DNA of 46,576 nt from a virus. Position 1 is the stretch's first letter. Every line of letters starts with the position of its first letter. Shown here piece by piece: positions 1 through 46,576 of the stretch. Under the pieces are notes generated by a model, which made no database searches, was not told the DNA's origin, and saw only the letters and a program-made list of their open reading frames with translations. The position numbers and the translations under genes were made by a program. Location of the stretch: IMG/VR virus record IMGVR_UViG_3300030329_001317, positions 1 to 46,576 of that record. The stretch is one strand, 5' to 3'.

Positions 1-531
1 AACAGATCAAGTATTCGAAATAGTGGATACATCCTTACCATGGACACTAGAAGTAGTAACAAGAGCTGCAGGAGTGGTCGAAACGATCACAGAAGTCAGA
101 GATATAACTACAAACGCTACTACTACCTCCTTGTCTGTCTTCTCACAATAGGTACACCTGTATTTGCAGAAGATGAACAGAATAACGTATCTAATCCTGT
201 AGCAGCCGCCACTGGAAATGTCACTAATCAAGCTGTACAATTCCAGAATAATGGTGCTCCTTCAAGACAACAATACGGTCCTAGTCTATCCTGTAGCGGT
301 AGTACAATGACATTCTCACCGTTCTATATGGGTAATCATACAGAACCTAGATCCTTTGATGAAGATGTTGGAGGATTACGTCAAGACTCATATACTATTG
401 CAGAGAATTGGGGATTCCAAGTTAACTTTATGATCCCCTTAGATAGACAAACAATTAGACAATGTAAAGCCATTGCTAAAAGACATGAAGAGAAAATGAG
501 ATTGGATTATGAACTTGTTCGTAGTCTTAAA
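1..531. repeat. Terminal overlap of circular assembly, copy 1
   Basis: Positions 1-531 match 46046-46576 without gaps and with 13 substitutions (copy-1 positions 82, 103, 115, 180, 207, 222, 246, 300, 306, 312, 367, 402, 454), about 97.6 percent identity. It falls inside two protein genes and eleven of the thirteen differences are silent in the expected frames, so this looks like an assembly circle closed across two related phage haplotypes and not a physical terminal repeat, which would be identical. Confidence 0.9.
2..151 (+). CDS. Secreted small protein, 3' part (continues from 45822)
   Basis: This is the C-terminal 49 codons of the 124-residue signal-peptide protein that begins at 45822; the window cuts the circle inside it. 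It reads from codon 2-4 and stops at TAG 149-151 with the sequence TTSLSVFSQ. The three substitutions against the other copy (82, 103, 115) are all at third codon positions of this frame (GAA/GAG, GAT/GAC, AAC/AAT), which confirms that it is the selected frame here. Function unknown. Confidence 0.8.
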   Translation, partial: TDQVFEIVDTSLPWTLEVVTRAAGVVETITEVRDITTNATTTSLSVFSQ

Positions 532-669
532 TGTGCAGAGATACAGCAAAAAGGTTTTGTACATAGACCTGGTAGCCGTGTAGCTCATATGTGTCACGAT
601 ATAGTTCCTATCTCAGCTTTACTTCCACCAAAACCTAAACCCCCTAAAAAGAAATTCGGATTATTTTAA
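40..669 (+). CDS. Secreted conserved cyanophage protein
   Basis: Up to 209 residues. A hydrophobic stretch (LLVCLLTIGTPVFA) followed by EDEQNN looks like a signal peptide with cleavage after VFA. The mature part has paired cysteines and a proline/lysine-rich tail (PKPKPPKKKFGLF). From general knowledge similar proteins occur near the lysis and terminase genes of marine cyanophages, but I know of no assigned role. The start is a problem: in this frame the only ATG, GTG or TTG before codon 90 is ATG 40, which lies 112 bases inside the preceding gene, has no ribosome site, and leaves about 31 residues before the hydrophobic core. Substitutions between the two terminal copies upstream of 151 change residues here (N/D, Y/H, R/C), while downstream they are silent or conservative. 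Re-initiation, a non-standard start or a -1 shift from the upstream gene are alternatives. Confidence 0.65.
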   Translation: MDTRSSNKSCRSGRNDHRSQRYNYKRYYYLLVCLLTIGTPVFAEDEQNNVSNPVAAATGNVTNQAVQFQNNGAPSRQQYGPSLSCSGSTMTFSPFYMGNHTEPRSFDEDVGGLRQDSYTIAENWGFQVNFMIPLDRQTIRQCKAIAKRHEEKMRLDYELVRSLKCAEIQQKGFVHRPGSRVAHMCHDIVPISALLPPKPKPPKKKFGLF

Positions 670-840
670 ATGATTGCACTTATCAAACCCATCCTCATGG
701 TATTCCTTTCTTCATCTGCTGTAAAGGAACTAATTATTAGTTTACTAGAAGCTTATGCAAAATCAACTGATAATACCGTTGATGATAAAGTAGTAGAAAT
801 GGTTAAGAAGAATTTATTCCCAGGACTGAAAGATGGCTAG
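670..840 (+). CDS. Small conserved phage protein, 56 aa
   Basis: ATG 670 follows the preceding TAA (667-669) directly. The product starts MIALIKPILMVFLSSSAVKEL and ends FPGLKDG. The first 30 residues are amphipathic to hydrophobic and the rest is charged and helical (STDNTVDDK), so it may associate with a membrane. The stop (838-840) overlaps the next start (ATG 833), which suggests coupled translation in the block leading into the terminase genes. No function recognised. Confidence 0.65.
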   Translation: MIALIKPILMVFLSSSAVKELIISLLEAYAKSTDNTVDDKVVEMVKKNLFPGLKDG

Positions 841-1027
841 ACCTCGTAAAGCAAAAGTAAAACAAGCAGTAAAAGTAGAAGAAGCTGAAAAAGCTATTCC
901 TACTAAATATACTCCAGAACCTAAGATAGGAGAACCTACAATAGGTGTTGAACCTGAATTTGTCACACGAGTAGGTCTTGGTAATTTAAAGGTGGTTGAA
1001 ACTAAAAAAGAACCTTATAAACCATGA
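833..1027 (+). CDS. Small lysine/proline-rich protein, 64 aa
   Basis: It begins MARPRKAKVKQAVKVEEAEKA and continues with proline- and glutamate-containing low-complexity sequence. There is no recognisable domain; the basic N-terminus could bind nucleic acid or be disordered. It overlaps the preceding gene by 8 bases and the next by 4 (ATGA at 1024), which is typical of a translationally coupled phage operon. Function unknown. Confidence 0.65.
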   Translation: MARPRKAKVKQAVKVEEAEKAIPTKYTPEPKIGEPTIGVEPEFVTRVGLGNLKVVETKKEPYKP

Positions 1028-1269
1028 AAAAGGCTACAGAAGAACAATTTAATGAATTACATAATCTGGTAACAACTGAATTCCTTAGCCGTGTTAAAAG
1101 TGGCACAGCTTCTACTCAAGATTTAAAAGCAGCATGTGAATGGTTAAAAACTAATGATATTAGTGGTATTGCTTATGATGGTAATCCATTAGATAAATTA
1201 GCAAATGTTATACCTAAATTAGATCCTGATCTTGTAAAACGGAGAATGTATGGCAAAATCGTCAACTGA
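1024..1269 (+). CDS. Small terminase subunit (T7 gp18-like maturase A)
   Basis: An 81-residue protein of the size and placement expected for the T7-type small terminase (T7 gp18 is 89 residues). A central segment, STQDLKAACEWLKTNDI, resembles the helix seen in the family, where the subunit oligomerises on viral DNA and hands concatemers to the large subunit for cutting and packaging. The large subunit is 2.2 kb downstream, with three genes in between. The start overlaps the previous stop (ATGA) and the end overlaps the next gene by 20 bases. The assignment rests on size, composition and synteny. Confidence 0.7.
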   Translation: MKKATEEQFNELHNLVTTEFLSRVKSGTASTQDLKAACEWLKTNDISGIAYDGNPLDKLANVIPKLDPDLVKRRMYGKIVN

Positions 1270-1495
1270 ACAATATCGTACTAATGCTAAGTCTAGAGCT
1301 AAGCATGTAAAAGATAATAGCCCAGGTGGGAAATATGCTCATTCTAAAGCATATAAAAGAGAACATGCATCAGCTAGATCTCGTTTAAAAATTAGAACAG
1401 GCTCTACTACAGATGCCTCTAAACAACCTGATGGTTCTTATAAAAGAGAATCACGTAAAACTAATCGTGGTAGAGGAGGAGCTAAACGAGCTTAA
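1250..1495 (+). CDS. Highly basic small protein, 81 aa
   Basis: Residues are dominated by K, R, S and G (MAKSSTEQYRTNAKSRAKH at the start, RGRGGAKRA at the end), with almost no hydrophobic core. This composition suggests a nucleic-acid-binding or disordered protein. It lies between the small terminase and an HNH nuclease, so a role in packaging or DNA condensation is conceivable but unproven. Start ATG 1250 lies inside the end of the small terminase gene. Confidence 0.7.
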   Translation: MAKSSTEQYRTNAKSRAKHVKDNSPGGKYAHSKAYKREHASARSRLKIRTGSTTDASKQPDGSYKRESRKTNRGRGGAKRA

Positions 1496-1498
1496 CTT

Positions 1499-1828
1499 AT
1501 GATCCCACTACTACCTAGCCCTCAACATTATTTACAAAATTTAATCACTATGACAAGTCCTGACGCTAAACGGCTCTGGAAAAGAGCTATTAAAGAGCAC
1601 TTTAATTGTCATTGTGTTTATTGTGGAAAACATTATGAAATTAATCAACTTACACTCGATCATGTTAAACCTAAAACATATGGCGGAGAAGATCTTACAA
1701 GTAATCTTGTACCCGCCTGTCAAACGTGTAACCAAGGCAAAGGTAGTAGTAATTGGCTCCAATGGATGCGAGCAACATTTGGATATAGACCTAGGAGAGA
1801 ATCAATGATCCTTACACATATTAGTTAA
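1499..1828 (+). CDS. HNH endonuclease
   Basis: A 109-residue HNH-family nuclease. Two CxxC pairs (CVYC near residue 40 and CQTC near 75) flank the LDHVKPKTYGG signature, and NLVPAC...N follows, giving the zinc-stabilised beta-beta-alpha metal fold. The histidine of DHV is the expected general base. HNH genes next to terminase genes are common in tailed phages, where they take part in packaging-linked cleavage; others are homing nucleases. No intron or flanking disruption is visible here. ATG 1499 or ATG 1550 (MTSPDAKRLW) could be the start; the domain begins after both. Confidence 0.9.
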   Translation: MIPLLPSPQHYLQNLITMTSPDAKRLWKRAIKEHFNCHCVYCGKHYEINQLTLDHVKPKTYGGEDLTSNLVPACQTCNQGKGSSNWLQWMRATFGYRPRRESMILTHIS

Positions 1829-1830
1829 TT

Positions 1831-1863
1831 ATGTCTTACATAAAAGGAGGTCAAAGGAGGTAG
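1831..1863 (+). CDS. Possible 10-codon leader peptide with internal double ribosome site
   Basis: ATG 1831 opens a frame encoding MSYIKGGQRR and stops at TAG 1861-1863, two bases before the ATG of the next gene. Its body contains two tandem Shine-Dalgarno sequences (AAAGGAGG at 1843-1850 and 1853-1860). Seen directly: the ORF and the duplicated site. Inference: ribosomes leaving this mini-ORF could reload on the next gene, or the second site arose by a simple 10-bp duplication. Whether the peptide is made is unknown. Confidence 0.3.
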   Translation: MSYIKGGQRR

Positions 1864-1865
1864 AT

Positions 1866-3473
1866 ATGGTGACACAACTAGCCACTCCTAAAGTATCTGA
1901 AACCAAAGCAAGTGAATATTTAGCTGAAACTTTATTAAAAAGAAATCAACAGGATATACAGAAGAATCTGCTTAAAATGGAGCAGATTAAATTAACAATT
2001 GGTAAAGGTTACGGAGATAATGAAGCTTATAAATCTTTAAGTTCTAAAAATAAAGCTTTAAGAAGAAGTATAGGTGCATTAGTAATTTCTGATCCTAAAG
2101 CGTCAGAAGAGATGATTGTAGAGATGGGTCGTAAATTATTAGATGACTCTAGTGAAGAATCTAGTGCAGCTATAGTTAAATTTTTAAAAGGACGTGAAGG
2201 TAGATTATTTGATTTTAAACCTAAAAAAGGAGTAGTAGGGCATCATCCTACAGCTTTAAGCGTCTTAAGAGATGCATTAGCTGGAGAAACTACTATAACT
2301 GGAGTTAAAGGTGGAGTACCATTTGATGTAGCTCAGGAATTAAAAGCATTGGCTAAACGTGATGGTATCCAGTTAGGTGAGGAATTAATAGCTTATTTAG
2401 ATCCATCAGCACATGCAGAGCAGACAAAGCATATAAGAGGTTTATTAAAGAAGAAGAATGTATCAAAACAAGATGTTGAACTTCTCCAACAATTAGTTAA
2501 CCGTTCAGCTCATGCTAGAGTATTTGGAGGTACAAGAGGTATACCACTCTTCCAAAAACTAGTAGAACCAGGAATGTCTGCAGAAGATATCTATAAACTT
2601 GCAAAACCTTATTTAGAATTATCAGCAGCTGGGACTAAACAAGGATTAGCTTTAAATAAATTATTATTTGAAGCAGACTGGAATAATGCTGATGAATTGT
2701 TAAAATTAATAAAAGAAACACCTTTACCAAGTTCAGATGTTATTTTAAATGATATAATTAGAGGGCTAGAGGATAAAGGACATAAAGTACCTAATTCAGT
2801 TTTAGCTGCTTTTACTGATAAAACTAATGTACCTCCAAATTTGATTAAACGAGTTGAAAGGTTACCTAGTTTTAAAGCTTCAGGAGGAGGGTTATTCACC
2901 CCATCACAAGATATAGATATTGTAACAGGTCGTGACTTAGATACATTAGATTTAACAAAACCATTTGCTTTTAGTGGAGATAGTGCAGGTGCATTGACTA
3001 TGGATCGTCCTGGTTTACTTAGTGGGACAATTCAAGATATACTAAGTACTGTTGATAAAGCAATTCCTGATTTACCTAATCTAAATGTAGCAAAAGCTAG
3101 AGCATTTGGTTGGATGATAAATAAAGGTCCACAGAAATTTTTGCAAAAGCAAGCTAATGAATTAGCATTTTCTACACCAATTTCTTTGCTATTAGATAAA
3201 GATTTACGTCAAAAAGCTAAAAAAGGAAATTATGTAGGATTTGGTAGTAAATTATTAGTAGATCATGCTATAGGTGAAGCTACTTGGCACGGTGGTAAAG
3301 CTGCTTTTAATATTGCTCCTTTAGCAACAACTGCTGTAGTTGCTGGTACAGGCGTAGGCTTATTACAACACGCAGCTGATGAAAGAATAAGAAAAAATAT
3401 CGATCCTAATTGGTGGTCAGGTATTGGTGGAGTATTCACGGCACCCATCGGATATAAAGCACCAGGTCTTTGA
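1866..3473 (+). CDS. Unknown 535-aa protein between terminase subunits
   Basis: A long helical, lysine-rich protein with a strong ribosome site (AAAGGAGG ending 5 bases before ATG 1866). Residues near 125-140 carry GHHPTALSVLRDAL, and a later segment contains HARVFGGTRG; clustered histidines of this sort resemble those in some HNH-like nuclease domains, but I cannot assign the fold. Near the C-terminus is one hydrophobic stretch (IAPLATTAVVAGTGVGLL) that could cross or insert in a membrane. It occupies the slot between small terminase/HNH and large terminase. A virion-associated or DNA-injected enzyme is possible; function unknown. Confidence 0.85.
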   Translation: MVTQLATPKVSETKASEYLAETLLKRNQQDIQKNLLKMEQIKLTIGKGYGDNEAYKSLSSKNKALRRSIGALVISDPKASEEMIVEMGRKLLDDSSEESSAAIVKFLKGREGRLFDFKPKKGVVGHHPTALSVLRDALAGETTITGVKGGVPFDVAQELKALAKRDGIQLGEELIAYLDPSAHAEQTKHIRGLLKKKNVSKQDVELLQQLVNRSAHARVFGGTRGIPLFQKLVEPGMSAEDIYKLAKPYLELSAAGTKQGLALNKLLFEADWNNADELLKLIKETPLPSSDVILNDIIRGLEDKGHKVPNSVLAAFTDKTNVPPNLIKRVERLPSFKASGGGLFTPSQDIDIVTGRDLDTLDLTKPFAFSGDSAGALTMDRPGLLSGTIQDILSTVDKAIPDLPNLNVAKARAFGWMINKGPQKFLQKQANELAFSTPISLLLDKDLRQKAKKGNYVGFGSKLLVDHAIGEATWHGGKAAFNIAPLATTAVVAGTGVGLLQHAADERIRKNIDPNWWSGIGGVFTAPIGYKAPGL

Positions 3474-3495
3474 ACACAAATCACGCTAATATTAT

Positions 3496-5232
3496 ATGAC
3501 TAACCCAGTAACCTCCTTACAAGCTGATTTCAAATTATTCTTACAAGCTCTTTGGTCTCAGCTTGACCTTCCTTCACCTACTAGAGCACAATATGCTATA
3601 GCTGACTATTTACAACATGGACCAAAAAGATTACAGATCCAAGCCTTTAGAGGTGTTGGTAAATCTTGGATTACTGGTGCTTTTGTGCTTTGGACACTCT
3701 TTAATGATCCAGAAAGAAAAATAATGATTATATCAGCTTCTAAAGAAAGAGCTGATAATATGTCTATCTTCTTACAAAAACTTATAATTGAAACACCATG
3801 GTTATGTCACCTTCAACCAAAATCAGACGACAGCAGATGGTCAAGGATTTCCTTCGACGTAAATTGTTCACCCCATCAGGCACCATCAGTCAAAAGTGTT
3901 GGTATTACTGGTCAGCTGACGGGGTCAAGAGCAGACCTCATGATTTTGGACGACATCGAAGTACCAGGCAACAGCATGACGGAGTTGATGCGTGAAAAGC
4001 TTTTACAACTTTGCACTGAAGCGGAATCTATTCTCACACCCAAAAGTGATAGCCGTATTATGTATCTCGGGACTCCTCAGACTACTTTTACTGTTTATCG
4101 TAAGTTGGCAGAGCGTAACTACCGTCCTTTCGTTTGGCCAGCAAGGTACCCAAGAAAAAACAAACTTAGTCAATATGAAGGATTATTAGCTCCTCAAATA
4201 CAAGAAGATTTAGATCAAGGTGCTATTGAATGGGATACAACAGATGATAGATTTGATAATGATGATCTTATAGAACGTGAAGCATCTATGGGTAGATCTA
4301 ACTTTATGCTTCAGTTCCAATTAGACACAAGTTTATCTGATGCAGAAAAGTTCCCTCTTAAAATGGCTGACCTTGTGGTTACTTCCGTTAACCCTACTAA
4401 AGCCCCTGAGTCCGTCGTTTGGTGCTCAGATCCCCAAAACGTTATTAAAGATCTCCCAACCGTCGGTCTCCCAGGAGATTATTTTTACTCTCCAATGCAA
4501 CTTGTTGGAGAATGGGATGATTACCAAGAAACAATTTGCAGCGTTGACCCGTCGGGTAGAGGATCAGATGAAACAACAGCAGCCTATATATCTCAACGAA
4601 ATGGGTTCCTCTACTTGCATGAAATGCGTGCTTATAGAGACGGATATAGTGATGCAACATTGTTAGATATTCTTAAAGGTTGTAAAAAATATAATGTATC
4701 TACTCTCTTAATTGAATCTAACTTTGGTGATGGTATAGTTGCTGAATTATTTAAAAAACATATTCAACAAACTAATCAAGCTATTTATATTGAAGAAACA
4801 CGTGCTAATGTTCGTAAAGAAGATCGTATCATTGACTCTCTTGAGCCTGTGCTCAATCAGCATCGCTTGGTTATCGACAAAGGAATTGTCGAATGGGATT
4901 ATAACTCAAATCAAGATGAAGCTCCCGAACACCGTCTCATGTACATGCTATTCTACCAGATGTCCCGTATGTGTCGTGAAAAAGGTGCCGTTAAACATGA
5001 CGATAGACTCGATGCTTTAGCTCAAGGTGTTAAATATTTTACTGATGCTTTATCTATATCTGCTGAAAGACAAATAAAAATTAAAGAGTTAGAAGAATGG
5101 AATGCTATGTTAGAAGACTTCATAGATAATCCTCAATCTGCTACTAATCATTTAGTGTTAGGTATGAATAAAGACCAAAGACAACAAGCTAGAGGTATAG
5201 ACTCTGGAAAACCTGTCCCCACCTGGTTTTAG
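3496..5232 (+). CDS. Terminase large subunit (T7 gp19-like)
   Basis: 578 residues, close to T7 gp19. The ATPase has a Walker A-like loop RGVGKSW (about residues 52-58) and Walker B LMILDDIE (about 147-154). The nuclease domain has SVDPSGRGSDET near 349 and HDDRLDALAQG near the C-terminus, both with metal-binding aspartates. The protein powers DNA translocation into the prohead through the portal and cuts concatemers. The middle of the gene (about 3820-4100 and 4360-4560) uses more GC-rich codons than its surroundings. A hairpin terminator follows at 5282. Confidence 0.95.
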   Translation: MTNPVTSLQADFKLFLQALWSQLDLPSPTRAQYAIADYLQHGPKRLQIQAFRGVGKSWITGAFVLWTLFNDPERKIMIISASKERADNMSIFLQKLIIETPWLCHLQPKSDDSRWSRISFDVNCSPHQAPSVKSVGITGQLTGSRADLMILDDIEVPGNSMTELMREKLLQLCTEAESILTPKSDSRIMYLGTPQTTFTVYRKLAERNYRPFVWPARYPRKNKLSQYEGLLAPQIQEDLDQGAIEWDTTDDRFDNDDLIEREASMGRSNFMLQFQLDTSLSDAEKFPLKMADLVVTSVNPTKAPESVVWCSDPQNVIKDLPTVGLPGDYFYSPMQLVGEWDDYQETICSVDPSGRGSDETTAAYISQRNGFLYLHEMRAYRDGYSDATLLDILKGCKKYNVSTLLIESNFGDGIVAELFKKHIQQTNQAIYIEETRANVRKEDRIIDSLEPVLNQHRLVIDKGIVEWDYNSNQDEAPEHRLMYMLFYQMSRMCREKGAVKHDDRLDALAQGVKYFTDALSISAERQIKIKELEEWNAMLEDFIDNPQSATNHLVLGMNKDQRQQARGIDSGKPVPTWF

Positions 5233-5234
5233 CC

Positions 5235-5255
5235 TAACCACACCCGTATACAGGG
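5235..5255 (+). promoter_or_regulatory. Candidate phage RNA polymerase promoter, copy 1
   Basis: A 21-bp stretch containing CACCCGTATACAGGG is repeated exactly at 11813-11833. It starts TAACC and ends in a GGG run like an initiation site, comparable in shape to T7-family promoters (TAAT...TATAGGGAGA). From memory, CACCCGTA also occurs in the reported cyanophage Syn5 promoter ATTGGGCACCCGTAA. It is placed to transcribe the thyX-talC block, just upstream of a terminator hairpin. Confidence 0.5.
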
Positions 5256-5281
5256 GAAGGGAAGGGTGGACCCGACCCCTT

Positions 5282-5322
5282 AAGGGAGGAACAGCTGTCT
5301 TTCAGACATCAATTCCTCCCTT
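5282..5322 (+). terminator. Hairpin terminator after terminase
   Basis: Perfect 10-bp stem AAGGGAGGAA (5282-5291) / TTCCTCCCTT (5313-5322) containing an inner 5-bp stem TGTCT/AGACA (5296-5300 / 5304-5308) with loop TTC, followed by a short T-rich tract. It lies 49 bases after the terminase stop, where T7-like genomes end a late transcript. The compound hairpin could stop phage or host polymerase, or be a processing site. Confidence 0.7.
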
Positions 5323-5410
5323 TCTATATACTTATATCCCCAAGACACATAAACAACCCACTCCTCTTTTCATGTCTCCCCGTTGGATATACTTATAATA
5401 CTTACTCTAT

Positions 5411-5575
5411 ATGGATACACAAGGTATAAGTCTTCCTACACAAAACATGGAAGAACCACAACAACCTAAACAATATGAACCTATGGAAGTAAAACAGATA
5501 CCTATGATAGGACTTAAACTTAAACAAGAATTAAAAGACCTTATTAATGAAGTTTTAGATGAGAGATATGAATAA
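5411..5575 (+). CDS. Small protein upstream of thyX, 54 aa
   Basis: ATG 5411 to TAA 5573-5575. It begins MDTQGISLPTQNMEEPQQPK and ends with a charged amphipathic helix (LKLKQELKDLINEVLDERYE). The stop overlaps the thyX start (ATG 5568). A TATAAT at 5394-5399 lies only 12 bases upstream without a convincing -35, so expression probably comes from further upstream. Function unknown; a thyX-coupled regulator or simple leader gene is possible. Confidence 0.55.
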   Translation: MDTQGISLPTQNMEEPQQPKQYEPMEVKQIPMIGLKLKQELKDLINEVLDERYE

Positions 5576-6197
5576 AGTAACTCTAGTTCATGCAACACCT
5601 AATGGTGATGAATTGATAGCTTATATGGCTAGAGTCTCTAATCCAGAGAATCAAGATAATCCTAATTCTGCTAAATTAATTAGATACTTAATTACTAATA
5701 AACATTGGTCCCCTTTTGAAATGGTTAATATGTGTGTTGAAATTAATACTACTAGAAGTATTTCTGCACAAATATTAAGACATAGATCTTTTAGTTTTCA
5801 AGAGTTTAGTCAGAGATATGCTGATGTTGATGCTTTACCTTATCCTACAGCTCCAAATCTTAGATCTCAAGATACTAAAAATAGACAGAATAGTATTGAG
5901 GATTTAGATGAGAAAGATGAAAGTAATTGGAGAGCTGCTATTCAATTGAAGTATAATTCTTGTTATCAATTATATAAAAATATGGTGGATGCAGGTGTGG
6001 CTAAAGAATGTGCTAGAGATGTATTACCTATAGGATTTCCTACTAGATTATATATGAATGGTACTCTTAGATCTTGGATTCATTATTGTGACCTTAGATC
6101 TGCTCATGGTACTCAAAAAGAACATAGACAGATTGCTTTAGATATTAAACAACTTATTAAACAAAACTACCCACAAGTATATGAAGTTATTTCTTGA
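5568..6197 (+). CDS. thyX: FAD-dependent thymidylate synthase ThyX
   Basis: 209 residues from ATG 5568 (MNKVTLVHATPNG). The ThyX signature is present as RHRSFSFQEFSQRY (family RHRxxSxxxxSxR), which binds FAD and dUMP. The homotetramer methylates dUMP to dTMP using methylene-tetrahydrofolate, FAD and NADPH. In cyanophages thyX supports DNA synthesis; it fits here with RNR and the MazG-like protein. The start codon within the preceding small gene's stop region and the 17-base overlap with talC indicate a coupled operon. ATG 5559 is an alternative start adding three residues. Confidence 0.95.
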   Translation: MNKVTLVHATPNGDELIAYMARVSNPENQDNPNSAKLIRYLITNKHWSPFEMVNMCVEINTTRSISAQILRHRSFSFQEFSQRYADVDALPYPTAPNLRSQDTKNRQNSIEDLDEKDESNWRAAIQLKYNSCYQLYKNMVDAGVAKECARDVLPIGFPTRLYMNGTLRSWIHYCDLRSAHGTQKEHRQIALDIKQLIKQNYPQVYEVIS

Positions 6198-6828
6198 TTC
6201 GGCTGATACTGATGCTATTATAAGTCGATATGATACTGGTTTGATTTCTGGTATAACTACTAATCCTACTCTTATTAAAAAGAATGGTGGGAATTTCTTG
6301 GATGTTTATAAAAAACTGATAGATGTAGGAATACATGATATTAGTATGGAAGTTGTTGGTGAAAATGAAGCTGAATTGTTTGAACGTGCTATTATATTGG
6401 TTAAAGAGTTCGCAGATAAGGCTACAATTAAATTACCTTGCTCTGTGGATGGTCTGAGGGCTTGTAAGAGGCTTAAAATGTTGGGAGTGAGGGTTAATAT
6501 CACTTTGATCTTTAGCCCCGCACAGGCGATCCTAGCCTCCTTAGCGGGTGCTGCTTATATTTCACCGTTTATTGGTAGGATGGATGATAATTCCTTAGAT
6601 GGGATGAAATTGATTAATGATATCTCTAATTCTTTAGATGTTTCAACTCGTGCTATTAATGAAACACAGATATTAGCTGCTTCAATTCGTGATCCTCAGT
6701 CAGTTAGTACTGCTTTCGCTCTTGGGGCTGATATATGTACGGTTCCTATTGATGTATTTGATAAAATGTATAAACATGTGTTAACTGATAAAGGTATTGA
6801 ACAATTTAACAAGGATGCTGGTTTATGA
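6181..6828 (+). CDS. talC: Transaldolase-like protein TalC
   Basis: 215 residues, the size of the short FSA/TalC transaldolase family. It begins MKLFLDSADTDAI, has TTNPTLIKK near residue 26, the Schiff-base lysine at K84 in ATIKLPCSVDG, and ITLIFSPAQA. The enzyme transfers a dihydroxyacetone unit in the pentose phosphate pathway; in cyanophages it is thought to push host carbon from the Calvin cycle to the pentose phosphate pathway, giving NADPH and ribose for nucleotides. It overlaps thyX by 17 bases and is followed by an overlapping 26-codon ORF and a strong terminator. Confidence 0.95.
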   Translation: MKLFLDSADTDAIISRYDTGLISGITTNPTLIKKNGGNFLDVYKKLIDVGIHDISMEVVGENEAELFERAIILVKEFADKATIKLPCSVDGLRACKRLKMLGVRVNITLIFSPAQAILASLAGAAYISPFIGRMDDNSLDGMKLINDISNSLDVSTRAINETQILAASIRDPQSVSTAFALGADICTVPIDVFDKMYKHVLTDKGIEQFNKDAGL

Positions 6829-6905
6829 GCTGGATTGTACCGATTGCATGTATTATAATTGTATTTCTTATATACCTGTGTTGTGTCTTACTCGAAGAAG
6901 TTTGA
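6825..6905 (+). CDS. 26-aa single-helix membrane peptide coupled to talC
   Basis: ATG 6825 overlaps the talC stop as ATGA and the frame runs to TGA 6903-6905. The product is almost entirely one hydrophobic helix (WIVPIACIIIVFLIYLCC) ending in EEV. The ATGA coupling and placement before the terminator support it as a real gene, though a 27-codon frame can arise by chance. It might be a small inner-membrane effector or lysis-related peptide. Confidence 0.4.
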   Translation: MSWIVPIACIIIVFLIYLCCVLLEEV

Positions 6906-6935
6906 CAAAAATTTCTGAAGGCATGTTTTAAGACG

Positions 6936-6974
6936 GCTGAGACTCGTTTCCCCCCAAGGGGTCTCAGCGTTTTT
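6936..6974 (+). terminator. Rho-independent terminator after talC
   Basis: Perfect 8-bp stem GCTGAGAC (6936-6943) / GTCTCAGC (6961-6968), loop with a C-run and an AAGG pairing partner, followed by GTTTTT. It closes the late/metabolic transcript just before the non-coding control region. Confidence 0.9.
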
Positions 6975-7178
6975 CTTTATAGTTACCGCTCGCACTTCGT
7001 GCTCGCTCGTTAACAATGTATCATCCGTATTATACATATTAATTGTCACCAAACAGGACGATTAGGGAGCGAGCGAAGCGAGCGGGTGTTAATTGTGTCA
7101 GTATGTTAACATTTATTGCGGAGCATCTGTTGCGACTAAGTATCATTATTACAGTATGTAACGAGACCAACACATCAC
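6975..7178. other. Non-coding control region with GC-rich repeats
   Basis: No gene is seen here. Two GC-rich clusters stand out in AT-rich DNA: CGCTCGCACTTCGTGCTCG (from 6987, with an inner GCAC-TTC-GTGC hairpin) and GAGCGAGCGAAGCGAGCG (7067-7084); a related CTTCGCTCGC recurs at 7722. CATTATTACAG(A/T)(G/A)TGTAAC occurs near 7144 and again near 7423. Sitting between the last terminator and the early promoter, this is where T7-like phages carry their physical ends and left-end signals, so the packaged termini may lie here (inference). Confidence 0.5.
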
Positions 7179-7207
7179 TTGACTTCACCGAGCAAACCTG
7201 ATATAAT
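7179..7207 (+). promoter_or_regulatory. Early sigma70-type promoter
   Basis: TTGACT at 7179-7184, a 17-bp spacer, then perfect TATAAT at 7202-7207. This is the best host-type promoter in the window. Transcription would start near 7214, followed by the ribosome site GAGGAG (7224-7229) and ATG 7236. It would let host RNA polymerase transcribe the early genes up to the phage RNA polymerase. Confidence 0.85.
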
Positions 7208-7235
7208 TAATATGTAAACAATCGAGGAGTAATCC

Positions 7236-7421
7236 ATGACAAAACTAACAAGATATCAACAGGAATTATGTAACAATTTAACACTGTTATTACCTGAAGA
7301 TTCATCTATGTTAAATGATGTTATCATCGAATATGTTACTATGTTAGGTAACACAAATAGAATGCATGATATGCATGAGTTTACATCACGTGAAATCGAA
7401 TCAGATTTAGGACGTGGTTAA
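7236..7421 (+). CDS. First early protein, 61 aa
   Basis: First gene after the early promoter, with ribosome site GAGGAG six bases ahead of ATG 7236. The helical, acidic product (MTKLTRYQQELCNNLTLLLP at the start, EIESDLGRG at the end) has no recognisable domain. First-expressed phage proteins often redirect the host, for example polymerase, defence or nuclease inhibitors, but nothing in the sequence shows which. Confidence 0.75.
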   Translation: MTKLTRYQQELCNNLTLLLPEDSSMLNDVIIEYVTMLGNTNRMHDMHEFTSREIESDLGRG

Positions 7422-7473
7422 CATTATTACAGAGTGTAACTAATGTATCACCATGAACATCTAACCATCTATC

Positions 7474-7547
7474 AATCGGTTATCATTAATAATGTAAGAC
7501 TTCAATCAGACTGGTGTTAATTAAAGGTTCAATTCCTTTACTGATTA
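7474..7547 (+). ncRNA. tRNA-like sequence (degenerate)
   Basis: A 74-nt stretch has a tRNA-like frame: a 7-bp acceptor-like stem (AATCGGT 7474-7480 with ACTGATT 7540-7546, one G-T pair), T at position 8, and a perfect T-arm (AAAGG TTCAATT CCTTT, 7523-7539). The 42 nt between them is the usual length, but I find no D-arm with GG and no anticodon stem, and no CCA follows. It is not a functional tRNA as I read it; it may be a relic, a structural mimic or chance. A 7-bp hairpin (TTAACTC/GAGTTAA, 7548-7567) follows directly. Confidence 0.3.
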
Positions 7548-7593
7548 TTAACTCTTAACTGAGTTAAATCCACATCAATTCATCACACAAACT

Positions 7594-7713
7594 ATGAACT
7601 ATTATGAATCATTAGTTGTTGAAATTGACAAGTTAAAGAGTCAAGGAAAGTTAGTTAAATTCACTATGCTTCCTTCACAAATTAACAACAAAAGAAAATC
7701 AATTCAATTCTAA
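7594..7713 (+). CDS. Small early protein, 39 aa
   Basis: ATG 7594 to TAA 7711-7713. It starts MNYYESLVVEIDKLKSQGK and ends NNKRKSIQF, is basic and has no known domain. The leader (TCCACA...AAACTATGAAC) resembles the one before 8607, which supports it as a real gene. Function unknown. Confidence 0.5.
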   Translation: MNYYESLVVEIDKLKSQGKLVKFTMLPSQINNKRKSIQF

Positions 7714-7735
7714 AACTACTCACTTCGCTCGCATT

Positions 7736-7894
7736 ATGTCTGAATTAAAACCAATGTTTAACAATCAAGTATTAATGAATGACAATGCAATTCATGACAA
7801 AGCAGTTATGAATGTATTACAATCATTATCATTAAATAACTTTGAGTTCAAGTCAATTGATTCATCAAGTTATAACATTGGTGATAGGGATTAG
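7736..7894 (+). CDS. Small early protein, 52 aa
   Basis: ATG 7736 to TAG 7892-7894, asparagine- and serine-rich (MSELKPMFNNQVLMNDNA at the start). No clear Shine-Dalgarno precedes it; a CTTCGCTCGC repeat lies just upstream. No domain is recognised. Confidence 0.45.
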   Translation: MSELKPMFNNQVLMNDNAIHDKAVMNVLQSLSLNNFEFKSIDSSSYNIGDRD

Positions 7895-7898
7895 TAGT

Positions 7899-8114
7899 AT
7901 GAAAGTATTACTAACTCTTGATGAATCATCTCTCAGTGATGTCATCCAAAATGGATATGATTACACTGAGATTGATGATAAGATTTTAGTTGAATTAGAT
8001 CAAATAAAATATGATCCTAATCATCTAATTTCTAATCCAATTGAACAGTTATGTGATTATTATTTGTTGAATCCCGATGATATTTTATCCATCGAAGATG
8101 TCCCATCTAATTAA
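7899..8114 (+). CDS. Acidic early protein, 71 aa
   Basis: I choose ATG 7899 (MKVLLTLDESSLSDVIQNG) over an upstream in-frame start at 7842 that lies inside the previous gene. The product is strongly acidic (DDKILVELDQIKYDPNH, DILSIEDVPSN). Small acidic early phage proteins sometimes mimic DNA or inhibit host nucleic-acid enzymes, but this is only an analogy. Function unknown. Confidence 0.6.
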   Translation: MKVLLTLDESSLSDVIQNGYDYTEIDDKILVELDQIKYDPNHLISNPIEQLCDYYLLNPDDILSIEDVPSN

Positions 8115-8127
8115 CACTAACTGTTCT

Positions 8128-8186
8128 GATCCTTTCATGATAACATTCACAGTCAAATCGCTGTTGGTTGTTATCACGAAGGGTTC
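8128..8186 (+). promoter_or_regulatory. Long intergenic hairpin presenting the TTCACAGTCA motif
   Basis: The arms 8128-8145 and 8169-8186 form 16 pairs with two mismatches (T8130/T8184, A8137/C8177); the inner run TGATAAC/GTTATCA is perfect. The loop (8146-8168) contains TTCACAGTCA, the motif dispersed through the early and replication genes. It is the only intergenic copy, between genes at 7899 and 8228. Confidence 0.6.
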
Positions 8187-8227
8187 ATAATTGAACTTCT
8201 TCATTATCCACTTTATTTATTAATTCT

Positions 8228-8545
8228 ATGTTTTTAACAGTTTCACCACGCACAAGTACTGCAATTGAAGAGTTAAAAGTTGATGGTTTAAAATCATTAG
8301 CTATTGTAACATTTAAGAATGGGAATACTTATGCGTATGAAAATGTATCAAAGCGTGCAATTTTAAATGTATTGTTTAATCCTGATATCTCATTAGGTTT
8401 TTGGGTTAACAATAACCTTGTTCAATCTGATCGTGCTTCAGTTATACCAACTGAGGAGTATTACAATGTAATCAATGAGAAGCGTGAAAGATTAAACAAG
8501 TTAATTAAAAGAACTGAAGATGTAAATCTTCCAAAGTTTGCATAA
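8228..8545 (+). CDS. KTSC-like domain early protein, 105 aa
   Basis: The segment from about residue 12 to 70 (IEELKVDGLKSLAIVTFKNG, then YAYENVSKR, then ISLGFWVNN) follows the KTSC pattern of a short beta-rich domain with F-x-N/S-G-x-x-Y and a nearby S/G-x-F/W. KTSC proteins are common in phages and their role is unclear. A lysine/arginine-rich helix follows. A terminator-like hairpin lies just after the stop. Confidence 0.75.
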   Translation: MFLTVSPRTSTAIEELKVDGLKSLAIVTFKNGNTYAYENVSKRAILNVLFNPDISLGFWVNNNLVQSDRASVIPTEEYYNVINEKRERLNKLIKRTEDVNLPKFA

Positions 8546-8548
8546 GAT

Positions 8549-8575
8549 AAGGAGGGGATTTATTCCCCTTTCCTT
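8549..8575 (+). terminator. Terminator-like hairpin
   Basis: AGGGGA (8553-8558) pairs with TCCCCT (8564-8569), extended by AAGG/CCTT with a small internal loop, ending in TTT. It follows the 105-aa gene and could attenuate early transcription before the next gene cluster. Confidence 0.55.
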
Positions 8576-8580
8576 TCAAT

Positions 8581-8598
8581 TTATCCACCTTATCCACA
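8581..8598 (+). repeat. Tandem DnaA-box-like 9-mers
   Basis: TTATCCACC (8581-8589) is immediately followed by TTATCCACA (8590-8598), the latter a perfect match to the bacterial DnaA box. TTATCCACT occurs at 8204-8212 and TTATCCACA at 16148-16156. This may be a binding site or only a shared AT-rich leader element; T7-like replication does not need DnaA. Confidence 0.35.
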
Positions 8599-8606
8599 AC
8601 TAAACT

Positions 8607-8921
8607 ATGAACAATTCACTCGCATATGATGTTATTAAAGATCAATATGATCTTGATACATTAAAAGAAATAGTAGAACATGGGTGTGCATCTGGTGTTG
8701 CTACTAATCACATTTATTACTATCAAACTGTTAAATTTTATGATCAATATGAAGAAGAGATATATGAATATATTGAAGATTTATTAGGAACAGATTATTT
8801 AGTAGAAACATTTAAAAATAATAATGCACATTTAACAGGTTATAAGAACGATGTAGTATGGACATATGTTGAATTAGTTGCTGGTCAAATAGTTGATATT
8901 GAAGAATTGGAGGTAGCATGA
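8607..8921 (+). CDS. Unknown acidic early protein, 104 aa
   Basis: ATG 8607 after the tandem TTATCCAC repeats. The product is tyrosine-rich and acidic (HGCASGVATNHIYYYQTVKF near residues 26-45, then YEEEIYEYIEDLLG). Similar short proteins with an HGCxSGxxxHxxYY pattern occur in other phages as far as I recall, without a known role. It overlaps the next gene by four bases (ATGA). Confidence 0.75.
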   Translation: MNNSLAYDVIKDQYDLDTLKEIVEHGCASGVATNHIYYYQTVKFYDQYEEEIYEYIEDLLGTDYLVETFKNNNAHLTGYKNDVVWTYVELVAGQIVDIEELEVA

Positions 8922-9031
8922 ACAAAACAAAAGCACAATTACAAACAGAGTATGATAGATTAGATAGACAATTAGGAATTGCTGGATATATAATAGCAAT
9001 AGAATTAATCTGGTTAATTTCACCATTTTAA
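8918..9031 (+). CDS. Single-helix membrane peptide, 37 aa
   Basis: ATG 8918 overlaps the previous stop. A charged N-terminal helix (MNKTKAQLQTEYDRLDRQLG) is followed by one hydrophobic segment (IAGYIIAIELIWLISPF). Such tail-anchored-like peptides recur in this early cluster (also 9664 and 9924). Function unknown; membrane targeting early in infection is the inference. Confidence 0.55.
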   Translation: MNKTKAQLQTEYDRLDRQLGIAGYIIAIELIWLISPF

Positions 9032-9045
9032 GGAGGTTTTAAATT

Positions 9046-9279
9046 ATGCAATTAACAAGTAAGTATGGATCGGTTGTTATTGATTACTATCCAATTAAAT
9101 CCTGGGTTGATAATAACATCAGATCAAATAAAAAATTGAAAGTATTAAGTTTCAAAGGAGATGTTATGAGGAAAATGATAATTAGTATAACTCAAATGAA
9201 TACTGAAATAGAAGAAAGAGTAAAAGATTATGATTATATAATAACAAATGCAGAGTTAGGATTACCGCAATATGTCTGA
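9046..9279 (+). CDS. Small early protein with strong ribosome site, 77 aa
   Basis: AAGGAGG at 9030-9036, nine bases before ATG 9046, is a perfect Shine-Dalgarno. The product (starting MQLTSKYGSVVIDYYPIKSW) is mixed alpha/beta in character with no domain I recognise. Confidence 0.7.
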   Translation: MQLTSKYGSVVIDYYPIKSWVDNNIRSNKKLKVLSFKGDVMRKMIISITQMNTEIEERVKDYDYIITNAELGLPQYV

Positions 9280-9397
9280 TCATATTGTAACAACTGAAGA
9301 CATACAATGTATGTTAAAATGTGGTTGGACTATGGAACAAATCAAGCAAATGTATAGTGATTGTATTATTGAAGATATGGAGGAATTAAATGATTAA
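9272..9397 (+). CDS. Small acidic protein, 41 aa
   Basis: ATG 9272 overlaps the previous gene by 8 bases; TAA ends at 9397. It contains three cysteines (IQCMLKCGWTMEQIKQMY) and an acidic end (DMEELND). GGAGG at 9379-9383 inside it serves the next gene. Function unknown. Confidence 0.5.
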   Translation: MSDHIVTTEDIQCMLKCGWTMEQIKQMYSDCIIEDMEELND

Positions 9398-9521
9398 ATA
9401 TTCACAGTCAGTCGATGTTATTAATACAAATAAATTACAAACCTTATATAATATAATAACTAAGAAGAGTTATACATATAAACCTATACGTAACCATTCA
9501 AACTTCCACTCATTTGGTTAA
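9390..9521 (+). CDS. Small basic protein, 43 aa
   Basis: ATG 9390 lies inside the end of the previous gene, 7 bases after the GGAGG ribosome site at 9379-9383. It begins MIKYSQSVDVINTNK; the YSQS codons carry one copy of the dispersed TCACAGTC motif. The C-terminal half is basic and aromatic. Function unknown. Confidence 0.5.
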   Translation: MIKYSQSVDVINTNKLQTLYNIITKKSYTYKPIRNHSNFHSFG

Positions 9522-9523
9522 CT

Positions 9524-9679
9524 ATGAGACACGCTTATTTCCTACTCAAAACTGAACTTGATGAACAAACATATATTGAAGATGTTGTCAAGTATGTCGA
9601 AGAAGATGTTGAAATGATATGTGTAGATTATATGATGATTAATGATGATGATCAATTACATCCATGGATATCTACATAA
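9524..9679 (+). CDS. Small acidic protein, 51 aa
   Basis: ATG 9524 to TAA 9677-9679, starting two bases after the preceding stop. The product is strongly acidic (LDEQTYIEDVVKYVEEDVE, then NDDDQ). No domain is recognised. Confidence 0.5.
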   Translation: MRHAYFLLKTELDEQTYIEDVVKYVEEDVEMICVDYMMINDDDQLHPWIST

Positions 9680-9750
9680 TTACATTAGCAGTTATTCTTA
9701 TTGTTATTATAATGTTAATAGCAACATTCTTTGAAGATTATGAGTATTAA
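9664..9750 (+). CDS. Single-helix membrane peptide, 28 aa
   Basis: ATG 9664 overlaps the previous gene by 16 bases. The product is one hydrophobic helix (IYIITLAVILIVIIMLIATF) with an acidic end FEDYEY. With 8918 and 9924 it makes a set of tiny early membrane peptides. It is short enough to be spurious. Confidence 0.4.
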   Translation: MDIYIITLAVILIVIIMLIATFFEDYEY

Positions 9751-9753
9751 ATT

Positions 9754-9927
9754 ATGAATGAATCTAATTCTTATGTATTCACAGTCAAAATCCGTTCTTC
9801 AATGAACATTAATGATATCATATGGGTTATAACAAACAAACTCAAACATACATTACGCATTGAAAGTATAGATTATAAAGTAGTAGATAAAAGAGATACA
9901 ACTATTGAACATCATGGAGGAGAATGA
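9754..9927 (+). CDS. Small protein, 57 aa
   Basis: ATG 9754, three bases after the preceding stop. The product (MNESNSYVFTVKIRSSMN at the start) has a beta-alpha character and a charged end (HHGGE). The codons for FTVK carry a copy of the TTCACAGTCA motif in a different frame from the copy at 9400. Function unknown. Confidence 0.5.
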   Translation: MNESNSYVFTVKIRSSMNINDIIWVITNKLKHTLRIESIDYKVVDKRDTTIEHHGGE

Positions 9928-10082
9928 TATATATTATAATACCATTATTATTACTTGAAGAGTTTATTAAAAGGATATTAATAGGTATATATAAAGTATA
10001 TATTTCTATAGATAATTGGAACTTTAACAGAACACTTGATCAAAGAAACCAACAACTTTATGACAGAGATAGCAGATCCTGA
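9924..10082 (+). CDS. Membrane-associated small protein, 52 aa
   Basis: ATG 9924 overlaps the previous stop (ATGA), with GGAGGAG just ahead (9916-9922). The N-terminal half is hydrophobic (MIYIIIPLLLLEEFIKRILI), the C-terminal half is charged (DQRNQQLYDRDSRS). A membrane-anchored peptide with a cytoplasmic tail is plausible. Function unknown. Confidence 0.5.
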   Translation: MIYIIIPLLLLEEFIKRILIGIYKVYISIDNWNFNRTLDQRNQQLYDRDSRS

Positions 10083-10230
10083 ATCAAGATTTATCAGTGC
10101 AATGATTCAAGTAGATAATATCAAAGCATTATTAAATGCTAAGGTATTACATCAAACAGTTATTACAAGTACTGGTGAACCTAATTATAAAAGAATTACT
10201 ATAGAATATAAACCTTATGATAACACCTAA
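10060..10230 (+). CDS. Small early protein, 56 aa
   Basis: ATG 10060 (MTEIADPESRFISAMIQ) is preferred over an upstream TTG at 10036. It overlaps the previous gene by 23 bases. The fold looks alpha then beta-hairpin (ITSTGEPNYKRITIEYKPY). No known domain. Confidence 0.55.
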   Translation: MTEIADPESRFISAMIQVDNIKALLNAKVLHQTVITSTGEPNYKRITIEYKPYDNT

Positions 10231-10336
10231 TTGGAAACATCATTCAAATAAACCACAAAAACGGACACTAAAACCCAATGCTATTAGACAATCTAAAGCA
10301 CAACTTAAAGCACTGATTAATAAATTACAACGTTAA
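10217..10336 (+). CDS. Small basic protein, 39 aa
   Basis: ATG 10217 overlaps the previous gene by 14 bases; TAA ends at 10336. Very basic (WKHHSNKPQKRTLKPNA, then SKAQLKALINKLQR), so nucleic-acid binding is possible. Function unknown. Confidence 0.45.
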   Translation: MITPNWKHHSNKPQKRTLKPNAIRQSKAQLKALINKLQR

Positions 10337-10356
10337 TCAGTGTTTATTTCATGTCA

Positions 10357-10427
10357 ATTCACAGTCAGAGCGTAGCTCATGGACGTGGAGCAAAGAACAT
10401 TCACAGTCACTCACTCACTCATGGACG
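10357..10427 (+). repeat. Imperfect 42-bp tandem unit carrying two motif copies
   Basis: Two units start at 10357 and 10399. Each has ATTCACAGTCA, then 8 variable bases (GAGCGTAG / CTCACTCA), then CTCATGGACG. A third CTCATGGACG lies at 10526-10535. The first CTCATGGACG contains the start of the 62-aa gene at 10379. Both blocks keep identical spacing while the spacers differ completely, which is more than a simple recent duplication would show. Confidence 0.6.
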
Positions 10428-10567
10428 CTAAGTATTATGTCACCTTAGAAAGTGGTCGATCATTTGTATTAAATAGTGATCCAGACTGGTACACTGCTAG
10501 TTATGATGCTCTTGAAGAAGCAGCACTCATGGACGATTATCTTATTAACATCGAACCAATCACATGA
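10379..10567 (+). CDS. Small early protein, 62 aa
   Basis: ATG 10379 to TGA 10565-10567. Begins MDVEQRTFTVTHSLMDAKYY and continues as a compact acidic protein. The FTVTHS codons carry a motif copy. It overlaps the next gene as ATGA. Function unknown. Confidence 0.65.
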   Translation: MDVEQRTFTVTHSLMDAKYYVTLESGRSFVLNSDPDWYTASYDALEEAALMDDYLINIEPIT

Positions 10568-10890
10568 AGAAACCTAAATACTTCCCTAATAAATGGGAAT
10601 TATTAAGTAAAGCACCATCTAAACATTTCCAATCAATACCTTTTGAAGAGTTTATGGATTGGAAAATTAAAGGATATGTTATACCACATGATGTCTCATG
10701 TATTATACGTGAACGTAACAAATATAGTGGTAAAATAAAAGAATATGTATATAAAACAGATTTAGCAGCTAAGAAGAGAGTCGGTAGAATGTTAGATGAA
10801 GGTATGAGTGAAGTAACTATATGTGATAACACTACTATACAAGTACTACACACTGAGGATTTTATCGATGACTTGCAAGACGACTTTTGA
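10564..10890 (+). CDS. Unknown early protein, 108 aa
   Basis: ATG 10564 overlaps the preceding stop. A basic N-terminal half (MKKPKYFPNKWELLSKAPSK) is followed by an acidic C-terminal half ending DFIDDLQDDF. It sits two genes ahead of the phage RNA polymerase. No known domain. The antisense 128-aa frame here is a shadow. Confidence 0.75.
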   Translation: MKKPKYFPNKWELLSKAPSKHFQSIPFEEFMDWKIKGYVIPHDVSCIIRERNKYSGKIKEYVYKTDLAAKKRVGRMLDEGMSEVTICDNTTIQVLHTEDFIDDLQDDF

Positions 10891-11026
10891 AAACATTTAC
10901 ACGTATGAGAAACAAGCTCTTGATTCCATACCAAAAGATCATCCAAATTATGAAGAAATTAAAGAACTATTAATGGAACAAATTAAAGATGATTTAGAAA
11001 CAAATGCCCACACCATCACAAATTGA
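10868..11026 (+). CDS. Small acidic protein before RNA polymerase, 52 aa
   Basis: ATG 10868 (MTCKTTFENIYTYEKQALD) is preferred over the upstream start at 10823. Helical and acidic. It overlaps the previous gene by 23 bases and the RNA polymerase start by 23 bases, so the three are translationally linked. Function unknown. Confidence 0.6.
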   Translation: MTCKTTFENIYTYEKQALDSIPKDHPNYEEIKELLMEQIKDDLETNAHTITN

Positions 11027-13340
11027 GGAACAAGTTAAACTTGAAAGAACTCAAATTGCTCAAGGACTCCAACGATTACACAAGAACACTAAACAACTAG
11101 AGGGAAGAAGTTATGGTTCAGCTACTATTTATGGTATATCTTCTATTGATACTTTACTTCCATTAGTAGTAGAACGTATCGAGAAGACTACTAATAGATT
11201 ACATAAAGGACAAGCAGGTAAATCATTTAAAGAAATACATCAATACCTAGCTGACCTTGAACCATTAGCTGCTGCTGCAATAGCATGTAAGTTAACCTTT
11301 GATAAAGTATTTAGTATTAAAGAAGGTAGTAATCAATTAGTCACAGTCAGTGAATCAATTGGCCAAGCTATAGAAGATGAATGTCAAATGAGACATTTTG
11401 AATCTAAAGCACCTGGTTTATTACATACAATAAAAGAAAACTATTGGCATAAGTCATGTGGTACTCATCAAAAGATTGTAGTTGTACAAACTCTCATGAA
11501 CAGGTACGGTATTCAACACTGGTCACCATGGGGTAGATCAAATAGAATTAAGCTTGGTACTTGGTTATTAGATTGTATCATGAGTACAAGTGGATGGTTC
11601 TATAAAGATATGCGTAGAGTAGGTAGGAAAACTACTAACTACATAGTACCTACACCTGAATTCATAGCTATCAAAGATCAAGTTATGAATGATGCTGAAC
11701 TATTTGCTCCATTAGCATGGCCGATGCTCATCGAACCTAATGACTGGGGTGAAAAGCCAGGTGGTTACTTGCTTAATGAGGTCATGAAAGGTCATGAAAT
11801 GGTTAGACGTGGTAACCACACCCGTATACAGGGAGATAAACCTATCGCTTTCTTGAATAAGATTCAGAAGGTAGGGTACAAGCTCAACCCATTTGTTGTA
11901 AACGTAGCTGAACAGCTCGATGAAAGGGGTATAAGTGTAGGAAAGTTTATACCTATAGTTGAGTTACCTCTCCCTCCTAAACCTGTAGATATAGCAGATA
12001 ACAAAGATGCTCGTAAGGCGTATCGTAGAGCTGCTGCAGAGGTCATGAACACTAATGCTGGTGCATTCAGACGTTCATGTAGAACAAGGATGACTATGGA
12101 GGCTGTTAGAAGGTTTAAAGGTAAAGAGTTCTTTATTCCGTGGTCTTTTGATTACAGAGGTAGAGCATACCCTATACCTGCATTTCTAACTCCACAAGAT
12201 ACTGACTTTGGTAAATCACTCTTAGTCTTCTCTAATGAAGAAGTAATGGGTGATGATGCTGAAAAATGGTTAGCGTTTCAAGTAGCTACAACTTATGGTT
12301 TAGATAAAGAGACTTGGGATGTTAGACAAAGTTGGGTTAAAGCTAACGAATGTTTAATAACTAGAGTAGCTAAATTTCCTATTGAGTCTTTAGCTGAATG
12401 GGAAGTAGCAGATGAGCCGTGGCAATTTTTAGCGGCGTGTGAGGAGTACCATGCGGTGGTAACTAAACAGTTAAGACGACACACACGACTACCAGTTGCC
12501 ACGGACGCTACATGTAGTGGCCTTCAGATCCTTGCTGGATTAGCAAGAGACCGCAAGACAGCACAACTCGTCAATGTGTTGCCTTCTGATAAACCACAAG
12601 ACGCATATAAGGTAGTAGCTGATACTGCTAAACCTCATATACCTGAATACTTGCATAATGTATGGAATAGATCCAAGGTCAAGAGAACCGTGATGACTAT
12701 TCCATACAATGCAAAACCATTCTCTAATCGTTCCTACATCAGGGACGCATTGAAAGAAGATGGTATAGAGATAGAGAAGGATGACTTAACACTCACAGTC
12801 AAAGCTGTTAGAGATGCTATGAATGAGATAGTTCCTGGCCCTATGGCTGTTATGTCATGGATAGAAAAGGAAGTATCTAAACAATTTAAAGATAACCCTA
12901 ACTTAATTTTAACATGGACTACACCTTCTGGATTTGTTGTCAACCAAAGGATTCAGAAGAAGAAAGTTGAAAAATTAGAGTTACAATTATTAGGTCGTTG
13001 TATACTAAGTGTAGCTACAGATGATCCTAATACTGCTGATAAGCTAAGACACAAGGCTGCTACTGCACCTAATCTTATTCACAGTCTGGATGCGACACTG
13101 TTACATTTCAGTGCGTTAAAGTTCTGTGGACCTATTGCACTAATTCATGATAGTGTATTATGTAGAGCTACAGACATGACTGCTCTATCTAGTATAGTAA
13201 GGGAGACCTACATGGAACTCTTTGCTAAACGAGATTACCTTACTGAGTTTGCTTCAGCTATTGGAGCAACTACCAAACCACCTATCATCGGAGATCTAGA
13301 ACCCTCCGAAGTGATTGACTCCACTTATTTTTTCTGTTAA
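11004..13340 (+). CDS. T7-type single-subunit RNA polymerase
   Basis: 778 residues (T7 gp1 is 883). The palm and fingers signatures are present: catalytic D501 in DATCSGLQ (motif A), the motif B lysine/tyrosine segment VKRTVMTIPYNAKPF near 561 (YN instead of the T7 YG), and IHDSV near 715 (motif C). PNLIHSLDATLLH just before is also typical. The C-terminus ends YFFC. It should transcribe middle and late genes from phage promoters. It overlaps the upstream small gene by 23 bases and the downstream one by one (TAATG). The gene contains three copies of the TCACAGTC motif and one T7-promoter-like repeat. Confidence 0.97.
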   Translation: MPTPSQIEEQVKLERTQIAQGLQRLHKNTKQLEGRSYGSATIYGISSIDTLLPLVVERIEKTTNRLHKGQAGKSFKEIHQYLADLEPLAAAAIACKLTFDKVFSIKEGSNQLVTVSESIGQAIEDECQMRHFESKAPGLLHTIKENYWHKSCGTHQKIVVVQTLMNRYGIQHWSPWGRSNRIKLGTWLLDCIMSTSGWFYKDMRRVGRKTTNYIVPTPEFIAIKDQVMNDAELFAPLAWPMLIEPNDWGEKPGGYLLNEVMKGHEMVRRGNHTRIQGDKPIAFLNKIQKVGYKLNPFVVNVAEQLDERGISVGKFIPIVELPLPPKPVDIADNKDARKAYRRAAAEVMNTNAGAFRRSCRTRMTMEAVRRFKGKEFFIPWSFDYRGRAYPIPAFLTPQDTDFGKSLLVFSNEEVMGDDAEKWLAFQVATTYGLDKETWDVRQSWVKANECLITRVAKFPIESLAEWEVADEPWQFLAACEEYHAVVTKQLRRHTRLPVATDATCSGLQILAGLARDRKTAQLVNVLPSDKPQDAYKVVADTAKPHIPEYLHNVWNRSKVKRTVMTIPYNAKPFSNRSYIRDALKEDGIEIEKDDLTLTVKAVRDAMNEIVPGPMAVMSWIEKEVSKQFKDNPNLILTWTTPSGFVVNQRIQKKKVEKLELQLLGRCILSVATDDPNTADKLRHKAATAPNLIHSLDATLLHFSALKFCGPIALIHDSVLCRATDMTALSSIVRETYMELFAKRDYLTEFASAIGATTKPPIIGDLEPSEVIDSTYFFC
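11813..11833 (+). promoter_or_regulatory. Candidate phage RNA polymerase promoter, copy 2
   Basis: Exact second copy of the 21-bp sequence at 5235. Here it starts TAACC, contains CACCCGTATACAGGG and continues AGATAAA, so the 3' part reads GTATACAGGGAGA, very like the T7 core TATAGGGAGA. It lies inside the RNA polymerase gene, where it codes NHTRIQG, and would direct transcription into the replication genes. Confidence 0.5.
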
Positions 13341-13543
13341 TGTACACACACTCATTATTCGATTCCTTCTTTGCTCCAACTAGAGTTATTGTTGTCTCTG
13401 AAGAGAGGCTTAAACAAGCTGAGTTAGAAGCAAAAGAGAATCAACTCAAGGTCATTGATAACCGTATTGAAGAGTTGTCTAAGTATAGACTAGAAGTTCA
13501 AGACGAAATCAAAGCATTACAACCATCTGAGGCCACTAAGTAA
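13340..13543 (+). CDS. Coiled-coil small protein, 67 aa
   Basis: ATG 13340 shares a base with the RNA polymerase stop. Residues from about 20 to 60 form a charged heptad-like helix (SEERLKQAELEAKENQLK onward), a likely coiled coil. It sits between RNA polymerase and SSB. It could be a small regulator or an oligomerising partner; function unknown. Confidence 0.75.
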   Translation: MYTHSLFDSFFAPTRVIVVSEERLKQAELEAKENQLKVIDNRIEELSKYRLEVQDEIKALQPSEATK

Positions 13544-14112
13544 TGACACGAACAATCCACACCACTGACAAACCTGTAACACTTGAGGGATTCCAAGCTA
13601 TACTAGCTCCTAGTAAGTTTGGGTATTCACTTTCGGCTATAGTAGATCAATCTACCATTGATAAATTAGAAGAAGAAAGAGCTTCTGTACTTAAATGGGC
13701 AGAATCTAAACTTAAGAATCCTAAGCGTTCAACACTTAAACCAGAACCATGGGAAGAAGTATCAGATGGTAAATATAAATTAAAGTTCTCTTGGAATGAA
13801 GAGAAAAGACCACCTGTAGTAGATACTGAAGGAGTACCAGTAACAGATGTTAAAACACCATTATACTCAGGGTCTACAGTTAAGCTTGGGTTTTATCAGA
13901 AACCTTATATCCTTAGAGATGGAGTTACCTATGGTAGTTCTCTTAAGCTTGTTGGTGTACAAGTTGTCTCAGTAAAAGGAGAAGCTGGTGTAGATACTGG
14001 AGATTTAGATGTAAATGAAGTAGCTGAGTTATTTGGAACTACATCTGGTTTTAAAACAGGTGATCCTAATGTAACACCAACTGCTACAAAAGAAGATGAA
14101 GAAGACTTCTAA
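13543..14112 (+). CDS. Single-stranded DNA-binding protein (gp2.5-like)
   Basis: 189 residues in the position and size of T7 gp2.5 (232 residues). The middle is beta-rich, consistent with an OB fold (YKLKFSWNEEKRPPVV, LYSGSTVKLGFYQKPY). It ends in an acidic tail with terminal phenylalanine (TATKEDEEDF), the hallmark by which gp2.5 contacts the DNA polymerase and helicase. It coats single strands during replication and recombination. Start and stop overlap the neighbours (TAATG before; 17 bases after). Confidence 0.9.
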   Translation: MTRTIHTTDKPVTLEGFQAILAPSKFGYSLSAIVDQSTIDKLEEERASVLKWAESKLKNPKRSTLKPEPWEEVSDGKYKLKFSWNEEKRPPVVDTEGVPVTDVKTPLYSGSTVKLGFYQKPYILRDGVTYGSSLKLVGVQVVSVKGEAGVDTGDLDVNEVAELFGTTSGFKTGDPNVTPTATKEDEEDF

Positions 14113-14461
14113 ATATAGATCAGGATTAGAAGAGCAGGTTGCAAAACTGCTTGATGGTCTTGGAGTTACTTATGAATATGAATCTACAAGAGTTCCTTAT
14201 ACTATACAACATCACTACAGCCCTGATTTTATTCTCCCTAATCACGTATTACTTGAAACTAAAGGGTATTGGGATGCAACCGATCGTCGTAAGATCAAAG
14301 CAGTCAAGAAGGACAACCCAGAATTAGATTTAAGGATGGTGTTCCAAAGTCCATTTAATAAAATCAGTAAGAAAAGTAAAACTACGTATGCTAAATGGTG
14401 TGAAAAACATGACATACCATGGACATCGTGGCAAGATATACCACTCGAATGGTTAATCTAA
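14096..14461 (+). CDS. Endonuclease I / Holliday junction resolvase (gp3-like)
   Basis: 121 residues, close to T7 gp3 (149). Conserved features: YRSGLEEQVAKLL at the start, the PDF..E.KG nuclease core (SPDFILPNHVLLETKGYWD near residue 43), and DLRMVFQSPFNK. It cleaves branched DNA and helps degrade host DNA. It overlaps SSB by 17 bases and touches the next start at 14461. Confidence 0.95.
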   Translation: MKKTSKYRSGLEEQVAKLLDGLGVTYEYESTRVPYTIQHHYSPDFILPNHVLLETKGYWDATDRRKIKAVKKDNPELDLRMVFQSPFNKISKKSKTTYAKWCEKHDIPWTSWQDIPLEWLI

Positions 14462-14640
14462 TGAGAACATTCTGGAATATAAACCCAACACATTACATCA
14501 ATGGTTATGCTGTTATTCCTGGGGAAGAAGAACCAGGGTTTAATGGAGAATGGATAGAGGGTGAATTTATCCCTATATATGATGAATTGATGTGGATTGA
14601 TAAAGAACGTAAAAGATATTTTGCTACTCGCAATGGCTGA
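14461..14640 (+). CDS. Small protein between gp3 and gp4, 59 aa
   Basis: ATG 14461 overlaps the endonuclease stop (TAATG); an earlier frame start at 14419 lies within gp3 and is less likely. The product is acidic and aromatic (EEEPGFNGEWIEGEFIPIYD). Its stop overlaps the primase-helicase start at 14633. In T7 this slot holds the gp3.5 lysozyme, but this protein is far too short to be one. Function unknown. Confidence 0.7.
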   Translation: MRTFWNINPTHYINGYAVIPGEEEPGFNGEWIEGEFIPIYDELMWIDKERKRYFATRNG

Positions 14641-16213
14641 TTTAACAAGTGATTTTGTAAGACATATACCCTGCTCAGAATGTGGATCATCAGATGCTAA
14701 TTCTGTGTATTCTGATGGTCACACATACTGTTTTGTATGTCATACTAGAAAAGCAGGGAATAATGATGTTATTCACAGTCAAAGAATGTCTAAAGATGTA
14801 AAACTTACAGGTTCAGCCGAACGGCTGCAAAAACGTAATATATCTGAGAAGACTAATAAATTTTATAGAATATTTCGTGATGGTAACACCTTAAGATTTC
14901 CTTATTATACTAATGATGGTGTCTTAAAAGGTGTTAAGATCAAGAACAAACAAAAAGATTTTCGATATGAAGGAATTTCCACTGATACTTTATTCGGCCA
15001 GCATCTCTTCCCTACTACTGGTAAACGTGTTGTTATTACTGAAGGTGAATTAGATGCTGCTAGCTGTTATGAAGCTATGGGAGGTTGGCCTATGGTATCA
15101 TTACCACATGGAGCCGCTTCTGCAAAGAAAGATGTACAAAAGCAAATACCTTTCTTTCAAGGGTATGATGAGATTGTATTATTCTTTGATAATGATGAGC
15201 CAGGACGTAAAGCAGCGGATGAAGTAGCTACAGTATTACCACCAGGTAAAGTAAAGATTGCAAGACTGGAATCTTATAAGGATGCATCAGACGCATTACA
15301 AGCTAATGATGCAGAAGCAATTAGAAAAGCTATATGGAATGCTAGCCCTTATAGACCTGATGGTATTATTGATGGGAAATCTTTATTAGAATTAGTAACC
15401 ACACCAACTAAACCTTTTGAACATGATTACCCATTTGAAGGATTGCAAAATAAATTGTACGGTGTCCGATACGGAGAGCTTACGACGATTACTGCAGGAT
15501 CTGGTCAGGGAAAATCCACATTCTGTAGGCAGCTTGCAACTCACTTTCTTCAGCAGGGGGTACGGACAGGCTACCTGGCACTTGAAGAGTCAAATAGACG
15601 AACCGCACTCGGATTAATGTCCACTGTAGTAGGTAAATCATTACACATTGGAGAACATGACCAAACAGAACTTGAAGAACATTTTCGTAATACCATTGCT
15701 AATTGGAATCTTTACCTTTTTGATGGCTTTGGTTCTTTTGATCCCGATATCATTTACAACAGGATCGAATATCTTGCCAGTGGATTGGAGTGTCGTATTG
15801 TATTCCTCGATCACTTAAGTATATTATTATCTGGTTTAGATGGTGATGAGAGACGTATGATAGATACCACTATGACAAAGTTAAGATCATTAGTAGAACG
15901 AACAGGTATTGCATTATTTTTAGTTAGCCATTTAAGACGTACACAACAAGACAAGAATCATGAAGAAGGAGCAAGAGTTACACTCGGACAACTCCGAGGA
16001 AGTGCTGCAATATCTCAACTTAGCGATTCGGTTATTGCACTCGAAAGAAATCAACAGGGTAATAGTGAACGAAGTGCTACGACTCTTAGAGTCCTTAAAA
16101 ATAGATATTCTGGCGAGACAGGGGTAGCTTGTCAATTAGATTATGATTTATCCACATGCAGATTTACTGAAAATGAAATTACGCCCAAATTCAACCCGTC
16201 CACGGATTTTTGA
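14633..16213 (+). CDS. DNA primase-helicase (gp4-like)
   Basis: 526 residues from ATG 14633 (MADLTSDFVRHIPC). An N-terminal zinc finger (CSEC and CFVC pairs, residues about 14-40) is followed by a TOPRIM primase core (ITEGELDAAS; FFDNDEPGRKAA). The RecA-like helicase has Walker A GSGQGKS near 290 and Walker B IVFLDHLSIL, then an arginine-bearing SHLRR. It primes lagging-strand synthesis and unwinds the fork. The codons for VIHSQR carry a TCACAGTC motif copy. The upstream start at 14597 would only add residues read through the previous gene. Confidence 0.95.
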   Translation: MADLTSDFVRHIPCSECGSSDANSVYSDGHTYCFVCHTRKAGNNDVIHSQRMSKDVKLTGSAERLQKRNISEKTNKFYRIFRDGNTLRFPYYTNDGVLKGVKIKNKQKDFRYEGISTDTLFGQHLFPTTGKRVVITEGELDAASCYEAMGGWPMVSLPHGAASAKKDVQKQIPFFQGYDEIVLFFDNDEPGRKAADEVATVLPPGKVKIARLESYKDASDALQANDAEAIRKAIWNASPYRPDGIIDGKSLLELVTTPTKPFEHDYPFEGLQNKLYGVRYGELTTITAGSGQGKSTFCRQLATHFLQQGVRTGYLALEESNRRTALGLMSTVVGKSLHIGEHDQTELEEHFRNTIANWNLYLFDGFGSFDPDIIYNRIEYLASGLECRIVFLDHLSILLSGLDGDERRMIDTTMTKLRSLVERTGIALFLVSHLRRTQQDKNHEEGARVTLGQLRGSAAISQLSDSVIALERNQQGNSERSATTLRVLKNRYSGETGVACQLDYDLSTCRFTENEITPKFNPSTDF

Positions 16214-16382
16214 AGGTAGTGAATATGAACATCCATGGTATAAATATGAGGTAACACATTTATTAAATAAACCCAACCCACCTAGTAAAGAAGCAATTGA
16301 AAAAGCCAAGTTCGTCGATAAAACATACCACTGGAGTGGGTCCAATAATCTTCGATCTGGAAACCAACGGACTACTAAATAA
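16173..16382 (+). CDS. Small protein between primase-helicase and polymerase, 69 aa
   Basis: ATG 16173 (MKLRPNSTRPRIFEG) gives a protein that covers the gap between helicase and DNA polymerase, overlapping each. The body contains YEHPWYKYEVTHLLNKP. It is probably real because the 84-nt gap would otherwise be non-coding in a very compact genome. No known domain. Confidence 0.5.
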   Translation: MKLRPNSTRPRIFEGSEYEHPWYKYEVTHLLNKPNPPSKEAIEKAKFVDKTYHWSGSNNLRSGNQRTTK

Positions 16383-16890
16383 TGCCACAAGATTACATTG
16401 TCTATCACTATACTGGGAAAAAGATCAAAGACAAGAAACCTTTAACGATGAAAGCTATGCTGAACCCGATAAAAGCTTACCAATGGGTTCGAACTACTCT
16501 ATCATTGATGGTATTCACTGGCTCGAAACGGCTGAAGTTCTTATTGGCCACAACATCATCGGTTTTGATTTACCTGTTATTCAAAAGCTTTACCCTTGGT
16601 TTCGCACTGATGCTCTTATTATTGATACCCTTATTCTATCTCGCTTATATCATCCGAATCTTTTCGACATAGATCAGAAACATATATGGCCTCACATGCC
16701 ATTACAATTATATGGAAGACATTCTTTAGAGGCTTATGGTTATAGGTTAGGAGAATATAAAGGTAACTTTGGTAAGACAACAGATTGGAAGGAGTGGTCA
16801 CAAGAAATGGAAGATTATTGTATACAAGATGTTACGGTCACTCACAAATTATGGAAGCATTTCCACAAATACCTGAATGGGTCAAATTAG
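16297..16890 (+). CDS. DNA polymerase, 3'-5' exonuclease domain (split gp5, N-terminal part)
   Basis: Up to 197 residues with the proofreading motifs of T7 DNA polymerase: Exo I IIFDLETNG, Exo II HNIIGFDLPVI, a central DTLILSRLYHPNL and Exo III YCIQDVTVTHKLW. The start is uncertain: TTG 16297, or GTG 16336, which would give MGPIIFDLE and match the T7 N-terminus better. The frame stops at TAG 16888-16890 just after the exonuclease, while the polymerase domain continues in the -1 frame from 16851. Either the polymerase is truly made as two chains or an indel separates them. Confidence 0.85.
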   Translation: MKKPSSSIKHTTGVGPIIFDLETNGLLNNATRLHCLSLYWEKDQRQETFNDESYAEPDKSLPMGSNYSIIDGIHWLETAEVLIGHNIIGFDLPVIQKLYPWFRTDALIIDTLILSRLYHPNLFDIDQKHIWPHMPLQLYGRHSLEAYGYRLGEYKGNFGKTTDWKEWSQEMEDYCIQDVTVTHKLWKHFHKYLNGSN

Positions 16891-18122
16891 AACATCAGGT
16901 AGCAACATTATTAACACAACAAGAACTCCATGGATGGTATTTTAATGAAAGCTCTGCACGGCAACTTGAATCAACTCTCAGACGAGAGTATGAAGAAACT
17001 TGTCAATTACTACGCAACAGGTATCCTTACGTTGAAGGACCACTATTCACTCCTAAGCGAGATAATAGGACCAGAGGCTTGGTCGCAGGTGCTCCGAGTA
17101 CCAGGTTAAAAGATTTTAATCCCAGCTCAAGGGATCATATATCATGGATATTACAAACACACTACAACTGGACACCGAGCTTACTAACTGCTTCAGGGAA
17201 GGCGGTTATAGACGAGACCGTATTGAAAGATATTGGAACGGATATTGCTCTCCAATTTCTGACACTACTGGATCTGACCAAAAAGCTTGGGATGATATCA
17301 GAAGGCGTGAACGCATGGCAGAAGCTTGTTACGACATCTAGCAGAATCCATCATCATTGTTCTACTGCAACCCAGACATTTAGGTGTGCACATCGTTCAC
17401 CAAACTTAGCTCAAGTACCATCAGATGAAAGATTCAGGAAATTATTTACAGCGAGTCCAGGTTATGTATTGGTTGGTGCCGATCTTAGCGGTATTGAGTT
17501 ACGGATGCTCTCGCATTACCTCGCCAGATACGATGGCGGACGCTATAAAGAAATACTGCTCAACGGAGATATACACCAAACAAATGCAGATAAGATCGGA
17601 CTTACTAGACGGCAAATTAAAACCGTCACTTATGCCTTCCTCTACGGGGCTGGGGATATCAAGATAGGATATACTTATGACAAACAATTCACGGAAGATA
17701 AGGCGAGGAAGAAAGGTAGAGAAATTCGTAAAGCTTATATCGATGCCATACCAGGTCTTAAAGAACTTCTGGAGGCGGTACACAAGGCTAGTGAGAGGGG
17801 ATATGTATGCGGATTGGATCACCGTCGCATCTTGTGTGACTCGCGGCACAAGTCCCTTAACTATTTATTACAAGGATCCGCAGCGATCATCGCAAAACGA
17901 TGGATGGTTTTAACACATGAAGCTATACAAAAGATGTCTTTAAAATGTCATCAACTAGCTTTTGTTCATGATGAATTACAATTTGAATCGCAACCAGAAC
18001 ATGTAAATGATTTAAAATCTTTATTAGAATTAACAGCTCAAGAAGCTGGTGAATATTATAAAGTACGTATTCCTATTGCTGCTGAATCTAAATCAGGTGC
18101 TACATGGGCAGATGTACATTAA
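16851..18122 (+). CDS. DNA polymerase, polymerase domain (split gp5, C-terminal part)
   Basis: About 423 residues from ATG 16851 (MEAFPQIPEWVKLEHQ); TTG 16785 is an earlier possibility. Family A signatures: FRCAHRSPNLAQVPS, motif A VGADLSGIELRML, O-helix KTVTYAFLYGAGD with tyrosine at the position of E. coli F762, and motif C FVHDELQ. The tyrosine is the T7-like form associated with fast, less ddNTP-discriminating enzymes. It overlaps the exonuclease ORF by 40 bases; I see no ribosome site of good strength and no canonical slippery heptamer in the overlap. Confidence 0.9.
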   Translation: MEAFPQIPEWVKLEHQVATLLTQQELHGWYFNESSARQLESTLRREYEETCQLLRNRYPYVEGPLFTPKRDNRTRGLVAGAPSTRLKDFNPSSRDHISWILQTHYNWTPSLLTASGKAVIDETVLKDIGTDIALQFLTLLDLTKKLGMISEGVNAWQKLVTTSSRIHHHCSTATQTFRCAHRSPNLAQVPSDERFRKLFTASPGYVLVGADLSGIELRMLSHYLARYDGGRYKEILLNGDIHQTNADKIGLTRRQIKTVTYAFLYGAGDIKIGYTYDKQFTEDKARKKGREIRKAYIDAIPGLKELLEAVHKASERGYVCGLDHRRILCDSRHKSLNYLLQGSAAIIAKRWMVLTHEAIQKMSLKCHQLAFVHDELQFESQPEHVNDLKSLLELTAQEAGEYYKVRIPIAAESKSGATWADVH

Positions 18123-18128
18123 CAATAT

Positions 18129-18905
18129 ATGAAATTATTAATTGATGCAGATTACATCGTCTACAAATCGTGTGCGGCGGCAGAAACTGAAATTGATTGG
18201 GGTGATGACACTATTCTTGTCACTAGCCAGTTTAGCGACGCATACGCTGCCACAAGTAGAGAACTTACCAGAATTAAAAACAAATTTGGGTCATTCTCTA
18301 CTTTAATACTATTCTTTTCAGATAGTATAAACTTTAGAAAGAAAATTTTACCTGATTATAAAGGTCATAGAAACCGTAAGAAACCTTGTGGATATAAGCG
18401 TGTTATCAATGCATTAAAAGAAGAGTATAAGGTTATTATTAAACCTACTCTTGAAGCTGATGATGCAATGGGTATATATGCTACTAAATATCCTGGTAAT
18501 ATGATCGTCTCACCTGATAAAGATATGAGACAAATACCAGGTAAGTTATATAACTTCGAAGATACATTCACAGTCAGTTCTGAGGAAGGTGCTAAATGGC
18601 ATTTAATCCAAACATGTGCTGGTGATTCTACTGATGGCTATGGTGGTATACCTGGTATTGGTGTGAAACGTGCTGAATTATTATTTGAAGAACATGGTTA
18701 TTCTTGGAAAACCGTGGTTAAAGCATTTAAAGATAAAGACTTATCTGAAGATATTGCTTTAATTAATGCTAGACTTGCTCGTATACTAACCGTAACCGAT
18801 TATGACTTCGCAACAAAAAAACCAAAACTCTGGACTCCCAGCTCCGATTACGAAGTTAACAATGGAGCAAGATCTAAAGTTAAGGTTAATAAAGGATCAC
18901 CTTAA
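18129..18905 (+). CDS. 5'-3' exonuclease (gp6-like, FEN family)
   Basis: 258 residues. FEN/RNase H-like motifs: LLIDADYIVY at the start, DYKGHRNRKKP, LEADDAMG, IVSPDKDMRQIPG, and a helix-hairpin-helix with metal ligands CAGDSTDGYGGIPGIGVKRA. It degrades host DNA and removes RNA primers in the T7 system. FTVSS near residue 147 is encoded by a TTCACAGTCA motif copy. Confidence 0.95.
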   Translation: MKLLIDADYIVYKSCAAAETEIDWGDDTILVTSQFSDAYAATSRELTRIKNKFGSFSTLILFFSDSINFRKKILPDYKGHRNRKKPCGYKRVINALKEEYKVIIKPTLEADDAMGIYATKYPGNMIVSPDKDMRQIPGKLYNFEDTFTVSSEEGAKWHLIQTCAGDSTDGYGGIPGIGVKRAELLFEEHGYSWKTVVKAFKDKDLSEDIALINARLARILTVTDYDFATKKPKLWTPSSDYEVNNGARSKVKVNKGSP

Positions 18906-19083
18906 AACAATTAATTTAGAAAGGCATAAAGAAGATATAGTAACTTTTTTCTTAGCTTTACAAACTCAAAACTTTGTATTAGCTAATTCCATAACCAACT
19001 TAATTAACAAATGGCCCAAGGACCAACGTACTACAAACGAGGTAGCTCAGATGTTTGGGATTTTATTAGAGACCAAGGATTAA
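18862..19083 (+). CDS. Small protein, 73 aa
   Basis: ATG 18862 (MEQDLKLRLIKDHLKTINL) is preferred over the 18802 start. It overlaps the exonuclease by 44 bases and the next gene by 73. Helical, with no recognisable domain; its coverage of the gap between the exonuclease and the DUF3310 gene supports it. Confidence 0.5.
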   Translation: MEQDLKLRLIKDHLKTINLERHKEDIVTFFLALQTQNFVLANSITNLINKWPKDQRTTNEVAQMFGILLETKD

Positions 19084-19283
19084 GTTTTCACCTAGGTAAT
19101 GTAGTAAAATATGTGTGTAGAGCAGGATTTAAAGATGATGATATTGAAGATTTAAACAAAGCCATCCACTATTTACAAAATGAAGTCGAATACAGAACAA
19201 GCCAAAGAGTTCAGGAAGGCGTACAACGTCAAGAACTCACCAGCCCGTACCTCACGTATGATGCAGCGGAATTTGATCGTTGA
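19011..19283 (+). CDS. DUF3310 protein, 90 aa
   Basis: Residues about 13-60 contain DVWDFIRDQGLSFHLGNVVKY, then CRAGFKDDDIEDLNKAIHYL, the pattern of phage DUF3310 proteins (nucleotide kinase-like in some annotations). Function unproven; it is commonly found among phage nucleotide-metabolism genes, as here next to the MazG-like protein and RNR. It overlaps the MazG-like gene by 104 bases in another frame. Confidence 0.8.
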   Translation: MAQGPTYYKRGSSDVWDFIRDQGLSFHLGNVVKYVCRAGFKDDDIEDLNKAIHYLQNEVEYRTSQRVQEGVQRQELTSPYLTYDAAEFDR

Positions 19284-19554
19284 AGAATTTAAAGAATTTC
19301 TTGAGGTAGAAGGTTTACTGTATAGAGAATCACCAAAAGTTAGAGAAGAAACATTAAAAGAACTAGCTGATTTAGTATATGTCTGCTATCAATATGCAGA
19401 GAATCTTGAATGGGATTTAGATGAAGCTTTAAACAGAGTTCATCAAAGTAATATGTCAAAACTTGATGACAAGGGTCACCCAATACATAGAGATGATGGT
19501 AAAGTATTAAAGGGACCAAATTATCAACCACCAAATTTAACAGATTTAATTTAA
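19180..19554 (+). CDS. MazG-like NTP pyrophosphohydrolase
   Basis: 124 residues of the all-alpha NTP pyrophosphatase type: EEFKEFLE near residue 35 and KELADLVYVCYQYA near 67 provide the ExxE...ExxD metal-binding pattern, and NRVHQSNMSKLDD is typical of the family. It hydrolyses nucleoside triphosphates and may clean the dNTP pool or lower (p)ppGpp-like signals during infection. Start ATG 19180; it is followed closely by RNR. Confidence 0.85.
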   Translation: MKSNTEQAKEFRKAYNVKNSPARTSRMMQRNLIVEEFKEFLEVEGLLYRESPKVREETLKELADLVYVCYQYAENLEWDLDEALNRVHQSNMSKLDDKGHPIHRDDGKVLKGPNYQPPNLTDLI

Positions 19555-19555
19555 A

Positions 19556-20932
19556 ATGACCGCAGAACTTATCTCCCGCACTGGTCGGGTCCAGTCATGG
19601 CTGGATAACCCAGAATCAAGACTTCCAGTGAGCTGTACTGTATTTGTCGTTGAGGACTCCATGGAGGGTCCTGAGGGCATTGAGGCTAGCTGGAGATTTG
19701 CGTCACACGCATTGAGAAATGGGGCAGGTTGTGCTATACACCTGTCTAAACTTAGACCAAAAGGTCACGAGAATGGAAAAGGTTTAACAGCTAGTGGTCC
19801 AGTCTCATTTGCTAAAATATACTCTACTTTAAATGAAACAATAAGAAGAGGTGGAGTATACAAGAACGGTGCAATAGTGGCTCATATTGATATAACTCAC
19901 CCTGATGTTATTGATTTTATTACCACTCCAAGATCTGAATTACCATGGATTAAAAGATGTGTTAATCTTGATGCAAATACTTGGTCAAAAGCAGATAACC
20001 TTACAAAAGACGCATTAATTTATGGTATTAAATCAGGGGATATATGGTTAAACAAAATACGTTATGACGAAAATGGAAAACGCATCTACGGAAACGTATG
20101 CTTGGAGGTATACTTGCCGTCACGAGGAACTTGCCTCTTACAACATGTTAATTTGTCTGCCTGTCAAATCAGTGATATCAAAGAAGCTTGCACTACAGGT
20201 ATGTCCGAGTTGTGCGAGTTACATAGCAGAACAGGCGTTGGCGATAGTGGAGAATACCTCTCGTCAGAAATCGATAGACAAGTCGGATTAGGTTTTCTTG
20301 GTTTAGCTAATTTTCTTAGAAGAAATGGTTTAACTTATAGAGAATTCGGCGACGCATTGGAGAATGTAAACAATGACCGACATGACGACTCACTCGCTGC
20401 TACCCTTGCTTATGGACTTAAAGCTGGTATCAATGCTGCCGCTACAGTGGCTCGTAGTTATGATATGGTTCGAGCCTTTGCTATCGCTCCAACTGCCAGC
20501 TGCAGTTATAGAAGCAAGGATTTGGATGGCTTTACGAGTACCCCAGAAATAGCACCACCTATTTCAACTTCTGTTGATAGAGATAGTGGTACATTTGGTG
20601 TTCAAAGTTATGATTATGGAGCAGTTGAAATTGCTAGTGAAGTAGGTTGGGATGCTTATAAACAAGTAGCAGATCAATTTATGATTATGTTAGAAAAAAC
20701 GGGACTTCTTCACGGCTATTCATTTAATAGCTGGAGTGATGTAGTTACATATGACAGAAACTTCGTGGAAGAGTGGTTGCTTTCTCCTCAGACCTCCCTA
20801 TATTATAGTTTGCAAGTAATGAGTGATACTCAAGATAAGACTGATGTATATGCAGCATTAGAAACAACTGAAGTTGAAGATTATTTGCAAGATATTTTAA
20901 AAGAACCTATAACTTGTGATTGTCAAGAATAA
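19556..20932 (+). CDS. nrdA: Ribonucleotide reductase large subunit (NrdA-like)
   Basis: 458 residues, short because the N-terminal ATP-cone is missing. Active-site features: C27 in LPVSC, NVCLE with C182 and E184 (thiyl and glutamate), NLSAC downstream, a tyrosine pair in SLYYSLQ, and the C-terminal CDC redox cysteines. The YY pair and the overlapping small subunit place it in class I, in line with published reannotation of the P-SSP7-type enzyme from class II (recalled, not checked). It reduces ribonucleotides to deoxyribonucleotides. The stop overlaps nrdB (TAATG). Confidence 0.88.
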   Translation: MTAELISRTGRVQSWLDNPESRLPVSCTVFVVEDSMEGPEGIEASWRFASHALRNGAGCAIHLSKLRPKGHENGKGLTASGPVSFAKIYSTLNETIRRGGVYKNGAIVAHIDITHPDVIDFITTPRSELPWIKRCVNLDANTWSKADNLTKDALIYGIKSGDIWLNKIRYDENGKRIYGNVCLEVYLPSRGTCLLQHVNLSACQISDIKEACTTGMSELCELHSRTGVGDSGEYLSSEIDRQVGLGFLGLANFLRRNGLTYREFGDALENVNNDRHDDSLAATLAYGLKAGINAAATVARSYDMVRAFAIAPTASCSYRSKDLDGFTSTPEIAPPISTSVDRDSGTFGVQSYDYGAVEIASEVGWDAYKQVADQFMIMLEKTGLLHGYSFNSWSDVVTYDRNFVEEWLLSPQTSLYYSLQVMSDTQDKTDVYAALETTEVEDYLQDILKEPITCDCQE

Positions 20933-21654
20933 TGAGAAAACATCCTTACGATAAATTATTTGAAAGAAAACGAACATGGACACCTGTCCAACCAACAAAA
21001 GGGGAGGTAAAATACGGTGCAGAAGAGACCATCAAACGTGCTCTCGCAATACGTCATATGGAGCTGCCAGTTGGAGAATTCATTTCTGAAGGTCTTGAGA
21101 AAGATGTTCCCAATAACGCTAGGAAGCTGCTCCAGTCGAATGTCAAAGATGAGGAAAAGCATGACTTGGCTTTAGGGTATATAGTCGATGCCCATGGAGC
21201 TGATTCACAGTCAGAATTAGAAGCAATGAGGTTAAGAGATGCCTGGATTGAACACCCTGATCATACTATTACCAAAGCTCTCGTTGCAGAACGAGCTGTA
21301 TTTTTTGTTTTACTTCCTTTCTTTAGGTTTAATGGTGATCCTGCTCTCAGAACAGTATCAGCTGATATCTCCAGAGATGAACAAATCCACGTTGCTACTA
21401 ATAGCCTTGTTTGTAGGGAGTTGGGTTTATCCCATTCTCCTTCTTTGGATAAACTTAGGAAAGCCACTATTAACTGGATCTTCCAACCTTTAGGTATAAA
21501 TACTACCGATAAATATTTGGACAAAAATTTTTGGCAGGATTCAAGTGATCGTTTAATGTATGAAGGAAAAGCACCTGAATTTTCTGAGACACGTAGAGCA
21601 CGAATGCCCGCCTTTTTTGAACATGCAAACACCAATCTCCCTCAATACGCTTAA
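20932..21654 (+). CDS. nrdB: Ribonucleotide reductase small subunit (NrdB-like)
   Basis: 240 residues from ATG 20932 (MRKHPYDKLFERK). Ferritin-like metal ligands are E44 (RHMELPVGE), E74 and H77 (DEEKH), E120 (VAERAVF), and E150 and H153 (DEQIHV). The radical tyrosine of class Ia, seven residues after the first E of ExxH, is leucine here (L81); Y83 is near but out of register. The enzyme therefore probably stores its oxidising equivalent on the metal centre, as proposed for some Mn-dependent subclasses. DSQSEL near residue 91 is encoded by the last TTCACAGTCA motif. Confidence 0.85.
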   Translation: MRKHPYDKLFERKRTWTPVQPTKGEVKYGAEETIKRALAIRHMELPVGEFISEGLEKDVPNNARKLLQSNVKDEEKHDLALGYIVDAHGADSQSELEAMRLRDAWIEHPDHTITKALVAERAVFFVLLPFFRFNGDPALRTVSADISRDEQIHVATNSLVCRELGLSHSPSLDKLRKATINWIFQPLGINTTDKYLDKNFWQDSSDRLMYEGKAPEFSETRRARMPAFFEHANTNLPQYA

Positions 21655-21814
21655 GTTACATAACGATCGTCTAGATGAGTTAGTAACTAGACTTGAGGAA
21701 AACTTTGGATGGAAACCTATCCATCCTAAAGAAGACTTAAATACTATCATGTATAGAGCTGGTCAATCCAGTGTCATTGAATATATAAAATCTATTATGG
21801 AGGAAGAAATCTAA
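21623..21814 (+). CDS. Small protein after nrdB, 63 aa
   Basis: ATG 21623 (MQTPISLNTLKLHNDRL) is preferred; the 21560 start would lie far inside nrdB. Helical, with WKPIHPKEDLNTIMYRAGQ in the middle, a pattern I recall from other phage structural-region openers but cannot name. It overlaps the next gene by one base. GGAGG at 21800-21804 inside it serves the next gene. Confidence 0.6.
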   Translation: MQTPISLNTLKLHNDRLDELVTRLEENFGWKPIHPKEDLNTIMYRAGQSSVIEYIKSIMEEEI

Positions 21815-22068
21815 TGTGTTTTGGAGGAAGAGCCCCAACGCCCCCACCACCACCACCTTTAGCACCGCCACCACCGCCACCACCAGCACCTATAGCTCCA
21901 ACACCAGCTCCTGAACCTTTAGTATCTGATGTAGATCCAAAAGTTCGACAAGCTAAAAGTAAAAAAGCTAAAGGGGAACAAGCTACAGGTACATCTAAGT
22001 TAAGAATTAAATTAGATAACCCACTAAATGTAGGAACTAATACACCAGCTGGAGGAGTTAATAAGTAA
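21814..22068 (+). CDS. gp7.3-like proline-rich tail protein
   Basis: 84 residues: MCFGGRAP, then a polyproline block of about 30 residues, then VDPKVRQAKSKKAKG and TSKLRIKLDNPLNVG. This layout (MCFGG, proline tract, charged middle, LRI.L.. end) is shared by podovirus proteins related to T7 gp7.3, a tail-assembly or host-range virion protein. It lies directly before the portal gene, as in T7. Confidence 0.75.
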   Translation: MCFGGRAPTPPPPPPLAPPPPPPPAPIAPTPAPEPLVSDVDPKVRQAKSKKAKGEQATGTSKLRIKLDNPLNVGTNTPAGGVNK

Positions 22069-23639
22069 TGAATGCACGTGAGTTATACAACAAATTAACT
22101 TCAGATCGTTCACAATTTCTGGACACTGCAGTTGAATGTTCTAAACTTACGTTACCATATTTAATATCAGACGATTTAACTTTAAAACAGAATAGAAAGA
22201 GACTTGATACTCCTTGGCAAAGTGTAGGAGCTAAAGCAGTAGTAACGTTAGCAGCTAAATTAATGTTAGCGTTACTTCCTCCTCAAACTACTTTCTTTAA
22301 GTTACAAGTAAGAGATGATAAGCTTGGTGAAGAAATACCAGCTGAAATTAGAAGTGAATTAGACCTTTCATTCTCCAAGATGGAAAGAATGATCATGGAT
22401 TATATAGCAGCTTCTAGTGATAGAGTGGTTATTCATCAAGCACTTAAGCATCTTATTGTTGGTGGTAATGCCCTTATATTTATGGGTAAAGATGGTTTAA
22501 AGAACTTCCCACTTAATAGATACGTAGTAAATCGTGATGGTAATGGTAACGTTTTAGAAATAGTTACAAAAGAATTAATTAGTAGAAAGGTATTAGGAGT
22601 TGAGCTACCTGAACCTAAACCCAATCATCCTGGTGATGATGGTAAGACAAGCTCAGATGGAGATGACGTTGAGGTGTATACCTGTGTCAAGATGGATAGC
22701 AAGAGTGGTCGTTGGATCTGGCACCAAGAAGTTGATGATTCAATCATTCCTGGTAGCCGTAGTACAGCACCTAAGAATGCAAGTCCATGGTTAGTTCTCC
22801 GATTCAATACAGTAGATGGTGAAGATTATGGTAGAGGTAGGGTAGAAGAATTCATAGGTGATCTTAAGTCACTTGAAGGACTCTCTCAGGCACTCGTAGA
22901 AGGGGCTGCAGCAGCCTCTAAAGTGATCTTCCTAGTATCACCATCATCAACCACAAAACCAAAGACTATAGCCGATGCTGGCAACGGTGCAATTGTACAA
23001 GGAAGACCAGAAGATGTAGCAGTTATTCAAGTTGGTAAAACAGCTGACTTTGCTACAGCTTCACAAATGGCACAACAATTAGAACGTCGTATAGCTGAAG
23101 CATTTATGCAATTAAATGTACGTCAATCCGAACGTACTACAGCTGAAGAAGTTAGGTTAACTCAGTTAGAATTAGAACAACAACTTGGAGGACTCTTTAG
23201 TTTATTAACTGTTGAGTTTTTAATACCATATCTAAATCGAACTCTCTTAGTATTACAACGTAGTAAAGAGATACCTAGTATACCTAAAGATTTAGTAAGA
23301 CCACAGATAGTTGCAGGTGTTAATGCATTAGGTCGTGGTCAAGATAGAGAAAGTTTAACAGCATTTATCACAACTATTGCACAGACACTAGGTCCAGAAG
23401 CATTGATGAGATTTATTAATGCATCAGAAGCAATTAAGAGATTAGCAGCAGCTCAAGGTATAGATGTATTAAATCTTGTTAAGACTGAACAACAGTTACA
23501 ACAAGAACAACAAGCTGCACAACAAGCTCAACAACAACAAGCATTATTAGATCAAGCTGGTCAAATGGCTAATGCTCCATTAGTTGATCCTAGTAAAAAC
23601 CCACAACTATTACCTCAAGAAGAACCACCTACTGAATAA
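22068..23639 (+). CDS. Portal (head-tail connector, gp8-like)
   Basis: 523 residues (T7 gp8 is 536). Typical T7-type portal features are the N-terminal ARELYNKLTSDRSQFLDTA, WQSVGAKAVVTLAAKLMLALLPP, the stem region with YGRGRVEEFIGDLKSLEGL, and the C-terminal glutamine-rich helix (QQLQQEQQAAQQAQQQQ). It forms the dodecameric ring through which DNA is packaged and ejected. It abuts the scaffold gene (TAATG). Confidence 0.95.
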   Translation: MNARELYNKLTSDRSQFLDTAVECSKLTLPYLISDDLTLKQNRKRLDTPWQSVGAKAVVTLAAKLMLALLPPQTTFFKLQVRDDKLGEEIPAEIRSELDLSFSKMERMIMDYIAASSDRVVIHQALKHLIVGGNALIFMGKDGLKNFPLNRYVVNRDGNGNVLEIVTKELISRKVLGVELPEPKPNHPGDDGKTSSDGDDVEVYTCVKMDSKSGRWIWHQEVDDSIIPGSRSTAPKNASPWLVLRFNTVDGEDYGRGRVEEFIGDLKSLEGLSQALVEGAAAASKVIFLVSPSSTTKPKTIADAGNGAIVQGRPEDVAVIQVGKTADFATASQMAQQLERRIAEAFMQLNVRQSERTTAEEVRLTQLELEQQLGGLFSLLTVEFLIPYLNRTLLVLQRSKEIPSIPKDLVRPQIVAGVNALGRGQDRESLTAFITTIAQTLGPEALMRFINASEAIKRLAAAQGIDVLNLVKTEQQLQQEQQAAQQAQQQQALLDQAGQMANAPLVDPSKNPQLLPQEEPPTE

Positions 23640-24469
23640 TGGCAGAAACATTAACATATCAAAATACAAATGATACAGCAACTGATACAGAAAGTTTAAC
23701 TACAGAAGAACAAGAAGCTCTGAAGGTTGGTGAATCATTAGAACAGCAACAAGAACAATTACTTGCTGGTAAATATAAAGATGCAGAAGAATTAGAAAAA
23801 GCTTATGTTGAACTTCAAAAAAAACTTGGAGAGAAAGGTAATGAAGATAGCGGAGATGCTGGGGACTCCGAGACTACTGACAGAGAAGAAACGGAAGAAA
23901 AAGAGGAAGAAACTGAAGAAGTTTCTGAAGCAGTTACATTAATTAATGAAGCAGCTGCTGAGTACTGGGATAATGAACAAAGTTTAAAACCTGAAACTAT
24001 TGAAAAACTTAATGGTTTAGATAGTAAGGAATTACTTAATGCTTATCTTGAAGTACAGAAGAATGCTAAACAAGATACTCCTCAAACTCCAGAACCTGTT
24101 GATTTAACTGAAAAAGAAATAGCAACAGTTCAAGATATAACAGGTGGTGATGCTGAATATAAAAAGGTTATGTCATGGGCATCATCTAATCTACCTAAAG
24201 AAGATATAGAAGCCTTTGATGAAGTGATAGCTTCTGGTAAATTAGGTGCTATTAAATTAGCAGTGACTGGATTGAAAGCTCAGTATGATAATGTTAATGG
24301 ATATGAAGGTAGAATGTTATCTGGTAAAGCTCCTAAATCATCTGGTGATGTCTTTAGAAGTCAAGCTGAATTAGTAAGAGCTATGAGTGATCCACGTTAT
24401 GATAATGACCCAGCTTATAGACAAGATGTTATTAATAAATTAGAACGATCTGATAATGTTCAATTCTAA
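23639..24469 (+). CDS. Scaffolding protein (gp9-like)
   Basis: 276 residues, acidic and helical with long E/T-rich coiled stretches (ETEEKEEETEEVSEAV), as expected for T7-like scaffolds that guide prohead assembly and then leave. The C-terminus (VFRSQAELVRAMSDPRYD onward) resembles the capsid-interacting end of the family. Position between portal and capsid supports the call; the host-derived hli and psbA genes are inserted between it and the capsid. Confidence 0.9.
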   Translation: MAETLTYQNTNDTATDTESLTTEEQEALKVGESLEQQQEQLLAGKYKDAEELEKAYVELQKKLGEKGNEDSGDAGDSETTDREETEEKEEETEEVSEAVTLINEAAAEYWDNEQSLKPETIEKLNGLDSKELLNAYLEVQKNAKQDTPQTPEPVDLTEKEIATVQDITGGDAEYKKVMSWASSNLPKEDIEAFDEVIASGKLGAIKLAVTGLKAQYDNVNGYEGRMLSGKAPKSSGDVFRSQAELVRAMSDPRYDNDPAYRQDVINKLERSDNVQF

Positions 24470-24510
24470 GTAACCGTGGCGACCTGACTTATCATCCTCG
24501 CCGCCGTTAC
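24470..24510 (+). promoter_or_regulatory. Strong hairpin in the hli-psbA leader
   Basis: Arms 24470-24482 and 24498-24510 form 12 of 13 pairs (one C/C mismatch, one G-T pair) around a 15-nt loop (CCTGACTTATCATCC). No T-tract follows, so it is more likely a processing or mRNA-stability element for the hli-psbA transcript than a terminator. Confidence 0.6.
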
Positions 24511-24525
24511 ATTGTTGATCAATTA

Positions 24526-24720
24526 ATGACTGTTATAACAGAATACGGTAAACAAAACATTTTCCCCCACGAACCTTCACCTACTATTATGTCCAAAGAA
24601 GAACAAGAAATCCTTCTTCACGATGCTGAAGAGACAAATGGCAGAGCAGCTATGATTGGTATCATAGCAGCATTAGGTGCCTATATAACTACTGGACAGA
24701 TTATCCCAGGAATTTTTTAA
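24526..24720 (+). CDS. hli: High-light-inducible protein (Hli)
   Basis: 64 residues with the chlorophyll-binding helix ETNGRAAMIGIIAALGAYITT (family ExxNGRxAMxG). Hli proteins sit in the thylakoid membrane and protect photosystem II by binding pigment and quenching excess energy. In cyanophages they are co-expressed with D1. The stop is directly followed by the psbA start (TAAATG), and a strong hairpin precedes it. Confidence 0.95.
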   Translation: MTVITEYGKQNIFPHEPSPTIMSKEEQEILLHDAEETNGRAAMIGIIAALGAYITTGQIIPGIF

Positions 24721-25770
24721 ATGACAACAGCCACATTAACTAAACCAACTAACTGGAATAGCTTTTGTGACTGGGTTACTAGCACCAATAACCGACTATA
24801 TGTTGGTTGGTTTGGTGTGCTTATGATCCCCGCACTCTTAACAGCAGTAGCATGCTTTTTAATAGCATTTGTTGCTGCACCACCTGTAGATATTGATGGG
24901 ATACGTGAACCAGTTGCAGGCTCACTTTTATATGGAAACAACATCATCTCAGGAGCGATCGTACCAAGCTCTAACGCAATCGGTCTTCACTTCTACCCAA
25001 TCTGGGAAGCTGCAACCATCGACGAATGGTTGTATAACGGAGGACCATATCAACTCATTGTGTTCCACTTTCTCGTCGGTATCTCAGCTTACTTGGGACG
25101 GCAATGGGAACTTAGTTATCGACTAGGAATGCGACCATGGATTTGTATAGCTTATTCAGCACCAGTAGCTGCTGCCTTTGCAGTATTCCTTGTATATCCT
25201 TTTGGACAAGGGAGTTTCAGTGATGGTATGCCTCTTGGCATTTCTGGTACTTTCAATTTCATGTTCGTTTTTCAAGCCGAACACAATATCCTTATGCACC
25301 CTTTCCATATGTTAGGAGTAGCAGGGGTATTTGGTGGAGCTTTATTTGCTGCTATGCATGGAAGCCTTGTTACTTCTTCACTTATTAAAGAAACGACTGA
25401 ACAGGAATCTTTAAATTATGGCTACAAGTTCGGTCAAGAGGAGGAGACGTATAATATTGTTGCGGCTCATGGCTACTTTGGAAGACTCATATTCCAGTAC
25501 GCTTCTTTTAATAATAGTCGCAGTTTACATTTCTTCTTGGCTGCTTGGCCCGTCACTTGCATATGGCTTACCTCTATGGGAGTCTCCACTATGGCTTTTA
25601 ATCTCAACGGGTTCAACTTCAACCAATCCGTCGTAGATAGTAAAGGTACAGTGGTACCAACATGGGCTGACGTATTGAACAGAGCTGATTTAGGTATGGA
25701 AGTAATGCATGAACGTAATGCACATAACTTCCCACTTGATTTAGCAGCTACACCACAACCTATAGGATAA
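24721..25770 (+). CDS. psbA: Photosystem II D1 protein
   Basis: 349 residues, full D1 with all five membrane helices. Key residues seen: Mn-cluster ligands in SFSDGMPLG (D170), [11 protein letters not shown] (E189, H190), and [14 protein letters not shown] (H332, E333, H337, D342, A344); QB-site ASFNNSRS; glutamine at the position equivalent to D1-130. The C-terminal extension after A344 is only 7 residues (ATPQPIG) instead of about 16 in cyanobacteria. It replaces photodamaged host D1 and sustains electron flow during infection. No intron is seen. Confidence 0.98.
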
Positions 25771-25773
25771 ATT

Positions 25774-25848
25774 ATGGCACCATATGGACCAGGTACTTAC
25801 GGTACCAAAAAAGGCCGCCCACCTAAGAAGGGTACAAAGAAAAAATAA
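25774..25848 (+). CDS. Small basic protein, 24 aa
   Basis: ATG 25774, three bases after the psbA stop, encodes MAPYGPGTYGTKKGRPPKK followed by GTKKK. From memory, near-identical peptides (PYGxGTYGxKxGRPPKK) are common in marine cyanophages, which supports this tiny gene. The AT-hook-like GRPPKK suggests DNA or RNA binding. Function unknown. Confidence 0.65.
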   Translation: MAPYGPGTYGTKKGRPPKKGTKKK

Positions 25849-25857
25849 ACATCACGT

Positions 25858-25920
25858 CCGTTCATCCATACTTCATGGACGCATGAAACCTAGGCATGGA
25901 ACGGGGTCTAGGTACTGGAG
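25858..25920 (+). promoter_or_regulatory. Glutamine-riboswitch-like leader (downstream-peptide motif)
   Basis: P1 pairs CCGTTC (25858-25863) with GAACGG (25899-25904); P2 pairs TCCAT (25865-25869) with ATGGA (25875-25879). The order CGTTCATCC...GGACGC...GGAACG is the arrangement of the glnA/downstream-peptide RNA family, which binds glutamine and is known from cyanobacteria and cyanophages. An alternative helix ACCTAG (25888-25893) / CTAGGT (25908-25913) overlaps the P1 region and ends 3 bases before the ribosome site GGAG (25917-25920), so ligand binding could switch translation of the 33-aa peptide. Confidence 0.7.
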
Positions 25921-25926
25921 ATTATT

Positions 25927-26028
25927 ATGACTTCTTTAGAACTTGAAGCTCGCTTACGTGAGCGTGAAGCAATAAAAAAGCAAAAATTACTCAAGTATCG
26001 TGGTGTATCTTACCTCAAACACCAATAA
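25927..26028 (+). CDS. Riboswitch-controlled short YRG peptide, 33 aa
   Basis: ATG 25927, six bases after GGAG. Helical and charged N-terminus (MTSLELEARLREREAIKKQK) and a C-terminal KYRGVSYLKH; the YRGxxY motif resembles DUF4278 and the peptides that follow downstream-peptide RNAs in marine cyanobacteria and their phages. Expression responding to glutamine would link it to nitrogen status. A role such as binding the PII or glutamine synthetase system is conceivable by analogy only. Confidence 0.7.
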   Translation: MTSLELEARLREREAIKKQKLLKYRGVSYLKHQ

Positions 26029-26034
26029 AAATTA

Positions 26035-26391
26035 ATGAAAAAACTTACTTTACTAATCGCTTCCACTTTTGCAAGCCTCCCAGTTTTTGCAGCACCTTAC
26101 GTGAACGTAGAAACCAACGCATCTTATGCAGGTTCTGATTATACTTCACGTGCTACTGACCTACACATAGGTTATGAAGGTGTGGTAGGTGATTTAGCTT
26201 GGTATATACAAGGTGGTAAAACAATCAATGCTGCTGATGGTGTAGACTCAGATTCTAACACATCTGGTAAGCTTGGAGCTTCTGTTTCACCAACAGAAAA
26301 AATCAATCTATATGGTGAAGTATCTTTTGCAGCTGTAGAAGATTCTGATAATACATATGGTACTAAGTTAGGTATTAAGTATACCTTCTAA
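26035..26391 (+). CDS. Small outer-membrane-like beta-barrel protein with signal peptide
   Basis: 118 residues. Signal peptide MKKLTLLIASTFASLPVFA then APYVNVETNASY. The mature part is made of alternating polar/hydrophobic strands separated by Gly/Asp turns (DLAWYIQGGK, INLYGEVSFAAV, TKLGIKYTF) and ends in phenylalanine, the signature used for outer-membrane barrel insertion. At about 98 mature residues it could form a small barrel. Phage-encoded outer-membrane proteins may block superinfection or alter the envelope. A terminator follows. Confidence 0.75.
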   Translation: MKKLTLLIASTFASLPVFAAPYVNVETNASYAGSDYTSRATDLHIGYEGVVGDLAWYIQGGKTINAADGVDSDSNTSGKLGASVSPTEKINLYGEVSFAAVEDSDNTYGTKLGIKYTF

Positions 26392-26413
26392 GTGAAACAT
26401 ATCAATGAATTAT

Positions 26414-26446
26414 GGATAGTAGTATTTTTATTACTATCCTTTTTTA
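26414..26446 (+). terminator. Rho-independent terminator
   Basis: Perfect 8-bp stem GGATAGTA (26414-26421) / TACTATCC (26432-26439) followed by a T-run (26440-26446). It closes the hli-psbA-peptide-porin transcript. Confidence 0.85.
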
Positions 26447-26480
26447 TTGTAGTAGAAGGATTACACCTTAACTATCATAG

Positions 26481-26586
26481 GTCAGAGACACCTCAATGTC
26501 GGATCTCTGACTAATTCCCTTGACCTTAACCCGCTACGGTCCGTTGTAGTCGGTCAAGGATTAGTAACTGGTATGGCGGAACCATA
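26481..26586 (+). promoter_or_regulatory. Late leader element 1 (conserved-loop hairpin)
   Basis: Hairpin GTCAGAGA (26481-26488) / TCTCTGAC (26504-26511) with the 15-nt loop CACCTCAATGTCGGA, then a larger arm CCTTGACC/GGTCAAGG (from 26518) enclosing CCGCTACGG, then GTATGG/CCATAC near 26571-26586. The loop differs by one base from that at 27099, while the stems are unrelated. It precedes the 156-aa structural gene. No long gene lies in 26392-26609. Confidence 0.6.
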
Positions 26587-26609
26587 CTGGACTCGATTAA
26601 TTAATAACA

Positions 26610-27080
26610 ATGCCCTTTTATTCAAATACAGCTCGAGGAACTGTAAACTATTCTCCTGGTACTATTAATGCTAGTTTAATTTTACCTAATGATACTGCAG
26701 CTAATAATGATGCTAGTACACTAACAGCTATAGATGAATTCAAACTTGCAGTTGGTAAGTATGAAAGATTTATACTAAAGTATACTCTATTTACTACTCA
26801 TGATGCTACTTCAGATATCAGAGTAAAAGTAGATGTCCCTGCATCACCTACAATTTATAGAGCACAGTTAATATCTGGTGGAGATGAAGGTACTACAACT
26901 CTTACTGCGGAAGGCAACTTAGATTTAACAACAGATACTGCTAATGATATTGCAGAAGTTAAAGTCTTAGTACAGAACGGAGCTAATGCTGGTCATATTG
27001 CATTTAGTTTTGCAGAAAGAGCTGACGGAGCTGGTTTAACTATACTAGGTGGTTCTTACTTAGAGTACATTAAGTTCTAA
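26610..27080 (+). CDS. Probable virion structural protein, 156 aa
   Basis: Beta-rich, Ala/Thr-rich protein (MPFYSNTARGTVNYSPGTIN at the start; GNLDLTTDTANDIAEVKVLV later) lying directly before the capsid gene and carrying the same type of structured leader. Composition resembles capsid decoration or tail-accessory proteins of marine phages. I do not recognise a named family. Confidence 0.7.
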   Translation: MPFYSNTARGTVNYSPGTINASLILPNDTAANNDASTLTAIDEFKLAVGKYERFILKYTLFTTHDATSDIRVKVDVPASPTIYRAQLISGGDEGTTTLTAEGNLDLTTDTANDIAEVKVLVQNGANAGHIAFSFAERADGAGLTILGGSYLEYIKF

Positions 27081-27092
27081 ACAACCTCAGAT

Positions 27093-27171
27093 AAGGAGCA
27101 CCTCAGTGTCGGACTCCTTTTCCTTTGGCTTTTAGCCCAGTACGCTGGATACCTATTAGCCGTCTAGACGG
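27093..27171 (+). promoter_or_regulatory. Late leader element 2 (conserved-loop hairpin)
   Basis: Hairpin AAGGAG (27093-27098) / CTCCTT (27114-27119) with loop CACCTCAGTGTCGGA, followed by CCAG-TACG-CTGG and the 12-bp palindrome CCGTCTAGACGG (27160-27171). It lies in the 168-nt leader of the major capsid gene. Order and sequence of the following segments (TTAGCCCAGTACG; TTAGCCGTC) resemble element 1 (TTAACCCGCTACG; TGTAGTCGGTC). Confidence 0.6.
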
Positions 27172-27248
27172 TGGGATAGACCACAAAAAAAATGATCAAA
27201 AAATTTTCAGCTGGAAGACAGTAAACAAATACCCTAATTTAAAATAAA

Positions 27249-28265
27249 ATGGCTAATGCCACACAATCGGTATTAGGTACAGTTAATAAACTGGTATCTG
27301 ATACAGGCGGTTCCAATTCTTATGCTGATAAGTATGGAACCTATCTTAGGCTGTTCTCAGGTGAGCTATTTAAAGCTTATGAGTCAGCAACAATTGCACG
27401 TGATACAATACAGAAACGTACCTTAAAGAATGGTAAAAGCTTACAGTTCATCTTCACAGGAAGAATGCAAGCTGCTTACCATACCCCAGGTACACCTATA
27501 CTTGGATCAGGTGATCCTCCAGTAGCTGAGAAGACCATCAATTGTGATGACCTACTTATCAGTTCTGCATTCATTTATGACCTTGATGAAACTCTTGCAC
27601 ACTACTCTCTACGTGGTGAGATTAGTAAGAAGATTGGTCATGCATTAGCAGAATCTTATGATAAGAAAATCTTCAGAACAATTGCTAAAGCAGCTCGTGA
27701 AACACATCCTATTACTGAATCTCCTGGTCCTGAACCTGGTGGATCACAGATCCAATTAGGTGTGACTAAGGAGTATGATGCTCAAGCACTAGTTGATGCT
27801 TTCTTTGAAGCAGCTTCTATTCTTGATGAAAAGAATATGCCTAAGCAAGGTAGAACAGCTGTACTATCTCCAAGACAGTACTATGCTCTAGTTTCTCAGG
27901 TATCTACTAATATCCTTAATAGAGACTTTGGTAATGGACAAGGTAGTCTAAATTCTGGTGAAGGTCTTTATGAGATCGCTGGTATTCAGATCAGACGTTC
28001 AAACAACCTACCATTCTTAGCGGGTGATGTTAAGTCTTCAGCTGGTGAGAACAATGACTATGCTGATGACTTCTCCAAGCACTGTGGCCTTATTTATTAT
28101 AAGGATGCTGCTGGTGTAGTAGAAGCAATTGGCCCTCAAGTTCAAGTAACTTCTGGTGATGTATCAGTTCTTTATCAAGGTGATGTTATCGTTGGACGTT
28201 TAGCAATGGGTGCTGCAACACTTAATCCTGCTGCTGCTATTGAATTAATTTCTGACAGATCATAA
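27249..28265 (+). CDS. Major capsid protein (gp10-like)
   Basis: 338 residues (T7 gp10A is 345). T7-type capsid features: N-terminal ANATQSVLGTVNKL, YLRLFSGELFKAYESATIA, TRTL-like KRTLKNGKSLQFIFTGRMQA, and the HK97-fold body with NILNRDFGNGQG. It builds the icosahedral shell. The long structured leader is consistent with high, regulated expression. Confidence 0.95.
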   Translation: MANATQSVLGTVNKLVSDTGGSNSYADKYGTYLRLFSGELFKAYESATIARDTIQKRTLKNGKSLQFIFTGRMQAAYHTPGTPILGSGDPPVAEKTINCDDLLISSAFIYDLDETLAHYSLRGEISKKIGHALAESYDKKIFRTIAKAARETHPITESPGPEPGGSQIQLGVTKEYDAQALVDAFFEAASILDEKNMPKQGRTAVLSPRQYYALVSQVSTNILNRDFGNGQGSLNSGEGLYEIAGIQIRRSNNLPFLAGDVKSSAGENNDYADDFSKHCGLIYYKDAAGVVEAIGPQVQVTSGDVSVLYQGDVIVGRLAMGAATLNPAAAIELISDRS

Positions 28266-28277
28266 GAGGTATAGATT

Positions 28278-28445
28278 ATGTCTCTTAGACCTGGTGTATC
28301 TACTACTATAACTAGAGTAAAGGGTAATGGAGGATCTCTTTCTGGAATAGGTAGTGTAGCTAAATCAATTACTATTAATCCTCCAACTCCTTTAGAGTAT
28401 GGTAGACAACATTTGTCTCCTGCTAATATAGGAACAGTTTCTTAA
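28278..28445 (+). CDS. Small protein after capsid, 55 aa
   Basis: ATG 28278 with GAGG (28266-28269) ahead. Begins MSLRPGVSTTITRVKGNGG and ends SPANIGTVS; glycine/serine-rich, little secondary structure. It lies between capsid and terminator, so it is likely expressed at structural levels. Function unknown. Confidence 0.6.
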   Translation: MSLRPGVSTTITRVKGNGGSLSGIGSVAKSITINPPTPLEYGRQHLSPANIGTVS

Positions 28446-28457
28446 TAAATAATAATT

Positions 28458-28664
28458 ATGGCAGTCCCAGTAGCAAAGGGAAGTTGGGGTGTCTGTACAA
28501 CAGATGCTCAAAGACTTTCCGTCGCAAGAACTAGTGATGCTGGCACCGTTTCAGGTGTGTATTCAATCACAAAAAATTTACGTTTAGCGTATTCAACTGT
28601 AGGAGCATCAGGTGGCGGTAAAATAAACGACACCTGTTTTGTTGTAGCAGCTCAAGTACAATAA
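28458..28664 (+). CDS. Small putative structural protein, 68 aa
   Basis: Begins MAVPVAKGSWGVCTTDAQRL; compact beta-type sequence with two cysteines. The position directly before the capsid-block terminator and alanine/valine-rich beta composition suggest a virion or assembly role. No family recognised. Confidence 0.65.
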   Translation: MAVPVAKGSWGVCTTDAQRLSVARTSDAGTVSGVYSITKNLRLAYSTVGASGGGKINDTCFVVAAQVQ

Positions 28665-28674
28665 ACTTACACAT

Positions 28675-28702
28675 AAGGGAGGCTTTTGTCTCCCTTTTTT
28701 TT
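28675..28702 (+). terminator. Terminator after capsid block
   Basis: Perfect 7-bp stem AAGGGAG (28675-28681) / CTCCCTT (28690-28696), 8-nt loop, followed by an uninterrupted T-run to 28702. It is the counterpart of the T7 late terminator after gene 10. Confidence 0.9.
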
Positions 28703-28722
28703 ATTCATAAATCTTTATACCT

Positions 28723-29343
28723 ATGGCTACTACGACAATTGATAACGATACCGAACTATCCGCAGTAAACTCAATCTTGGGTAGCATAGGTCAATCACCT
28801 GTAACAGAATTAAACTTTGAAAATCCTGAGATATCTTTTATTTATAATTTATTAAGAGATTCTAATGTTGATGTACAAAATGAAGGTTGGCATTTTAATA
28901 CAGAAAAACATGTAAAATATACTCCAGATGCTAGTACTAATAAAATTGCAATAGGTTCTAATGTATTAAGATTAGATGTAACAGATGGTTGGAATACTAA
29001 AGATTATGATGTAGTAATGAGAGGAGGATTCCTATATGACTTACATGATCATACTGATGATTGGTCAGATGTAACATCAGTGGATTTAGATGTTGTTAGT
29101 TTATATGCTTTTGAAGAGATCCCATCTATTTTTCAAAGATATATAATTTATATGGCATCAAGAAAAGCTGCTATACAATTAGTATCTAATCCACAATTAG
29201 TTCAACTCTTAGGTGTACAAGAATCTCAAGCACGTGCAGCATGTGTAGAGTATGAATGTAATCAAGGTAATCATTCTTTCTTTGGTTTACCTGATGAGCA
29301 AGCATATAAATCTTATCAACCATATCAATCTCTCCTACGCTAA
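28723..29343 (+). CDS. Tail tubular protein A (gp11-like)
   Basis: 206 residues (T7 gp11 is 196). Family features: TELSAVNSILGSIGQSPV, NPEISFIYNLLRDSNVDVQ, and NEGWHFNTEK. It forms the upper tail ring attached to the portal. The stop shares a base with the next start. Confidence 0.93.
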   Translation: MATTTIDNDTELSAVNSILGSIGQSPVTELNFENPEISFIYNLLRDSNVDVQNEGWHFNTEKHVKYTPDASTNKIAIGSNVLRLDVTDGWNTKDYDVVMRGGFLYDLHDHTDDWSDVTSVDLDVVSLYAFEEIPSIFQRYIIYMASRKAAIQLVSNPQLVQLLGVQESQARAACVEYECNQGNHSFFGLPDEQAYKSYQPYQSLLR

Positions 29344-32300
29344 TGGCTAGTATAACACAAACAATAGATAATTATACAGGAGGTATTTCACAACAACCTG
29401 ATGAAAAGAAATTACCTGGTCAAGTTGTTGAAGCTAAGAATGTATTACCTGATATAGTAGAAGGTTTATTAAAGAGACCAGGTAGTAGATTAATTGGATC
29501 ATTAAGTGATGGTACAAATAATTCTCAAACTAATGGTAGATGGTTTCATTATTATAGAGATGAAGCTGAACAATATATAGGACAAATAAGTAGAACTGGT
29601 GATATAAATGTATGGAGATGTAGTGATGGACAAGAGATGACAGTTAATTATGATAGTGGTACTAGTGCTGCCTTAACATCATATTTAACTCATACTAATG
29701 ATGAAGATATCCAAACATTAACTCTTAACGATTATACTTATTTTACTAATCGTACTAAAACAACAGCAATGGCTGCTACAATTGCCCCTGCTAAACCAAA
29801 AGAAGCATATATAGAATTAAAGAAAATTGCTTATGCTAGTCAATATGGTTTTAATGTATTTGATGATAACAGTTTACAAACAACAACTACAGCTACTAGA
29901 TTAAAAATAATTTCTGAAGATTTAGATAATGATAGTTATTGTCCAAATGTAGGTACTGAAATATTTAATAAAAGTGGTGGATTGTTAGAAGAACAAATAG
30001 TAACTGGTGTAGACGTAGGTACTGATGCAGGAGATGATTTTATATTAACTGATGAATCATGTGATTATAAAGTAAAGTATACACCTGCAGCTTGGGCTGG
30101 TAGTACAGCTTATAATGTTGGAGATTATGTATCAGCTAATTCTAAGATATATAAAGCAAGAACAAGTGGTACCTCTACAGGTGTAACCGCACCTAGTGTA
30201 TCTACTGGTACGCAAACTATAGGTGGTAATATTTGGGAATATATACATAATGCTATACATATTACCCTTACAGTTAGTGCAACAATTGCAAGTCTTGATT
30301 CTCTGATAAGTGAATTTAGAGATCATACTTGGTATACACGATTACCATTTACACTTGCTTTTCTTAGTTATAACACTACCGCGGAAACTGGTGAATTTAA
30401 AATAATATATAAAGATCCTGGGAATAAAACAAATACTACGACTGAATTTACTAGATATTATGCAGATGGTGGAGGTGATGCCACGAAGACTATTGATACT
30501 AGTGCTGGTGCCTATGGTCAATTATCTGATTCTATAACAGGTACAATAGATAATACTAAGCAAGACTTATATTTTCGATTAACCACAACAGGTCAAGCAG
30601 TACCTGAAGGTAGTGGTACCGATGCATCACCAGCATATCAATGTCGTTATAATACAGTTTTAGATTTATTACATGGTGGATCAGGTTGGGCATTAGGTGA
30701 TGTAATAACTGTAACTATGAAAAATGGTATATATACCATAAAAGTAGATGAAATTAGTGAATCTAGAATACAAGCTAACCTTGGTTTAGTACGTCCAACA
30801 CCTACATCATTTGATGCTAAAACAACTGTTACATCTGATGCTATTTTAGGTTCATTACGTACTGAATTAATTGCAGCAGATGATGATGCAGATGATTGGG
30901 TAACATGGGATGAGTCTGAACAGTATGGTATAAAACAAATAGGTAATGGTTTATATATTAAACGAAAAGATCAAACAGCAACTTTTGGTATATCCTCACC
31001 AGTAGGGGATTTATTAAATGTTCTAACTGATTCTGTAGCAGATGTAGCTGACCTACCTACACAATGTAGAGATGGTTATGTAATTAAAGTTAGAAATAGT
31101 GATGCAGAACAAGATGATTATTTTGTAAAATTTGAAGGTGATGAGACTGGTAAAGATGGTAAAGGATCATGGACTGAATGTCCAGAACCAGGTAGAAAGA
31201 TAGAAATTGATCCAGCTACTATGCCTATTCAAATGGTTAGAGAAGCTGATGGTACCTTTACTGTTAGCCAAATTACATGGGACAATTGTTTAGTAGGTAG
31301 TACTGTTACAGTTCCTGAACCATCTTTTATAGGTAAGGCTATAAATAAAATGTTATTCTGGAGAAATAGATTAATATTACTTAGTGATGAAAATGTTAAT
31401 ATGTCTCAACCAGGACACTTTTATAATTTCTGGCCTAAGTCTGCTATAACTTATACTGCTTCAGATAATATAGATATATCATGTAGTTCTGAATTCCCAG
31501 CTATTATACAAGATGGTGTTCAAACTAATAGTGGTTTAGTTCTTTTAACTAAAACACAACAATTTTTATTAACAACTGATAGTGATATCTTATCACCTAT
31601 AACAGCTAAGATTAGTGCATTATCTACTTATAATTTTAATGCTTCATCTAATCCTATTTCATTAGGTACTTCTATTGGATTCTTAGATAATGCAGGTAAG
31701 TTTTCTAGATTCTGGGAGATGTTTAATGTATTACGTGAAGGAGAACCTGTAGTAATAGATCAAACAAAAGTTGTTAGTAAGTTATTTGATAAAGACATAA
31801 ATAAAATATCTAATTCAAGAGAGAATGGTATAGTATTCTTTTGTAAGAAAGATAGCTCTACATTATATGGATTACGTTATTTTAATACAGGTGAACGACG
31901 TGTACAACAATCATGGTTTACTTGGGAATTAACAGGTACTATACAACATCATGCTGTATTGGATGATTCCTTATATGTTATTTTACGAAATAATGGTAAA
32001 GATACTATGCAAAAAATAGGTATTAAAATTGATACAGATTCTGTTACTAGTGTAGATGATAAGAACAATGCTGATGCTACAGATGATGTTACATATCGTG
32101 TACATTTAGATACTACATCAACTATATCATCAGGTACATATGATGCTACTACTGATATAACAACCTTTACTAAACCTAATGGATATGAATCTACTGCACA
32201 ATTAAATGTATATGATAATAATACAACTTCAGATAATATAGGTGAAGTAGGAGTAGTAACAGTTGATAGTTATGAACTTAAAGTACCAGGTGATTGGTCT

Positions 32301-32696
32301 AGTAGGACTGTAGTATTAGGATATTTATATGATATGCAAATTCAACTACCTACTATCTATAAACTAACACAAAAAGAACAAAGCTCTATAGCAGATACAC
32401 ATTCTTCATTAGTAGTACATAGAGTTAAAATGAACTTTGGTGGTTCTGGTTTATATACTACTACTATAGATAGAAAAGGTAAACCATCTTATACTGAAAC
32501 ATGGGATCCACCTTTAGCAGATGATTATTCAGCTAACACTTCTATAATAGAAGATCTTATTACTCAAACTATACCTACTTATGAAAAGAATAAGAACTTA
32601 ACTGTAACAATTAAATCAACAGCTCCTACACCAGCAACATTATATTCAATGAGTTGGGAAGGAGATTACACACCTAAATATTACCAACGTGTCTAA
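29343..32696 (+). CDS. Tail tubular protein B / nozzle (gp12-like) with carbohydrate-binding insert
   Basis: 1117 residues, larger than T7 gp12 (794). The N-terminus (TIDNYTGGISQQPDEKKLPG, then NVLPDIVEGLLKRPGSR) and the segment PSFIGKAINKMLFWRNRL are typical. The extra length includes residues about 245-300, AAWAGSTAYNVGDYVSANSK, then IYKARTSGTSTG and IWEYI, which match the CBM5/12 chitin-binding-like pattern (aWxxxtaYnvGdyVxxxgxxYkaxxsgts). It forms the tail nozzle; the insert may bind host glycans. The next gene starts 8 bases before its stop. Confidence 0.93.
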   Translation: MASITQTIDNYTGGISQQPDEKKLPGQVVEAKNVLPDIVEGLLKRPGSRLIGSLSDGTNNSQTNGRWFHYYRDEAEQYIGQISRTGDINVWRCSDGQEMTVNYDSGTSAALTSYLTHTNDEDIQTLTLNDYTYFTNRTKTTAMAATIAPAKPKEAYIELKKIAYASQYGFNVFDDNSLQTTTTATRLKIISEDLDNDSYCPNVGTEIFNKSGGLLEEQIVTGVDVGTDAGDDFILTDESCDYKVKYTPAAWAGSTAYNVGDYVSANSKIYKARTSGTSTGVTAPSVSTGTQTIGGNIWEYIHNAIHITLTVSATIASLDSLISEFRDHTWYTRLPFTLAFLSYNTTAETGEFKIIYKDPGNKTNTTTEFTRYYADGGGDATKTIDTSAGAYGQLSDSITGTIDNTKQDLYFRLTTTGQAVPEGSGTDASPAYQCRYNTVLDLLHGGSGWALGDVITVTMKNGIYTIKVDEISESRIQANLGLVRPTPTSFDAKTTVTSDAILGSLRTELIAADDDADDWVTWDESEQYGIKQIGNGLYIKRKDQTATFGISSPVGDLLNVLTDSVADVADLPTQCRDGYVIKVRNSDAEQDDYFVKFEGDETGKDGKGSWTECPEPGRKIEIDPATMPIQMVREADGTFTVSQITWDNCLVGSTVTVPEPSFIGKAINKMLFWRNRLILLSDENVNMSQPGHFYNFWPKSAITYTASDNIDISCSSEFPAIIQDGVQTNSGLVLLTKTQQFLLTTDSDILSPITAKISALSTYNFNASSNPISLGTSIGFLDNAGKFSRFWEMFNVLREGEPVVIDQTKVVSKLFDKDINKISNSRENGIVFFCKKDSSTLYGLRYFNTGERRVQQSWFTWELTGTIQHHAVLDDSLYVILRNNGKDTMQKIGIKIDTDSVTSVDDKNNADATDDVTYRVHLDTTSTISSGTYDATTDITTFTKPNGYESTAQLNVYDNNTTSDNIGEVGVVTVDSYELKVPGDWSSRTVVLGYLYDMQIQLPTIYKLTQKEQSSIADTHSSLVVHRVKMNFGGSGLYTTTIDRKGKPSYTETWDPPLADDYSANTSIIEDLITQTIPTYEKNKNLTVTIKSTAPTPATLYSMSWEGDYTPKYYQRV

Positions 32697-33144
32697 ATAC
32701 ATTCACCCAATTACTTTGGAGGCTGCTAAAGAGGTGGCCTCTAATTTACGTCCAGAAGACCGTAGGGAAGTCGAAGAAGGTCATGGGGTAGATCCTATGG
32801 AACAGTTAACTTTAGTAGCTCAGAGAGGCTCCTGCGTACATTTCACGGTGCCTAACGGCAGGACTGCTGGTATGGCTGGTGTAGACCCAGGAGGTAGGAT
32901 ATGGATGTTATGTACACCTGCTATACATGATTATCCTATTACCTTTGCTAGAGAAGCTAAACGTTATGTAGAAAGACAACAAGATAAGTTACTGTGGAAC
33001 ATTGTTGATAAACGCAACACTGTCCATTTAAAGTTACTTAAATTCCTAGGGTTCAAATTTCTAAGGGAATTAAAATATGGACCTAATCAACTAACCTTTA
33101 TAGAGTTTTGCCGTGTGTTTAGGAGAACAAGCAAAAAACGCTAA
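32689..33144 (+). CDS. Internal virion protein A (gp13-like)
   Basis: 151 residues from GTG 32689, overlapping the nozzle gene by 8 bases. The segment SNLRPEDRREVEEGHGVDPM and GMAGVDPGGRIWMLCTPAI resemble T7 gp13, which has an acetyltransferase-like fold and is needed for morphogenesis. Position between gp12- and gp14-like genes supports the call. Confidence 0.75.
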   Translation: MSKYIHPITLEAAKEVASNLRPEDRREVEEGHGVDPMEQLTLVAQRGSCVHFTVPNGRTAGMAGVDPGGRIWMLCTPAIHDYPITFAREAKRYVERQQDKLLWNIVDKRNTVHLKLLKFLGFKFLRELKYGPNQLTFIEFCRVFRRTSKKR

Positions 33145-33775
33145 CGAAGCTGCGAGAAGGAATTATGAATATCAACTCGCACAAAGAGAAAGAGATTGGA
33201 TGCAAACACTTAGTATAACTAATGTTGAACGTGTCCAATATGAACAAGGTATAGATGCTACTAATGTTGCATTGGGTAATGTTTATTCTGATATACAAGA
33301 AGCCCATGGAGAATTAATTGGCCAAGCATTCCAAGAGAATGAAGCTGAATGGAAAGAATTTTTACAAAACAACAAAGGAGCACAATTATCAGCTAGTGGT
33401 ATGACAGGTCGATCTGCTGCTAGAATTAGTGCTCTTGATTTAGGTAATTATTTAGCTAAAGGATCACGTAGAGCTTATCAATTAACACAAGCAGCTGGAA
33501 AACTTAGTGAACAAGGAGCTAAAGCTGCTGCACAAACTAGAGCACAACAGATGCAAATGTTTGCAAATAACAATATTATCAAGAGTCCTGATCTTGCACC
33601 ACCTAAACCTGTATATCAGAATGAAGGTATGGCAGCATTTAAAGATGCTTTAAGTATAGCTAGTTCTGTGGCAAGTATTGCTACAGGAATGGGTTCAATT
33701 GGAGAGATGGGAGGATTCTTTGGTAATAAATACCAAAAGGGACTACTTCGCAGCCTATGGAGGGGTAATACATAA
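33113..33775 (+). CDS. Internal virion protein B (gp14-like)
   Basis: 220 residues from GTG 33113, overlapping the previous gene by 32 bases. Helical and Ala/Gln-rich (EAARRNYEYQLAQRERDW at the start), with a hydrophobic glycine-rich segment (LSIASSVASIATGMGSIG) that may insert in the outer membrane during ejection, as T7 gp14 does. The stop abuts the next gene. Confidence 0.8.
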   Translation: MCLGEQAKNANEAARRNYEYQLAQRERDWMQTLSITNVERVQYEQGIDATNVALGNVYSDIQEAHGELIGQAFQENEAEWKEFLQNNKGAQLSASGMTGRSAARISALDLGNYLAKGSRRAYQLTQAAGKLSEQGAKAAAQTRAQQMQMFANNNIIKSPDLAPPKPVYQNEGMAAFKDALSIASSVASIATGMGSIGEMGGFFGNKYQKGLLRSLWRGNT

Positions 33776-36066
33776 TGGCTAAATATTACCCTCAAACACC
33801 CACCGATTGGACTACAGCATTAGAAAAGATCTATGCTAAACAATCAGATCAATTACAAAGACATCACGATCAGCTTAGACAACGTGATCAACAACTTGTA
33901 GCTAAAGCAGGTAATGAAAGTTTAGCAAATACTTTAGGTTCTTTAGCTCAGTTTTCTAGTACAGTAAGTAAAGCAGTTCAAATAAATAAGGCTTTAACTG
34001 ATAAAGCTGATGCACGTAAAACAGCTGATTTGCAATCAAAATTCGAAGCATTACCTTTAGATGTACAAGAAAGAATAGATCAAATAGCTGCTGAAGATGC
34101 TTTAAATAAGGAACATACTAATTTAGTACAAGCATTAAAAAAAGACACTACATTACAATGGTCTCCTGAAACCAAAGATGCTATTCTAAAATTATCTGGT
34201 GGTAAAGGGTTAAGATTACAAAAAATATTAGCTTCTGAAAGAATACAAGGTTCAATATATTTAATTAATGAAAAATTAAATGCAGACACTGAGGCTGGTA
34301 GTAAACTACAATCAGACTTTGATAATCATAGATCTACTGGTAAATTAAAAGGTTTTTATAAAACTCAAGTAAGAGAGTTGCTAAGTGAATTAGGTTTAAA
34401 TGATAAATATATCTCAACTCATTTTGAATCAGAAATAGAAAGGATATCTAATACAAAAGGTGTTCTATCTAGTTTAAAGTATGGTAATGTTGTAAATACA
34501 CAAGAAGCTTTAGAATTTGATAAATTACACGAAGCTGCTACATTTTCAGATGATCCAAACGGTGGAGCTAAACTTTTACAGATTGATATACAAGAAACTA
34601 TAAATCTAGCAAAAGGTATAGATGCAGCTCAAGCTAAAGATAAAGTTACTTTAAAGTTATATCGTTTAGCAAAAGATAGGAAATTAGATTCTAAAGATAT
34701 CTATAATATGAGAACTGGTAAGATAGAAGGGCATGATGCTGGTGATACTGGTGAGATTCTACTTAGTGAAGGTCAATGGTTAAAAATACAATCAGGTGTT
34801 AATGAAGCTAATGCTGAAATAGTCAGTGAAAAGGAGACAGAAATTAAAGGTTTAGCACTTACTGTAAAAGCTGAACTTTATTCAGGTAATAAATCAATAC
34901 CAGAATTAATCGCATTAAAAAATGAAACTTTAAAAACACTTAAATCTACTTTAGGTGAAGATAGTGAAGAGTATAAAGCATTAGAATCTATTGACCCTAC
35001 TTTACAAGATGTAGATTCCTATGCAGCCACAAGACAGGAATGGTCTCCTTTCTTTGAAGGAAGTAAAAAAGGACAAAGAATACAAAATGAATCTATTATT
35101 AAAGAGATTCCAAACGGTAGAGTACGTGATGAATTATTAGATCTTATAAAGAAAGATAAAGCTTTAAGAGCAGCTGTAGGTTATCCATCTACATTTGAGA
35201 AAAATAAAACTGATGTAGGTGAAAAGATAATTAATGCTAATACTACATTAAATGAAGAGTCTCACTTAACAGGTCCAGTTGAACATATGCAAATTGAAAT
35301 CACACAAAAACGTGATTTATTCCTTGCTGATGCTTTGGACCGATTTCCTGATGACCCTCAACAAGCTTTTAAAGTTGCGGATGGAAACTGGGAAGAATGG
35401 TTAACAAACAATGGTTTTTATGTAACAGCTGATAAGCCTGGAGCTGGTAGGTTTTCTCCTGAAACAACAGGTGAATATAAAAACTTTAAATTCTGGAATG
35501 ATTCAAGTATAGAAGCTAGGTCAGTAGGTGATGAGTATAATATAAATAAATGGGGGTCTAATATAGCTTTAGGTTTATTACAAGTAGCTAGAAACCCTAA
35601 TTTAGCTAAAGGTACCACAGATGTGGATAAACTTATTAATATGCCTGGAAAAGTGCTTGATATAAGAGATTTTGGAGCACTTTTTATAAATGGTGAATTG
35701 CGATATACACCAGAAGTTATACTAAAAGCCAGGTTATTAAAAATACAACCTTCTGAATTAGTTAAAAAACAAGGTGAAGCATTGTTAAAAAATGGTAATG
35801 ATGCTCATAAAAAAATAGCTGAACGTATGGGTTTACAAGAAAAATTAGCTAACATCCCTACATCAGAGATGGATCTTTTAAAGGAAATACAAGAACTTGG
35901 AGATAAGGAACTTTTATTTATATTTAATCGTGGTTTAGAGAAAGCTTCTCCTAAACAAATAGCAAGGCTTTTAGCAAAATTAGAAGCAGATATAGAGAAA
36001 CCTAGAAAAGCTTTTATAACAAGTGAAGGTTTTAGCGAACGAGATAGATCAGATCAGGAAAATTAA
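33775..36066 (+). CDS. Internal core protein (gp15-like)
   Basis: 763 residues (T7 gp15 is 747), strongly helical and charged. Placement after the gp14-like gene and before the very long gp16-like gene, together with size, identifies it. In T7, gp15 lines a periplasmic channel through which DNA enters the host. I see no catalytic motif. Confidence 0.8.
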   Translation: MAKYYPQTPTDWTTALEKIYAKQSDQLQRHHDQLRQRDQQLVAKAGNESLANTLGSLAQFSSTVSKAVQINKALTDKADARKTADLQSKFEALPLDVQERIDQIAAEDALNKEHTNLVQALKKDTTLQWSPETKDAILKLSGGKGLRLQKILASERIQGSIYLINEKLNADTEAGSKLQSDFDNHRSTGKLKGFYKTQVRELLSELGLNDKYISTHFESEIERISNTKGVLSSLKYGNVVNTQEALEFDKLHEAATFSDDPNGGAKLLQIDIQETINLAKGIDAAQAKDKVTLKLYRLAKDRKLDSKDIYNMRTGKIEGHDAGDTGEILLSEGQWLKIQSGVNEANAEIVSEKETEIKGLALTVKAELYSGNKSIPELIALKNETLKTLKSTLGEDSEEYKALESIDPTLQDVDSYAATRQEWSPFFEGSKKGQRIQNESIIKEIPNGRVRDELLDLIKKDKALRAAVGYPSTFEKNKTDVGEKIINANTTLNEESHLTGPVEHMQIEITQKRDLFLADALDRFPDDPQQAFKVADGNWEEWLTNNGFYVTADKPGAGRFSPETTGEYKNFKFWNDSSIEARSVGDEYNINKWGSNIALGLLQVARNPNLAKGTTDVDKLINMPGKVLDIRDFGALFINGELRYTPEVILKARLLKIQPSELVKKQGEALLKNGNDAHKKIAERMGLQEKLANIPTSEMDLLKEIQELGDKELLFIFNRGLEKASPKQIARLLAKLEADIEKPRKAFITSEGFSERDRSDQEN

Positions 36067-36078
36067 AATCTTAATTAA

Positions 36079-39000
36079 ATGAATGATGAATTACAATTAG
36101 ATCTTGAATTAGACAACTCGTTATTTCAAGATCAAACGGCTCCAACAGGTTCCGCACTATTTACGAATAGTTCACAAGAACCTGAGCAAGTACAACAACC
36201 TTCTACGGAAGGACAAGAACGTGGTAATTTTGTACAAGAATTTGGTAAAACTGTATACGAAGGTGCAGCACCTGTTGTAGGTCTTATTGATACACTTACT
36301 GATGTTATTAATCTAGCGTCAGCTGATGGTGGTAAATATGATATACCTAAATTACCTAAATATGAAAGTAATACTGCAGAAGCTATTCGTAATATATCTG
36401 GTCTTGTAATACCATCATTAGGTCTTAGAGCTAAATTACTACAAGCTGGAGCTAAAGCACATGCTGCAGGACAAGCAGCACCTTGGTTACAAAGATTAGG
36501 CAATAGTAAATCATTTGAATGGTTTGCTAAGTTTGGTGCTGATATAGGTACTGGTGCTACTGTAGATTATATAGCTAAACAAAACCAACAAGATGATAAT
36601 GTTTTTGGTGTATTAAAAAACTACTTTCCTAAAACTTATCAATGGATACCTGATAGTTGGGCTACAACTGCTGATGATAGCCCTGGTGAAAAACGTGCTA
36701 AAAATATATCAGAAGGTGCTATTTTTAATGTACTTGCTGGTATAGTTGAAGGTGCAGCTTATTTAATTAAAGGTGGTAGAAGTATTAAACGTACTTCTAA
36801 ATTTATTGGTAAAAATGGTAAAGAAGTTAAGATTGGAGATGAATTCTCTGATATTAAATTTTCTGATACAGCAATTGAAGATAATGTACTTAGAGGATAT
36901 GCTAGGAAAGAAAAAGAACTTAATCTTTTAAACGAATACTATATTAGTAGAGGTGAACCTGCTATTGATTGGAACCAATTTGATGAAGGTGAAACATTAG
37001 TAAGAACAAAAGATGCTGATGGTATTGTTGGAGCTGCTGCAGATGCTGCTCAAATTCAAAACAACATTGATTCTAGTTGGGGACGTATTGGTAACTTAGT
37101 ACATGAAGCTGCTAGAAAAGAAGGTATTGAATTACAAAACTTATCCAATCGAACACTTGTATCCGAACTTTCTAATCAATTAAAACAAGCTGGACCTGTT
37201 AGTAAAAGATTAAAGAATACTAAAACAATCTCTGCTAGTATGATGGATGCTGCAGGTAAAAAACTAGCAGCTACTATATTAGATCCAAGAGTATCAACAG
37301 ATGAAATCATAGGAATCTTAGATGAATTTAAACGTTCTATAGAAGGATCTCCTATTAGAATTACAGGTAAAAAAGGTATAAATGCAGCTGTTAAAGAATT
37401 AAAATCACAACTAGCTGATTTAGATGTACAGAAAGCTAGAGCATATTTAGTAACATCAGAAGCTGGTCAGATAGCAGACTTCTCAGAAGGTGCTAGATTA
37501 ATGGAAGATAACATTTCTGTTCTTAGAACTGTAGATGCTATGGCAGATAGATTAGAAGTCTTAACAGTAGAGAAAGGACTTGCTAATTTTGAAGCAAGAT
37601 CTATGCTTTCTAATATGACTGATTGGAAAAAAGCTGTAGAAACAGGTGATAAAGAAGTTATTAATGCTACAGCTGATACAATCTTAGCTAACTCTAATGC
37701 TAAATTAACTGAAATTATACCTAGAGCAAAAGAATGGACTAATACAATTAAAGAAGTAGCTAGAGAGAATCCAGAATTCCTTAGACCACTTCTATTAGCT
37801 AATGAGTTTACAGATGGTGATGTAGATAAATTATGGAAACTACATAATTGGGCAGGTGATAATCTAGCTACATTTAAAAAAGCTTTATATGATAGTAATC
37901 CTAAAGTACCTTCTATAATTAATAAAGCTATGTGGAGTAACTTATTTAACTCTGCACTATCTGCTATATCAACTCCTCTTAATGCTGGAGTAGGTAACTT
38001 AACTGGTTTATTAGGTAAAGGTGTAGCTACTATTACTGGAGCTGTAGCACATGGTGATTTGGTTAAAGCTAAGAAAGCTATGGTAGCTCATTTCTCATTA
38101 GATGATACCTTACAAAAGGCAACAGATCATTTAAGATTAGTATTTAGAAAAGCTTCTACTAATCCAAACGAAGTATCTTATATAATGCGTGATGATATTG
38201 CTATACAAGAAGTTAAAGGATTAGATGCACTTAGATCTTGGGCATATGCAGCTGCAGAAAAAGGTGAAGAAGGTGGTCTTATGTTACTTAGTGTTTATGA
38301 TGATCTTGATGCTTTAGCTAAAGACCCTGTTCTTAGGTTTGGGGGTAATAGTATGTCAGCATTAGACGGATTCTCTAAATCAGTTCTTGCTAGTACAGAA
38401 GCTAAGTATCGTGCATTTAATAAACTAGCTCAATCAGGTGATGAAATAACAGAGAAAAGTTTTAAAACTACAGTAGATGAAATCTATAATACATTTATAG
38501 ATTCTAACGGAATGATAAAAGCTGATGCTGTAGATTATGCATCAAGTGAAATAGCACTTAATGCTAACTCACCTATCACAGAAGGGATGAATGAATTTAT
38601 TAGACGTTTCCCTGCTGCTAGATCCTTTATATGGTTCCCTAAGACTACTGCTAATGTTATAGATACATTTGGTAAATGGAGTCCAGCTGGTATTCTATCT
38701 GCTGATTATCAAAAGATGTGGGGTCCATTAGGAATGAAAAAAGTTAGTGACTTTTCATTTGATGAAATATCTGAAATTTTAAAAAGTAAAGGTAAAGTAG
38801 TAGATGAATTTGCTTTAGATACATTTGAAACACTTAGATATGAAGTAAAAGGTAAGGCTGCTATAGGTAGTTTAGCTGTTACTATGGCTGGAATGGCTAT
38901 GGTTAATGATAGATGTACTGGTACAGGTCATTATAATAAAGCTATACAGAAACAACGTATTAGAAGTGGTTGGAAACCTAAGTCATGTAAAGTACCTGGT

Positions 39001-39969
39001 ACTACTAAACAAGTTAGTTATGAATGGATGGGTCCAATAGGAGATTGGTTATCTTTAACAGTTGATGTGGTTGATAACTTTGATAGTCTATCATCTGGTA
39101 TACAAGAAGATTTATTTAATAAATTAACATTTGTATTAGGTTCAGCCTTTACTAATAGATCAATTCTAGCTCAATTAGAACCTATGTTTGATGTATTACA
39201 AGGTAATGGTGCTGCAGCTGCTAGATGGTCTACATCCTTTGGTAATAACTTTGCACCTGCAGGTAGTTTAAGAAATGAAATAGGTAAATTACTATACCCT
39301 CAATTACGTCAAATACGTTCTGAACTTGATGATCATTTAAGAAATAGAAATGCTTGGTTAGATACTGTAGACCCTACACGTGCATTACCTTCTGTAGTTG
39401 ATCCTATTGATGGTAAAGAAATTGGTAAGGAAGATAATTGGTTCTTAAGAGTATTTAATAGAGGACCAATGAAAGTAACTTCACAACCATCTAAAGAACG
39501 TCAATTCCTTATTGATATAGAATTCAATAGTTCACCAACTATGAGGATGAGTCAAAGAGGTGTTGTCTTAGAGAATCATGAGATTACTGCTATCAATTCT
39601 AAAATGGGAGAGCAAGGTATATATAAACAAAAGATTAATGAAATAATGAAAGATGCTAATAAACTAACATATACTGGACCTGATGGTACAGTGTATAAAG
39701 GTTTTCAAAATATTATTCAAGCTCAACGTAGAGGTTGGGTTAGTTCTGAAGTATTAGATAGCACTAAATTTGCTAATATCTTTGCTAGACTTACACAAGC
39801 TTATGCTCAATGTAAACGTTTAGCAGAAGATTCATTAGATGAACCAATGAGATCTGGTATTAGAGAACGTGAATATGAGAAAATCAATGCAGAGTATAAT
39901 CAAAAAACAGGGGACATTGATCAATTAAAGCAAGACGCATATCCTAATTACATCTTGCAAAATAAATAA
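36079..39969 (+). CDS. Internal core protein (gp16-like)
   Basis: 1296 residues (T7 gp16 is 1318). Long helical protein with hydrophobic helices in the middle (SALSAISTPLNAGVGNLTGL) and in the third quarter (AIGSLAVTMAGMAMV). T7 gp16 spans the inner membrane and drives entry of the first DNA. The N-terminal transglycosylase domain of T7 gp16 is not evident here (no clear catalytic E with its GxxQ partner), so cell-wall opening may be carried out by another protein. Confidence 0.8.
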   Translation: MNDELQLDLELDNSLFQDQTAPTGSALFTNSSQEPEQVQQPSTEGQERGNFVQEFGKTVYEGAAPVVGLIDTLTDVINLASADGGKYDIPKLPKYESNTAEAIRNISGLVIPSLGLRAKLLQAGAKAHAAGQAAPWLQRLGNSKSFEWFAKFGADIGTGATVDYIAKQNQQDDNVFGVLKNYFPKTYQWIPDSWATTADDSPGEKRAKNISEGAIFNVLAGIVEGAAYLIKGGRSIKRTSKFIGKNGKEVKIGDEFSDIKFSDTAIEDNVLRGYARKEKELNLLNEYYISRGEPAIDWNQFDEGETLVRTKDADGIVGAAADAAQIQNNIDSSWGRIGNLVHEAARKEGIELQNLSNRTLVSELSNQLKQAGPVSKRLKNTKTISASMMDAAGKKLAATILDPRVSTDEIIGILDEFKRSIEGSPIRITGKKGINAAVKELKSQLADLDVQKARAYLVTSEAGQIADFSEGARLMEDNISVLRTVDAMADRLEVLTVEKGLANFEARSMLSNMTDWKKAVETGDKEVINATADTILANSNAKLTEIIPRAKEWTNTIKEVARENPEFLRPLLLANEFTDGDVDKLWKLHNWAGDNLATFKKALYDSNPKVPSIINKAMWSNLFNSALSAISTPLNAGVGNLTGLLGKGVATITGAVAHGDLVKAKKAMVAHFSLDDTLQKATDHLRLVFRKASTNPNEVSYIMRDDIAIQEVKGLDALRSWAYAAAEKGEEGGLMLLSVYDDLDALAKDPVLRFGGNSMSALDGFSKSVLASTEAKYRAFNKLAQSGDEITEKSFKTTVDEIYNTFIDSNGMIKADAVDYASSEIALNANSPITEGMNEFIRRFPAARSFIWFPKTTANVIDTFGKWSPAGILSADYQKMWGPLGMKKVSDFSFDEISEILKSKGKVVDEFALDTFETLRYEVKGKAAIGSLAVTMAGMAMVNDRCTGTGHYNKAIQKQRIRSGWKPKSCKVPGTTKQVSYEWMGPIGDWLSLTVDVVDNFDSLSSGIQEDLFNKLTFVLGSAFTNRSILAQLEPMFDVLQGNGAAAARWSTSFGNNFAPAGSLRNEIGKLLYPQLRQIRSELDDHLRNRNAWLDTVDPTRALPSVVDPIDGKEIGKEDNWFLRVFNRGPMKVTSQPSKERQFLIDIEFNSSPTMRMSQRGVVLENHEITAINSKMGEQGIYKQKINEIMKDANKLTYTGPDGTVYKGFQNIIQAQRRGWVSSEVLDSTKFANIFARLTQAYAQCKRLAEDSLDEPMRSGIREREYEKINAEYNQKTGDIDQLKQDAYPNYILQNK

Positions 39970-39980
39970 ACAATTAACAG

Positions 39981-40979
39981 ATGGCTACAACTAAAAATTA
40001 TTTTACAGGTGACGGTGTTACAACTGATTTCACCTTTACATTTCCATACTTACAAACAAGTCATATTAAGGTAACACTTGATAAACTTGTTCAAGCTACA
40101 ACTGAATACACTTTACAGCCAACTATTAACCCTACTTTAGTTAGATTTAATACCGCCCCTACTAGTGATGTACAAATAGAGATATATAGAGATACCAGTT
40201 TAACTAATGCTAATAATGTATTTGCAGCTGGATCTTCTATTAAAGCTAAAAATTTAAATGATAATCAAACACAAGTTTTATATGCACTTGAAGAGAATGA
40301 AAATAGTATAATAAATGGTGAGATATTTAAGTATGCTAATGCACAACATACCCTTGGTTCAACAGCTCCTACAAGTCCTAGTTCAGGTGATACATGGTTT
40401 GATTCAGTAAGTGGTAGAACTTATATTTATTATACAGATACAGATACTAGTCAATGGGTAGAATCAGCACCACCATATAATACTGAAGGAAGTGGTTTAT
40501 TTAACCAAGCATTTACTGAATTAACTGGAACAACTTTTGCTGTTACAAATACTTATCATCAAGTTATACCATCAGCAAGTAGTACTACTCATGCTGTTAC
40601 AACAATTACAGGTGGTAAGATTGGTCAAAAATTAACTATCAGTGGTCCACCTGCATGGAGAGCAAGTACGGCTTATGCAGTAGGTGATATAGTACATAAT
40701 GATAGTGGTAAATATTATAAATGTGATAGAGCTGGTACATCTCATTCATCAGGAGGTCCAACAGGTACTTCTACAGATATAGAAGATAATGGTGCTGCAC
40801 CTGATGCTAGATGGGATTATATAGGACAAGCTGGTGATATAGTATTAACTAATACTACAGATGGTGGTACATTAAATGGTATTGTAGGTGGGGTTACAGT
40901 TGATGTATCTGAAGGTGATACCGCTACACTTATATATAATGGATACCAATGGTTATTAATTTCTCATGGGAATAATTAA
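39981..40979 (+). CDS. Tail fibre protein (gp17 N-terminal type) with CBM-like insert
   Basis: 332 residues. The first about 110 residues (NYFTGDGVTTDFTFTFPYLQ, then LNDNQTQVLYALEEN) are the T7 gp17 N-terminal domain that docks fibres to the tail. The C-terminal domain (TFAVTNTYHQVIPS...IVGGVTVDVSEGDTATLIYNG) is shared with the next gene, but is interrupted at residues about 222-285 by PAWRASTAYAVGDIVHNDSG, KYYKCDRAGTS and DARWDYIGQ, a CBM5/12-like carbohydrate-binding module. It should bind the host surface. Confidence 0.88.
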   Translation: MATTKNYFTGDGVTTDFTFTFPYLQTSHIKVTLDKLVQATTEYTLQPTINPTLVRFNTAPTSDVQIEIYRDTSLTNANNVFAAGSSIKAKNLNDNQTQVLYALEENENSIINGEIFKYANAQHTLGSTAPTSPSSGDTWFDSVSGRTYIYYTDTDTSQWVESAPPYNTEGSGLFNQAFTELTGTTFAVTNTYHQVIPSASSTTHAVTTITGGKIGQKLTISGPPAWRASTAYAVGDIVHNDSGKYYKCDRAGTSHSSGGPTGTSTDIEDNGAAPDARWDYIGQAGDIVLTNTTDGGTLNGIVGGVTVDVSEGDTATLIYNGYQWLLISHGNN

Positions 40980-40982
40980 ATT

Positions 40983-41876
40983 ATGACATTAAATTTTCCT
41001 TCTTCCCCTAATGTGGGGCAGACTTATTCTGGTACTAATGGTATCACATATACATATGATGGTGTTAAGTGGACAACTCAAGGTACTTATGCTTCTTTAA
41101 CTGCAGAACCGAAAAAAATAGATGATATATCGTCTGATTTTAATGGTACTACAACAACATTTAATTTACATAGTAGTGGGGAAGATATAGATGTATCTAG
41201 TCCTTTAGATCTTATTATAAGCATAGGTGGTGTTATTCAAGAACCCGTTGTATCTTATGGTATAAATACTGCTAATAGTGAAATTATTTTTGGTGAAGCT
41301 CCTAATACAGGAGATACATTTTTTGGGATTTTAAAATCTAAAATAGCAGATCAGAATACTACGGTTACTGATGGTACAATTAATGATGCAAAACTTTCTG
41401 GTCCTATAGCAGTTAATAAATTAGCTGATGGAACTGCTAGACAATTATTACAAACGAATTCAGGTGCTAGTGCTGCTGAATGGACAAGTAATGTAGATGT
41501 TCCTGGTACATTAGATGTAACAGGTGCTACTACTCTTGATAGTACTTTAGCAGTAGCAGGTAAAGCTACTTTAACTGCAGGTGCTGTATTTCCAAAAGTA
41601 TCTTCAACTTTAAGTGGTACAGCTTTAGCTGTTACAAGTGGTTGGCATGAAATTAATGCTAATAGTAATGCTTTAACTACATTAACTGGTGGTAGTGCAG
41701 GCCAAACATTATTAATTACTGTTGTAACTAGTGATTTAGTTGTTACAGATACTGCAACTGGTGGTGCTGCAAATACTATAGTAGGAGGTGTTACTTTACA
41801 TGTAGCTACCGGTGATACCTTATTACTTATGTTCAATGGATCACAATGGTTAAAAATAGCTCATGGTGACAATTAA
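40983..41876 (+). CDS. Tail fibre-associated protein related to upstream fibre
   Basis: 297 residues. Starts MTLNFPSSPNVGQTYSG...YTYDGVKW, a common phage fibre N-terminal repeat. Its last about 90 residues (ALAVTSGWHEINANSNALTT, IVGGVTLHVATGDTLLLMFNG, WLKIAHGDN) are clearly homologous to the C-terminal domain of the preceding fibre without the CBM-like insert. Likely an additional fibre or adapter subunit. Confidence 0.8.
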   Translation: MTLNFPSSPNVGQTYSGTNGITYTYDGVKWTTQGTYASLTAEPKKIDDISSDFNGTTTTFNLHSSGEDIDVSSPLDLIISIGGVIQEPVVSYGINTANSEIIFGEAPNTGDTFFGILKSKIADQNTTVTDGTINDAKLSGPIAVNKLADGTARQLLQTNSGASAAEWTSNVDVPGTLDVTGATTLDSTLAVAGKATLTAGAVFPKVSSTLSGTALAVTSGWHEINANSNALTTLTGGSAGQTLLITVVTSDLVVTDTATGGAANTIVGGVTLHVATGDTLLLMFNGSQWLKIAHGDN

Positions 41877-41879
41877 ATT

Positions 41880-43661
41880 ATGACATTAACAAACGTACAA
41901 CTTAATAGACTTTCACATGTCTGTTCAGTTACAGATTTTGGTGCTCAAGGTGATGGTACTACTGATGATACTGTAGCTATTCAAGCAGCAATTACAACTG
42001 GTAAAAATGTTGCTTTCCCACCAGGTAAATATAAAGTAACAAGTACACTTACTATTCCAAGCGGTAATACAGGTCAAATAATTTATTCACTGAATGGTTA
42101 CACTTCTTATCCTACATCAAGATTAGGTGCTAATGCTGAAATTTACTTTGACAAAGCTGACATTACAACTGAGTATGCAAATGAATCTTGGAAAGATGCA
42201 GTACCTTGTTTCTTAGTAAATGCATCTGGTGTTTCATTTCAAGGTTTATGGATTGAATGTGTTGAAAATTCTCCAAGTGATAAAAGGAATCAAATTGGAG
42301 TTAAAACAGCTGTAACTGCTGTTGGTTACACAGATGATGCTGATACTAAATTTGATAACTGTCAATTTAGAAATTGGGGATTTGCTATTTATCATATAGG
42401 ACGTGGAGTAGAAGTAACAGGTTGCCTTATCAATTCTAGTACAACTGGTGTACTTTTAGATTGGCCTAGTTCAGGTATTGGTCCTGACGATGGTAGTGTA
42501 CCACTTGCTACAGATGATGATTATGCTAATAGAGGTACACGTATACAAGATAATAGATTCCATGGTGTAAAAGCAGCTGTTTGGCATATAGGTAGTTTCC
42601 CTTTAGTAGGAGCATTGATTACTGGTAATCATTTAGATATTGGTACTGGTTTATTTTGGGTAGGTAAAAATGTTGATGGGTCTGGTGGTCAAGAAACTAG
42701 AGATACATTAATTTCTAATAATGTAGTAACTTTCAGTGGTCGCTCTAGTAATATTATACAATATTCGAGAGAAACTAAAAGTATTAGAGATCATATTACT
42801 AATAATCACTTTGTTGGTGGAATTAATGAAGATGCAGGTGAGAGAACACCTTATAATCTTATTTACTTTAGAAGTTGTCATACTATAACAGATTTAACTA
42901 TAAGTAATAATTATTTTGGTTATGCTTTAAGACATGGAATTCTCTTTGCCAACGAAGATAGTGAATCTGCTGCAGTAGTTGATGGTGTTAATATACATGA
43001 TAATACATTTGTAGCTTGGGGATTTGTTGACGATGGAACTCGTGCAACTAGAGGCGGTATTGCTATGGAGATTAATTCAACAAATTTATCTATAAGAAAT
43101 AACACATTTAAAAATACATACTCCACAAATGAATGTATTCGGTTTAGTAGTACCACTCAAACAAATTTATATATGGATGGTAATACTTTCACTGCTGGAG
43201 CTTTATATACTCCAACTAATGTTACTGTTAGTGGAAATAAATTTGATGCTACTTATTCTTCAGGTACATTTACACCAATCTTAGCAAATTTGAACCAACC
43301 AGACCACAGCAGTCCACAAATTGCTTATAATTCTCAGACAGGTTCTTATATAAAAATTGGTCAATTAGTTCATATTTGGATTAATATACAGTTTAACAGT
43401 CTAGATACTTCAGATACTTCAGGATTTACTATTGGAGGGTTACCTTTTACGCACGATGTAGATGAAGCTATTATTGGATTAAACTCGTTGGGAAGTACAG
43501 GAATTGGTAATAAGGAGACTATTCTTGGAGCAGTTTTTTCAGAAAACACTAATCTTACTTTAACTGATGGTACAGGTGATAACAACTCTTTTTTATATAG
43601 TGAGAGTGGTGTTGCTTCTGGTATTGTAGCTCTAGCATTTTCTTATAAAGCTAATTATTAA
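41880..43661 (+). CDS. Beta-helix tailspike (pectate lyase-like)
   Basis: 593 residues. VTDFGAQGDGTTDDTVAIQAAI near residue 18 is the start of a right-handed parallel beta-helix of the pectate-lyase-3 kind; many short N/D-rich strands follow (ISNNYF, IHDNTF, IRNNTF, VSGNKF). The last about 150 residues form a separate beta domain (SSGTFTPILANLNQPDHSSP onward). Such spikes bind and often cut surface polysaccharide; I see no proven catalytic residues. Confidence 0.85.
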   Translation: MTLTNVQLNRLSHVCSVTDFGAQGDGTTDDTVAIQAAITTGKNVAFPPGKYKVTSTLTIPSGNTGQIIYSLNGYTSYPTSRLGANAEIYFDKADITTEYANESWKDAVPCFLVNASGVSFQGLWIECVENSPSDKRNQIGVKTAVTAVGYTDDADTKFDNCQFRNWGFAIYHIGRGVEVTGCLINSSTTGVLLDWPSSGIGPDDGSVPLATDDDYANRGTRIQDNRFHGVKAAVWHIGSFPLVGALITGNHLDIGTGLFWVGKNVDGSGGQETRDTLISNNVVTFSGRSSNIIQYSRETKSIRDHITNNHFVGGINEDAGERTPYNLIYFRSCHTITDLTISNNYFGYALRHGILFANEDSESAAVVDGVNIHDNTFVAWGFVDDGTRATRGGIAMEINSTNLSIRNNTFKNTYSTNECIRFSSTTQTNLYMDGNTFTAGALYTPTNVTVSGNKFDATYSSGTFTPILANLNQPDHSSPQIAYNSQTGSYIKIGQLVHIWINIQFNSLDTSDTSGFTIGGLPFTHDVDEAIIGLNSLGSTGIGNKETILGAVFSENTNLTLTDGTGDNNSFLYSESGVASGIVALAFSYKANY

Positions 43662-43694
43662 AAAAATTTAATTAAACATCAACAAAATTAAACT

Positions 43695-44048
43695 ATGTCT
43701 TATAAAACATTTACAGCAGCATCTGAAGTATACCCTGTTAAGAAATCAAATAGACCTGCTGTTGAACCTTTAGGAACACCAGGAGCAGCATACCAAAAAA
43801 CAGCAGGAGCAGGATCAGACGAGCAAGATTTAACTGCTAATATTACTAGAATTTCTATGCTTTGTAGAACTGCAGATGCTAGATACGAAATTGGTACAAC
43901 TGGAGCTACAGTAACTGCTAATGCTTCTACTAGTCATTTTATTGCAAAAGATGAGAGATTAGATCTTAAAGTACCTTTAAACGGTAGGATTGCATTTATT
44001 AGAGATGATTCTGATAATGCTACTTTAGAAATCACTGAATTATCGTAA
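43695..44048 (+). CDS. Putative structural protein, 117 aa
   Basis: Begins MSYKTFTAASEVYPVKKSNR; the rest is a beta-sandwich-like Thr/Ala-rich sequence (ARYEIGTTGATVTANASTSH, LDLKVPLNGRIAFIRDDSDN). It lies between tailspike and lectin-like gene and shares one base with the latter. Likely a tail or head accessory protein; no family named. Confidence 0.65.
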   Translation: MSYKTFTAASEVYPVKKSNRPAVEPLGTPGAAYQKTAGAGSDEQDLTANITRISMLCRTADARYEIGTTGATVTANASTSHFIAKDERLDLKVPLNGRIAFIRDDSDNATLEITELS

Positions 44049-44920
44049 TGCAATTAACAAGCACACGGTCTAGTGCTATACGTAGACCTAGACGAAGAAG
44101 GAGAGCTGCTGCTGGTAGTAGTTATGTAACAGATGGTTTACAATGGCATATAGATCCAAAAACTAGCTATTCAGGATCAGGTACATCTTTATTAGATTTA
44201 ACTTCAAACGATATTGATTTTACTATGGTTAGTAGTCCTAGCTATAATAGTACTGAAGGTTCTTTTACATTTGATGGTACTGATGATATGTTTCACTCTG
44301 ATCCTGAGGATTGGGGGACAATAGTTCATCATAAATATAGAGGTACTGCTGCTGAAGAAAAATCTAGTTTTGAATTCTGGGTAAAAATGCCTAATACTTC
44401 TAGTAATGTTAATATGAGAATTGTTAGTAAAGGGTTTCCTAATAAATTTAATACTGCGAATACTAATAATTCCAATATTGTTATAACTGTTAAGAAAAGC
44501 ACTTTTCAAATGAGGCTTTGGGTTAAAAAACGGTATGGTGGTGTCTCACATGCAACTGCTAGTTATCTTTCTGACACAAACTTTTTAATCTCTAATAATG
44601 CTTGGACACATGTTGTTCTTACTATAGATTATGATGCTGACAGTGATAACTTTAATGGTTATCTAAACGGTAGTAGTAGTGCAAGTTTTACAGCAACTGA
44701 TGCTGATTTTGATACTTTAGATAATAATGCCAGTGATAATGGTCCTGTAGGATCTTGGGGTATAGGTGGTGAGTGGAATCATGACGATGGTATAAATGGT
44801 GATGACTATCTAAATCCATTTGAGGGAAGTATAGGTATTGTACGTTATTACAATAAAGTATTATCTTCAGCTGAAATAGAACAAAATTATGATGCAGAAA
44901 AATCTAGATATGGTCACTAA
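44048..44920 (+). CDS. Concanavalin A/LamG-like lectin-fold protein
   Basis: 290 residues. After a basic N-terminal patch (RRPRRRRRAAAG) comes a LamG/ConA-type jelly-roll: GLQWHIDPKTSYSGSGTS, GSFTFDGTDDMF, SSFEFWVKMP, NAWTHVVLTIDYDADS, and the closing PFEGSIGIVRYYNKVLSSAE followed by IEQNYDA. This layout is characteristic of phage and bacterial LamG_3 domains that bind glycans. Adjacent fibre and spike genes suggest a receptor-binding role. Confidence 0.85.
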   Translation: MQLTSTRSSAIRRPRRRRRAAAGSSYVTDGLQWHIDPKTSYSGSGTSLLDLTSNDIDFTMVSSPSYNSTEGSFTFDGTDDMFHSDPEDWGTIVHHKYRGTAAEEKSSFEFWVKMPNTSSNVNMRIVSKGFPNKFNTANTNNSNIVITVKKSTFQMRLWVKKRYGGVSHATASYLSDTNFLISNNAWTHVVLTIDYDADSDNFNGYLNGSSSASFTATDADFDTLDNNASDNGPVGSWGIGGEWNHDDGINGDDYLNPFEGSIGIVRYYNKVLSSAEIEQNYDAEKSRYGH

Positions 44921-44922
44921 TT

Positions 44923-45168
44923 ATGTTTGAAAATAGAAGATGGTTAATTATTCCAGTATCTGAACAAGATAAAATCGACTGGAATCAAGTATTAAGCACT
45001 CAACTAGTGAGAAAAAATGTAGATGGAACTAAATCATTTATCAAATGGGAAGGAGATACACCTTCATTTGTAAGTAATTTAACAGGAACTTCAGGTCCAT
45101 ATAATCATAGTGAAATACTAGAAATATTAGACGGATCTGAATGGAGTCCAGAAGACGAAGATGAGTAA
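44923..45168 (+). CDS. Small acidic protein, 81 aa
   Basis: Begins MFENRRWLIIPVSEQDKIDW and ends SEWSPEDEDE. From memory, similar 80-90 aa proteins with RRWxxIP and ILxxxEWxxxED are common in cyanophages beside tail genes. It overlaps the next gene by 8 bases. Function unknown, possibly a fibre chaperone. Confidence 0.65.
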   Translation: MFENRRWLIIPVSEQDKIDWNQVLSTQLVRKNVDGTKSFIKWEGDTPSFVSNLTGTSGPYNHSEILEILDGSEWSPEDEDE

Positions 45169-45577
45169 CATTGGAGTCCCACCTAAACTCCCCTCTATAA
45201 GGCTCCCTAATGCCCCTGATTTACCTCGGATGACCTTATCTATACCAACAGGTAAAATACCCTCTTACAAGCCCTTGGTGGTGCCTCCTAGCGACTTACA
45301 GAGTCCAGAAGGAGTAGAGGAAGAGAAGAGTGAAACAAAAACAGAACAACCAGCTCCTTTAAAATTAGATTTACCAGTTGTTGATATATCTATACCAATA
45401 CCTTCACCTGAAGTAATGGTTACAGCTGTTACTACTGCAGTTGCAGCTGTAGCTACTACCACACTTGCTCAACCTTTATTTGATTCAATAAAGAAAAAAT
45501 CTCAAAAATTCATACAAGGTCAAGTTAATAAATGGAAGGAACTGAATCTAAAGCCAAAGGATTCTTTGGAAAGTTAA
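45161..45577 (+). CDS. Proline-rich protein with one membrane segment, 138 aa
   Basis: The N-terminal two-thirds is proline-rich (VPPKLPSIRLPNAPDLPRM), then acidic, then a hydrophobic Ala/Thr/Val stretch (VMVTAVTTAVAAVATTTLA) and a basic C-terminus. A membrane-anchored protein with an extended arm is likely. It overlaps the holin-like gene by 46 bases, so a lysis or virion role is possible but unproven. Confidence 0.65.
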   Translation: MSNIGVPPKLPSIRLPNAPDLPRMTLSIPTGKIPSYKPLVVPPSDLQSPEGVEEEKSETKTEQPAPLKLDLPVVDISIPIPSPEVMVTAVTTAVAAVATTTLAQPLFDSIKKKSQKFIQGQVNKWKELNLKPKDSLES

Positions 45578-45822
45578 AAGATAGTGTAGATGATAGAGAA
45601 GAACAGATGCATCTCTTAGGTGCTATGGTACGTTTAGGCGTTGTTATCTGGTCTGGTTTTATCATTACATTAAATTATGTAGAGTTACCTATGATCCGTA
45701 AAAGTCCTGGTGGGGATATAACGTTCCCAGCTAGTATTTTTACTGGAGCACTTGCAACATTCGGTTTAACTACATCGAATAGTAACGGTAACAGTAAAAA
45801 AGAACAGAAACCCAAAACTTAA
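45532..45822 (+). CDS. Holin-like two-helix membrane protein, 96 aa
   Basis: A charged N-terminus (KAKGFFGKLKDSVDDREEQ) precedes two hydrophobic segments, LGAMVRLGVVIWSGFIITL (residues about 29-47) and FPASIFTGALATFGLTT (about 65-81), followed by a polar K-rich tail. Size, two helices and basic tail fit class II holins, which open the inner membrane at lysis. No enzyme partner is recognised next to it. Start ATG 45532 lies in the previous gene; the stop abuts the next (TAATG). Confidence 0.6.
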   Translation: MEGTESKAKGFFGKLKDSVDDREEQMHLLGAMVRLGVVIWSGFIITLNYVELPMIRKSPGGDITFPASIFTGALATFGLTTSNSNGNSKKEQKPKT

Positions 45823-46196
45823 TGAAGAAACTTCTTCTTATATTATTGCTACTTACACCAGTAGCTAAAGCTAATACTATCACACCACAATTCACCCAAG
45901 GTAGTATGAACTCAACAACGACTACCACCCAAGTTATAAATGAAACAATTACAACTGAAGTCGTCGGAGGTGCATTAACATCATGGTCAGGTTCAAATGT
46001 ACAGATAGATACAGACAGCGAAGGAATAGCTGGTGGTATCGAAGTAACAGATCAAGTATTCGAAATAGTGGATACATCCTTACCATGGACACTAGAAGTA
46101 GTAACAAGAGCTGCAGGAGTGGTCGAGACGATCACAGAAGTCAGAGACATAACTACAAATGCTACTACTACCTCCTTGTCTGTCTTCTCACAATAG
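45822..46196 (+). CDS. Secreted protein, 124 aa
   Basis: Signal peptide MKKLLLILLLLTPVAKA then NTITPQFTQGSMNSTTTTTQ. The mature part is Thr/Val-rich and beta-like (NVQIDTDSEGIAGGIEVTD). Its 3' end is repeated at 2-151. From general knowledge it is commonly paired with the next secreted gene in marine cyanophages. Role unknown; envelope or virion location is inferred from the signal peptide. Confidence 0.75.
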   Translation: MKKLLLILLLLTPVAKANTITPQFTQGSMNSTTTTTQVINETITTEVVGGALTSWSGSNVQIDTDSEGIAGGIEVTDQVFEIVDTSLPWTLEVVTRAAGVVETITEVRDITTNATTTSLSVFSQ

Positions 46197-46576
46197 GTAC
46201 ACCTGTATTTGCAGAAGATGAACAAAATAACGTATCTAATCCTGTAGCAGCAGCCACTGGAAATGTAACTAATCAAGCTGTACAATTCCAAAATAATGGT
46301 GCTCCTTCAAGACAACAATACGGTCCTAGTCTATCCTGTAGCGGCAGTACTATGACGTTCTCACCGTTCTATATGGGTAATCATACAGAACCTAGATCCT
46401 TTGATGAAGATATTGGAGGATTACGTCAAGACTCATATACTATTGCCGAGAATTGGGGATTCCAAGTTAACTTTATGATCCCCTTAGATAGACAAACACT
46501 TAGACAATGTAAAGCCATTGCTAAAAGACATGAAGAGAAAATGAGATTGGATTATGAACTTGTTCGTAGTCTTAAA
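46046..46576. repeat. Terminal overlap of circular assembly, copy 2
   Basis: Second copy of 1-531, offset 46045, with 13 substitutions and no gaps. It shows that the contig closes on itself. Confidence 0.9.
46085..46576 (+). CDS. Secreted conserved cyanophage protein, truncated by window end
   Basis: Second, partial copy of the gene at 40-669, open to the last base. Between copies it has V to I (367) and I to L (454) in the mature protein and eight silent changes downstream of 151. The same start ambiguity applies: ATG 46085 is inside the preceding gene. Confidence 0.6.
   Translation, partial: MDTRSSNKSCRSGRDDHRSQRHNYKCYYYLLVCLLTIGTPVFAEDEQNNVSNPVAAATGNVTNQAVQFQNNGAPSRQQYGPSLSCSGSTMTFSPFYMGNHTEPRSFDEDIGGLRQDSYTIAENWGFQVNFMIPLDRQTLRQCKAIAKRHEEKMRLDYELVRSLK

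Follow-up and report, generated by a model that had tools for sequence, protein, structure and literature searches.

We describe a short, strand-specific DNA motif in the early and replication region of cyanopodovirus genomes, which points to a widespread, previously undescribed DNA-nicking system. By analogy with Pseudomonas phage tf, the copies of the motif are predicted to be programmed nick sites of a phage-encoded strand-specific nicking activity, a reading that we consider to have about an even chance of being correct. That T5 DNA carries programmed nicks in one strand has been known since the 1960s; maps of such nicks exist for only a few phages, and they have no known use. If the nick reading is true, such nicks would be a constant trait of some of the most abundant phages in the sea, and a dozen sister specificities would constitute a natural experiment for finding the enzyme; the cultured phages Syn5, NATL1A-7, S-CBP1, S-CBP42 and P60 make the reading directly testable. 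Should it be wrong, there is still a reader to be found for a one-strand signal that occurs throughout the family, drifts fast and belongs to the early and replication genes.

The motif was characterized in the 46,576-nt genome of a virus of marine cyanobacteria (IMG/VR record IMGVR_UViG_3300030329_001317), the whole of which is referred to below as the window. Its core, TCACAGTC, is the top strand-specific word of this genome. A search of both strands of the window finds eleven copies on the plus strand between positions 8145 and 21214, with 0 on the minus strand, 0 elsewhere and hence 0 in the late genes, exactly as the initial annotation had reported. No looser motif signal was found in the late genes either, the late 25 kb being without such sites. 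All genes of the window are also on the plus strand, and the copies are therefore asymmetric sites oriented with transcription. The extended form ATTCACAGTCA is exact in eight of the eleven copies and has one mismatch in the other three:

8145..8155, plus strand: copy 1, ATTCACAGTCA, before the ORF at 8228
9400..9410, plus strand: copy 2, ATTCACAGTCA, at the start of a small ORF
9777..9787, plus strand: copy 3, ATTCACAGTCA, at codon 8 of a 57-aa ORF, where V/I tracks the variant in relatives
10357..10367, plus strand: copy 4, ATTCACAGTCA, upstream of the ORF at 10421
10399..10409, plus strand: copy 5, ATTCACAGTCA, 11 nt upstream of the ATG at 10421
11339..11349, plus strand: copy 6, AGTCACAGTCA, in the RNA polymerase gene (+337)
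12791..12801, plus strand: copy 7, ACTCACAGTCA, in the RNA polymerase gene (+1789), a slot common to several variants
13077..13087, plus strand: copy 8, ATTCACAGTCT, in the RNA polymerase gene (+2075)
14771..14781, plus strand: copy 9, ATTCACAGTCA, in the primase linker directly behind the zinc domain and before an in-frame ATG, kept in most relatives
18566..18576, plus strand: copy 10, ATTCACAGTCA, in the exonuclease gene
21203..21213, plus strand: copy 11, ATTCACAGTCA, in the second ribonucleotide reductase gene, the last copy before the late genes

Dinucleotide shuffles give 1.5 expected copies of TCACAGTC on both strands, and 11 copies were reached in 0 of 100 shuffles. Under an order-2 Markov model, 0.14 copies are expected in the early and replication region (P ~6e-18), which is of the same order as the chance figure of about 0.2 estimated beforehand. 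The shuffled-codon null that had been suggested was run with both the protein and the codon usage kept, and over 500 trials it averages 0.32 genic copies and never exceeds 2, compared to 6 observed in the early and replication genes.

The comparison was extended to 80 IMG/VR contigs around related RNA polymerase genes. Wherever TCACAGTC is present among them it occurs on the plus strand only, and the contigs without it carry a sister word on one strand, namely CACAATCG, CACAATCA, CACAATAAC, CACACTCA or others. For three variants, counted in 67 contigs (574 kb), there are 334 exact copies on the plus strand versus 0 on the minus strand, with few one-mismatch forms. A second strand-specific word, CAAGGACG, is found 175 to 0 by strand in the 80 contigs and resembles a stereotyped ribosome-binding stretch before early genes; in the window, CATGGAC is distributed 11 to 1.

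Among 16 complete cyanopodovirus genomes, the window included, 13–14 show a motif of the same type that reaches significance in the early and replication region, and copies outside that region nearly always number none or one per genome. The expectation that relatives would have an enriched octamer in the same region is thereby borne out. The variants and copy numbers are as follows:

NATL1A-7: CACAATCG, 9 copies
S-RIP1: CACATTCA, 9 copies
Syn5: CACCATCA, 14 copies, with 7 elsewhere
P60: CACCATCAT, 7 copies
S-CBP2: CACCATCAC, 7 copies
SS120-1: CACTAAGCC, 6 copies
S-CBP42: CACGAGAG, 11 copies
P-SSP7: CACACTCAT, 5 copies
S-TIP37: motif weak
S-RIP2: 3 copies
S-SBP1: 1 copy, though it has the same replication genes

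Pelagiphage HTVC019P may have a motif as well (CAACAATCA, 5 copies), and the same search detected no such motif in pelagiphage HTVC011P. We found no description of the motif in the open literature that was searched.

Each genome has its own variant at nearly every copy (CACAGTCA, CACAATCG, CACAATAAC, CACACTCA, CACCATCAC and others), and homologous slots hold the variant of the genome in which they lie. This concerted drift, which the initial annotation did not foresee, implies that the motif is read by something in trans whose specificity drifts. The signal resides in the nucleic acid rather than in the protein, as had been proposed from the use of different reading frames: one RNA polymerase slot changes synonymously, with GATTCACAGTCAGC in AGTC phages and GATTCACAATCAGC in AATCA phages (CAG/CAA), and in other slots the protein follows the motif, giving PFTVRVAE or PFTITVAE in a small ORF and IHSQ, IHNN or IHNR in the primase linker. 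The best-kept slot is this linker behind the primase zinc domain, where the motif mostly stands directly before an in-frame ATG or GTG; the T7 gene 4B product starts near the equivalent place. Of 72 sites counted in eight annotated genomes, half fall between genes (control 23%), and for 25% a start follows within 45 nt (control 7%). A start-codon rule was rejected, as the sites favour starts yet also sit inside genes.

The nick reading is motivated by phage tf, the best match found. Its 14 mapped nicks all lie on one strand, at 5'-TACT/RTGMC-3', and the left half of the genome holds 11 of them (PMC3517423). Relatives of tf mainly have TACTATGAC, shifted by one base, at similar positions, putative nick sites have been listed in LUZ24, PaP3 and phiMR299-2, and the tf authors proposed co-evolution of the nickase and its sites (PMC3517423). 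Our de novo word method, applied to tf, returns the nick motif TACTGTGAC as the top word (11 to 0 by strand). Three of the tf nicks (2103, 5268, 20795) fall exactly before an annotated start codon, which is made by the ATG or GTG of the site itself.

Judged by sequence, the cyanophage motif resembles the tf site in anatomy and partly in letters. Reverse-complemented, it reads TGACT/GTGAAT, with ACTGTGA in common with the tf site, and in the AATAAC clade it reads TTATT/GTGAA; across the variants a variable stretch is followed by a constant GTG, and the tf nick falls at that border. The match in letters is modest: the window variant and the AATAAC clade match TACT/RTGMC at 7 of 9 positions and the other variants at 4–6, the distant variants of S-CBP42 and P60 at only 4. 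By our own estimate the 7-nt overlap has a chance of ~0.0007 per comparison, or perhaps a few per cent once the numbers of variants and site families are considered, and the argument consequently leans more on anatomy than on letters. In anatomy, both have about ten exact sites of 9 nt, all on a single strand and most closely spaced in the early half; the cyanophage motif is confined to the early and replication region and the tf nicks lie mostly in the left half. The combination of similar positions with a shifted site sequence, seen among tf relatives, recurs in cyanophages at homologous slots. Furthermore, tf and all 16 genomes have in common a T7-type replication module, consisting of primase-helicase, DNA polymerase with an exonuclease part, 5'-3' exonuclease and endonuclease I; no match to a T7-like RNA polymerase was found in tf. 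The two systems differ in that nicks are proven in tf and predicted from sequence in cyanophages, in the strand that carries the site as written (the coding one of the early genes in tf, the non-coding one in cyanophages), and in the many more site variants among cyanophages. One-strand nick sites also occur in T7-like phages related to phiKMV, but their consensus, CGACxxxxxCCTA/CTCCGG, is longer and unlike the cyanophage motif, and its 3 exact copies in phiKMV (6314, 13986 and 24128, plus strand) coincide with the three annotated putative phage promoters, inside which they lie. The nicked phiKMV strand is called non-coding in the literature, though the consensus sits on the plus strand.

From this likeness we infer that nicks exist, on one particular strand, and that a phage enzyme cuts them. 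A phage-encoded strand-specific nicking activity would recognise the motif copies, so that one strand of the early and replication region would carry programmed single-chain interruptions, as tf DNA does and, in kind, the DNA of T5 and phiKMV-like phages. If tf is a guide, the break would be on the strand complementary to the genes, at TGACT/GTGAAT. As the specificity of the enzyme drifts, the sites would all shift together by single bases, and the encoded amino acids would give way to them. Nicks of phikF77 are repaired early in infection and are back late, and the T5 nicking genes map to its late region (PMC3517423), so that the cyanophage nicks may also arise late and be found in packaged DNA. 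Candidates for the enzyme are endonuclease I, some other phage endonuclease and the primase, the last acting with unsealed Okazaki junctions; those located in the window are:

14096..14461, plus strand: candidate enzyme of the endonuclease I family (PHROG match), a family also present in the nicked phage tf
14633..16213, plus strand: candidate T7-type primase-helicase, also present in tf

No residue clearly covarying with the variants was found in RNA polymerase, SSB, endonuclease I, primase, DNA polymerase, exonuclease or the small ORFs. Trees of the RNA polymerase fit the variants best, but the motif copies themselves cluster near that gene. Further facts stand against the nick reading: the top word of T7 is its promoter only, although endonuclease I and primase are both present in that phage, and S-SBP1 has just its single copy. 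A guide RNA was rejected as well, a complementary copy of the motif having been sought in the window and none found.

The list of roles drawn up in the initial annotation did not include nick sites. The roles it did name (promoter or regulator, RNA, primase) were examined and none fits best, while RNA and primase are retained as rivals. An unlikely alternative is a mark at the RNA level, in which early and middle mRNAs would carry the motif for recognition by a phage endoribonuclease or RNA-binding protein, which would let these mRNAs be switched off or protected apart from the late mRNAs of the same phage promoter. The restriction to the sense strand of early and replication genes, the G-poor character of most variants and the frequent location near starts are consistent with such a mark, as is the absence of a phage promoter repeat between the replication and late genes in nearly all genomes, and all-or-none sites would suit a ribonuclease too. 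However, there is no consistent selection on RNA accessibility, and no RNase or RNA-binding family was found in the early ORFs.

The primase enters in two ways. The template of T7-type primases is GTC, which is present in the window variant (CAGTC), and NTC is kept in most variants. The lagging-strand templates of tf (GTCACAGTA) and of the window (TTCACAGTCA) would both give a primer starting with ACUG, and in tf the nick position is one base before a four-nucleotide primer would end, as though its final ribonucleotide had remained. We regard it as rather unlikely that the T7-type replisome common to both accounts for the tf-type nicks and the cyanophage motif alike, with Okazaki junctions at strong primase starts staying unsealed; if so, the old one-strand nicks would be explained without a dedicated nickase. 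The rival proper, that the copies are preferred starts of a T7-type primase on the lagging-strand template and that any interruptions are unsealed Okazaki junctions, draws on the same primer start and on the replication module common with tf, but appears improbable. Sites of a T7-type primase would be expected to be short, loose and spread over the whole lagging-strand template, whereas this one is an all-or-none site of 8–9 nt and is missing from the late 25 kb; moreover, the primase zinc domains do not track the variants, and the AATAAC, SS120-1 and S-CBP42 variants are without NTC.

It is quite improbable that the copies are stoperator-like operators, that is, oriented sites at which a bound phage protein would halt or slow down the transcription of early and middle genes. 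The stoperators of cluster A mycobacteriophages are likewise asymmetric, numerous and oriented with transcription, with a specificity that drifts between phages (PMC9283540). Those stoperators, however, are 13 nt long, lie in promoters and short gaps between genes throughout the genome of a temperate phage, and are read by an immunity repressor (PMC9283540), whereas many of the present copies are inside genes, the sites are sharper than usual operators, and no repressor or helix-turn-helix family was found in the early ORFs searched (many early ORFs are of unknown family).

The phage RNA polymerase promoter is a separate element. In 16 of 16 genomes there is a two-copy element, with one copy directly behind the terminase gene and the other within the RNA polymerase gene, ~0.8 kb into it; in the window the predicted pair is:

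5235..5255: predicted phage RNA polymerase promoter, TAACCACACCCGTATACAGGG
11813..11833: predicted phage RNA polymerase promoter, TAACCACACCCGTATACAGGG

The pair has its own upstream part in each genome and mostly ends near TATACAGGGAGA, with a third copy in S-CBP2. In Syn5 it equals the experimentally known promoter ATTGGGCACCCGTAA, from which the dispersed Syn5 word CACCATCA differs (PMC3950665). Since the upstream part of the pair differs widely among phages that have CACAGTCA in common, we rejected the identity of the dispersed motif with that promoter. That the copies are weak promoters for the same polymerase is very improbable for the same reasons, even though their distribution and single strand resemble T7 class II promoters, a CAC core is found in T7 and Syn5 promoters as well, and the motif is close to the starts of small genes; the Syn5 polymerase gene holds motif copies, yet it has been described with a single promoter (PMC3950665).

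Reading by the host is unlikely because phages of one host differ in motif (S-CBP42 versus S-SBP1 and S-RIP2 on WH7803; Syn5 versus S-TIP37, with its weak motif, on WH8109), and we also rejected a host sigma70 promoter with a fixed -10, no -10 element being found, and the MarR regulator of P-SSP7, which has no reported matching motif and is not universal.

Some features of the window itself may be added. Its ends (1–531 and 46046–46576) repeat each other over ~530 nt with several mismatches, which indicates a circularly permuted, nearly complete genome. An HNH protein is encoded at 1499–1828. The DNA polymerase is split into an exonuclease-part ORF (16297–16890) and a polymerase-part ORF (16785–18122) in different frames, and split ORFs are also annotated in P-SSP7, S-TIP37 and S-SBP1. 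A Glutamine-II riboswitch (25856–25913, plus strand; Rfam, 56.6 bits, E 4e-11) lies between the replication and head gene blocks.
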